From positions 1 through 42,366 of the forward strand of contig CADBNW010000194.1 of assembly GCA_902796025.1 (NCBI GenBank): DNA of 42,366 bases. The letters are read 5' to 3'. The translations under genes and the position numbers were made by a program. The DNA is from an uncultured Eubacteriales bacterium. Its GTDB lineage: Bacteria; Bacillota; Clostridia; Christensenellales; Aristaeellaceae. The notes beneath the pieces are model-generated. The model had not been told where the DNA came from, searched no databases, and was given only the letters and a program-made list of their open reading frames with translations. This document shows positions 1-42,366 of this stretch, piece after piece. How positions within the stretch are numbered: position 1 is the first letter of the stretch; each line of letters starts with the position of its first letter.

Positions 1-1029
1 AAGGCCTACAAAAAGGACGAGGCGGCAGGCTTTGTAAACGGCGTGCTCAGAAGCCTTCTGCGCGCGAAGGAAGCGGGCGAACTGCATCTGCCCTCCCGCG
101 AAGACGGCATCGAAACCTATCTTGAGACCGAGTATTCCGCAAGCCCCTATACGGTCGAGGCACTGATCGAAGCATACGGCCCGGACGAGGCGGAGCAGCT
201 GCTGGCCTGGCGGCCTCAGGAGCGCTTTGAGACCATCCGCCCGAACCTTCTGCGCTGGAGCGACGAGGAGCTGGAGGCCTGGCTTTCCAAAAATGAGATC
301 CGCTTCGAAAAATCCATCGTGCCCCACGCCTACAGGGTCTACCGGGCGGGCAGCCTGGCGCAGGCGCCCGAATACGAAAAGGGCCTGTTCTCCATTCAGG
401 GCGAAAGCGCGATCCTCGCGGCGCTGGCCATCGCGCCAAAGCGGGGCATGAACATTCTGGACGCCTGCGCCGCGCCCGGCGGCAAGGCCGCGCTGATGGG
501 CGAGGAGATGCAGGGCAGCGGCAGGGTATACTGCTGGGATCTGCACGAGCACCGGGTGGAGCTGATGAAGAAAAACGCAAGGCGCCTTGGCCTTGACAAC
601 CTGCGCTGCGTGCCGAGGGACGCGTCCCTTTTGAAGGACGACATTTTGCGCACCATGGACGCGGTGCTGGTGGACGCGCCCTGCTCCGGCCTTGGCGTGA
701 TGGCGGACAAGCCCGACATCCGGCAGCACTTTACAAAGGACCGCCTGCTTGAGATCTGCAAGCTGCAGCAAAAGCTGCTTGACGCCTGCTGCGAGTACGT
801 GCGCCCGGGCGGAAGGCTGGTCTACTCCACCTGCACGATCCTGCCGCAGGAAAACGAGGAGCGCGTGCACGCCTTTTTGCTGTCCCATCCGGATTTCAAG
901 CTGGAAGAGGACGCGGACTACTTGCCGGAGGCGCTAAGAGCAAAGTGCGAGGGCGGACTGCTCAAGCTAAGGCAGGACAAAGACGAGCTTGAGGGCTTCT
1001 TTATCGCCCGCATGGTGAGGGTGCGATGA
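1..1029 (+). CDS. rsmB: 16S rRNA (cytosine-967-C5)-methyltransferase RsmB, 5'-truncated by the window
   Basis: The reading frame is open from base 1, so the gene begins upstream; 342 residues are visible and roughly the first 100 of the usual ~440 are missing. The first visible residues (AGFVNGVLRSLLR) are the end of the NusB-like RNA-binding domain. The Rossmann methyltransferase domain follows, with the AdoMet-binding stretch LDACAAPGGKA, motif IV DAPCSGLG and motif VI YSTCTILPQENE. The two cysteines of motifs IV and VI are the product-release and nucleophile residues of RNA m5C methyltransferases. The enzyme methylates 16S rRNA in the cytoplasm. Its stop overlaps the rlmN start by 4 bp (ATGA), implying translational coupling. 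The GTG at 43 is internal, not the true start. Confidence 0.95.
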   Translation, partial: KAYKKDEAAGFVNGVLRSLLRAKEAGELHLPSREDGIETYLETEYSASPYTVEALIEAYGPDEAEQLLAWRPQERFETIRPNLLRWSDEELEAWLSKNEIRFEKSIVPHAYRVYRAGSLAQAPEYEKGLFSIQGESAILAALAIAPKRGMNILDACAAPGGKAALMGEEMQGSGRVYCWDLHEHRVELMKKNARRLGLDNLRCVPRDASLLKDDILRTMDAVLVDAPCSGLGVMADKPDIRQHFTKDRLLEICKLQQKLLDACCEYVRPGGRLVYSTCTILPQENEERVHAFLLSHPDFKLEEDADYLPEALRAKCEGGLLKLRQDKDELEGFFIARMVRVR

Positions 1030-2096
1030 CCCAGGGTCTGCAAAAGCGAAACCTTGCGTCCATGAGCCTTACGGAGCTTACGGAGTACGTAAAGAGCCTG
1101 AGCGAGGGCGCGTTTCGCGCAAAGCAGATCTACGGATGGATCTGCAAGGGCGCGGAAATCGGCGAGATGACAAACCTCCCTGCGCGCCTGAGGGAGCGCC
1201 TTATGGAGGAATGCGTATCCTTCGGCGTTCACATCCGCGAGTGCGTGACCTCGAAGATCGACGGCACGGAAAAGTATCTGTATGAGCTTACGGACGGCAA
1301 CATCATCGAGGGCGTAAGGATGCGCTACCACTACGGCGACACCCTGTGCGTAAGCACGCAGGTGGGCTGCCGCATGGGCTGCCGCTTTTGCGCCTCTACG
1401 CTCGAGGGCTGCGTGCGCGATCTTGAAGCGGGAGAGATCCTGGGGCAGATCCTTGCGGTCAACCGGCGCATCCATGACGAGGACGAAAAAGCAAACGGCA
1501 TCCATAACGTCGTGCTGATGGGAAGCGGAGAGCCGCTGGACAATTATGATAATACGGTAAAATTTCTGCGCCTTTTGAACGCGCCGGAGGGGCTTAACCT
1601 GTCCCTTCGAAACGTGTCGCTGTCCACATGCGGCCTTGTTCCCCGCATGCGCCAGTTTGCAAACGAGGGGCTGCCGGTCACGCTTAGCGTATCCCTGCAC
1701 GCGCCGGACGACGAGATCCGAAAGCAGCTGATGCCCGTGGCCAACGCCTATTCCATCGACGACATCCTGGACGCCTGCCGCGAATACATCGCAAAGACAG
1801 GCCGGCGGGTGATTTTTGAATATGCCCTGGTCAGGGGCGTGAACTGCTCTGACGACTGCGCGGACAAGCTGGCCGCAAGGCTAAGGGGCATGCAGTGCCA
1901 CGTAAACGTGATACCCTTAAACGACGTAAAGGAGCGGCAATTGGAGGGACCGGACGAGCGCATGATCCAGGGCTTTTTGAAGCGTTTGGAGATGCGGCAC
2001 ATTTCGGCCACGCGCCGCAGGGAGATGGGCGACGACATACAGGGGGCGTGCGGACAGCTGCGCCGTTCCCGCTTGGAGGGGGAGGCAAACGCATGA
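1026..2096 (+). CDS. rlmN: Dual-specificity 23S rRNA A2503 / tRNA A37 C2-methyltransferase RlmN
   Basis: This 356-residue radical-SAM enzyme installs 2-methyladenosine in 23S rRNA and, in the family, in some tRNAs. The 4Fe-4S cluster motif is C115-x3-C119-x2-C122 (GCRMGCRFC). The conserved C-terminal cysteine that carries the transient methyl group is C342 in the ACGQL motif. An N-terminal HhH-like segment contains FRAKQIYGWI, typical of RlmN. The length matches the family. The start at 1026 overlaps the rsmB stop (ATGA), and its own stop overlaps the start of prpC in the same way. All key residues are present and I see nothing unusual. Confidence 0.97.
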   Translation: MTQGLQKRNLASMSLTELTEYVKSLSEGAFRAKQIYGWICKGAEIGEMTNLPARLRERLMEECVSFGVHIRECVTSKIDGTEKYLYELTDGNIIEGVRMRYHYGDTLCVSTQVGCRMGCRFCASTLEGCVRDLEAGEILGQILAVNRRIHDEDEKANGIHNVVLMGSGEPLDNYDNTVKFLRLLNAPEGLNLSLRNVSLSTCGLVPRMRQFANEGLPVTLSVSLHAPDDEIRKQLMPVANAYSIDDILDACREYIAKTGRRVIFEYALVRGVNCSDDCADKLAARLRGMQCHVNVIPLNDVKERQLEGPDERMIQGFLKRLEMRHISATRRREMGDDIQGACGQLRRSRLEGEANA

Positions 2097-2815
2097 TGTT
2101 TTGCAGCGTGAGCGACAAAGGCAAGAAGCGCGAGCTGAACGAGGACTATTACTATCTGCCGCGCCCTGGCGAGTGCTTTTTGGCCGTGGCGGACGGCATG
2201 GGTGGGCATCTGTCCGGCGAGGTTGCAAGCCGCCTTGCCATCGAATGTCTGGCTCAGGAGCTTCGAAAGCCTTATTCAGACCCCGAGGAGGCGATGAACA
2301 GGGCCTTTGAGGCCGCAAACGCAAACGTTTTGCAGCAGGCGGAGGAAAGCGACAGCACCCGCGGCATGGGCACGACCCTGACGGCCCTTCTTTTTACGGA
2401 CGGCGGGGCGGTGCTTGGTCATATCGGCGACAGCCGCGCCTACCGCCTGCGCGGGGGAGCGCTTACGCAGCTTAGCACGGATCATTCCTTCGTGGAGGGG
2501 CTGGTGCGCGACGGCGTGATCAGCCGCGAGGAGGCGCGGGTGCATCCAAGGCGAAACCTGATCACTCGCTGCATCGGGCAAAAAAGCGAAGTGGAGCCGG
2601 AGATCCTGCCCTTGGACGCGCAGGAGGGCGACGTATACCTTTTGTGCTCGGACGGGCTTACCACGATGCTCACGGACGAGGAGATCATGCGCTGCCTTAC
2701 GCAAAGCGGCAAAAGCCTTGCCCAGAAGCTTGAAACGCTGCGCCTGTGGGCGCTGCGCCGCGGGGGAGAGGACAACGTGACTGTGGTGGCCGTTGGAGGC
2801 GAGACAGATGCTTGA
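2093..2815 (+). CDS. prpC: PP2C-family Ser/Thr protein phosphatase (PrpC/Stp)
   Basis: This 240-residue phosphatase removes phosphate from Ser/Thr targets of the partner kinase encoded just downstream. Metal-binding PP2C motifs occur in order: NEDYYY near the N-terminus, VADGMGGH, GHIGDSRAYRLR, STDHS, CSDGLT and GEDNVTVV. I chose the ATG at 2093 because it overlaps the rlmN stop (ATGA) and sits 7 nt after GGAGG (2081-2085); the ATG at 2096 would remove only one residue. The open frame extends further upstream within rlmN, but that part is a shadow. The gene overlaps prkC by 8 bp, the standard Firmicutes phosphatase-kinase pair. Confidence 0.95.
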   Translation: MMFCSVSDKGKKRELNEDYYYLPRPGECFLAVADGMGGHLSGEVASRLAIECLAQELRKPYSDPEEAMNRAFEAANANVLQQAEESDSTRGMGTTLTALLFTDGGAVLGHIGDSRAYRLRGGALTQLSTDHSFVEGLVRDGVISREEARVHPRRNLITRCIGQKSEVEPEILPLDAQEGDVYLLCSDGLTTMLTDEEIMRCLTQSGKSLAQKLETLRLWALRRGGEDNVTVVAVGGETDA

Positions 2816-4580
2816 GCTCGTTTCAGGCCGTTACGAGATCCTGGAGCAGGTGGGCACGGGCGGCATGAGCGTGGTGTACAAGGCGCTGGATCGCCAGAAA
2901 AACCGCGTGGTGGCCCTGAAGGTGCTAAGCGAAGACAAGCGCAAAGACAGCGACCAAAAGCGCATGTTCATGCGCGAGGTCAAGGCAAACGAAGCACTGA
3001 ACCACAAAAACATCGTAAAGATCTACGATAACGGCTCCGAAGGGGACATGCTGTACCTGGTGGAGGAATTCGTGGACGGGCAGACCCTTCGGGACGTGCT
3101 GAAGGCCGGTCGCATCAGCTGGCGAAGCGCGGTCAAGTACGGGCTGAAGATCTTGGCTGCGCTGGATCACGCCCATGGGAAGAAAATCATCCACCGGGAC
3201 ATCAAGGCCGAAAACATCATGCTGGACAAGGACGGCACCATAAAGGTGACGGACTTTGGCATCGCCCGCTTTCTTGGCGGCGGCATGGGCACCATCTCAA
3301 GCGACGACAAGATCTTTGGCAGCGTCCAGTATATGTCGCCGGAGCAGGTGAGAAATGCGGAGGTGGACGAGCGAAGCGACCTGTATTCGCTTGGCATATT
3401 GCTGTACGAATTGCTGACCGGGCGCGTCCCGTTTGATGCGGACAACCCGTCGGTGATCATGAATATGCAATTGAACGACGTCCCCGTGGGCATTAGAGCT
3501 TACAACCGGGACGTGCCACCCGCCATCGAGCAGGTGGTTTTGAAGGCGCTGGAAAAGGAACCCCGCATGCGCTATCCAAGCGCCGTGGCCATGGCGGACG
3601 CGCTGCAAAAGGCGTTTAGAAGCCAAAAGGGCGGCGTGTTCGGGGGCTTTGGCCGGACGCTCGTCAAAAACTGGCGAAACGCGATTTTGATCACCCTGTC
3701 GCTTGTCACGGTGCTTGGCATCGTGATCTACGGCTTTGTGCGGGTAAGCGACATCCTCTACGGCGTGGACGTGCCGGACGTAGTGGGCAGAAATGAGCAG
3801 GAGGCCTTGAGCCTCATAAGCGCAAGCGACATGCGCGTGGAGGAGACCTACGTCTACAGCAGCTGGGAGCCGGAGGGCCAGGTGCTGCGCCAGCAGCCGG
3901 AGGGCGGCGAGCGCGGGCGGCGAAACCGCGCCGTCAGCATCACTGTGAGCCTTGGCGCGGAGCCGGTGTTTTTGCCCGATACCGTCGGCAAGGACCGGCA
4001 AAGCGCGCTTACGCTGCTTAGTGAATACGGCTTTCCCACAGTGTATTTGAACTATACCTCCCTGCCCGGGGTGGCGCTGGACAGCGTGGTGGCGCAAAGC
4101 CCAAACGAGGGCAGCGCAAAGCCTGGCGAGACGGTGAACCTTACGATCAACTCCGAGCAGATGCTGGTGCCCGCGCTGTGCGGCAAGACCCGCCAGCAGG
4201 CCATCGATCAGCTGGAGGCGATGGGGCTTGGCTGGGAGATCACGACCGGCTACTCCACAGACGCCGCCGCGGATACGGTGCTTTTGCAGGATCCGCCCGT
4301 GGGCGAAACGGTGCTTCGGGGGAGCGCAGTGCGTCTTTGCGTGACGCTGCCAAATCCCGTAAAGTACCTTGCCTCCTTCAACTGGCGCGTGCCCCTCAAA
4401 ATGCACGTGCGGATGGTGCTGATCGCGCCCTCCGGCGCGCAGACGGAGGTGTTCAGCGAGGACTGCGAGCTGGACAGGATCATCGCTCTGGAGCTGGAAA
4501 GCCCGGAGGAAGGCACCCATGCGCTTCAGGTGTACTACGACGACATGCTCGCCTTTACAAACGAGCTGGAGTTTTTCTGA
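2808..4580 (+). CDS. prkC: Membrane Ser/Thr protein kinase with three PASTA repeats (PrkC/PknB family)
   Basis: A 590-residue receptor kinase that senses cell-wall muropeptides or lipid II in characterised relatives. The kinase domain (about 8-275) has the glycine loop GTGGMSVVY, catalytic K38, HRD at 129-131, DFG at 149-151 and the YMSPEQ activation segment. A single membrane helix lies near 291-311. Three extracellular PASTA repeats follow (about 320-385, 386-452 and 453-520). The last ~70 residues are not PASTA-like and end in NELEFF; I do not recognise them. The ATG at 2808 is preceded by GGAGG at 2795-2799; the upstream TTG (2793) lies inside that site and is unlikely. It overlaps prpC by 8 bp, and rsgA follows after 1 bp. 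Confidence 0.95.
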   Translation: MLELVSGRYEILEQVGTGGMSVVYKALDRQKNRVVALKVLSEDKRKDSDQKRMFMREVKANEALNHKNIVKIYDNGSEGDMLYLVEEFVDGQTLRDVLKAGRISWRSAVKYGLKILAALDHAHGKKIIHRDIKAENIMLDKDGTIKVTDFGIARFLGGGMGTISSDDKIFGSVQYMSPEQVRNAEVDERSDLYSLGILLYELLTGRVPFDADNPSVIMNMQLNDVPVGIRAYNRDVPPAIEQVVLKALEKEPRMRYPSAVAMADALQKAFRSQKGGVFGGFGRTLVKNWRNAILITLSLVTVLGIVIYGFVRVSDILYGVDVPDVVGRNEQEALSLISASDMRVEETYVYSSWEPEGQVLRQQPEGGERGRRNRAVSITVSLGAEPVFLPDTVGKDRQSALTLLSEYGFPTVYLNYTSLPGVALDSVVAQSPNEGSAKPGETVNLTINSEQMLVPALCGKTRQQAIDQLEAMGLGWEITTGYSTDAAADTVLLQDPPVGETVLRGSAVRLCVTLPNPVKYLASFNWRVPLKMHVRMVLIAPSGAQTEVFSEDCELDRIIALELESPEEGTHALQVYYDDMLAFTNELEFF

Positions 4581-4581
4581 T

Positions 4582-5460
4582 ATGCAGGGCACGGTGCTTG
4601 AGGGGATCGGCGGCTTTTACTACGTGATAACGCCGCAGCAGGAAAGGTACACCCTGCACGCGCAGTCGAAGATCCGGCGGGAGCGGCTGAAGCCCCTTTG
4701 CGGCGACCATGTGGAGTTTGAGCCCGGAAACGGGGAAGAGGAAGGGTGGCTCACGCGTATCCTGCCCCGCAAAAACGCGCTGGTGCGCCCGCCGGTCGCA
4801 AATCTTGACAGCCTGGTTTTGACCGTGGCCGCGTCAAAGCCCCAGGCGGACCTATTGCTTGTGGATCGGCTTCTTCTTATGGCAAGAAGCCTTGGCGTCC
4901 AGACGCTGCTTGCCGTAAACAAATGCGACGAGGACGAAGAGGGCGCAAGGGCGATCTGCGCCCAGTACGAAAAAAGTGGCGCAGCGGCCTTTTGCGTAAG
5001 CGCAAAGCAGGGCAGCGGGCTTGAGGAACTGAAAAACGCGCTGCGGGGCAGCGTGCACGCCTTTGCGGGGCAAAGCGGCGCGGGAAAAAGCTCGCTGATC
5101 AACGCCCTGTACGGAAAGGCGCTTTTGACCGGCGGCATCTCTCAAAAGATCGAGCGGGGCCGGCATACCACCCGCTCCAGCCGCCTGATCCCCGTGGAGG
5201 GGGGCGGCGCGGTGATGGACACCCCCGGCTTCAGCCTGTTTGAAAACGAATTGATGGAGCCCCAGCGCCTGCCGGAATTGTACGCGGAATTTCAGCTTGC
5301 CGGGGAAAACTGCCGCTTTGAGCCCTGCATGCATTTGAGCGAGCCGGGCTGCGCCGTGAAGCAGGCGCTAAAGGCGGGACGCATCCCCCGCGAGCGCTAC
5401 GAGCGCTACGCGCTGCTGTTTTCGGAAATGAAGGAAAGGTGGTCGAAACGTTATGATTAA
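4582..5460 (+). CDS. rsgA: Ribosome small-subunit-dependent GTPase A (RsgA/YloQ)
   Basis: This 292-residue circularly permuted GTPase assists late 30S subunit maturation. The N-terminal OB-fold begins MQGTVLEGIGGFYYV. The permuted G motifs appear in order: NKCD (G4), SAK (G5), the P-loop GQSGAGKSS near residue 165, and DTPG (G3). The C-terminal zinc motif has C-x4-C-x-H-x5-C spacing (CRFEPCMHLSEPGC). I start at the ATG at 4582, 1 bp after the prkC stop, because the upstream in-frame extension lies within prkC and has no OB-fold similarity. The gene overlaps rpe by 8 bp. The order prkC-rsgA-rpe is conserved in Firmicutes. Confidence 0.96.
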   Translation: MQGTVLEGIGGFYYVITPQQERYTLHAQSKIRRERLKPLCGDHVEFEPGNGEEEGWLTRILPRKNALVRPPVANLDSLVLTVAASKPQADLLLVDRLLLMARSLGVQTLLAVNKCDEDEEGARAICAQYEKSGAAAFCVSAKQGSGLEELKNALRGSVHAFAGQSGAGKSSLINALYGKALLTGGISQKIERGRHTTRSSRLIPVEGGGAVMDTPGFSLFENELMEPQRLPELYAEFQLAGENCRFEPCMHLSEPGCAVKQALKAGRIPRERYERYALLFSEMKERWSKRYD

Positions 5461-6103
5461 AATCGCGCCGTCGCTGCTGGCCGCGAATTATCTGAAAATC
5501 GGCGACGAGGTGGACAAGGTGATCGCCTCCGGCGCGGACGCGCTGCACTACGATGTGATGGACGGCGAGTTTGTGCCCGCGATCACCTTTGGCCAGGGCG
5601 TGCTTGAGCAGGTCGCCGCCAAGGGCTTTGACGTGGACGCGCACCTGATGATCGTGCATCCCGAGCGCCACATCGAGGAGTTTGCAAAGGCCGGCGCGCG
5701 CTACATCACCGTGCATCAGGAGGCCGCAGGCTTCGAGCTGAAAAACACCCTTCGGCGCATCAGGGACCTGGGCTGCGTGGCCGGGGTCTCGATAAAGCCC
5801 TTCACCCGCGTGGATGCGCTGGAGGACGTGCTTGAGGAGGCGCAGCTGATCCTTGTGATGACTGTGGAACCCGGCAAGGGCGGGCAAAAGCTGATCCCCT
5901 TTACGCTGGAGAAGGTAAAGGCGCTGCGCGAAAGGTGCAACCAGCGCGGGCTGAACCCGATCATCGAGGTGGACGGCGGCATCAACACCCAGACCGCGCC
6001 TCTGGCCGTATCGGCGGGCGCAGACATGCTGGTGACCGGCTCTGCGTTTTTCAAGGCCGCGGATCCCAGGGAGTTTGTAAGCGCCGTGCGGGGCGGCAAA
6101 TAA
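5453..6103 (+). CDS. rpe: Ribulose-phosphate 3-epimerase
   Basis: A 216-residue TIM-barrel enzyme that interconverts ribulose-5-phosphate and xylulose-5-phosphate in the pentose phosphate pathway. Recognisable family motifs are IAPSLLAANY at the N-terminus, HYDVMDGEFVP (metal and catalytic Asp), DAHLMIVHPE, MTVEPGKGGQ and EVDGGIN near the phosphate-binding end. The length is exactly typical. It overlaps rsgA by 8 bp. In many Firmicutes thiamine pyrophosphokinase follows; here a metallo-beta-lactamase-fold gene takes that place. Confidence 0.97.
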   Translation: MIKIAPSLLAANYLKIGDEVDKVIASGADALHYDVMDGEFVPAITFGQGVLEQVAAKGFDVDAHLMIVHPERHIEEFAKAGARYITVHQEAAGFELKNTLRRIRDLGCVAGVSIKPFTRVDALEDVLEEAQLILVMTVEPGKGGQKLIPFTLEKVKALRERCNQRGLNPIIEVDGGINTQTAPLAVSAGADMLVTGSAFFKAADPREFVSAVRGGK

Positions 6104-6107
6104 AAAC

Positions 6108-6923
6108 ATGAATGCTTTGATCGAGCAGGCGCAAAAGGCGCACGTGCCCTACGGAGAGGCGAAGGTCTGGTGGCTTTCCCAGATGGGGCTTTTGATAAAG
6201 CTTGGCAAAACGCTTTTGTGCGTGGATTATTACGCGTCCGATGATCCCGCGCGCACGGTCCCGCCGCCGATCCCGGTGGGAGAGGTCACGGGGATCGATG
6301 TGTTTTTGGGAACGCATGATCACTCGGATCACATCGATCATCCGTCCTGGGCAGTGTGGGCAAAGACCTGCCCGGACGCGCGCTTTGTGTTTCCTGCGGC
6401 GCACGCCAAGGCGGTGCTTGCGGACGGGGTAAAGCCCCAAAACTGTTTCGGCCTCAACGACGGGCAGAGCGTGCGGCTTGGGAATGTCACCATCCGGGCC
6501 CTTGCCGCCGCGCACGAATTTTTGGACAGGGACGAGCAAAGCGGCCTGTATCCCTGCCTGCAGTACGTCATTGAGGGAAACGGCGTAAGGCTCTATCACG
6601 CCGGGGACACCCTGCGATACGAAGGGATGCTGCCAAAGCTTTGCGGCTTTGGACCCATCGACCTTGCGCTTTTGCCCATCAACGGGCGGGACGCGGAGCG
6701 CTACAGGCGAAACTGCATCGGCAATATGACCTTTCAGGAGGCTGCGGATCTGGCGGGCGAGCTGCAGCCGGGCGCGGTCATGCCGGGACACTGGGACCTG
6801 TTTGCCAATAACAGCGCAGACCCCACGCAGTTCCGCGATTATCTTGAGGCCAAATACGGCCAAAGCCCCCGCTGCGTCGTGCCAAAGCTGGGGGAAGAGA
6901 TCGGGATCCCGATTGCGGATTGA
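6108..6923 (+). CDS. Metallo-beta-lactamase-fold hydrolase, UlaG-like
   Basis: This 271-residue protein contains the metal-binding motif THDHSDHID and later ligand positions in YHAGDTL and PGHWD, the pattern of MBL-fold proteins close to UlaG (L-ascorbate-6-phosphate lactonase). The overall length and the GHWDLF ending support that subfamily. No other ascorbate-utilisation genes are nearby, so lactonase activity on ascorbate phosphate is not supported by context; a related sugar-phosphate or nucleotide substrate is equally possible. It starts 4 bp after rpe with only a weak ribosome site, suggesting it is read through from the operon. It is the last high-GC gene before an AT-rich segment. Confidence 0.85.
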   Translation: MNALIEQAQKAHVPYGEAKVWWLSQMGLLIKLGKTLLCVDYYASDDPARTVPPPIPVGEVTGIDVFLGTHDHSDHIDHPSWAVWAKTCPDARFVFPAAHAKAVLADGVKPQNCFGLNDGQSVRLGNVTIRALAAAHEFLDRDEQSGLYPCLQYVIEGNGVRLYHAGDTLRYEGMLPKLCGFGPIDLALLPINGRDAERYRRNCIGNMTFQEAADLAGELQPGAVMPGHWDLFANNSADPTQFRDYLEAKYGQSPRCVVPKLGEEIGIPIAD

Positions 6924-7074
6924 CTGGGAAAGCATGTTACAGACCATGGCAACGGCAGAACAAGGGCGCTAAGTGAGCTGAAAGAAAAAGGCATGACGAT
7001 TAAGCCATTGCAAGAATGGGCAGGGTAAGCTGCTCTACCATGTAGAAGGTATGATGGAAGCGAAATGCCGATAA
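6924..7074 (+). pseudogene. Frameshifted 3' remnant of an unidentified gene ahead of the nuclease-like gene
   Basis: Immediately after the hydrolase stop, one frame is open from 6924 to the TAA at 7026 and reads like protein (GRTRALSELKEKGMTIK, then PLQEWAG). At about 7018-7026 sense shifts to another frame, which continues KLLYHVEGMMEAKCR and stops at 7072-7074. The two pieces join naturally with a one-base change, so this looks like the C-terminus of a gene that lost its 5' part and gained a frameshift. Its final codons overlap an ATG (7065) in frame with the next gene, as in a coupled pair. I do not recognise the family; a ParB-like or methyltransferase tail are guesses only. Confidence 0.45.
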
Positions 7075-7118
7075 CCAGAACGTCTCGGATAGTCCATCTC
7101 ATTATTTGGAGTATTAAA

Positions 7119-7817
7119 ATGGGGATTGAACTTGATAAACAGCGTGCCCTTGAAGCTGCTGTGCAGAAGCAGCACGACATGAATACACAGTATCATGCCT
7201 ATACTGAGGCGGATGCTTTTACTTTCAATGGCGTCCAGGAGTTTTCAGTGTTGGACTTTTGGCGTTATTCTTATTGTCAATTAAAGAATCTTCAAGGTGC
7301 GATCGCTGAATATCTCGTAGCCCGGGCGTTGGGAATTTCAAAAGCGGAGAATATCAATTCCTGGACAGGATACGATCTTTCCTGCGGTTCAAAACGTATT
7401 GAAGTAAAATCGACATCTTATGTTCATACATGGAACAAGAATAAAGTGTCAAAAGCACGGACATTCAACATTGCTCCATCCAGCAACTATTATTGGTTTG
7501 GAGGGCTTGATAGGAATGGTAAGGAATCGGCAAGACAAAACGAGATCTACGTATTCTGTCTTAATTCTAACCAGGATATAGCAAGCGCAAATCCTTTAGT
7601 TTTAGATGACTGGGAATTCTATGTAGTTCCCACTTTCAGAATTGACGCTTTTTGTATAAAACGAGGCAATCCTAATCAGAAAACAATCAGTCTCAATATT
7701 GTAAGAGGACTTGCCTTTCGGGCAGTTAAATGGAACGAACTTTGCACTGCCATTCATGACACTATCAAGTTGATTGATCAGCATGTATTGGAGCTTGATG
7801 CAAAAGCAGGCTCCTGA
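7119..7817 (+). CDS. PD-(D/E)XK nuclease-like protein, probably horizontally acquired
   Basis: A 232-residue protein of unknown specific function. A candidate restriction-endonuclease-like core is visible: E64 in GAIAEYLVARALG, D86 in WTGYDL, and E95-x-K97 in RIEVKST, with strand-helix spacing typical of PD-(D/E)XK enzymes. I prefer the ATG at 7119, with GGAG at 7108-7111 and 7-nt spacing; the in-frame ATG at 7065 would add 18 residues. The gene is clearly AT-richer than both flanks and uses different codons, which suggests transfer. No intact methyltransferase is adjacent; only a broken gene precedes it. It could be an orphan restriction enzyme or a nuclease-fold protein of another role. Confidence 0.6.
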   Translation: MGIELDKQRALEAAVQKQHDMNTQYHAYTEADAFTFNGVQEFSVLDFWRYSYCQLKNLQGAIAEYLVARALGISKAENINSWTGYDLSCGSKRIEVKSTSYVHTWNKNKVSKARTFNIAPSSNYYWFGGLDRNGKESARQNEIYVFCLNSNQDIASANPLVLDDWEFYVVPTFRIDAFCIKRGNPNQKTISLNIVRGLAFRAVKWNELCTAIHDTIKLIDQHVLELDAKAGS

Positions 7818-7837
7818 GTTTTGAGTCCGGGTGATAA

Positions 7838-7851
7838 AACTATCGATAGTT
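7838..7851. repeat. 14-bp perfect palindrome downstream of the nuclease-like gene
   Basis: AACTATCGATAGTT is a perfect palindrome 20 bp past the stop of the nuclease-like gene. It could be a protein-binding site or part of the insertion boundary; nothing in the sequence decides between them. Confidence 0.5.
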
Positions 7852-7908
7852 CTTGGATGAGACGTTGCGGTTGCTTCTGACTGTTCAGCGTTTCGTGTTC
7901 AGTTTTTC

Positions 7909-7940
7909 AAAAAGGGGTTTGCAGCCTCTTTTTGTTTTTT
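7909..7940 (+). terminator. Rho-independent terminator-like hairpin
   Basis: AAAAAGGGG pairs with CCTCTTTTT (one G-T pair) around a 7-nt loop, followed by G and six T residues. It would end transcription of the nuclease-like gene before secDF. A promoter-like TTGCAG-N17-TATAAT (7919-7947) overlaps the hairpin and may be fortuitous. Confidence 0.65.
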
Positions 7941-7999
7941 CTATAATCAAACATAGCAGGTCAGAAGGCATCATAAACCATTCCATAACCTTATCGGCG

Positions 8000-8028
8000 T
8001 TGACAGGGAAGGCGGGCTTGGATATAAT
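8000..8028 (+). promoter_or_regulatory. Consensus sigma-A promoter for the secDF operon
   Basis: TTGACA (8000-8005) and TATAAT (8023-8028) are both exact consensus with a 17-bp spacer. Transcription should start near 8035, about 30 nt ahead of the secDF start, and probably serves the genes down to the terminator at 18005. Confidence 0.9.
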
Positions 8029-8064
8029 TGAACAAATTAATATGGGAAATTTTTTGGAGGAAGT

Positions 8065-10290
8065 ATGAGAGCAAGAAATGCGCTGGCGCTTGCGATCATC
8101 GCGGTCGTGACAGCGATGGTTTGCGTATTGGCGTTTACGGGCCTGAGCCTTGGGGGAAAGCAGGTGCTTTCGCCGCTGGGGGACAGGCTGAGTCTGGGAC
8201 TGGATCTGAAGGGCGGCGTGTACACGGTGTTTCGTGCCGATCCTGAAAGCGCCCAGGAGGGGAGCTTTGACGCTCTGCTTGAGGCCACCAGCGAGGTGCT
8301 GCGCACCCGCCTGACCGACCAGGGCTACACGGAGGCCAACGTCTCTTTGCAGGGCAGCGACTGCATCCGCATCGAGATCCCCGAGGTGAGCGATCCCCGC
8401 GAGGTGGTGGAGCTGATCGGCACTCCCGCGCTTTTGCAGTTTGTGGATCCAAACGGGAACGTGATCATGGAGGGCAAGGACATCGTCGAGGTCGCTCCCG
8501 CCATGAACCCGGAGGACGGGCAGTACGTGGTGCGCTTTAAGCTCAACAGCCAGGCGACCAAGGCCTTTTCGGACGCGACGGCGCGGCTGATCGGGCGCAG
8601 CATCTCTATCGTGCTGGACGGCGAAGTGATCTCCGCCCCCACGGTGAGCGAGCGCATCGGCGGCGGCGAGGGCAACATAAGCTTTGGCGCGATGGGCACG
8701 CAGGAATCCTTTGCCGAGGCCAGACGCCTCAGCACCCTGATCATGAGCGGCGCGCTGCCGCTTAGCATAAACGAGACCGAGACCCGCGCGATCAGCGCGA
8801 CCCTGGGCGAGGACGCGATAAGCAAGGCGCTGACCGCCGGGCTTATAGGATTAGGTCTTGTGCTGCTTTTTATGCTCGTCATGTACCGCCTGCCGGGCCT
8901 TATGGCGGATGTCGCGCTGATCTGGTACGTGATATTGGTGTTTTTCCTGCTGGGGGCGCTTGGCATCCAGCTGACGCTGCCGGGCATCGCGGGCATCCTG
9001 CTTGGTATCGGCATGGCCGTGGACGCAAACGTGGTGATCTTCGAGCGCTTCCGCGAGGAATTGAAAAACGGGCGCAGCTACGAGTCGGCGCTGAAGGCGG
9101 GCTTTAAAAACGCCCTGAGCGCGATCATCGATTCCAACGTGACCACCCTGATCGCGGCGTTCGTGCTGATGTACTACGGCACGGGCCCGGTCAAGGGCTT
9201 TAGCTACACGCTGGCGCTGAGCGTGGTGGTCAGCATGTTCACAGCGGTGTTCGTAACGCGCTTTCTGCTTAGGCGCGCGGTGCGGCTGGGCCTTACCGGC
9301 AAGGGGCTGTACACAAGACCCTTCCGGGAGCGCAAGACGCTGCCCATCATGAAGCGCAGCGGGCTTACCCTGCTGGTGCCCGCCGTGATCCTGGTCGTCG
9401 CGCTGGTCATGACCCTTGTGGGAGCGGGGCTTACCCCCGGCATCGACTTTACCGGCGGCTCCATCGTGGAATACAGCATGGGCGGCGAGTTTGCGACTGC
9501 GGATGTCGGAAAGCTCCTGAGCGAGAACGGCTTTAACGACGTGCAGCTTACCAAGGTCGCGGCAGAAGACGGCAGCATGACCCACCTGCAGGTCCGCCTG
9601 AAGCTGGACGAGGATGATAAGGAGCAGTCGGAGGAGACCTCTTCCGCGCAGCTTAGCAAACTGAACCAGCTGATCACGGGAAACTTTGCGGGCGCGGAGT
9701 ACCGCTCGATGGAGTACGCGGGCGCGGTGTCCAGCGCGCAGCTGATCAAAAACGCGCTAAAATCCATCCTGGCCGCGATGGTGCTGATGCTGATCTACAT
9801 CGCGATCCGCTTTGATCTGTTCTCCGGCGCGGCGGCGCTGTTTGGACTGCTCCACGACGTTGCGCTGATGGTCGCGGGCATGTGCCTTGCGGGCGCGTTT
9901 TTCCAGGTGAACTCCTCGTTCATCGCAGCGCTGCTCACCATCGTGGGCTACTCGATCAACGATACCATCGTGGTATTTGACCGCATCCGCGAATACAAAA
10001 AGCAAAACGCCAGGCTTTCCGGCGGCGAGATCGTGGACGCTGCGGTGAGCGCGTCCATGTCCCGCACGATCAACACCAGCATCACGACCCTGCTTACCCT
10101 GCTTGCGCTGTTCATCTTTGGCAGCGCGACGATCAGGGAATTCACCTTCCCGCTGATCGTGGGCATGGTGGCCGGGACTTATTCCTCCAACCTTTTGAGC
10201 GGGCCCATCTGGGCGCGGCTTATGAAGCTTCGTGAGCGCAGGCAGGCCAAACGGCCCGCCAGGGCGCAGGAAGGCGAGGAAGATGCTTAA
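8065..10290 (+). CDS. secDF: Fused protein translocase subunits SecD-SecF
   Basis: A 741-residue membrane protein that couples proton flow to the late steps of Sec-dependent export. The SecD half has the N-terminal helix, SLGLDLKGGVY, a periplasmic-type domain (about 45-250), and IGMAVDANVVIFERFREE in its helix bundle. The SecF half starts near residue 425, with GIDFTGGSIVEY and YSINDTIVVFDRIREYKK. Twelve membrane helices are expected. Some Firmicutes carry one fused gene and others separate secD and secF, so the fusion is normal for the group. The ATG at 8065 follows GGAGGAAG closely. It overlaps recJ by 8 bp. Confidence 0.97.
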   Translation: MRARNALALAIIAVVTAMVCVLAFTGLSLGGKQVLSPLGDRLSLGLDLKGGVYTVFRADPESAQEGSFDALLEATSEVLRTRLTDQGYTEANVSLQGSDCIRIEIPEVSDPREVVELIGTPALLQFVDPNGNVIMEGKDIVEVAPAMNPEDGQYVVRFKLNSQATKAFSDATARLIGRSISIVLDGEVISAPTVSERIGGGEGNISFGAMGTQESFAEARRLSTLIMSGALPLSINETETRAISATLGEDAISKALTAGLIGLGLVLLFMLVMYRLPGLMADVALIWYVILVFFLLGALGIQLTLPGIAGILLGIGMAVDANVVIFERFREELKNGRSYESALKAGFKNALSAIIDSNVTTLIAAFVLMYYGTGPVKGFSYTLALSVVVSMFTAVFVTRFLLRRAVRLGLTGKGLYTRPFRERKTLPIMKRSGLTLLVPAVILVVALVMTLVGAGLTPGIDFTGGSIVEYSMGGEFATADVGKLLSENGFNDVQLTKVAAEDGSMTHLQVRLKLDEDDKEQSEETSSAQLSKLNQLITGNFAGAEYRSMEYAGAVSSAQLIKNALKSILAAMVLMLIYIAIRFDLFSGAAALFGLLHDVALMVAGMCLAGAFFQVNSSFIAALLTIVGYSINDTIVVFDRIREYKKQNARLSGGEIVDAAVSASMSRTINTSITTLLTLLALFIFGSATIREFTFPLIVGMVAGTYSSNLLSGPIWARLMKLRERRQAKRPARAQEGEEDA

Positions 10291-12595
10291 ATACCGCCTG
10301 CGGCAGGCGGAGGGCGAGAGGGTATGGGAGTGTCCGAAGGGCATGGATCCCATCCTGCACCGCCTGCTTTCGACGCGCGGCGTAAGCAGCGACGAGGAAG
10401 CGCGCAGGTATCTGAATCCCGGAAGGGAGCTGTTTCACGACCCCTTTTTGCTAAGCGACATGGACGAAGCGGTGCAGATGATCCGCCAGTCCATCCGCGC
10501 GCGGGAGCGGGTGTGCGTGTACGGGGACTACGACGTGGACGGGGTGTGCGCCTCTGCGATCCTGAGCCTGTACCTGAAAAGCCGGGGCGTGGACTGCGAC
10601 GTGTATCTGCCCTCCCGCCACACGGAGGGCTACGGCCTGAACGCGGACGCGGTGGACAAGATCGCAAAGGACTTTCAGCTATTGATCACCGTGGACTGCG
10701 GGATAACCGCGCTGGAGCTGGTGGAGCGGGCCAAGGAGCACAGGCTCAAGGTGATCGTGACCGACCACCACCGCCCCGGTGACCAGCTGCCGGACTGCCC
10801 GACGGTGAATCCATTGCTTTCGGGCTACCCCTTTGGCTATCTTTGCGGCGCGGGGGTGGCGTTTCAGCTGGTGGCGGCGCTTGAGGACAGGGACGCGGCG
10901 ATGGAGTACATCGACCTTGCGGCGCTGGCCACGATCGCGGACATCGTGCCGCTGAGGGATGAAAACCGCGCCATCGCGAGTTTGGGCCTTAAGCGCATCA
11001 ACCATCTTACGCCGCGCCCCGGCGTGCGGGCGCTGATTGCTGTAAGCGGGCTGGAGGGCCGGGTGCTGAGCGCCGGGAACGTGGCCTTTCAGCTGACGCC
11101 CCGCATGAACGCAAGCGGGCGTATGGGGGACGCGCGCCGGGCCTACGACATGATGACCTCAAACGACTACGACAAATGCCTGACGCTGGCAAAAGAGCTG
11201 GACGAAGAAAACAACCGGCGCCGCGCGCTTGAAAACGAGGCGCTGGAGGAGGCGGAAAAGCAGCTCGAGGGCTTCGATTTTGCTTCCCACGCGATTTTGA
11301 TCGTGCAGGGCGAAAGCTGGAACCCCGGCGTGATCGGGCTTGCCGCGTCGAGACTCACGGAGAAGTATCACTTTCCGAGCATCGCGCTCACCCGCGACGG
11401 GGACAGCTTTACCGGCTCCTGCCGCTCCATCGAGGGGGTCAACATCCACGAGGCGCTTACGCAGGTGGCAGATCTTATGGAGCGCTTTGGCGGCCACGAG
11501 ATGGCGGCGGGCCTAAAGCTGAAAAGCGAAAATCTGCCGGAATTCAAGCACCGCATCGATCAGTGGCTTTTGGAAAACCACGAGCGGGACAAGTGGATCC
11601 CCCAGCAGGAGTACGACTGGGAGATCAAGGGGCGCGAGCTGACGAGCGAGCTTGTCACGGAAATGGAAAAGCTTGCTCCGACCGGCTGCCAGAACCCCGG
11701 CGCGGTGTTTCTGTGCGAGGGCGACGTGAGCGAGGCCTACGGCGTGGGGCGGGAAAAGGAGCATTTGAAGCTGACCATGGCGCTTAGCGACGGGATGCGC
11801 CTGCCCGGCATCTGGTTTCGCCACGCGCAGGACGCTTCGCGCCTCAAGGGCCGCGCCCGCATGCTGTTTGTGCCCGGGATCAACGAGTACATGGGCGTTC
11901 GCAGCGTGCAGGCGGAGGTAAGACAGCTGTTCCCCCTGGCGCAGGCGCAGACGGGCAGCGACGCGCTGCGCGCCGCGTATTGGCTGAAGGTGCTGCGCTC
12001 CTACAAAGCTTCGGAGAAGGCCGAGCGCGTGAGCCTTTCAGCGCTTGCAAAGCGCATGCAGGAAAACATCATGGGCACGCTTGTGGAGTGCGCGGACTGG
12101 GAAAGCGCAAGGGCGCTTACGTGCCTGTCCGGGCCAGAGCGCGCGGACGTGCTGCACGGGGAATACCCCGCCGATCCCCGGGGCTTTAACGCCATATGCG
12201 TGTGCCCGCTTGGACAAAGCCCGGCGTTTTACCCGTACCGGGCGTGCGCGGGACTTCCCGCGGAGCTTTGCGGGGACGCGGCGCAGGTGGAGGACGCGAT
12301 ACTTTGCAAAGCGCTTACGAAGTGCCCGGACGTAGATGGGCTTAGGGACATTTTTAAAGCCGCGCGGGCGCTTGGATACGCAAGGTTTCCCGATGAAGGC
12401 GAAGCGTGCCGCGCGCTGGCGAGCGCGCTCAAAATGGATCTGGACGCCTGCGCCCTGGGACTTGGGGTGCTGGAGCATATGGGGCTGATCCGGCTGGAAA
12501 CGCGAGAGAGCAGGATTTCTATCGCGTGCGAAAGCCGGAAGGCATCCCCGGAGGAGGACGAGCTTTACAGGTTTTTGACCCGGCTGAGGGGGTGA
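10283..12595 (+). CDS. recJ: Single-stranded-DNA-specific 5'-3' exonuclease RecJ
   Basis: A 770-residue DHH-superfamily nuclease for recombination and mismatch or base-excision repair. Metal-binding motifs occur in order: YGDYDVDGVCA, TVDCGIT and VTDHHRPGD (the DHH motif). The DHHA1 region follows with PRMNASGRMGDA, the RecJ segment WNPGVIGLAASRL and the motif FGGHEMAAGL. A ~210-residue C-terminal extension is similar in length to that of Bacillus RecJ. I start at the ATG at 10283, within the secDF end (8-bp overlap); the longer in-frame extension has no RecJ-like sequence. recJ directly before rel is a common Firmicutes arrangement. Confidence 0.95.
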   Translation: MLKYRLRQAEGERVWECPKGMDPILHRLLSTRGVSSDEEARRYLNPGRELFHDPFLLSDMDEAVQMIRQSIRARERVCVYGDYDVDGVCASAILSLYLKSRGVDCDVYLPSRHTEGYGLNADAVDKIAKDFQLLITVDCGITALELVERAKEHRLKVIVTDHHRPGDQLPDCPTVNPLLSGYPFGYLCGAGVAFQLVAALEDRDAAMEYIDLAALATIADIVPLRDENRAIASLGLKRINHLTPRPGVRALIAVSGLEGRVLSAGNVAFQLTPRMNASGRMGDARRAYDMMTSNDYDKCLTLAKELDEENNRRRALENEALEEAEKQLEGFDFASHAILIVQGESWNPGVIGLAASRLTEKYHFPSIALTRDGDSFTGSCRSIEGVNIHEALTQVADLMERFGGHEMAAGLKLKSENLPEFKHRIDQWLLENHERDKWIPQQEYDWEIKGRELTSELVTEMEKLAPTGCQNPGAVFLCEGDVSEAYGVGREKEHLKLTMALSDGMRLPGIWFRHAQDASRLKGRARMLFVPGINEYMGVRSVQAEVRQLFPLAQAQTGSDALRAAYWLKVLRSYKASEKAERVSLSALAKRMQENIMGTLVECADWESARALTCLSGPERADVLHGEYPADPRGFNAICVCPLGQSPAFYPYRACAGLPAELCGDAAQVEDAILCKALTKCPDVDGLRDIFKAARALGYARFPDEGEACRALASALKMDLDACALGLGVLEHMGLIRLETRESRISIACESRKASPEEDELYRFLTRLRG

Positions 12596-12599
12596 TTTG

Positions 12600-14789
12600 A
12601 TGAGTGAAAATACTGCGGGCATGATCAGCTGCGAGGAGATCATCTCTCACGCGCGAAAGTATCATCCGTCTGACGACATGAGCGTGATCGAGCGCGCCTA
12701 CGACTTTGCAAAGGCCGCGCACGGCAATCAGACGCGCATGAGCGGCGAGCCGTACTTTGTGCATCCCTGCGAGGTCGCGCTGATTTTGGCGGACATCATG
12801 ATGGATCCGGCCACGATCGCGGCGGGACTGTTGCACGACACGGTCGAAGATGTGGACGGCGTAAGCGTTGAGACCATCGAAAAGCAGTTCGGCAGCGAGA
12901 TCGCCATGATGGTGGACGGCGTGACAAAGCTGAACCACATGGACTTTTTCAACAAGGAGCAGCAAAAGACGGAGTCCATCCGCAAAATGCTCTTTGCGAT
13001 GGCGCGCGAGATCCGCGTGGTGCTGATAAAGCTTGCCGACCGCCTGCACAACATGCGAACGCTCGATACCCAAAAGAGCAACCGGCGCGTTGCGATCGCC
13101 GAGGAGACGCTGAACATCTATGCGCCGCTTGCGCACAGGCTGGGCGTTTACGGCATCAAAAGCGAGCTGGAGGATCTGTGCCTCAAATATATCGATCCCC
13201 TCGAATACCTGTCCATCAAGGCCAAGTGCGAAAAGAATTATCCCCAGCAGCAGGCGCTGATCGAGGAGATCAAGACGACGCTGAATAAGGCGCTGGAGGC
13301 CGAGGGCATCAAGGGCTTTGAGATCAGCGGCAGGATAAAGCACATCTACTCCATCTACCGCAAAATGAAGGCGCAGAACAAAAGCTACGAGCAGATCATG
13401 GATCTGGTGGCCGTGCGCGTGGTGGTAAAGGAGCTAAGCGACTGCTATGCGGCGCTGGGCGTTGTGCATTCCATCTGGAAGCCCATGCCGGACAGGATCA
13501 AGGATTATATCTCTACGCCAAAATACGGCATCTATCAGTCGCTGCACACCACGGTCATGAGCAAGCACAGCGGCGTTTTTGAGGTGCAGATCCGCACCGA
13601 GGAAATGCACCGCAACGCCGAATACGGCATCGCCGCCCACTGGAGATACAAAGAGGGCAAGGCGGCGGACGATCTGGACAGCAAGCTTAGCTGGATGCGG
13701 CGTTTGGTGGATCTTTCAAACGACGCAGGCGACTACGCGGAATTTTCGCAGCTTTTGCGCACGGACCTGTTTGCGGAGGACGTATTCGTGTTCACCCCGG
13801 CCAGCGACATCATTTCGCTGCCGCGCGGGGCGACGCCTGTGGACTTTGCCTACCGCATCCACACGGCGGTCGGCAACCGCTGCACGGGCGCGCGCGTCAA
13901 CCGCAAAATGGTGCCCCTGTCCACCCCGCTGCAAAGCGGCGATCTGGTGGAGATCATCACCTCCTCCGCCTCGAAGGGCCCGAGCCTGGACTGGCTGGGC
14001 TTTTGTGTGACGGCGGAGGCCAAAAGCAAGATCCGCTCCTTCCTGAAAAAGGCCTCCAAGGACGAAAACCTTGCGCGCGGGCGAGACATGATGGAGCGCG
14101 AATTAAAGCGCCTGGGCTACAGCTATCAGCAATTGTTCCGCCCGGAGTTTTTGGAGCCGCTGTACAAGCGCTACTCCGTGCAGGGGCTGGACGATCTGTA
14201 TGTCACGGTGGGCTTTGGCGGGCTTAGCTGCGCGCAGGTGATCAACCGCCTTGCGGACGAATACCGAAAAAGCGCAAAGCCCGAGACCCCGCCCCCGGAG
14301 AGCCCGGCCGACATCCCTACCGCCCAGCAGCCCGCCGGAAACTCCGCAGGCGTGATGGTGGAGGGACAGGCGGGCATGATGGTGAAATTTGCCCGCTGCT
14401 GCAATCCCCTGCCGGGAGACAGCATCGTGGGGTACGTGACCACGGGAAGGGGCATCTCCATCCACCGGGCGGACTGCGCCAACATGCTGGACAGCTCCAT
14501 AGAGCCGGGGCGCAAGGTGCGGGTGAGCTGGTCAAACGTCAATCCCGGCACCTACGAAGCGGAGATCCAGGTGCGGGGCTACGACCGGATCGGATTGCTG
14601 GGCGATCTTAGCACGCTGTTTGCGTCGATGGGCGTGCCGCTATTAAAGGTGTTTGCGGTAAGCCAGCGAAACGGCACCAGCCAGATCAATCTTACAATCG
14701 CCATACACGACGCGCCGGAGCTGGACAAGGTGATACGGCAATTGCAAAAGCGAAACGACATCATAGAGGTTTTCAGAACGGGCATGTAG
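12600..14789 (+). CDS. rel: Bifunctional (p)ppGpp synthetase/hydrolase (Rel)
   Basis: A 729-residue stringent-response enzyme. The hydrolase HD domain (about 25-200) has the metal ligands in LLHDTVED and [11 protein letters not shown]. The synthetase domain has LVAVRVVV, the [10 protein letters not shown] loop and [10 protein letters not shown]; the R-x-K-D signature is that of bifunctional Rel/SpoT enzymes rather than RelA-only synthetases. A TGS domain ([11 protein letters not shown] to VNRKMVPL), a zinc-finger-like CC segment ([11 protein letters not shown]) and a C-terminal ACT domain follow. I choose the ATG at 12600, 4 bp after the recJ stop and with a GAGGGGG site at suitable distance, over the TTG at 12597. 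Confidence 0.96.
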
Positions 14790-14806
14790 CCCAATGGGGT
14801 AGAAAA

Positions 14807-15256
14807 ATGCGAGCAGTTGTACAGCGCGTAAAATGGGCCAGCGTGGACGCCGAGGGCGAGCGCACGGGCGAGATCGCCCAGGGCTTTATGGTGCTTTTGG
14901 GCGTGATGGAGGGCGATACCCCCCAGGACACGGAGTACATCGTAAAGAAGATCGCCGGCCTTCGCATCTTTGAGGACGAGCAGGACAAAATGAATCTGAG
15001 CGTGGGCGACGTGGGCGGCAGCATTTTGCTGGTGAGCCAGTTCACGCTGGCGGGCGACGCGCGCCACGGGAACCGCCCTTCGTTTTCAAGCGCCGCGCGC
15101 CCGGAGATCGCAGAGCCCATCTGCGAGGAGGTCGCAAAGGCGCTGAGGGATAAGGGCCTAAGAGTAGAGACCGGGCGCTTTCGCACGCACATGGAGGTGC
15201 GGCTGTTAAACGACGGGCCGGTCACCATACTGCTTGACAGCCGAAGGGAGTTTTGA
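14807..15256 (+). CDS. dtd: D-aminoacyl-tRNA deacylase
   Basis: A 149-residue enzyme that hydrolyses D-amino acids (and mischarged glycine) from tRNA. It begins with the family signature [13 protein letters not shown] and carries the two active-site segments: [18 protein letters not shown] in the middle and [10 protein letters not shown] near the end, matching the SQFTL and GPVT motifs of Dtd. The length is typical. It lies 17 bp after rel, as in many Firmicutes (rel-dtd), and its stop overlaps the next start by one base. Confidence 0.96.
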
Positions 15257-15858
15257 TGAAAATAAGCGTAAGGGCGCTTGGCCCGATTAAGGCAAATTGC
15301 TATATCGTGGACGGACGCCTGATGATCGATCCCGGCGACGACACAGCGGGGCTGGACGCGTTTATCCGTGAGGAGGGCGCAGGCATCGAAGCCTGCGTGA
15401 TCACCCATGGTCACTTTGACCACATGCTTGGGGCGCAGCACATCCAAAAGAAATACGGCGCGCGGCTTATGATCTCAAGGGCGGACGCTCCGGCGCTTGA
15501 AAGCGCCAAAAAGGCGGTGACGCCCTGGGACTACGAGGATCACTTTACCCCGACGCAGGCAGATGAGCTGCTGGACGAGGGGAAAAGGGAGATATGCGGC
15601 ATTCCCTTCGAGCTGCTTTTGACCCCGGGGCACACCCCGGGCGGGCTGTGCCTTTTGAACCGGGAGGCGGGCGTGCTGTTTACCGGGGATACGCTGTTTC
15701 GCTTTGGCTACGGGCGCACGGATCTGCCGGGCGGGGACATGGCGCAGCTGCGCAGATCCCTGATGCGGCTTTTGACGCTGGACGACAGTCTTCGCGTCTA
15801 TCCCGGGCACGGCGAAAGCGCCTGCTTGAAAGACATCAAAAGGAGCTTTGGGCTATGA
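15256..15858 (+). CDS. Metallo-beta-lactamase-fold hydrolase, glyoxalase-II-like
   Basis: A 200-residue MBL-fold protein with the zinc motif TH51-x-H53-x-D55-H56 (THGHFDH), later ligands in LTPGHTPGG and FTGDTLF, and a terminal YPGHGE. This is the compact YqgX/GloB-like type often found beside dtd and hemZ in Firmicutes. It is probably a thioester hydrolase, but the substrate cannot be read from sequence; the short C-terminus lacks the helical substrate domain of classical glyoxalase II. The ATG at 15256 follows AAGGGAG and overlaps the dtd stop. It overlaps hemZ by 4 bp. Confidence 0.9.
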   Translation: MKISVRALGPIKANCYIVDGRLMIDPGDDTAGLDAFIREEGAGIEACVITHGHFDHMLGAQHIQKKYGARLMISRADAPALESAKKAVTPWDYEDHFTPTQADELLDEGKREICGIPFELLLTPGHTPGGLCLLNREAGVLFTGDTLFRFGYGRTDLPGGDMAQLRRSLMRLLTLDDSLRVYPGHGESACLKDIKRSFGL

Positions 15859-17309
15859 CGAGCGTGCGTCTTACAAGCAACCGGGAGTGGCTGCGCCCGG
15901 AGCTGAGCGACGTGATCCGCCTGTTTTTGGGGGACGTGCCGATCAGCGCGGACGAGGGCGAAATGGCGCTTACGCATACGGAGATGGAGGACGCGGAGGG
16001 CTACACGGAAAGCTGCGCCTTAGGGGACGTGCATTTTGCGCGCCGCGCGGCCAGGGAGGACGGGGAGCTTGCCCAAAAGCGCGCGATCAAGCGCGCGGCG
16101 AAAAACGCCGCGTTCGAGGTGCTGAAAAGCGTTTTTGGCATTCAGCCGCCCTGGGGCTCGCTTACCGGCATACGGCCTACGCGGCTTATGTACGAGGCGC
16201 TTGAAAAGGGCATGACGCTGGACGAGGCGCAGGCGTGGCTGAAAAAGGAGTTTTTCGTATCCAGTGAAAAAAGCGCGCTGCTGAAGGAGATATTGCTTAT
16301 GCAGCGGGGGCTTGTACAGGCACCGGAGGACAGCTTTGATCTGTACATCCACATCCCGTTTTGCGTGAGCCGCTGCGCGTACTGCTCGTTTGCCTCGGGC
16401 GAGGTGGGGGACGGAAAGCTGACCGGGCCCTACGTCGAAGCCCTATTAAAGGAGATGGAATACTCCGCGCGCCTGATGCGCGAAAAGGGGCTCAGGCTTC
16501 GCGCCGCGTACATGGGGGGCGGAACGCCCACGGCCCTAAGCAGCGCGCAGCTGGACAGGATCCTTTTTAGAGCGGGGGAGCTGTTTGGCAAGGCCCGGGA
16601 GTGGACAGTGGAGGCCGGACGCCCGGACACCATCGACCGGGAAAAGCTGGAAACGCTGAAAAAATGGGGCGTGGAGCGCATATCGGTAAATCCCCAGAGC
16701 TTTTCGGACGAAACGCTAAAGCGTATCGGGCGCGCGCACAGTGCCCAGGACACGCTGCGCGCCTACGCCCTTGCAAGGGAAATGGGCTTTCACCACATCA
16801 ACATGGACCTGATCGCGGCCCTGCCGGGAGAGGACATCGGGGATTTTGCGCGCACCATCGACAAGGTGACCTCTCTTCGCCCGGAATCCGTCACGGTGCA
16901 TTCGCTTGCCATAAAGCGCGCAAGCCGCCTGCACGAGGAACTGAGCGTGGCGGGCAGCGCCCACAACCAGGCAAGCGTTTTGGGCGCGGACGAGATGATA
17001 ACGCTTGCGCGCAGGCGCCTTTCTGAGGGCGGATGGCGGCCCTATTACCTGTACCGGCAAAAATACATGGCGGGCAATCTGGAAAACGTGGGCTACGCGC
17101 TGCCGGGCTACGCATGCCTGTACAACATCGGCAACATGGAGGAAACCGCGCGGGTGCTGGCCGTGGGCGCGGGCTCCATCACCAAATGGCTGTTTGACCG
17201 GCAAAGGCGCATCGAGCGCGCGCCGAACCTTCGCAACATCGAGCAGTACATCCAGCGCGTGGACGAAATGTGTCTGCGCAAGCGAAAAGTGATATTTGAG
17301 GAAGACTAA
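15855..17309 (+). CDS. hemZ: HemZ-family radical-SAM coproporphyrinogen dehydrogenase-like protein
   Basis: A 484-residue radical-SAM protein. The cluster motif is C170-x3-C174-x2-C177 (PFCVSRCAYCSF), followed by the SAM-binding GGGTPTAL. The ~165-residue N-terminal domain, with LTGIRPTRLMYEALEKG, distinguishes HemZ from HemN and HemW. HemZ is annotated as an oxygen-independent coproporphyrinogen oxidase, but the family's activity is not well established and no other heme genes are visible here. I place the start at the ATG at 15855 (ATGA overlap); the frame is open further upstream inside the hydrolase gene, which is a shadow. The cyclophilin-like lipoprotein follows after 1 bp. Confidence 0.9.
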   Translation: MTSVRLTSNREWLRPELSDVIRLFLGDVPISADEGEMALTHTEMEDAEGYTESCALGDVHFARRAAREDGELAQKRAIKRAAKNAAFEVLKSVFGIQPPWGSLTGIRPTRLMYEALEKGMTLDEAQAWLKKEFFVSSEKSALLKEILLMQRGLVQAPEDSFDLYIHIPFCVSRCAYCSFASGEVGDGKLTGPYVEALLKEMEYSARLMREKGLRLRAAYMGGGTPTALSSAQLDRILFRAGELFGKAREWTVEAGRPDTIDREKLETLKKWGVERISVNPQSFSDETLKRIGRAHSAQDTLRAYALAREMGFHHINMDLIAALPGEDIGDFARTIDKVTSLRPESVTVHSLAIKRASRLHEELSVAGSAHNQASVLGADEMITLARRRLSEGGWRPYYLYRQKYMAGNLENVGYALPGYACLYNIGNMEETARVLAVGAGSITKWLFDRQRRIERAPNLRNIEQYIQRVDEMCLRKRKVIFEED

Positions 17310-17310
17310 C

Positions 17311-17985
17311 ATGAAAAAGCGAATTGCAGGTCTGATTTTGATGCTGTGCGCCGCGCTGGCGCTGAGCGGCTGTGGGATAGAGTACGTAAATCCCTATACG
17401 GATATCCCAAAGCCCGTGGCTCTGTTTACGCTGGACATCGACGGCAGCACGTACCAGCTTCGCTTCACGCTGGATCCGGGGGCCGCGCCAAACACTGTGA
17501 GCAATTTTGTAAACCTGGCCAATTCCGGCTATTACGACGGGCTGAAGATCGATTACGTGTATCCCACCTGGTACCTGCGCGGGGGAGACCCCGACGGAGA
17601 CGGCACGGGCGGGCCGGATTACTCGATCGACGGCGAATTCAAGGACAACGACTTTCCCTTTGACGGACTGCGCCACACGAGGGGCGTCATTTCCATGTGC
17701 CGCCTGAGCGACGACTACAACAGCGCCGGGAGTCAGTTTTTTGTGATGCTGGCCGCGCACTCGGAGTACAACGGAAAGTACGCGGCGTTTGGCTATATCG
17801 AAAGCTCCGACGCGGAGAGCCTGGCTACCCTGGACGTGATGGAGCGCGCGCTGGTGGATCGCTCAAACCGCCCCGTGCTGCGCCAGACGATCCTGAGCGT
17901 GCGGGTGGACACCAAGGGATACGTGTACGAGGTGATCAAGCACGAGGACGCCAAGGCGACGCCAGCGCCGACGACGGGGAATTAG
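17311..17985 (+). CDS. Cyclophilin-type peptidyl-prolyl isomerase-like lipoprotein
   Basis: A 224-residue exported protein with a lipoprotein signal peptide (MKKRIAGLILMLCAALALSG, then lipidated C21). The rest is a cyclophilin fold, with APNTVSNFVNLANSGYYDG, RGGDPDGDGTGG and YNSAGSQFFVML. At the position of the cyclophilin catalytic arginine (the FHRII segment) this protein has Y82 in IDYVYPTW, so isomerase activity may be weak or absent. It probably acts as a folding factor outside the membrane. It starts 1 bp after hemZ with GAGGA as ribosome site and ends at a strong terminator, closing the operon. Confidence 0.9.
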   Translation: MKKRIAGLILMLCAALALSGCGIEYVNPYTDIPKPVALFTLDIDGSTYQLRFTLDPGAAPNTVSNFVNLANSGYYDGLKIDYVYPTWYLRGGDPDGDGTGGPDYSIDGEFKDNDFPFDGLRHTRGVISMCRLSDDYNSAGSQFFVMLAAHSEYNGKYAAFGYIESSDAESLATLDVMERALVDRSNRPVLRQTILSVRVDTKGYVYEVIKHEDAKATPAPTTGN

Positions 17986-18004
17986 AAAACGAGGGAAATA
18001 GCAG

Positions 18005-18034
18005 AAAAGCGACCGAATAGGACGGTCGCTTTTA
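18005..18034 (+). terminator. Rho-independent terminator of the secDF-to-cyclophilin operon
   Basis: AAAAGCGACCG and CGGTCGCTTTT form an 11-bp perfect stem around a 7-nt loop and run into T residues. It lies 20 bp past the last stop codon. Confidence 0.93.
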
Positions 18035-18055
18035 TATACGTTTTGCTGTATAAAA

Positions 18056-18185
18056 GCAGAAGGAGAAATCGTTAAATCCAGCTAAATTAGCTGAGATTAC
18101 TAAGCCATACGCGCGCGGGCTGCCTGCGAAGCTTTTATTGGGCGCGCGCCGGGCTCGCTACAGGCGCAAAGCGTTCTCCTTCTGC
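18056..18185. repeat. 130-bp element with 12-bp perfect terminal inverted repeats
   Basis: GCAGAAGGAGAA (18056-18067) and TTCTCCTTCTGC (18174-18185) are perfect inverted repeats. Inside lies a second palindrome, CAGCTAA-A-TTAGCTG (18079-18093), and GC-rich self-complementary sequence (GGCGCGCGCC). No target-site duplication is evident. It sits between two convergent operons and holds no gene. It may be a small non-autonomous or REP-like intergenic repeat, or just an RNA fold. Confidence 0.5.
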
Positions 18186-18191
18186 CAAACC

Positions 18192-18210
18192 CGCCCCATG
18201 ATGCGGGGCG
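18192..18210 (-). terminator. Possible hairpin terminator of the minus-strand operon
   Basis: CGCCCC and GGGGCG form a 6-bp GC stem with a 7-nt loop, 15 bp past the last minus-strand stop. The following T-tract is poor, so termination there is uncertain. Confidence 0.4.
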
Positions 18211-18224
18211 CGATTTGCGATTGC

Positions 18225-19376
18225 TTATGCGCCAAACAGCGCTGATTTTACGCGCGCGACGACGTAGGCGCGGGTGTTCCACCAGCCAGCGTGGTCGTAG
18301 TAGAAGCGCAGATAGGTAATGTTCTCCCTTTCGCACAGGCGCTGTACCGCGTGGGAATGGCTCTTTTCGCTCATCACCTCGACGACCAGCACGCGCTGTC
18401 CGCTTACGGCGTAGAAGCTGTAGAGGGTAGCGATGCGCTGCTGCGCGGGCCGAGGAGCCGTGCGCTGGCGGGGATCGGCGGGGCGGGGCGGAAGGCCGCG
18501 CTTGAACACCGGCTCCTCGCTTACGCGGTACTGGGCAAAGTGCTGGGCGAATACCTGCGCGAAGTACTCGTTGTACGGACCGGGGAAATTGAATTGGTTG
18601 GGCTCCTGCGGCATGACCCTGCCAAAGCTAAGGGGCAGCGGCGCGGGCCTTGGAGAAGTGCGCTGGGCGGGGCGGGGCTGCGGCGGGGCGTAGGGGGTGC
18701 GGGGCAGGGGCTTCTCCCTGTCCACGGAGCGCGCGGAAGGATAGGGGCTTGCGGGCTGCTGCGGCACGGCCTTTGCGACGCTGATGGTCTGTCCCGACGT
18801 TTTTGGCGCAGAGGGCTGGGGGCCGCCGTCAAAGGGCTCGGGCCTTGCGCTTGCGATCACGCGGGAGGAAGCGCTGGAATGCGCAGGCGCGCGCAAAAGC
18901 GCCTGGCGCACGCGCTCAACGACGTAGGATCTGGTGTTCCACCAGCCATGATGGTTGTAGTAAAAGCGAAGGTAGGGGATGCCCTGTCTTTCGCATTCGC
19001 TGCGCAGCTTCGCGGTCTGGGCGTGCTCGCTTAGCAGCTCCACCACGAGGGCCTTGCGGCTGCCGTCCCAGAGGGTAAAGACAGTGGCCACGCGCCTTCT
19101 GGGCTGGGGCCTGCCGTAGCGGACGGCCCTGTTGTCGTTGCCCATGAAGCGCGCCTCCTGCTCGGCGCGAAGAGAGGGAAAATCCCGGGCAAAGATCATG
19201 GCGAAGTAGTCGTAGTATTCGCCGGGATAGGAGTATTGGTTTTCCTCGCGCGGCATCTGCTCGCCCCAGGAGAAGCCGAAGTCTACACCCGGCTGCGGAC
19301 GCCGGGAAACGGGGGCGGGCTGCTGCGCTTTTAGCTGCTGCGACAGCTCGTTGATGATTTTTGAAAAAATACCCAT
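18225..19376 (-). CDS. Unrecognised protein with two copies of one ~125-residue domain
   Basis: A 383-residue protein made of two homologous units (about 38-162 and 251-383) joined by a Pro/Ser/Arg-rich linker (163-250). Both units contain a NQ[YF]x[YF]PGxYxxYF segment, then VAT[VL]-type strands, V[VL]VVE, and end in YLRFYYxHxGWWNTRxYVV. The strand order resembles small nuclease-fold domains of the DUF2726/DUF559 kind, but I see no convincing catalytic set, so this is inference only. No signal peptide or membrane helix is seen, so it should be cytosolic. The ATG at 19376 follows a good AGGAGG. It is the last gene of the minus-strand operon. Confidence 0.8.
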   Translation of the reverse strand: MGIFSKIINELSQQLKAQQPAPVSRRPQPGVDFGFSWGEQMPREENQYSYPGEYYDYFAMIFARDFPSLRAEQEARFMGNDNRAVRYGRPQPRRRVATVFTLWDGSRKALVVELLSEHAQTAKLRSECERQGIPYLRFYYNHHGWWNTRSYVVERVRQALLRAPAHSSASSRVIASARPEPFDGGPQPSAPKTSGQTISVAKAVPQQPASPYPSARSVDREKPLPRTPYAPPQPRPAQRTSPRPAPLPLSFGRVMPQEPNQFNFPGPYNEYFAQVFAQHFAQYRVSEEPVFKRGLPPRPADPRQRTAPRPAQQRIATLYSFYAVSGQRVLVVEVMSEKSHSHAVQRLCERENITYLRFYYDHAGWWNTRAYVVARVKSALFGA

Positions 19377-19437
19377 GAAGTCCTCCTGCGGATGAAAGCC
19401 TTATGCGCTTTTTGTGAAAAGCGCATAAGGCGGTGCA

Positions 19438-19722
19438 TCAGAGTCTTGGAAACTGAACGTCTCCGCCGTTTGGCGCGGGCGTGGGCTGGATCTCGTCAGG
19501 CTGCGTGGGCGCTGCAGTGCCCGTGGGGATCAGGATCTCCGGCAGCTCCAGCGCGGGGAAGGTGCGGCCCGCGGCCGGGCGCGCGTCGCCCTCGAGGGCC
19601 CGCTCGACCGCGCGCCTCAAAAAACCGCCAAGCGCCTGGGCAGCGCCGTCCTGCGGCGTGCAGGCGCAAAGCGAGAGCGCAAGGATGCACAGCGCTAAAA
19701 TGAGCGCGATCTGCTTTTTCAT
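19438..19722 (-). CDS. Small proline-rich lipoprotein, function unknown
   Basis: A 94-residue protein with a lipoprotein signal sequence: MKKQ, a hydrophobic stretch, and LCAC placing the lipidated cysteine at residue 21. The mature part is short, with a predicted helix (GGFLRRAVERALEG) and a Pro/Thr-rich tail. I do not recognise a family. Its ATG overlaps the stop of the 39-residue peptide by one base (TGATG), so the two are probably translated together. Position in the operon suggests a role at the cell surface beside the large secreted protein. Confidence 0.75.
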   Translation of the reverse strand: MKKQIALILALCILALSLCACTPQDGAAQALGGFLRRAVERALEGDARPAAGRTFPALELPEILIPTGTAAPTQPDEIQPTPAPNGGDVQFPRL

Positions 19723-19841
19723 CAGATTTGCTGCTCGCCCGTGCCGTCGTCACCGGGAATGGATTCCGTGGCGATGTCGGCGCTGGAAGGGACGATGATT
19801 TCGAGAACGGGCTGCTCGTAGACTTCTTTTTTCTGATCCAT
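19722..19841 (-). CDS. 39-residue acidic peptide with a YxxPxLE motif
   Basis: A short gene with a strong ribosome site (AGGAGGAAG upstream of the ATG at 19841) lies 20 bp after the stop of the giant secreted protein. It begins MDQKKEVYEQPVLEIIVP and ends GDDGTGEQQI; the middle is Ser/Ala/Thr-rich. Y8-x-x-P11-x-L13 resembles the recognition motif in leader peptides of some ribosomally made peptides, but no maturation enzymes are visible nearby. Similar short YxxPxLE peptides are, from general knowledge, frequent in Clostridia with no assigned role. No signal peptide is seen. Coupled overlap with the lipoprotein gene and good start signals argue that it is real. Confidence 0.65.
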   Translation of the reverse strand: MDQKKEVYEQPVLEIIVPSSADIATESIPGDDGTGEQQI

Positions 19842-19861
19842 AAGGCGCTTCCTCCTGTTTA

Positions 19862-22800
19862 TCAATTGAACGAGGCCGCGTACATGTAGAGCGCGGACAC
19901 GAAGTTGCGGATGTCGGCCTGTTGCGAGGCTTCCTGGGTGGAATTGAGCACGGTATTCACGTAGCTGAGGGCGGACAGGGTGATGGTGGTTGTCCCATCC
20001 ACGACCACGGTGTACTTGTGGGCAAGGGCGCTTGCCTTTATGCCGCTTATGACGATGCGGTAGCGGCTGCCGACCTGCTCGAGGGTCGCCGCCTGGCCGT
20101 CCACGGTGGCGCTGGAGAGGGTCGCGCCCTGTGCGGGGGTGAGGAAGAGGTAGATGGCGGTCTCGTAGTCGGCCTTCAGGGCGTAGCTGGCGGAGGCGAC
20201 CTTGCTTTCGTCCAGGGTCTTTGAAAGCGCGTCGCCCGCGGCCTGCGCCTTTACGCTGTCGTAGCTGTAGGAGCTTGTGTAGCTGTCGCTCATTTCAGCG
20301 TAATCGCTGCCGACCGTCCAGCTGTTGACGCGGGAGAGGTAGGGCTGGGCGTAGTGACCGTAGTCCGCAAGCGCCCGCGCGATGGTGACGAGCCGGGTCT
20401 GAGTGGCGTCGTTCCCGTATTGATCGACGAAGGCGCTGATGTACTGCTTTACGCTGTAGCCCTTGCCCGTGACCGTGGCGCTTTGGCCGTCCAGGGTGTA
20501 GGTGAAGCTGGGGGTGATGGTCTCCGCCATCTGGATGGAGCTGATAAAGCAGGTGAACTTGTAGCTGCCGTCGCTTTGCAAAACGCCGTCCGAAAGGGGC
20601 AGGCTTACATCGATCTTGCTGCCGGTAAGGCGCACGGTGGCGTTTTGATAGTCACTGACGCTGCCGGGGAGGGCAAGGTAGAAGTCAAGGCCGATGGAGC
20701 CGCTTAAGACGATGGAGTGGTCGGTAAACTGCGGCTGCGCTATGACGGGTTCAGAGAAGACGGCGCTAACAGTTACGTCGCCCTCAGGCATGGTGAAGAC
20801 GTATGTGCCATCGACCTGCAGGGTGAGGCTTACGTTGCCGGAAGCGGAAGAAGCGCTGACGCTTTCGAGCTCGTAGCCGGGATCGGCGGTGACGGTGAGC
20901 GTGACGGTTTCGCCCGCGTCCGCGTAGGGGGCGCTTGCCGTGATCGTGCCGTTTTCGCTATCTTCGATGGCGACGGCGTAGGCCTTGCGCGTCCAGATGG
21001 CGTAGAGGTCGAAATCGCCGTTTACCGTCAGGGTATGAATGCCGGGCAGCATCACATAACCGGGATCGCCTTCGGCAGTGATGGACCAGTGGGAGAAGGT
21101 ATAGCCGGGATAGCTGAAGCGGTTATCGGGCATCAGGAGGGCGCCGATCCGCTGGCCGTTCTTGTCCAAAGATACCGGAGCCTCCAGGGCAAAGGTTTCG
21201 TCCAAGCCGTTATTGGAGTGGAAGGTGAACTGGAAGGCTTCGTCGCGGGTGAGGGTGAGGGTCACAGTGCTGGTCTCGCCCTGCGCGCTGCCGTCCGGAT
21301 AGAGCGTGTAGAAGGTGGTGTAGGGAAGGCTTACGCTGTATTCCCCGGCAGGCGCGGCGTACCAGTCGCTTTCGCTGATGTACAGTGACAGGGTAAGCGT
21401 GCTGCCCGCCTGCGTTGCGCCGCTTACGCTGGCCTGCGCGCCGGGTGCGCTGTGGGAGGCGGTATCCACGGTGAAGGGGATGGTGCTTTGGCCGTCCGCG
21501 CTTGTAAAGGAGCCGGAGGAGATGGTGACGCCAAGGCTCTCGGCGGGGAAGGGATCGCCCTGCTCGGTTTCGATGACGCCAAGGCTCAGCTGCGTGACGG
21601 CAAAGCTTAGGTCGGTGTAGCCAAAGCCTGCGACGGCTTCAGGGCCGATGTAGGAGACGGCGCTTGAGGTTTCGGTGGGAAGGAGGCTTACGCTGATCTC
21701 CTCGCCGCCTAAAACGGTGAAGGTGAAGCTGGTGTATTCGCTTACATCCAGGTCGATGCCGGTAACGCTTGCATACGCGCTCATTTCGAGAGTGTAGGTC
21801 CCGCGCTCAAGGGCAGTGAAATCGCTTACGGGATTGCCGCTTCGGGTAAAGCTCACGATGGCGCTTTGGGCATCGGCGGTAAAGCTGATGGAGGCGGTCT
21901 GCGCCTTTTTCTCGAACTGGGCAGTGACGCTTACCTCGCCGGAGGGCATGGTAAAGCTGTAGACGCCGGAGCTTTCGTTAAGAGCGATCTCAGTGCTGCC
22001 CTGGGTGACCTTCAGGCTGCCGGTGGTGAGCTTGTAGCTGTTGTCCTGGGGGACGACGGTCAGGGTGACGGTTTCACCCTCAGCGGCCTTTGCGCGGTCG
22101 GCCTCCACAGTGCCGTTGGTCATGGCGGAAATGTTTACCGCGTAGTAGCGCTGGTTCACATAGTCGCTGCCAGAGAGCTGCAGCCAGGGGTTATCCTGAC
22201 CGAAGGAGCCAAGGGTGCTGCTGTCGTAGGTGTAGGTGATGCCGGAGTAGGTGTACTGGGAGGTGGATGCGTGGGTGGAGTAGCCATTCAGGAACAGGCC
22301 GCCGTTTTGCCCGGCGCTGCCGCTGTCGCTGTTGGTGATGTCCGCAAGGTAGTAGCGGGCATCCGGCATGTAGACGATGTTCCACATGTGCGGCCCCGCG
22401 CCCGTGCCGCCTCCCATTTGGCCGGTCACCAGAATGCAGCGGGTGCCCTCGCTGAAGCTGGACTGGTCGCATAGGTACTTGAAAGCCTTGGAATAGCCCT
22501 CGCACACGACGTTGGAGCTTGCGTCGTCGTCAAAAACGTAAACCAGCTGCCAGGGGTCGCCGTAGGGGATGCCGCCCTGGGCCGCCGCGTCGTTGTAGAC
22601 GACCAGCTCGCAGATCTCGTTTTTGTAGGATACGAGCTTGTTGTAGTCGCTTTCGGAGGCGTGGTCGGCGATGATGCTGCTGATGCGGGACGCGGCCTGA
22701 TTCACGCGCGCGGGCAGGGTGACGTCCACGCTGGTGTTGCTGCCGGCCTGATAGTCCTGCGCCACATAAAAGCGGAAGGTGAAGGACTCGATGGCGATAC

Positions 22801-25012
22801 AGGTTTCACCGTCGATGACTCTTATGTCAAAGTCTGCACCGGAGCTCATACCCGTGGTTTTGTCGAACCAGTACATGTCGTAGGGGCATTCGCTCATCAG
22901 CGCGCGCATGATGGCGGTGGTATCGACGTCCAGATCCGCCTGCATGGCTGCGAAGCAGTCGTCGTCGATCATGTTGTTTCCATCCTCGTCCACGTAGGAG
23001 ATCCTTTTAACGCCCCAGCCGGCGGCACTTCTTGGCGTCTGGGTGACGCCGAGCGTCTGCGCGATGTCGATGGTGGGGAAGATGGTGCTTGTGAGCTGGC
23101 CGTTTGCGACCTTGCGGACGTAGACCACAAGGATATCGTAAAGCGTTTTGGAATTTTCGCTGAGCTTGGCGTAAGCGGTGGGGCCGGCGGCCTTCAGCAT
23201 GCGGCGGGCGGGCTGGTACAGGCCCGGCAGGCTGCGGCGGATGTACTCCTCAAACAGGGCGTCGTTGTCCAGCGCGGCATCGGGGGCCGACACGCGCGTG
23301 TCGGACGGAAGGATGATCTCGGGCTGGGCGTCTTCGGACAGTGTTTCTTCGGGCTGGGCGTCTTCGGGCTGCGCGTCGCCGCTTACGCTGTCGCCGGGGA
23401 TGCTGTCTGCGGGATCAGGCTCTTCGCTGGCGTCTATGTTTTCGACGGCTTCGGGATCGGCGCTTGCGGGATCGGGCTCTTCGCTGGCGTCTGCGCCTTC
23501 GTCGGAAGTGGTATCGCCGTCTGCGGGGGCGGGCTGCTCGGTGGGCTCTTCGCCTTCACCGGAAGCGGTATCGCCGTTTACCGTGTCTTCAAGCGGCGTT
23601 TCGGCGTCGCTGCTGTTTTCGGGAATCTGGGCTTCGGCATCGGCTGTTTCGGGATCTGTATCTGTGAGGGCGGCGTCAGAAGGGGTTTCGCCTTCAGCGC
23701 TGCCGTCTTCGCTGACAACAGTGGGATCGGGCGTTTGAATCTCGTCCGCGGGTTCGCCTGCGACGTCCGCATTGGACGCGGGCGCTTCGGGCTCATCAGC
23801 GGGAAGCTCGGTGGAAGCGGCGCCTTCCTCTGTAGAGGGCTCGGGCTCTGTCTGCCCCGCTTCTTCGGAGGCGGGGGCTTCGATGGTTTCTTCGGTGGAA
23901 GCGGCTTCGCTTTCAACAGGTGCGTCCTCGCTAGTCGGAAGCGCAGCCCAGAGCACGAGGGCCACTGTGGCGGGCTGGGAAAGGGAGAAGCTTACGCTGT
24001 CCAAGCTGGGATCAAAGCGCGCGGCAAGGGCCACGGCGCTGCCACCCTGCTGCAGCAGGAAGGCGCGGGCGCTGAGCTGCGCGTTAGGGTTTTCAAGGCG
24101 TAGCGCCGCAAAGCCGATGTTTTCCATGCTTACGGAAACAGCGCTGTTGAACTCCGTGCCGGAAAAGGCGTAAAGGGCGCAGTGGATGCGGATGCTTTCG
24201 TCTGCGCTGTCAAGGCCGGCGGCCTCAAGCGCCGCCTGCTTCAGGGCCGCGTCGCTTATGCTTACGACCGTGAGGGCTTCGCTGTTTTGCAGCGCGCCCG
24301 CCGGGGCGCTCAGGCGCGCGGTCGCTCCGCCGGGGAAGAAGGTCGCTTCCCAGGGAGTCTGCGCGTCGTCGGCGTTGGCGTCGGTGGTTTCGGCATCTGT
24401 GGCTTCGGTTTCCGCTGCGTCAGGCGTTTCGCCCTCGGTGGGAAGGGATTCGGCTTCGCCTTCGTTTGCAGCTTCGCCCGCTTCGTTTGCGTTATCGGCG
24501 GTCGAAAGGGGTTCTTCCGTATTGGCGTCGCCCTCGGTGGGGAGGGGATCGCTGTTCTCGGCGGCTGCGCCTTTAGGGGCTGTCTGACCGTCGCCGTCCT
24601 GTCCGTCCGTCAGTGCGGTGGGAGAAGCGTCCCCTTCCGGCGTGCCGTCGTTCGCCTCTGGGACGGGCTCGTTTTCGGCATCGGGGGCGGCGCTGTCGCC
24701 GGAAACGTTGTTTTCGGTCGCTGTGTCAGAGCCGTCGCCCTGCTCGGAGGCAGCGGGCTGCTCGGTCTCGGTCTGCTCGTTGGAGGCAGGCGCTTCCGCA
24801 TCCGGGACGGTGGTATGTGTTTCGCCGTCCTCTGCCTGAGCGGCAGGCGCTTCCTCCTGCGCAGGGTCAGCGGTCTCGATGACACCGGTCGTCTCCTGCG
24901 CGGGGAGCGTGCCGGTCTCGTCGGCCACGGCGCTGGAGACTAAAATGCCCAGCACCAGCACCGCGCAAAGAAGCAGGGCCGTGAGGCGGCGCATAAAAGC
25001 GTTGTTTAACAT
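19862..25012 (-). CDS. Giant secreted protein with transglutaminase-like domain and bacterial surface repeats
   Basis: A 1716-residue exported protein. Residues 1-30 form a signal peptide ending AVA. Two very acidic low-complexity regions (about 31-215 and 356-590, rich in E/D/P/A/S/T) flank a beta-rich segment (217-355). A transglutaminase-like domain follows with a C837-H875-D891 triad (VVCEGYSKAF, GPHMWNIV, YYLADIT). Then come InlB/Flg_new-like repeats near 955-1040, 1270-1345 and 1345-1425, and a C-terminal region containing ALADYGHYAQPYL seen in other Clostridia surface proteins. No LPXTG, SLH or choline-binding anchor is seen. I start at the ATG at 25012, after GAGGAG; the longer frame would cross the promoter. 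It is probably a wall-associated peptidase or cross-linking protein. Confidence 0.88.
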   Translation of the reverse strand: MLNNAFMRRLTALLLCAVLVLGILVSSAVADETGTLPAQETTGVIETADPAQEEAPAAQAEDGETHTTVPDAEAPASNEQTETEQPAASEQGDGSDTATENNVSGDSAAPDAENEPVPEANDGTPEGDASPTALTDGQDGDGQTAPKGAAAENSDPLPTEGDANTEEPLSTADNANEAGEAANEGEAESLPTEGETPDAAETEATDAETTDANADDAQTPWEATFFPGGATARLSAPAGALQNSEALTVVSISDAALKQAALEAAGLDSADESIRIHCALYAFSGTEFNSAVSVSMENIGFAALRLENPNAQLSARAFLLQQGGSAVALAARFDPSLDSVSFSLSQPATVALVLWAALPTSEDAPVESEAASTEETIEAPASEEAGQTEPEPSTEEGAASTELPADEPEAPASNADVAGEPADEIQTPDPTVVSEDGSAEGETPSDAALTDTDPETADAEAQIPENSSDAETPLEDTVNGDTASGEGEEPTEQPAPADGDTTSDEGADASEEPDPASADPEAVENIDASEEPDPADSIPGDSVSGDAQPEDAQPEETLSEDAQPEIILPSDTRVSAPDAALDNDALFEEYIRRSLPGLYQPARRMLKAAGPTAYAKLSENSKTLYDILVVYVRKVANGQLTSTIFPTIDIAQTLGVTQTPRSAAGWGVKRISYVDEDGNNMIDDDCFAAMQADLDVDTTAIMRALMSECPYDMYWFDKTTGMSSGADFDIRVIDGETCIAIESFTFRFYVAQDYQAGSNTSVDVTLPARVNQAASRISSIIADHASESDYNKLVSYKNEICELVVYNDAAAQGGIPYGDPWQLVYVFDDDASSNVVCEGYSKAFKYLCDQSSFSEGTRCILVTGQMGGGTGAGPHMWNIVYMPDARYYLADITNSDSGSAGQNGGLFLNGYSTHASTSQYTYSGITYTYDSSTLGSFGQDNPWLQLSGSDYVNQRYYAVNISAMTNGTVEADRAKAAEGETVTLTVVPQDNSYKLTTGSLKVTQGSTEIALNESSGVYSFTMPSGEVSVTAQFEKKAQTASISFTADAQSAIVSFTRSGNPVSDFTALERGTYTLEMSAYASVTGIDLDVSEYTSFTFTVLGGEEISVSLLPTETSSAVSYIGPEAVAGFGYTDLSFAVTQLSLGVIETEQGDPFPAESLGVTISSGSFTSADGQSTIPFTVDTASHSAPGAQASVSGATQAGSTLTLSLYISESDWYAAPAGEYSVSLPYTTFYTLYPDGSAQGETSTVTLTLTRDEAFQFTFHSNNGLDETFALEAPVSLDKNGQRIGALLMPDNRFSYPGYTFSHWSITAEGDPGYVMLPGIHTLTVNGDFDLYAIWTRKAYAVAIEDSENGTITASAPYADAGETVTLTVTADPGYELESVSASSASGNVSLTLQVDGTYVFTMPEGDVTVSAVFSEPVIAQPQFTDHSIVLSGSIGLDFYLALPGSVSDYQNATVRLTGSKIDVSLPLSDGVLQSDGSYKFTCFISSIQMAETITPSFTYTLDGQSATVTGKGYSVKQYISAFVDQYGNDATQTRLVTIARALADYGHYAQPYLSRVNSWTVGSDYAEMSDSYTSSYSYDSVKAQAAGDALSKTLDESKVASASYALKADYETAIYLFLTPAQGATLSSATVDGQAATLEQVGSRYRIVISGIKASALAHKYTVVVDGTTTITLSALSYVNTVLNSTQEASQQADIRNFVSALYMYAASFN

Positions 25013-25067
25013 GGGTTGCTCCTCGATCCTTTTTTGCCCATGGAACGGGCGAGTTTTCATCTTGTAT

Positions 25068-25096
25068 ATTTTACAATAAGGCTTCATAAACGTCAA
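25068..25096 (-). promoter_or_regulatory. Sigma-A promoter of the minus-strand surface-protein operon
   Basis: On the minus strand TTGACG (25096-25091) and TAAAAT (25073-25068) are separated by 17 bp. Transcription would start near 25061, giving a ~50-nt leader to the ATG at 25012. Confidence 0.85.
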
Positions 25097-25244
25097 GCAC
25101 CATATTAATGTAGAATCCCTTAAACGGGCAGGAAAACGAGACAAATTTGCATTGCCAAAAAATAAAATTTAAGTTAAGAACAGGATAAGCAGAGGCGGGC
25201 CGTCCAAGGGGCGGAAAAAATGGACGCCTTGCTGAAATCTCTCC
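25097..25244. other. Intergenic region between two divergent promoters
   Basis: The gene-free stretch 25013-25382 holds two back-to-back promoters. The 148 bp between their -35 boxes are AT-rich near the minus promoter (including AAAAAATAAAATTTAAGTTAA) and GC-rich near the plus promoter. No tRNA, riboswitch or clear operator is recognised. Confidence 0.6.
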
Positions 25245-25273
25245 TTGACGCGGCAAGTTTTGAAGAATATAAT
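25245..25273 (+). promoter_or_regulatory. Sigma-A promoter of the polymer locus
   Basis: TTGACG (25245-25250) and TATAAT (25268-25273) have a 17-bp spacer. The start near 25280 leaves a ~100-nt leader before the metallophosphoesterase, long enough for a regulatory fold, though no known riboswitch is recognised. Confidence 0.88.
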
Positions 25274-25382
25274 AATGTAAAGAGTTGTTTATCAGGCGCT
25301 GTCGGCAAAAAGGGCTGAAAGCGGCTGCGGATTGTTTTACTTAAGCACCTGACCCAATCGAATAAATGAAAGCTGTGACCGG

Positions 25383-26336
25383 ATGAAGAAAAACGTAAAG
25401 GCTGCGTCCGACGCGCGAAACGAAACGGCAGACGCCATGGAGCATAAGGCGCATAAGCGCAAAACGCCTGCGGGAAAGGGCAGGTGGTTCAGGACGCTTA
25501 TGCGCCTGTGCGCTTTTGTGCTTGCGCTTGTACTGCTCTTAGGCGGCCTTGTCTACTGGTACAGCAGCTACACCAAGACCCATTACGAGATCACGTTTTA
25601 TCAGGAAACCTCCAAAAAGGTAAGTCGGAACATCCGCCTGATCGTACTGGCCGATCTGCACAACAGGGAATACGGCGAAAACAACCAGACCCTGATCAGC
25701 GACATCACTGCCCTGAAGCCCGACGTCATTTTGTTTGCGGGCGACATGGTGAATTTTAAAAGCGACGATTACGAGGCGTCGCTCAGGCTTGTGAAGGCGC
25801 TTTCGGACGTGGCCCCCTGCTACGGCGTGATGGGCAACCACGAAAACGAGCGCGTGTATCTTGCCGCTGACAGCGCCCTGCCCGCCCGCTTTGAGGAGGC
25901 GGGGCTAAAGCTTTTAAGGAACACAAGCGAAACCATCACCGTCGGGGCGGACAGGCTGCAGCTCATCGGCGTCGAGGGCACCAGCTACAGCTTTGAGGAG
26001 TACGGCGGAAGGCGCTTTATGGATAAGGCCCAGATCGATCCCAAGGCGTACAGCGTGGTGATGGCGCACATCCCCATTCTATTTGACGAGCAGCTTTCAA
26101 AGTACGATTTTGATTTGGGCATCGCCGGGCACACCCACGGCGGCATCGTGATACTGCCCCGCCTTGGCGGCCTGTACAGCGCGGAGGAGGGGCTGGATCC
26201 AACCTACGATTCGGGAAGGTTCACGCTAACCCGCGGGCAGACCCTGCTGATCAGCAGAGGGCTTGGCGATTCCAGTCAGATCCCCCGCATAAACAATATG
26301 CCCGAGCTCATGGTGATCGACATCAACTGGTGCTAA
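25383..26336 (+). CDS. Membrane-anchored metallophosphoesterase (YkuE/YaeI-like)
   Basis: A 317-residue protein with a basic cytoplasmic start, one membrane helix (about 40-60) and an extracytoplasmic calcineurin-like phosphoesterase domain. Metal ligands are visible in order: D91 and H93 (LADLHN), D121 (FAGDM), GNHE, MAHIP and GHTHGG. Relatives include UDP-diacylglucosamine or phospholipid phosphoesterases of the YaeI/YkuE type. As first gene of the polymer locus it might act on lipid-linked intermediates, which is inference. The ribosome site before the ATG at 25383 is weak, but no better start is near. The Wzz-like gene follows after 63 bp. Confidence 0.9.
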   Translation: MKKNVKAASDARNETADAMEHKAHKRKTPAGKGRWFRTLMRLCAFVLALVLLLGGLVYWYSSYTKTHYEITFYQETSKKVSRNIRLIVLADLHNREYGENNQTLISDITALKPDVILFAGDMVNFKSDDYEASLRLVKALSDVAPCYGVMGNHENERVYLAADSALPARFEEAGLKLLRNTSETITVGADRLQLIGVEGTSYSFEEYGGRRFMDKAQIDPKAYSVVMAHIPILFDEQLSKYDFDLGIAGHTHGGIVILPRLGGLYSAEEGLDPTYDSGRFTLTRGQTLLISRGLGDSSQIPRINNMPELMVIDINWC

Positions 26337-26399
26337 AGCGGCTTTTGCGGGTCTTTGCGAAATAAATCCCGCATGGCGGCATGGATGAAAAGGAGACGA

Positions 26400-27749
26400 A
26401 TGAAAACGGAAAGGCAAAAAAAGTGGCTGCAGCCCCAGAACATCCCTTTTTCCGGCGGCGCCGGAAGGATCTGGATCGGCCTGCGAAAGAGCTTTGAGGC
26501 CTTTGGAAGGCATAAGGCGCTGACGCTCATCCTGTTTTTGGCGCTGTGCCTTGCGTGCTGCGCGTTTTTCTACATCAAAAGCCTGAACACGGCAAGCGCG
26601 GTCGTCTCGATGGAATACGAGGAGGCCTCAAGGGGGCTTACCCCAAGTCAGACGCGCTTCAACATTTACGAGATCCAAAGCGCGGACGTCATGGAGCGCC
26701 TGATCGCTTACGCGGGCCTCGAGGGGAAGATCAGCCCCGAGGAGCTTGGCCGCTGCGTGCGCGTTCGGGCCACCCACAGCAGGAACGTAAGCGGCAGCGT
26801 GAATTTTATAAGCACCTCGTACGTTATCGAATTTACCCGCAGCGACAAGATCCAAAGAAGAAGCGCGCAGGCGATGCTGTCCCTTTTGTGCAAGGCCTAC
26901 CGGGAATTCTTTGTGGAGCGCTACGGCATAAACCATTCCATTTTGAATTTCGACATCGGAGACCTCAAGTTCAACGACGAATATCTGCTGACGGTGGATC
27001 TGTTGGAGCTAAAAAGCGAGCAGCTGCGCAAATACGTGCAGCTTTGCAGGCGCAGCAACAAAAACTACCGCGACCCAGATACCGGGATAAGCTTCTCGGC
27101 GCTTGAGCAGCGCATCAATAACTTCTTCGATTACGACCTTGCGCGCCTTCGCTCCTACATCATAGAAAACGGCATCGCAAACGACCAAAGCGCACTGAGC
27201 GCCATGCTGGATTACAAGATCCGCATGGACAGGCTGGAGCACGACAAGCTGATGGCGGCCTACGACGAGGACAACAAGGGCATCGAGATCTACGATACCG
27301 CGATGAGCGCCGTCGTGATGATCCCGACGGAGGACGTGACCATGCGCTACTATATGTCCAGGACCAAAACCGGCATGGACAACCTGGCGCTGCATGCGGA
27401 CGCGCAGCTTGCCGGCGCTACGGAGCGGACAAAGGAGATCGAGTACAAAAAGTATCTGATCGGCAAAATGCAGTCCGGAACGCCAAAGGCTGAGCAAAGG
27501 GAAAAGGCCGACGCCATGATACGGCAAATGACCTCCACGCTGGACAGCCTGGCCAGCGACATCCGCACGGTGGACAGCGCCTTTGCAAGCTACAAGGCGC
27601 GAAACTATCTGAGCTTCCACGACGAGGGCGCGCGCTTTCTGGACAGGATCTCGCCCTTACAGAGCGTTGGCATCGCGGTGCTTGCCGTGTTTGCGGTCTT
27701 TGCGCTCGTGCTATTAAAAAACCTCGCCAAAAGAGATAAGGCAGTATGA
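26400..27749 (+). CDS. Wzz-like polysaccharide chain-length/co-polymerase protein
   Basis: A 449-residue protein with the Wzz topology: a membrane helix near 40-60 (LILFLALCLACCAFFYIK), a long mostly helical extracytoplasmic domain, and a second helix near 420-440 (VGIAVLAVFAVFALVLL). Sequence similarity to characterised Wzz/YveK proteins looks weak, so the assignment rests on topology and on its place before another Wzz-like gene, a Wzy-like and a Wzx-like gene. No cytoplasmic kinase domain is attached. The ATG at 26400 follows AAGGAG by 5 bp; the frame extends to a TTG at 26355 without a ribosome site. It overlaps the next gene by 4 bp. Confidence 0.7.
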   Translation: MKTERQKKWLQPQNIPFSGGAGRIWIGLRKSFEAFGRHKALTLILFLALCLACCAFFYIKSLNTASAVVSMEYEEASRGLTPSQTRFNIYEIQSADVMERLIAYAGLEGKISPEELGRCVRVRATHSRNVSGSVNFISTSYVIEFTRSDKIQRRSAQAMLSLLCKAYREFFVERYGINHSILNFDIGDLKFNDEYLLTVDLLELKSEQLRKYVQLCRRSNKNYRDPDTGISFSALEQRINNFFDYDLARLRSYIIENGIANDQSALSAMLDYKIRMDRLEHDKLMAAYDEDNKGIEIYDTAMSAVVMIPTEDVTMRYYMSRTKTGMDNLALHADAQLAGATERTKEIEYKKYLIGKMQSGTPKAEQREKADAMIRQMTSTLDSLASDIRTVDSAFASYKARNYLSFHDEGARFLDRISPLQSVGIAVLAVFAVFALVLLKNLAKRDKAV

Positions 27750-29554
27750 AGCAGTTCAGCATTTTAAGGTATATCAGGCAGTTCAGCCTGCTCATTTTGC
27801 TGATCGCCTTTGTGGGGTCGATCGCGATCTACCGCTACGGCAAATCGCAGCAGCGCTTTATCGCAACGGCGGTGATACGCTATACGAACGTCGGGGCCAA
27901 GGACGGCTATACCCCGGACGGAAGCCCATTGAACGTGGAGGAGATCTATTCCTCTACGGTGATCGACGCGGCGCTGAAGGATCTGGGCTATCAGGCCAAC
28001 GTCGACTCCATCCGCTCCAACTGCTACGTGGAGGAGGTCATCCCCGAGGACCAGAAAAAGCTGAACGAGGTGCTTTTGGAAAAGGGCGAGGAGACCAGCT
28101 ATAAGGCGGACACCTACATGGTGCACTTTGTGGGCGGAAACAGCACCAGCGTAAGCTACGCCTGGAACGTGCTGGACGCGATCATCAAAAACTACTGCGA
28201 ATTCTACACGGAAAAATACGTGGAGGAGCAGCTGCAAAACAATGCCGCCTCCGCCCTCAGCGAGGGAGAGTACGACTTTATCGAAAGCGTGCAGATCCTG
28301 GATGACGCGGTTCGGGAGATGCTGGACTATCTGATGAGCCAGCGCTCGGCAAGGCCGTATTTCCGCTCCATCGAGACAGGCTACAGCTACAGCGACCTGT
28401 ACAACATCTATCATCTGCTCTACAGCTACGAGATCCCCGGCCTCTACGCCGCCATTTTGCAAAACGCGGAAAGCGGCGACATCGAGGTGCTGAAAAACCG
28501 CATGACGAAGGACTGCGAGGATCTGACGCTGTCAATCGAAAATCGGCAGCAGCAGGCCCAGCAGCTCAAAAAGCTGATCGACAACTACAGCCAACGCAAC
28601 AAGGAAATGATGGATTACCACTACCACAATTCCAACAACGTGGACAGCGGCAGCGAGTATATCCTAAAGGACGTGGAGTACGACCGGGAATTCAACGACA
28701 AGGAAACCACCTACGACGGACTCGTGCAGGAATACGTGAACCTGAACATCGCCATACGCCAAAGTGAGATCGAAAAAGAGCATCAGCAATATCTGCTTGG
28801 CGTATTTGAAGAGGCGCTTAACGCCAAAAACCGCAAGACCGTGAGCGCCAGGGAACTGCAGGACAAGATCGACCGCTGCGCCGAGCTGGTGACAGAGTAC
28901 TATCAGTACGTGGAATCGACCGGGCAGGAGCTGAACCGCTACCTCAGCGCGGATTACCTAAGCATGGTAAGCAGCATAAACGTAAACGCCACGGTGAATC
29001 TTAAGCTTTACCTTGCGATCGCCCTTGTATTGTTCACGCTGGTCGGCGTGGTGGGCGCGGTTTTGCTTGGCAGGGCGCTTGACTTTATCGACTACTTCCT
29101 GTACGTGGACAAGACCGTGGGACTGCCAAACCGCGCGCGCTGCGACGTGTACATCGGGGAAAAGGCGGACCGGCTGCTGGAGGAAAACTTCTCCTGCCTT
29201 GCCATGAAGATGGAATCGCTGAACGACATCAGCCGAGCCTACGGGCGGGAGACGGGGGATCAGGTGCTAAGGGACTTTGCGCAGATCGTCAAAAGCTTTG
29301 GCGACCTCTACGGCTTTGTGGGGCATAACGGGGGCGGAAACTTTATCGCCTTTTTCCCCAACTGCCCGGCAAGCAAGGTGAATATCATCCTGCAGGCGAT
29401 AGACCGCCAGGTTTCGGAGTACAACCGGCGCAATCCCGGCCACGAGATCCGCTACTGCCACGGCAAGGCCGTTTCCAGCGACGACGGCGCGTTTGAGATC
29501 AGGCAGCTGCTGCGCCTTGCGCTGCAGCGGATGAACCCCGCCGGGGCGGCCTGA
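27746..29554 (+). CDS. Wzz-like protein fused to a degenerate GGDEF domain
   Basis: A 602-residue protein. Helix one (about 10-29) and helix two (about 419-442) bracket a large helical, coiled-coil-prone extracytoplasmic domain, as in Wzz. The cytoplasmic C-terminus (about 450-602) is GGDEF-like: VDKTVGLPNR near 454-463, LNDISRAYGRETGDQVLRDF, then GGGNF at 529-533 where GGDEF should be. The metal-binding Asp region reads MKMES, and no RxxD inhibitory site stands at the expected spacing. Cyclase activity is therefore unlikely; a sensing or scaffold role is possible. It overlaps the previous gene by ATGA. Polymer length or export could be tied to a nucleotide signal through this domain, which is inference. 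Confidence 0.8.
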   Translation: MKQFSILRYIRQFSLLILLIAFVGSIAIYRYGKSQQRFIATAVIRYTNVGAKDGYTPDGSPLNVEEIYSSTVIDAALKDLGYQANVDSIRSNCYVEEVIPEDQKKLNEVLLEKGEETSYKADTYMVHFVGGNSTSVSYAWNVLDAIIKNYCEFYTEKYVEEQLQNNAASALSEGEYDFIESVQILDDAVREMLDYLMSQRSARPYFRSIETGYSYSDLYNIYHLLYSYEIPGLYAAILQNAESGDIEVLKNRMTKDCEDLTLSIENRQQQAQQLKKLIDNYSQRNKEMMDYHYHNSNNVDSGSEYILKDVEYDREFNDKETTYDGLVQEYVNLNIAIRQSEIEKEHQQYLLGVFEEALNAKNRKTVSARELQDKIDRCAELVTEYYQYVESTGQELNRYLSADYLSMVSSINVNATVNLKLYLAIALVLFTLVGVVGAVLLGRALDFIDYFLYVDKTVGLPNRARCDVYIGEKADRLLEENFSCLAMKMESLNDISRAYGRETGDQVLRDFAQIVKSFGDLYGFVGHNGGGNFIAFFPNCPASKVNIILQAIDRQVSEYNRRNPGHEIRYCHGKAVSSDDGAFEIRQLLRLALQRMNPAGAA

Positions 29555-29595
29555 ATAATTTAGAATAAACGCTATTACATAACGGGAGAGACCGA

Positions 29596-30963
29596 ATGGC
29601 ATTTGCGCGAACGCAGACGGACGCAGGCCCCCTTGCGGGGACGCTAAGCAAAAGGAAGGCGCCTCCGCGTGCCGTGACCTTTCTGGCCGTGTGCTGCACC
29701 GTCTTTGCCGGACTGGGCGACTGGAAGGTATTGAACGAGGCGCTGGGCGGCCTGCCCAAGGTGATCGCGCTGGGCGCGATCGTGTGCGCGTTCATGAATT
29801 TTCTGGTCGAGGCGGACTTTGACAAATTTAAAAAGGCGGCACGCTATCTTCCGCTTTTTCTGTCGGTGATCGCACTGTATACGCTTGTCAGCATGTACAT
29901 CTGGATCACCAGCTTCACGAATATGGCGGTGATCAGCCGGGGCGCACAGAAGATCCTGTTTCAGCTGATCACGATCATCTACGCCGTCTGCATGTGCTAT
30001 CTGTTTGAAGCGCGCGCGGTGAACGTGCTGTTTTTCTGCATGTGCATGACAAACGGAGCCATCATGCTGCTTGAGATGCCAAAGTATGGCCTTGTGGAAA
30101 GCGTTTCGTCCGTGGTCACCTGCGTGCTGACGTTTGGCGAAGCCGAGGGCTACGTACGGGCGCTTGAGATTCACGACATCACCTTTCTGTTTGGGCAGTT
30201 TCTGCTGTACTATCTGATGTTTGCGCCTAAGGAGAGCAAAAGGGAAAAGCACATTCGCTGGCTGAACGTTTTTTTGTGCCTGTTTTTCATGCTGGTCGGC
30301 TTAAAGCGAAGCGCGCTGCCCGCGGTCGCGGCGGTGGCGGTGTTTGTGTTTATCGCAAGGCAGGTCAAAAGGCCGGACCGGCTGGTGCTTGGCACGGGCA
30401 TCACGCTGTTTGCGTTTTTGTACGTCTTTTTGTACCTGGTGCGCACGGGGATCCTGGTGGATTTTCTGGAATCCCTTGGGGTCGATCTGATGGGACGCCG
30501 CCTTTTGTGGAGCCTGCCAAATCCCTATTACGAGTTTTCGCCGCTTTGGAAGGGGCTTGGCTTTGAGGGCGTGACGGAACTGATCGGCCGCTGGTACGAT
30601 TCGGGCATATTGAACCACCCTTACCCCCTGCACAACGATATCCTGAAGCTGTTTATAGAGCTTGGCGCGCCGGGCTTTACGCTGTGGGCGCTGATCAACT
30701 ACATCTGGTATCCCTGGTACTGGACAAAACGCTGCGGGGCGAAATGCGGCCTGCTCTACATGGCGCTGCTTTGCTACATGACCGTTACCTACCTTACGGA
30801 CAACACCGCGCTGTATTTCTGGAGCTCGGTGGGGCTTAGGCTGATACCGATGAGCTTCAGCTACCGAAGGGACGATACCACGCGCAAAGAACTGTGGCGG
30901 CCTCCGAGCGCGGAGGAGGCCGCCAGCGAGATCTGGGCCATCGAAATGAGAGGGAGTATGTGA
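29596..30963 (+). CDS. Wzy/O-antigen-ligase-like polysaccharide polymerase
   Basis: A 455-residue polytopic membrane protein with about ten helices. Near the middle is VGLKRSALPAVAAV, matching the conserved Arg-containing segment of Wzy_C/O-antigen ligase proteins. A large extracytoplasmic loop follows, containing HPYPLHNDILKLFIELG, which resembles the HN-D-x-L-x-x-E motif of this family. It is expected to polymerise lipid-linked repeat units on the outer face of the membrane. The ATG at 29596 follows GGGAGAG, and 41 bp separate it from the preceding gene. Next to it lie Wzz-like and transferase genes, supporting the role. Confidence 0.8.
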   Translation: MAFARTQTDAGPLAGTLSKRKAPPRAVTFLAVCCTVFAGLGDWKVLNEALGGLPKVIALGAIVCAFMNFLVEADFDKFKKAARYLPLFLSVIALYTLVSMYIWITSFTNMAVISRGAQKILFQLITIIYAVCMCYLFEARAVNVLFFCMCMTNGAIMLLEMPKYGLVESVSSVVTCVLTFGEAEGYVRALEIHDITFLFGQFLLYYLMFAPKESKREKHIRWLNVFLCLFFMLVGLKRSALPAVAAVAVFVFIARQVKRPDRLVLGTGITLFAFLYVFLYLVRTGILVDFLESLGVDLMGRRLLWSLPNPYYEFSPLWKGLGFEGVTELIGRWYDSGILNHPYPLHNDILKLFIELGAPGFTLWALINYIWYPWYWTKRCGAKCGLLYMALLCYMTVTYLTDNTALYFWSSVGLRLIPMSFSYRRDDTTRKELWRPPSAEEAASEIWAIEMRGSM

Positions 30964-30964
30964 T

Positions 30965-32149
30965 ATGCCGCGAAAGATCATAAGGCTTCTGGACTATGCA
31001 AAACACCTCGCGCTTTGCCTGCTGCTTTGGCCGGCGGCGGCAATCCTGCGGCGCGTAAAGCCCGCCTATCGCGGCCTGTGGCTGGTTTCGGAGCGGGGCA
31101 ACGACGCGCGGGACAACGGCTACTGGTTTTTTCGCTATCTGAAAACGCAGCATAAGGAGCAAAACGCCTGCTACGTGATCGCCCCCTCAAGCCCTGATCA
31201 CAGCCGGGTAAAAGACCTTGGACAAACGGTAAAGCGCGGCTCCCTTCGGCATTATCTGATGTATATGGCGGCGGACTATCTCGTGGGCAGCCACGTGCAG
31301 CCTGCTTCGCCGGAGCTTATGGTCTTTTACCACCTGCGCCAGCTCGGCTTTCGCCCCCGGGGCAAGCAGGCCTTTTTGCAGCACGGGATCATCAAGGACG
31401 AAATGCAGTGGCTTCGCTATCCAAGATTAAAGATCGACTTTTTTGCAAGCGGCGCCAAGATGGAGTACGATTACCTGGAAAAGGAATTTGGTTTTCCCAA
31501 GGGCGTTGTGCGCTATACGGGGCTTTGCCGCTTTGACAACCTGATCCGGGGAAAGGCAAAAACGAATCAGATCCTTGTCATGCCGACCTGGCGCGGCTCC
31601 CAGTACCCAAAGGGCGAGGCCTTTACGCAAACGGCCTTTTACCGGCAGTTCCAGTCCCTTTTGAACAGCCAGGAGCTGCTTGACTTGCTTAAGGAATACG
31701 ATCTTAAGCTCATCTTCTATCCGCACATCGAAATGCAGGGGGAGCTTGGGCGCTTTACCTCGCCAGATCCCAGGATCGTGCTTGCAGACTATCGCTCATA
31801 CGACGTGCAGACGCTTTTGATGAACTGCCGCGCGCTGATCACGGATTACTCCAGCGTGTTTTTCGACGTGGGCTACATGGAAAAGCCGGTGCTCTACTAC
31901 CAGTTCGACCAGGAGGAGTTTCGCCGCTTCCACTACCAGGAGGGCTATTTCTCCTATGAGCGGCACGGCTTCGGCCCGGTTGTAAAAACGCAGGAGGCGC
32001 TGCTGGAAGCCCTTAGCGCCCTGGCGAAAAACGGCTTTGAGATGGAGGAGGAGTACCACAAGCGCCTCGAGGCCTTCTTCCCGCTGCGGGACGAAAACAA
32101 CTGCGAGCGCACCTATCAGGCGCTTTTGGCGCTGCGGGGGAAAGCATGA
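30965..32149 (+). CDS. CDP-glycerol glycerophosphotransferase-family protein (TagB/TagF-like)
   Basis: A 394-residue protein of the teichoic-acid glycerophosphotransferase superfamily. Diagnostic segments are FLQHGIIKDEM (LQHG), VMPTWRGSQYP, IFYPHIEMQ and ALITDYSSVFFDVGYMEKPV. In characterised relatives this fold transfers glycerol- or ribitol-phosphate from a CDP carrier to a lipid-linked acceptor. Its presence suggests the polymer carries polyol-phosphate decoration or linkage. An N-terminal amphipathic or hydrophobic stretch may bind the membrane. It starts 1 bp after the polymerase stop and overlaps the next gene by ATGA. The CDP-polyol synthase is not in this window. Confidence 0.88.
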   Translation: MPRKIIRLLDYAKHLALCLLLWPAAAILRRVKPAYRGLWLVSERGNDARDNGYWFFRYLKTQHKEQNACYVIAPSSPDHSRVKDLGQTVKRGSLRHYLMYMAADYLVGSHVQPASPELMVFYHLRQLGFRPRGKQAFLQHGIIKDEMQWLRYPRLKIDFFASGAKMEYDYLEKEFGFPKGVVRYTGLCRFDNLIRGKAKTNQILVMPTWRGSQYPKGEAFTQTAFYRQFQSLLNSQELLDLLKEYDLKLIFYPHIEMQGELGRFTSPDPRIVLADYRSYDVQTLLMNCRALITDYSSVFFDVGYMEKPVLYYQFDQEEFRRFHYQEGYFSYERHGFGPVVKTQEALLEALSALAKNGFEMEEEYHKRLEAFFPLRDENNCERTYQALLALRGKA

Positions 32150-33252
32150 TGCCTGTATTGTACGACGAAGGAAAGGACAGGGTATTGTCCAAGGTCCATC
32201 CCTTTCACGACTGTGGATTCTTGAGCGGGGGATCCATCTTCCAAAACCCCGCGCAGGTGGACGTGTCGGTGATCGTGCCCTGCTATAACGCCGCGCGCTT
32301 TCTGCCCGGCTGCATCAAAAGCCTTGCCGCACAGACAGCCGCCTGCTCTTACGAAGTTTTGCTGGTAGACGACGGCTCTACAGACGGCAGCTTTGAGCTT
32401 ATCGAGGAAGCGGCAAAGACGCACGAGGGCTTTGTCTGCGTGCATCAGCAAAATCAGGGCGCGGCGGCGGCGCGAAACACGGGCATGCGCATGGCGCGGG
32501 GCGAATACCTGCTCTTTGTGGACGCGGACGACGTGGTGTCGCCCTCCTACGTTCAGGCGTTATATGACTGCGTAAGAGCCGAGGGGGCCGAGCTTGGCGT
32601 TTGCGCCTGGTACGCGTTTACGGGCGAAGACCGGCGCTACAAGACGGTGCGCTATGAAGGCGGGACCGGAACGGAACAGCTGAACGGCACGCCCTGGGGG
32701 AAGCTGTTTCACCGCAGGCTCTTTGAGCGTCTGCTGTGGCCCTCCGGCTACTGGTACGAGGACACGGTGCTGGCCTTTTTGGTCTATCCCCGCGTTCGGC
32801 GCGTGGCCTGCACCGACAAGTGCGAATACGGCTACCGCTCCAGCGCGCAAAACGCCACGCATTCGGGAAGGAAGTCGCCGAAAGCCCTTGACAGCCTGTA
32901 CATCACCCACCTTGCGCTGAAGGGCATGGAAAAAATGGGACTTGAGGGGTGGCTTAACAGCGCCTTTGGGCGAAAGCGCCTGGTGGATCAGTTTTATCTG
33001 AACCAGTGCAGGATCCAAAGGCTGCCCCGCGCATGTCGGAAGGAGCTGTTCAGACTGCAAAGCGCCTATTTTAGGCAATTGCCGGTAGCTAAGGAAAAGC
33101 AGCGCCTTGGCTCCCTGTATGCCCTGGCGCTAAAGAAGGGAAACGCGCCCCTTGGGCTTCTCTGCGCGCGCCTTGAAAAGGTGCATAAGGCCCTGGGCCT
33201 TTTGTCCCTTCGCGCAGCGTCACTTTGGAAACGGAAGGAGCATAACGCATGA
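32146..33252 (+). CDS. Family 2 glycosyltransferase
   Basis: A 368-residue GT-A fold glycosyltransferase. After an unusual ~38-residue N-terminal extension come VSVIVPCYNAARFLPGC, LLVDDGSTDGSF and LFVDADDVV (the D-x-D metal site), followed by an acceptor region with WYEDTVLAF. The extension (containing HPFHDCGFLSGG) is not part of the GT2 core and I do not recognise it. It probably adds one sugar to the lipid-linked repeat unit on the cytoplasmic face. The start overlaps the preceding stop, and the stop overlaps the next start, both by ATGA. Confidence 0.9.
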   Translation: MMPVLYDEGKDRVLSKVHPFHDCGFLSGGSIFQNPAQVDVSVIVPCYNAARFLPGCIKSLAAQTAACSYEVLLVDDGSTDGSFELIEEAAKTHEGFVCVHQQNQGAAAARNTGMRMARGEYLLFVDADDVVSPSYVQALYDCVRAEGAELGVCAWYAFTGEDRRYKTVRYEGGTGTEQLNGTPWGKLFHRRLFERLLWPSGYWYEDTVLAFLVYPRVRRVACTDKCEYGYRSSAQNATHSGRKSPKALDSLYITHLALKGMEKMGLEGWLNSAFGRKRLVDQFYLNQCRIQRLPRACRKELFRLQSAYFRQLPVAKEKQRLGSLYALALKKGNAPLGLLCARLEKVHKALGLLSLRAASLWKRKEHNA

Positions 33253-34361
33253 TCCGGGTATTGCATTCGGTCAGCAACATGGCCCGGGCGGGGATCGAAA
33301 CGATGCTGATGAACTACTACCGCGAGATCGACCGGGAGCAGCTGCAGTTCGATTTTCTTGCCAACAAGCCGATCCCCGGGGAGTACGACGAGGAGATCCG
33401 CTCCCTGGGCGGGCGGGTGTTCGTAAGCCCCGGCCTAAACCCCCTGCACTACCCGGCCTACAGGCGCTGCGTCAAAACGCTTTTGGCGGACAACCCGGAA
33501 ATAAAGATCCTGCACGCGCACAACGAGGCGATGGGCTATTACGCCCTGCAAAGCGCAAAGGACGCGGGGCTTCCCGTGCGCATCGCCCACGCGCACAACA
33601 CCCGCATCATCCGGGATTACAAGTATCCGCTGAAGCTCGTGTGCAAGGCGCTTTTGCCCGGCGCGGCCACGGACTACTGGAGCTGCGGCAGAGACGCGGG
33701 CATCTATTACTACGGCAAAAAGCGCTGGGAGAAGGAAGGCTTTATCCTGCACAACGCGATCGCCCTGGAGCGCTTTTGCTATCAGGAGGAGTTAAGAGAG
33801 CGCTTAAGGCGCGAGCATGGACTTGCGGACGCCTTTGTGATCGGGCACGTGGGGCGCTTTAACCTGCAAAAGAACCACAGCCGCCTGATGGATATTTTTG
33901 CGGCGGTCAGCCAGATCGAGCCCCGGGCAAGGCTCTTGCTGATCGGGGTGGGGGAACTGGAAAAGGCCACCCGGGAGAAGGCTTGCGCGCGTGGCCTTAC
34001 GGACAGGGTGCTGTTTGCCGGGCAGACGGCAAACGTAAATCAGTGGTATCAGGCCATGGATTGCTTCGTGCTGCCCTCGCTGTTTGAGGGGCTGCCGGTC
34101 GTGGGCGTGGAGGCCCAGGCTGCTGGCCTGCCCTGCTTTTTCTCGGACTGCGTGACGGACGAGATCCTGCTTGCCCAAGATTCCTGCCGCGTGCCGCTTG
34201 AGGCAGATGACGGAGAGTGGGCAAAAAGGATCCTGTCTGTAAAGGAGCGCGCGATCGACAGGACGAAGGGCACGCAGCTCGTCCGCAGTGCGGGCTTTGA
34301 CATCCACACTGAGGCTAAGAAGCTGCAGGAGATCTATCTGAAAAAGGCGCAGGGAAAATGA
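33249..34361 (+). CDS. Family 4 glycosyltransferase (EpsF-like)
   Basis: A 370-residue GT-B glycosyltransferase. The N-terminus VLHSVSNMARAGIETMLMNY matches the EpsF-type acceptor domain. The donor-binding half has GHVGRFNLQKNH and the PSLFEGLPVVGVEAQAAGLP stretch containing the family glutamate pair (E-x7-E). It probably adds a hexose or N-acetylhexosamine to the repeat unit; the sugar cannot be read from sequence. It overlaps the preceding GT2 gene by 4 bp. A 47-bp gap with its own ribosome site (AAAGGAGAAG) leads to the next glycosyltransferase. Confidence 0.93.
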   Translation: MIRVLHSVSNMARAGIETMLMNYYREIDREQLQFDFLANKPIPGEYDEEIRSLGGRVFVSPGLNPLHYPAYRRCVKTLLADNPEIKILHAHNEAMGYYALQSAKDAGLPVRIAHAHNTRIIRDYKYPLKLVCKALLPGAATDYWSCGRDAGIYYYGKKRWEKEGFILHNAIALERFCYQEELRERLRREHGLADAFVIGHVGRFNLQKNHSRLMDIFAAVSQIEPRARLLLIGVGELEKATREKACARGLTDRVLFAGQTANVNQWYQAMDCFVLPSLFEGLPVVGVEAQAAGLPCFFSDCVTDEILLAQDSCRVPLEADDGEWAKRILSVKERAIDRTKGTQLVRSAGFDIHTEAKKLQEIYLKKAQGK

Positions 34362-34408
34362 TCTGAAACCCCTTCCGGCTAAAACGATCTTACGTAAAGG
34401 AGAAGCAC

Positions 34409-35614
34409 ATGCCTGCAAGGCAAAACGGGACGCGCAGGGAAAGACAACTGCGCCTTGCGATGATCGGCCACAAATTTATCCCCTCCCGAAACGGCGGGGT
34501 GGAGGTGGTGGTCACAAACCTCGCGCCGGAGCTTTTGAAACTGGGCGACGAGGTCACCTGCTATAACCGAATGGACGAGGACGCAAAGGCCCGGGGCAAA
34601 AAGAACCTGCCCCGCGAATACAGGGGCGTTAAGATGATCTGGACGCCCACGATCCGCAAAAAGGGGCTTGCGGCCATGTCGTCCTCCCTGATCGCCACGG
34701 TGATGGCCGCCTTTGGGCGCTATGAGCTTATCCACTATCACACGGAGGGGCCCTGCGCGCTATGCTGCCTGCCCCGGATGATGGGCAAAAAGATCGTGGT
34801 CACGGTGCACGGGCTGGATCACATGCGGCAAAAGTGGGGCCGCCTGGCCTCCGCCTACATTTTGCGGGGCGAAAGGGCAGCCGTGAAAAACGCAAGCGCT
34901 ATCATCGTTTTGAGCAAGGACGTGCAGCGGTATTTTCTTGAAAAATACGGGCGCGAGACCATCCTGATCCCAAACGGCATCGAGCCTGCTGAGGTCAGGC
35001 CCGCAGATGAGATCACAAAGCGCTTTGGCCTTGGCAGCAGGGATTACATCCTGTTCCTTGGCCGCCTCGTGCCGGAAAAGGGCATCCATTATCTGATCGA
35101 GGCGTATAAGGCGCTGAAGACGGATAAGAAGCTGGTGATCGTCGGCGGCACGTCGGACACGGACGACTATGTGCGCCGCCTGTACGAAATGGCAGATAGC
35201 GCCCCCTCGATCATTTTTACCGGCTTCCAGCAGGGCGAGCTTCAGGCGGAGCTGTACTCCAACGCCTACTGCTACGTGCTGCCCAGCGATCTTGAGGGCA
35301 TGCCGCTTACGCTGCTTGAGGCCATGAGCTACGGCTGCTGCTGCCTGACCAGCGACATCGGCGAATGCGTGGACGTGACGGGCGATGGGGGACTGAGCTT
35401 CTCGAAAGGAGACGTCAAAGCGCTGCGGGAGAGGCTGCAGGAACTGTGCGATCATCCGGAGGTGGCGCAGTCGTACCGGCAAAAGGCCCTTGAAGTGATT
35501 TCTCAAAAATACACCTGGCCGGATATCGCCCGTAAAACCCAGGCGCTGTACAAAAAGGTATTACAGCGCAACGCAGATGCGGGCGCAAATGGCATAAGCG
35601 GGGAGAACGCATGA
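34409..35614 (+). CDS. Family 4 glycosyltransferase with DUF1972-like N-terminus
   Basis: A 401-residue GT-B enzyme. The N-terminal segment AMIGHKFIPSRNGGVEVVVT and EVTCYNRM resembles the DUF1972 region of rhamnosyltransferase-like proteins. The donor half carries LFLGRLVPEKGIHYLIEAY and LPSDLEGMPLTLLEAMSYG. It probably acts on the same lipid-linked repeat as its neighbours. A strong ribosome site (AAAGGAGAAG) precedes the ATG at 34409. It overlaps the flippase gene by ATGA. DUF1972 membership is recalled from the motif and not checked. Confidence 0.92.
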   Translation: MPARQNGTRRERQLRLAMIGHKFIPSRNGGVEVVVTNLAPELLKLGDEVTCYNRMDEDAKARGKKNLPREYRGVKMIWTPTIRKKGLAAMSSSLIATVMAAFGRYELIHYHTEGPCALCCLPRMMGKKIVVTVHGLDHMRQKWGRLASAYILRGERAAVKNASAIIVLSKDVQRYFLEKYGRETILIPNGIEPAEVRPADEITKRFGLGSRDYILFLGRLVPEKGIHYLIEAYKALKTDKKLVIVGGTSDTDDYVRRLYEMADSAPSIIFTGFQQGELQAELYSNAYCYVLPSDLEGMPLTLLEAMSYGCCCLTSDIGECVDVTGDGGLSFSKGDVKALRERLQELCDHPEVAQSYRQKALEVISQKYTWPDIARKTQALYKKVLQRNADAGANGISGENA

Positions 35615-37209
35615 ACGAAGCACATAACGCGGGCATAAAGCTGGAGCGCGGCAAAAACGCAGCGCGCAACGTCGTCTTCGGCGGCGCGTACCGGCTTTAT
35701 GCGATGCTGGCCCCCTTCGTGATGAGGACGGTGCTCCTTTATCAGCTGGGCGTCGACTTTCTGGGGCTGGACAGCCTGTTTGCCTCCATCCTGCAGGTAT
35801 TGAACCTTGCGGAGCTGGGCGTGGGCAGCGCGATGGTGTTCAGCATGTATAAGCCCATCGTCGAGGACGACAGGGAAAGCCTGTGCGCGCTTTTGAACCT
35901 GTACCGGAAGATCTATTACGGGATCGGCCTTGTCATTCTGGCCGCGGGGCTTGCGATCTCGCCCCTGGTGCCGACCCTCGTAAAGGGCGCGGTGCCGGAG
36001 GGGATGAGCCTTCGCACCCTGTACTACATGAACCTTGGCGGCACGGTGCTGTCCTACTGGGTGTTTGCCTACAAGGGCTGTCTGTTCGACGCGCATCAGC
36101 GTCTGGATGTAGCCCACAAGATCCACCTTGTTGTGGATACGCTCAAGTACGCCGTGTCCATCCTGCTGGTGTGCGTATACCACAACTATTACCTGTACCT
36201 CATCGCGCGCCTGGGCTTTGAGATCGTGTACAATGTCTGCCGCTTTTACTTTGCGGGCAGGTACTATCCGAATCTTAAGCCCTCCGGCGCGCTCGATCCG
36301 GAGAAGAAGCGCCTGATCCTTTCGCGGGTGCGGGATCTGTTCACCGCAAGGCTCGGCGGCGTGGTGATGAACGCGGCGGACGCGCTGGTCATATCCGGCT
36401 TTTTGGGGCTGCACGAGCTTGCGGTATACCAGAACTACTATTTTGTGGTTTCCTCCCTGCGGGCGTGCCTGGAGGTGATTTTGTCCTCCTCCCTTGCCGG
36501 CATCGGAAACAGCCTGCTCACCGAGACCAGCGAAAAGAACTACTGGGACTTTCGCAGGCTCACATTTCTGTTTTGCTGGATCACGGGGCTTTGCTGCTGC
36601 ATGCTGATGGCGCTGTACCAGCCCTTTATGCGCCTTTGGACGGGGGAAGAGCTGCTGATGCCCATGAGCGTTGTGGTGAGCCTTGTGGTGTACCTGTATG
36701 TGGTCGAGGTAAACCGAATCACCAACATCTACAAGGACGCCGCCGGCATCTGGTACGAGGACCGCTTCCGCCCGCTCACGGCAGCCGTCGTGAACGTGCT
36801 TTTGAACGTGATCACCGTGCGCTATATCGGCATCTTCGGCGTCATCTTTTCGACGGTCGTCGCCTTTGCGGCGGTGGAGCTGCCCTGGCTGATCTTAAAT
36901 CTATTCCGGCTCGTCTTTCCGCGCGGGTATGCGGGGGCTTACGTAAAAAGCCTGCTTTGGTACCTGTCAGTCACAGCCGCAGTGTGCGCCGCGACCTACG
37001 GCGTGTGCGCGCTGTGGAGCCTGACGCTTATCCCCACCATTATCGTAAGGGCGCTTATCTCCTTTTGCCTGCCAAACCTTCTGTTCCTTCTCATCTACAG
37101 GCGCACGGAGGAATTTCAGGGCTCTTTGGAGCTGGCAGACCGTCTGACCCGCGGAAAAATCAAGCTGCTCAAGCGCCTGAAGGCTGACACAGGAGGTACG
37201 CGCGCATGA
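35611..37209 (+). CDS. Wzx-type polysaccharide flippase (MATE/MOP superfamily)
   Basis: A 532-residue integral membrane protein with about 12-14 helices. The opening NVVFGGAYRLYAMLAPFVMR and LGLDSLFASILQVLNLAELG are typical of Wzx/RfbX-like transporters that flip undecaprenyl-linked repeat units. A central region (ADALVISGFLGLHELAVYQNYY) and the cytoplasmic basic tail (RGKIKLLKRLK) agree with that family. It overlaps the genes on both sides by 4 bp, so it belongs to the same transcript. Confidence 0.9.
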   Translation: MNEAHNAGIKLERGKNAARNVVFGGAYRLYAMLAPFVMRTVLLYQLGVDFLGLDSLFASILQVLNLAELGVGSAMVFSMYKPIVEDDRESLCALLNLYRKIYYGIGLVILAAGLAISPLVPTLVKGAVPEGMSLRTLYYMNLGGTVLSYWVFAYKGCLFDAHQRLDVAHKIHLVVDTLKYAVSILLVCVYHNYYLYLIARLGFEIVYNVCRFYFAGRYYPNLKPSGALDPEKKRLILSRVRDLFTARLGGVVMNAADALVISGFLGLHELAVYQNYYFVVSSLRACLEVILSSSLAGIGNSLLTETSEKNYWDFRRLTFLFCWITGLCCCMLMALYQPFMRLWTGEELLMPMSVVVSLVVYLYVVEVNRITNIYKDAAGIWYEDRFRPLTAAVVNVLLNVITVRYIGIFGVIFSTVVAFAAVELPWLILNLFRLVFPRGYAGAYVKSLLWYLSVTAAVCAATYGVCALWSLTLIPTIIVRALISFCLPNLLFLLIYRRTEEFQGSLELADRLTRGKIKLLKRLKADTGGTRA

Positions 37210-38216
37210 ATGAAGCGCCCAAATGCGATAAAACGCCCCTGATCTCCGTGATCGTTCCCGTCTACAAGGTCGAAAAGTATTTGAACCGCTGCGTGGATAG
37301 CCTCCTTGCCCAGACGTATCAAAACCTCGAGATCATTTTGGTGGATGACGGCTCGCCCGACCGCTGCCCCGAGATCTGCGACCGATACGCCCAGAGGGAT
37401 GAAAGGGTGCGGGTGATCCATAAGGAAAACGGCGGCCTCTCCGACGCAAGAAACGCCGGGATCGACGCAGCTACGGGGGAATACCTGGCCTTTGTGGACT
37501 CGGACGACTACGTGGACGCTGGGCTGTATGATGCGCTCATGCACGCGCTGCTTCAAAGCGGGGACAGGCTGGCCCTGTGCGGCTTTCAAAAGGTGACGGA
37601 CGAGGGAGCGCTTATCAAAAAAACGCCCATGCGCTTTCCCGCCCGGCTCAGCGAGGACGAATTCTGGTATCAGCTCTTTTTCCCGTACCGGGATCTTGGC
37701 ACCGTGGCCTGGAACAAGCTGTATCACAAATCGCTGTTTGAGGATCTGCGCTTTCCAAAAGGCGCGATCCATGAGGACGAATGGCTGGTGCACCATTACG
37801 TAAGCAGGGCGGGGCAGGTGAGCGTGGTAAACGAGTGCCTGTATTTCTACGTGGTAAGGGGCGGCAGCATCACCGCCCAGCCCCTGTCGCCCAGATCCTT
37901 AAGCATTCTGGAGGCGTTCAGTCAGCGCCTTGCCTACTTTGCGGAAAAGGGAAAGGCGCGCGCCGTGACGCTTGGCATGCGAAATTACGCGCGCTACGTC
38001 GTGTTCTTTCTGGACGACTGGCGGGGGCGTAAGGAGCTGACAAAGGAAAAAAGCAAGGTCAGGACGGATTTCCTTCTCGAGATCGCGCGCTATTTGGGCT
38101 TTGCGGGGAAGGCGGACCGCGCCTACTGGTTCGCGGCGCTTAACTGCCCGATGCTTTTACGCCGCGTCATACGCCTAAAAGAAAAGCGCGCGCGAAAGCG
38201 GGCACAAAGCACTTGA
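37206..38216 (+). CDS. Family 2 glycosyltransferase
   Basis: A 336-residue GT-A glycosyltransferase with ISVIVPVYKVEKYLNRCVDS, ILVDDGSPDRC, ENGGLSDARNAG and LAFVDSDDYVD (D-x-D), then the acceptor-side IHEDEWLVHHY. It is close to the WcaA/EpsJ type. The basic C-terminus (LKEKRARKRAQS) may bind the membrane surface. It overlaps the flippase by ATGA and is the last gene of the long overlapped run. The stop codon lies inside the -35 box of the promoter that drives the next gene. Confidence 0.93.
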   Translation: MNEAPKCDKTPLISVIVPVYKVEKYLNRCVDSLLAQTYQNLEIILVDDGSPDRCPEICDRYAQRDERVRVIHKENGGLSDARNAGIDAATGEYLAFVDSDDYVDAGLYDALMHALLQSGDRLALCGFQKVTDEGALIKKTPMRFPARLSEDEFWYQLFFPYRDLGTVAWNKLYHKSLFEDLRFPKGAIHEDEWLVHHYVSRAGQVSVVNECLYFYVVRGGSITAQPLSPRSLSILEAFSQRLAYFAEKGKARAVTLGMRNYARYVVFFLDDWRGRKELTKEKSKVRTDFLLEIARYLGFAGKADRAYWFAALNCPMLLRRVIRLKEKRARKRAQST

Positions 38217-38240
38217 CAACGGCAAAATAAACGCTATACT
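38213..38240 (+). promoter_or_regulatory. Internal promoter for the priming glycosylphosphotransferase
   Basis: TTGACA (38213-38218) and TATACT (38235-38240) lie 16 bp apart and overlap the end of the upstream GT2 gene. The leader of ~55 nt contains a small GCCC-AAC-GGGC hairpin before the AAGGAG ribosome site. Confidence 0.85.
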
Positions 38241-38300
38241 GTCTAAGACCGCTTTCATTTTATCGCCCAACGGGCAAGGCGGCTGCAAGGAGATCATAGT

Positions 38301-39794
38301 ATGTACAAGAGAAAAACCAGCGGATGGTCGCAGCATCTGGATTTTATGGGTCTGGACATCCTTTGTCTGGAGCTGGCCTGGCTGGGCTCTGCCATGATCC
38401 GCACCTCGTGGCAGGCGATGCTTCGGGACGCGACCTTCTGGGTGCTGTGCGTGGGCATGGCCTTTATCGACCTTATGATCATGGTACTGATGGACGCCTA
38501 CCACAGCGTCATCCGCCGCGACTCCTACAAGGAACTGCGCGGGGTGCTCAATCAGGCCGTGTACCTCACGGTGGGCCTCGTGGTGTTTGTGCTGCTTCAG
38601 CGAAACGAGAGCATCAACATCGTCGAGGTGCTTATGCCCACGCTGCCCATCTACATTTTGCTGTGCTTCAACATGCGCGTTTTGTGGAAGGAGCATCTGC
38701 GTAAGCGCCTGCACCTTAAAAACCACACGGGCATGCTGGTGGTTGCCAGAAAGGACCGCCTGAAGGACGTGATCACCGCCCTGGTCAATCACAACTACAA
38801 CAGCTACCGCTTCGTGGGCGCCGCGCTTTTGGAAAATGACGGGGATCTGGGCGAGGCGGAAAAGGAGATCGCCCACATCAAGCACGGCGATCAGGAGATC
38901 GGGGCGCTGAATGTTGTTGCTACGCGCGACACCCTCATCCAATACCTCATCAACAGCTGGGTGGACGAGGTGTATCTGGATACCCCCGCGGGGGAGCAAA
39001 TGCCGGTCGAACTGATCAACGAGATCATGAGCATGGGCATCACGGTGCACGTCGCCATGAACAGCATGGATCAGCTGGAGGCCCGCCACAAAAACGTGGA
39101 GTGGGTCTGCGGCCAGGCCACCATCACCACCAGCCTTGGATACGTATCGGGCCGCGACCTGCTTTTGAAGCGGCTGATGGACGTGCTGGGCGGCCTTGTG
39201 GGCAGCGTCTTTACGGTGCTTTTGACCCTGATCCTTGGCCCCTTCATCTACGCCGCGTCGCCCGGGCCCATCTTCTTTAAGCAATTGCGCATCGGCGAAA
39301 ACGGCAGGCGCTTTTGGATCTACAAATTCCGCAGCATGTATCTGGACGCGGAAAAGCGCAAGCAGGAGGTGGCCGCCGCCGACGGGCAGCAGGATCATCT
39401 GATGTTCAAAATGGAGCACGATCCGCGCATCATCGGCCAGGTCCAGCGCCCAGACGGCAGCTGGAAAAAGGGCATCGGCGGCTGGATCCGCGATCTGTCG
39501 CTGGACGAGTTTCCCCAGTTCTTTAACGTGTTGAAGGGCGACATGTCCCTGGTCGGCACGCGCCCGCCCACGCTGGACGAGTGGGAAAGGTACGAGCCCT
39601 ACCACCGCGGCAGGATGTCCACCAAGCCCGGCATCACCGGCCTTTGGCAGATCAGCGGCCGCAGCAAGATCCGCGACTTCAACCAGGTGGTGCAGCTGGA
39701 CCGCGAATACATCGAAAACTGGTCGCTGCTGCTGGACTGCAAGATCCTGCTTCGCACCGTCTGGGTCGTGATCACCCGGCGCGGGGCGATGTAA
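38301..39794 (+). CDS. Polyprenyl-phosphate sugar-1-phosphate transferase (priming enzyme)
   Basis: A 497-residue WcaJ/WbaP-like protein. The N-terminal half has several membrane helices and a Rossmann-like cytoplasmic region. One helix near 290-315 precedes the catalytic domain: SPGPIFFKQLRIGENG, WIYKFRSMYLDAE, LSLDEFPQFFNVLKGDMSL, VGTRPPT and PGITGLWQISGRS. It transfers the first sugar-1-phosphate to undecaprenyl phosphate, starting each repeat unit. Its place at the end of the locus, with a separate promoter, is notable because priming genes often come early. A strong AAGGAG site precedes the ATG at 38301. Confidence 0.94.
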   Translation: MYKRKTSGWSQHLDFMGLDILCLELAWLGSAMIRTSWQAMLRDATFWVLCVGMAFIDLMIMVLMDAYHSVIRRDSYKELRGVLNQAVYLTVGLVVFVLLQRNESINIVEVLMPTLPIYILLCFNMRVLWKEHLRKRLHLKNHTGMLVVARKDRLKDVITALVNHNYNSYRFVGAALLENDGDLGEAEKEIAHIKHGDQEIGALNVVATRDTLIQYLINSWVDEVYLDTPAGEQMPVELINEIMSMGITVHVAMNSMDQLEARHKNVEWVCGQATITTSLGYVSGRDLLLKRLMDVLGGLVGSVFTVLLTLILGPFIYAASPGPIFFKQLRIGENGRRFWIYKFRSMYLDAEKRKQEVAAADGQQDHLMFKMEHDPRIIGQVQRPDGSWKKGIGGWIRDLSLDEFPQFFNVLKGDMSLVGTRPPTLDEWERYEPYHRGRMSTKPGITGLWQISGRSKIRDFNQVVQLDREYIENWSLLLDCKILLRTVWVVITRRGAM

Positions 39795-39815
39795 GAGGAA
39801 AAAAGCATAAATTTG

Positions 39816-39900
39816 GCGGCAAGCCTGCACGCTCCTTTTGCCCTCCTTCGCTTGAAGGAAACGGGCCAAGGGGTTACGAAAGGCTTGCCGCTTTATTATT
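39816..39900 (+). terminator. Long inverted-repeat terminator between convergent operons
   Basis: GCGGCAAGCCT (39816-39826) and AGGCTTGCCGC (39881-39891) form an 11-bp perfect stem followed by TTTATTATTT. The 54-nt loop holds a second hairpin, CCTTC-GCTT-GAAGG (39845-39858). The position suits termination of the polymer locus, and it may also stop the opposing operon. Confidence 0.75.
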
Positions 39901-39933
39901 TGGCGTTTTACAGATTTGGATGGGGGAAAGGGC

Positions 39934-40644
39934 CTATCCCTTCAAAAGGCGGGTGAGCGCCGCTTCGTCCGCGTCCGGGAAAAAGCGAAAGGCGCTTTGC
40001 AGCATTTCGTTCAGGCAATCTGCGGCGCGGCTTTGATAGCGGCTTGTGACATATTCCTGTCCCCACACGCTTTCAGGCTCCGTAAAGACGGAGACGTGCC
40101 AGCCGTAGGGGAGGCCCTGCTTGTTCACGCGCTGACGAAAATCGCACACGCATAGATAACCCTGCGCCTGCAGGCGGGTCAGCGCTCCCTCAAGGCCCGT
40201 TTTGACCGCTGCGCTGCCTTTGATGTCTGAAAGCGTGCACTGGCTTTGAGCCGAAAACATTCGCATGATGTCTCTGTCTATCGGCCTTACAAGCCCCTCG
40301 TCCACGCGGGAATCAAAGTCGTAGCCGTCGCGCCTTAGGTTTGCAAAGCAGGGGATCCACTTTTTGGATACGAAGCCCGCGCAGTGATCAAAGAGCTTTC
40401 CGTACCAGAAGCGCTTGCTGGCAGCAAGCTGCATGCGCCAAAGCCAGGGGTCGCGCTGGGGATAGTCCGTCCACCACCAGGCGGAGGGCACGTGCTCCTC
40501 CACGGAAAAGCCGCGCACGCTGTTTTTGAACAGGGGCAAAAAGCCCACCGCATCGATATAGTCCGACACTTCGCCCGCGCTTTTCAGGCAGGCGGGATCG
40601 CTTTCGCGCAGGCCGCGCATCACCCATTTGTCGTCTGTGGACAT
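39934..40644 (-). CDS. AlkZ-related conserved protein
   Basis: A 236-residue protein. The block WWWTDYPQRDPWLWRMQLA, then FWYGKLFDHCAGFVSKKWIP, FANLRRDGYDFDS and a later YLCVCDFRQRVNK recall Clostridia proteins labelled AlkZ-related (winged-helix, DNA-glycosylase relatives). That label is from memory and no glycosylase motif was confirmed, so the activity is open. Its ATG overlaps the stop of the repressor gene by one base (TAATG), and a GAGGAGG site lies about 13 bp upstream of it. Co-transcription with a LexA-like regulator fits a DNA-damage role but does not prove it. Confidence 0.7.
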   Translation of the reverse strand: MSTDDKWVMRGLRESDPACLKSAGEVSDYIDAVGFLPLFKNSVRGFSVEEHVPSAWWWTDYPQRDPWLWRMQLAASKRFWYGKLFDHCAGFVSKKWIPCFANLRRDGYDFDSRVDEGLVRPIDRDIMRMFSAQSQCTLSDIKGSAAVKTGLEGALTRLQAQGYLCVCDFRQRVNKQGLPYGWHVSVFTEPESVWGQEYVTSRYQSRAADCLNEMLQSAFRFFPDADEAALTRLLKG

Positions 40645-41471
40645 TACGGAAGCATGTCCTCCTCAACGCGGCCAAGCACGCGGCCAAAGCAGCGCACCTC
40701 GCTGTACTCAGAGGGGTGGATGACGGGATAGGCGGGATTGAGCGGATGCAGGCCGTCGCGCCCGTAGGTCTTGATCATGCCCTCGCCGTCGATCACAAAA
40801 ACGCCCACCTCGCCCTCGCTCAGGCTCTGCGTGTGCTGCACCAGCGCAAGGTCGCCGTCGTGAAAGCGGGGCTCCATGCTGTCGCCGCTGATGCGCACCA
40901 CCTCGTCGCAGTTTTTCAGCTCTTCGCAGGCGACAAGGCGGATGGTTTCGCCCTGGCCGCCGTCGGACAGGTAGATGCCTTCGCCCGCGCACATGCTCAA
41001 GGGGCTCAGGGGGAAGGAGCGTATCTGCCGCCGCGGCCTGCGCGTGCGCGCGGGGGCGCTTGCGGCTTCCTCTGCCTGCGCCTGCGCGTTTTCGCCCTGC
41101 CCAAGCATGATCCTGATCAGCCCCTCCACGTAGCCCTGCTCGTTTTGCGGAAGGCTGCGGAAGGACGTAAGCAATTCGCGCTCTTTGGGGCTTAGGCAAA
41201 AGCCGCCCTCTACGCCCAGCAATTCGTCGCTGCTTACGCCAAGCGCCTCGCACAGGCGCTTTAAGGACCCAAGGTCCGGCCTTGTGCGCCCGTACTCCCA
41301 GGCGGAAACGCCGCCAAGCGTCATGCCGAGCTTTTCGGCAAGCTGGGGACGGCTAAGCCCCCGCTGCTGGCGGATGCGCGCGATATTTTGGCCAAGCTCG
41401 TTTTTGTCCTCCGGATTTGCCTGGGGACGTGCGTGGGGCACAAAGGAATAAACGCGGGTTTCGTTTTTCAT
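40644..41471 (-). CDS. XRE-type repressor with S24/LexA-like autoprotease domain
   Basis: A 275-residue regulator. The N-terminal helix-turn-helix (about 25-85) reads NIARIRQQRGLSRPQLAEKLG, GGVSAWEYGRTRPDL. A Gln/Ala/Arg-rich hinge leads to an S24 peptidase domain with the catalytic serine in SGDSMEPRF and lysine in GMIKTYG. A possible self-cleavage Ala-Gly is in SMCAGEG. This is the architecture of CI/HdiR-like stress repressors rather than canonical LexA, whose DNA-binding domain differs. I use the ATG at 41471, after AAGGGAG; the longer frame would cross the promoter. It is co-transcribed with the AlkZ-related gene. Confidence 0.88.
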   Translation of the reverse strand: MKNETRVYSFVPHARPQANPEDKNELGQNIARIRQQRGLSRPQLAEKLGMTLGGVSAWEYGRTRPDLGSLKRLCEALGVSSDELLGVEGGFCLSPKERELLTSFRSLPQNEQGYVEGLIRIMLGQGENAQAQAEEAASAPARTRRPRRQIRSFPLSPLSMCAGEGIYLSDGGQGETIRLVACEELKNCDEVVRISGDSMEPRFHDGDLALVQHTQSLSEGEVGVFVIDGEGMIKTYGRDGLHPLNPAYPVIHPSEYSEVRCFGRVLGRVEEDMLP

Positions 41472-41501
41472 AGGCGCTCCCTTATTCGTTGTCTTGGCAT
41501 T

Positions 41502-41530
41502 ATTATAACACCGCACTGGAAAGTTGTAAA
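41502..41530 (-). promoter_or_regulatory. Sigma-A promoter with AT-rich upstream element for the repressor operon
   Basis: On the minus strand TTTACA (41530-41525) and TATAAT (41507-41502) are 17 bp apart. The 30 bp upstream are AT-rich with an A/T run like an UP element. Self-repression by the encoded regulator is likely, but no clear operator palindrome was found. Confidence 0.85.
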
Positions 41531-41578
41531 TAGAAATAACAAAAAAATACCACTAATCGTATCTGCAAACGGCGGGGC

Positions 41579-41689
41579 ATGGGGGAGTTTTGGGGTAAGG
41601 TAAATACGGATGGTATCATTGCGCCCTGTAATGCGGCCTGTGCGGTGGAAGGCTTTATTCGTTTGGACAAAGCGCTGCTGGCGAAATGA
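41579..41689 (+). CDS. Weak candidate 36-residue small ORF
   Basis: An ATG at 41579 opens 36 codons (beginning MGEFWGKVNTDGIIAPCNAA and ending LDKALLAK). The composition looks protein-like, but the upstream GGCGGGG is a poor ribosome site and no promoter is evident. It may be the decayed end of an older gene or chance. Confidence 0.18.
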   Translation: MGEFWGKVNTDGIIAPCNAACAVEGFIRLDKALLAK

Positions 41690-41715
41690 CTAGCAGCCCC
41701 CGGTGCGGCGCTTTG
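41668..41715. repeat. Inverted repeat in the region before nifJ
   Basis: CAAAGCGC (41668-41675) is complementary to GCGCTTTG (41708-41715). GCTGCT (41674-41679) and AGCAGC (41692-41697) form a second, inner pairing; the two share two bases at 41674-41675, so they compete there. No T-tract follows, so it is not a standard terminator. Confidence 0.45.
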
Positions 41716-41875
41716 GTTTCAAAAACGCGACAGGCTTTCAGCGCGGTCAGCCGGGGAAAAGGAAACGAGAGTATCCGCAAAAGGCGCAAAATGCCCCAAA
41801 ATCGCGTATAAATCTGTTAGCCACGGCTTACTTTCGTGGAAAATTATCGAACTTTACGGCATTGCAACTTTTTGA

Positions 41876-42366
<491 letters not shown>

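Follow-up and report, generated by a model that had tools for sequence, protein, structure and literature searches.

What does a diguanylate cyclase-like domain do when it has lost its catalytic residues and is joined to the cytoplasmic end of a polysaccharide co-polymerase? The question is raised by a 602-aa protein encoded, with an ATG start, at 27746..29554 (+) in a 42,366-nucleotide stretch of DNA (the window) from an uncultured Eubacteriales bacterium of the Aristaeellaceae. From its ORF, Pfam matches, AlphaFold model, Foldseek searches and alignment, we identify this protein as a co-polymerase joined to a pseudo-cyclase domain of GGDEF origin, hereafter the fusion.

The fusion lies in a polysaccharide cluster, the features of which are all on the + strand. 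It is preceded by genes for a 317-aa YaeI/LpxG-like calcineurin-like metallophosphoesterase (25383..26336; Pfam PF00149, E 8.4e-15; 97.4 bits against NCBIfam PRK11340, under the cut-off of 188) and for a first, plain co-polymerase (26373..27749, with TTG 26355 as the alternative listed start), which has no cytoplasmic domain and two helices by hydropathy (44-62 and 429-447 of 458 residues). This plain protein resembles the co-polymerase part of the fusion in profile comparison and is identical to it in its two-helix topology, forms a clade of its own apart from the fusion in our tree, and is encoded by an ORF that overlaps that of the fusion by 4 bases. On the other side, a gene for a 455-aa Wzy-type polymerase (29596..30963; Pfam Wzy_C PF04932, E 7.9e-9, over the cut-off) adjoins the fusion, which gives substance to the link to the polymerase that a preliminary description of this DNA had suggested. 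There follow genes for a CDP-glycerol glycerophosphotransferase-family protein (30965..32149; PF04464, E 1.5e-40), a GT2 glycosyltransferase (32146..33252), two glycosyltransferases of the Glycos_transf_1/Glyco_transf_4 type (33249..34361 and 34409..35614), a 532-aa membrane protein (35611..37209), another GT2 glycosyltransferase (37206..38216) and an initiating sugar-phosphate transferase (Bac_transf, 38301..39794; PF02397, E 3.3e-57), the glycosyltransferases being assigned by Pfam. The membrane protein, with seven helices by hydropathy and no Pfam or NCBIfam match, is a possible flippase; similar proteins (cluster C5) occur in 12 of 27 neighbourhoods, the window counted. Across 80 named loci the usual company of the fusion is the metallophosphoesterase, the plain co-polymerase and Wzy, with homologues in 71, 71 and 78 of the fetched stretches, respectively. 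No c-di-GMP riboswitch was found in the window.

Hydropathy and the model both give the fusion a Wzz/Wzc-like topology, in which a large extracytoplasmic part is held between helix 1 (residues 6-24, 27761..27817, +; 14-34 in the model) and helix 2 (residues 413-431, 28982..29038, +), the latter appearing in the model as a single helix (419-453) that joins the GGDEF domain to the membrane. The model, built on an eight-sequence alignment, has a mean pLDDT of 82.1 and a pTM of 0.47. Its GGDEF-derived domain (residues 453-599, 29102..29542, +) matches Pfam GGDEF with E 2.5e-14 (53.8 bits versus a cut-off of 23.8) and is modelled confidently, with 10-residue pLDDT block means of 82-92 over residues 451-590, and the best solved matches in Foldseek were diguanylate cyclases (for example 5euh, TMt 0.76; 3ign, 0.74; the FimX GGDEF domain 3hva, 0.73). 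These results are in line with the preliminary description, which had proposed a Wzz-topology protein with a cytoplasmic GGDEF-like domain of maintained fold. Membership of the Wzz family PF02706 was also considered; the window protein gave no match at E<=1, and four of ten proteins scanned gave sub-threshold matches of 17-19 bits (cut-off 25.5).

The losses that had been read from the window sequence hold in alignment. GGDEF is replaced by GGGNF (residues 529-533, part of NGGGNF at 29327..29344, +, where xGG[DE]EF is expected), and the metal-binding Asp has given way to K488 (29207..29209, +), at the position of D327 in PleD. With G531 at the second metal position, the window protein has neither metal ligand. 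Among 89 homologues, the first of these positions holds K or R in 46 and D in 22, the second D in 11 and E in 3, and the catalytic Glu is kept in none; from these residues we infer that the domain has no enzymatic activity. RxxD, also said to be missing, is absent from the window domain, in which no I-site was found ahead of the motif, and occurs in 1 of the 89 homologues versus 7 of 28 canonical GGDEF domains of the same genomes. This argues against PelD-type binding, since the binding mode known from PelD and BcsE would be unavailable. The flanking motifs, in turn, had been described as well kept, which proved partly correct: of the two positions that contact guanine in active cyclases (N335 and D344 in PleD numbering), the window retains the Asp (D505) and has lost the Asn (S496), whereas 72 of the 89 homologues keep the Asn and 80 the Asp. 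The guanine-contacting Asn is not the one in the 'ND' of NDISRAYGRETGD, S496 being the residue in register. C-terminal Tyr 597 and Lys 600, the latter a phosphate contact, are found in all 28 canonical domains and retained in 1% and 8% of fusion homologues. R443, D467, N528 and R586 are invariant or near-invariant (N528, which is family-specific, in 88/89; R586 in 87/89), and R501 stands in place of His in 90%.

Catalytic residue loss, taken alone, would suit a decaying, accidental fusion, and the preliminary description had named a decayed sequence confined to this genome, or a C-terminal region that does not fold as GGDEF, as outcomes that would undo its proposal. Neither outcome was found. 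Our searches found the full-length fusion in 27 examined genomes of many families, and the whole ORF in 79 of the 80 named loci; these 106 fusions, some from the same contigs, were dereplicated at 90% to the 89 used above. Within a phylum sample (398 genomes including Clostridia) the sole full-length match at E 1e-30 was the window's own protein, with two more partial. Three Spirochaetales MAG contigs (L186, L187 and L189) also carry the fusion, by transfer or binning error. The fusions form one clade in a tree that held 39 of the 89, drawn at random with the window from those under 680 aa. Of the 27 fusions, set A2 held 25, L035 and L122 being left out and L111 shortened. Estimates of dN/dS were ~0.10-0.22 in the GGDEF-derived domain (four pairs, a fifth being saturated) and 0.07-0.17 in the co-polymerase part (five pairs), which supports purifying selection on the domain. 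On this sequence evidence, that is, the occurrence in 27 genomes, the absence of GG[DE]EF from all 106 homologues, the conservation of N528, R501 and R586 and the low dN/dS, the pseudo-enzyme is maintained and not decayed, and we give decay practically no credence.

The placement of the domain recalls the BY-kinases. The kinase domain of Wzc spans residues 452-701 (excerpt of PMC8285477), and the GGDEF-derived domain of the fusion begins at residue 453. Like Wzc and other PCP-2a proteins with a BY-kinase, and like split PCP-2b systems such as CapA/CapB, the fusion has two helices, a large extracytoplasmic part, a cytoplasmic domain straight after TM2 and a Wzy partner. Wzc chains are among the top 50 Foldseek matches (9r62_K at rank 32 over 624 columns, E 6.2e-6), with a TM of just ~0.2. 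Unlike them, it has a GGDEF-derived domain in the kinase place and no Tyr in its last 20 residues. Nor was a BY-kinase found nearby: TIGR01007 is over its cut-off in 22 of the 27 fusion genomes, but none of the listed matches is closer than 20 kb to the fusion on the same, often short, contig, and phmmer searches of 107 fusion loci with two BY-kinases from these genomes, which match each other with E 1e-42 and 5e-46, gave no ORF at E<=1e-3, both searches being limited by the 5-40 kb of DNA visible round the 27 fusions.

In a sister clade of the co-polymerase, the site of the GGDEF domain is taken by an EAL domain, and the GGDEF carriers and the EAL carriers each form one group in the tree (support 100/99 each). 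Of 11 of these EAL domains, 9 have lost three catalytic acids and retain E and R of ExLxR, and Foldseek gave a match to the FimX EAL domain with c-di-GMP. FimX and LapD are degenerate c-di-GMP receptors that have lost the acids and kept the same E and R (excerpt of PMC12564702). They offer a model for the sister co-polymerase-EAL proteins, although neither is itself a co-polymerase and the domain of the window protein is GGDEF and not EAL. Domains of the c-di-GMP family were gained twice, separately, at the place of the Wzc kinase, which points to a Wzy-type pathway under c-di-GMP-linked control.

Gene linkage to c-di-GMP enzymes differs between two sub-clades, A (which includes the window) and B, which we assigned from the alignment. 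Near was defined as within 20 kb between start positions, and 74 of 76 EAL rows were used, the two omitted being fragments of already counted genes (G042 and G013); an EAL gene of G417, at a distance of 20.1 kb to the start of the fusion and 18.3 kb to its end, was counted as not near. In sub-clade B, 20 of 28 EAL genes from 14 genomes were near the fusion, against 0.41 expected from the visible DNA on those contigs, and in 8 of these 14 neighbourhoods the cluster itself holds an intact-motif cyclase. In 3 of 12 scanned sources, c-di-GMP-I riboswitches are placed between a cyclase of this kind and an EAL gene. The genomes G070 and G151 have no GGDEF matches besides the fusion and the in-cluster cyclase, and each has both of its EAL genes near; G279 counts likewise, its second GGDEF match being taken to be the fusion. 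The linkage in sub-clade B is inherited with the cluster, and a p-value for it counts few events many times. No such link to EAL genes was found in sub-clade A, where 1 of 46 was near (0.53 expected in visible DNA) and just 5 of 13 genomes have at least 36 kb visible round the fusion; the nearest named relatives of the window (L138-L153) showed no EAL or GGDEF gene in their flanks. Overall, 12 of the 80 named loci have an EAL gene and 4 another GGDEF gene in flanks of up to 10 kb, which miss the cyclase of sub-clade B. Among 15 co-polymerases without an added domain, 4 also lie near c-di-GMP genes (two of the four nearly identical, and the 15 including L230, cut by a contig end), and the linkage is therefore not specific to the fusion.

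At the level of whole genomes, EAL domains are commoner where the fusion occurs (19/20 versus 226/371, Fisher p 9e-4 in the class sample, kinship ignored), and a comparison by eye placed a GG[DE]EF-coding word within another GGDEF match in 25 of the 27 fusion genomes, so that c-di-GMP can, judging from these genes, be made. G024 (79% complete) has no EAL, and its other listed GGDEF match lacks such a word; G259 has no EAL, and the second GGDEF match of G196 (65% complete) lay outside the rows compared. PilZ was considered as a rival receptor and rejected, as none of the 27 genomes has a PilZ match. In this respect the fusion differs from Alg44, a co-polymerase that likewise has a c-di-GMP input domain (excerpt of PMC8461298), which in Alg44 is PilZ, its partner being Alg8. 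There is a likeness in domain type to PelD of Pseudomonas and of the Bacillus cereus pelDEADAFG cluster. PelD is a membrane protein whose GGDEF domain is degenerate; it serves a polysaccharide system, and a cyclase and a phosphodiesterase act on it (excerpt of PMC7112168). However, c-di-GMP binds to PelD at an RxxD I-site that is intact, and PelD acts together with PelE, PelF and PelG (excerpts of PMC8461298 and PMC7112168), whereas the fusion lacks RxxD and its pathway is Wzy-type. BcsE (DUF2819) is likewise part of a polysaccharide system and has a GGDEF-like domain from which the catalytic residues are missing, but it is soluble, has an intact I-site and belongs to cellulose synthesis (excerpt of PMC8461298). 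In the window the fusion is surrounded by genes for Wzy, an initiating transferase and glycosyltransferases, and not by a synthase-dependent (pel/bcs) cluster. Finally, NfrB-DgcJ of E. coli provides a case in which one cyclase acts locally on one polysaccharide enzyme (excerpt of PMC8669469), there through an MshEN domain on a glycosyltransferase and not on a co-polymerase.

The identity of the domain, its lost catalytic residues, its conservation and placement, the gene neighbourhood, the failure to find a BY-kinase nearby and the separate EAL swap are computed results, and in their light we lean, by a little, towards the view that the fusion is the c-di-GMP-linked input of a Wzy-type machine, its kinase replaced by a dead GGDEF-derived domain. 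A purely structural module for oligomerisation or docking, standing in for the kinase ring without sensing anything, would also account for the loss of both catalytic and allosteric residues; GGDEF domains dimerise, and an interface role is conceivable for R443, D467, N528 and R586. What makes this account rather unlikely is that EAL, an unrelated fold from the same signalling system, occupies the same site, and that the sub-clade B cluster itself encodes c-di-GMP enzymes. The EAL swap and the linked cyclase and EAL genes of sub-clade B are left unexplained if the domain senses another guanine nucleotide (GTP, GDP or ppGpp) and ties polymer assembly to the energy or stringent state. This we consider unlikely, although the contact positions are often kept even though the catalytic Glu is gone, and K or R at the metal-Asp position and R501 instead of His would suit it; S496 in the window and the widespread loss of Tyr 597 and Lys 600 tell against it. 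A weak or different catalytic activity has a precedent in the degenerate GGDEF domain of GdpP, which hydrolyses ATP, and acidic residues do persist at the metal positions of some homologues, but with the catalytic Glu missing throughout and neither metal ligand in the window we hold it to be very improbable.

If the fusion is a c-di-GMP-linked regulatory co-polymerase of a Wzy-type pathway, with its dead domain in place of the Wzc tyrosine kinase, the c-di-GMP state would be the input, either as free messenger in a remodelled pocket or through the local action of a cyclase or phosphodiesterase that docks there. This input would change the packing of the pseudo-GGDEF domains under a membrane ring, the helix through TM2 would carry the signal to the extracytoplasmic part, and Wzy would be licensed or stopped, which would set the amount and the length of the polymer. 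The signal, the binding of a ligand, the ring and the effect on Wzy are what we infer here. A bolder version, which we offer tentatively and with more doubt than belief, is that a Clostridia co-polymerase family independently adopted GGDEF once and EAL once at the kinase place, catalysis then decaying, to give the first c-di-GMP receptors inside a Wzy-dependent polymerase regulator, the GGDEF form with a new, non-RxxD binding mode and one lineage with a self-contained cyclase-phosphodiesterase-riboswitch circuit in its cluster.

Among the papers listed by searches of open-access literature, none describes in its title or abstract opening a protein in which a co-polymerase is joined to GGDEF or EAL. 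Post-translational control of Wzx/Wzy-dependent pathways was described in 2025 as incompletely understood, that of synthase-dependent pathways being well characterised and often dependent on c-di-GMP (excerpt of PMC12802240). Should the fusion prove to be c-di-GMP-linked, the question would become testable on isolated cytoplasmic domains, and similar proteins that bear a kinase, a GGDEF or an EAL module at one and the same position would amount to a natural experiment. The Wzy pathway would then have a direct allosteric input in Clostridia of the rumen and gut, which are known here mostly from metagenomes.

The 602-residue fusion encoded at 27746-29554 on the plus strand has, by hydropathy, membrane helices at residues 6-24 and 413-431, which enclose ~390 extracytoplasmic residues with long helices. 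In an AlphaFold model computed from an eight-sequence alignment, a helix at 419-453 runs into a confidently modelled GGDEF-fold domain (block pLDDT 82-92) that resembles diguanylate cyclase structures in Foldseek comparisons and matches the Pfam GGDEF profile at 53.8 bits (E 2.5e-14). This cytoplasmic domain begins at residue 453, compared with residue 452 for the Wzc kinase (PMC8285477). To define what the domain has lost and kept, we compared 89 dereplicated fusions with 28 canonical GGDEF domains from the fusion genomes. The catalytic Glu and the Arg of R-x-GG are absent from all 89 fusions, the latter being Tyr in 67, and RxxD occurs in one fusion versus 7 of the 28 canonical domains. The metal-Asp position holds D in 22 fusions, K in 31 and R in 15, the guanine-Asn position N in 72 and S in 13, and the guanine-Asp position D in 80 and N in nine; GG[DE]EF was found in none of 106 fusions. 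The window's fusion itself carries K488, S496, D505 and GGGNF. Near-invariant in the fusions and not shown by the canonical set are N528 (88/89), R586 (87/89), R501 (90%) and D467 (100%), and R443 in the juxtamembrane linker, where canonical rows are not comparable, is likewise found in 100% of fusions. Between the window's protein and near relatives, dN/dS is ~0.10-0.22 in the domain (four pairs, a fifth being saturated) and 0.07-0.17 in the rest of the fusion (five pairs), with synonymous sites near saturation. Together, the residue losses, family-specific conservation and dN/dS values indicate that the domain is preserved although the residues for cyclase chemistry are missing.

A second set of proteins shares the co-polymerase part. 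All six scanned ORFs of ~730-764 aa that match this part alone proved to be co-polymerase-EAL proteins by Pfam, and 11 were collected with a local EAL profile. In nine of these, other residues stand in for the second Asp of DDFG, the Asp of KxD and the Glu of xEGVE, and the second Glu of LEITES aligns with a gap; the domains at loci L123 and L124 retain more, with this Glu still absent in both and Asn in place of the second Asp of DDFG in L124. The E and R of ExLxR, together with the Asn and Lys, are kept in all 11 domains, and the L of ExLxR is F in eight. A model of the L125 protein (pLDDT 81.6) matches EAL structures with TMt up to 0.85, among them FimX with c-di-GMP. We built a tree of the co-polymerase part from 80 rows (39 GGDEF, 11 EAL, 15 without an added domain seen and 15 first co-polymerases), which has some long end branches; L230, one of the domain-free rows, is truncated where its contig stops. 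The GGDEF and EAL carriers each form one group (support 100/99 each), and the domain-free rows fall between them. The simplest reading is that GGDEF and EAL were gained once each at one site.

The fusion is patchily distributed. Among 100 relatives it is full-length in the window's genome and seven others; any match at E<=0.001 was seen in 27, mostly through a GGDEF domain only, and none of six same-genus genomes matched. Across 391 Clostridia, 60 give a match at 1e-20; in 20, the window's genome among them, the match spans the full length. A scan of named records confirmed 115 places, of which 80 were kept; by record title these are mostly ruminant and gut Clostridia MAGs, with three Spirochaetales MAG contigs and one Lachnospiraceae bacterium MD329, and by our rule 79 carry the whole fusion ORF, the remaining one running off its contig. 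This patchiness suggests that the fusion was transferred or lost together with the polysaccharide cluster. The fusions on the three Spirochaetales contigs (L186, L187, L189) could reflect transfer across phyla or a binning error. Two fusions have long C-terminal extensions (L111, 8678-11317, +, 880 aa; L168, 10001-12532, +, 844 aa).

In stretches of up to 10 kb on each side of the fusion at the 80 loci, some of which are shortened where the contig stops, a metallophosphoesterase and another co-polymerase were each found in 71 and Wzy in 78, in varying order and distance. The window's genes from 25383 to 39794 follow one another with overlaps or gaps of up to 84 bases, and include glycosyltransferases and an initiating transferase. 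The YaeI/LpxG-like metallophosphoesterase (25383-26336, +), which mostly accompanies the co-polymerase pair, also adjoins co-polymerase-EAL pairs. The missing flippase may be a 532-aa membrane protein (35611-37209, +) that matches no Pfam or NCBIfam family; similar proteins occur in 12 of 27 neighbourhoods, the window counted. TIGR01007 scores above its cut-off in 22 of the 27 fusion genomes, and none of the matches listed is closer than 20 kb to a fusion on the same contig. Two TIGR01007-type kinases used as queries found each other, and searching 3321 ORFs from 107 fusion loci with them gave no relative. Elsewhere in the window, a surface-protein-like 1760-aa ORF (19862-25144, -) with two Flg_new_2 (InlB B-repeat) stretches is divergent from the polysaccharide operon, and an RT-5 RNA (RF03026; 18064-18169, -; 75.9 bits, gathering cut-off 45.7) lies just downstream of a 383-aa ORF (18225-19376, -). 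This ORF is built of two halves that resemble each other and, by eye, carry a YLRFYY[ND]HxGWWNTRxYVV motif; it has no Pfam match and a PHROG match at E 0.036 only.

We sorted the fusion genomes into two sub-clades by our own assignment. In sub-clade B (14 genomes), 20 of 28 EAL genes are no more than 20 kb from the fusion, spread over 12 of the genomes (0.41 expected from the visible DNA); in sub-clade A (13 genomes, including the window's), 1 of 46 is (0.53 expected, likewise). A GGDEF protein of ~765 aa (one of 803) with intact motif is present in 8 of the 14 sub-clade B neighbourhoods. The one scanned, at L103 (17050-19347), shows besides GGDEF only a sub-threshold dCache match (19.1 bits, cut-off 45), and ~145 residues after its GGDEF domain have no Pfam match. 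By eye, the in-cluster cyclases of L103 and L104-L110 have an intact GGDEF motif with no RxxD just before it, so they possibly lack product inhibition. In genomes G070 and G151 the only two GGDEF matches are the fusion and the ~765-aa protein, and this protein and both EAL genes are close to the fusion; the counts are identical in G279, where the second GGDEF match is not among the matches listed. In 3 of 12 sources (L104, L109 and L137), the DNA between the cyclase and an EAL gene holds c-di-GMP-I riboswitches; L137 belongs to G402 but is not the contig that carries the fusion of this genome. No PilZ match was found in the 27 fusion genomes. On another contig of the window's genome, a MAG that is 94% complete with 5.7% contamination, an intact-motif GGDEF protein stands side by side with a GGDEF-EAL protein with intact EAL motifs.

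Earlier work describes degenerate GGDEF receptors (PelD, PMC7112168; BcsE, PMC8461298), degenerate EAL receptors (FimX and LapD, PMC12564702), a co-polymerase with PilZ (Alg44, PMC8461298) and local c-di-GMP control (NfrB/DgcJ, PMC8669469). No description of a co-polymerase-GGDEF or co-polymerase-EAL architecture was found among the titles and abstracts listed in searches of open-access literature. Post-translational control of Wzx/Wzy pathways is described as incompletely understood (PMC12802240). We believe that the fusion family is best explained as a c-di-GMP-linked regulator of polymer assembly, because the co-polymerase has taken up a c-di-GMP enzyme domain twice, the catalytic residues are gone yet the domain is under selection, no kinase was found beside the fusion, and one branch adjoins its own cyclase and phosphodiesterases. 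As the classical I-site is gone, the candidate links would be a remodelled pocket that binds c-di-GMP, or a cyclase or phosphodiesterase that docks. For the window's protein itself, we infer a part for c-di-GMP from its family. Moreover, c-di-GMP genes lie near 4 of the 15 domain-free co-polymerases, and the whole pathway family may thus be tied to c-di-GMP.
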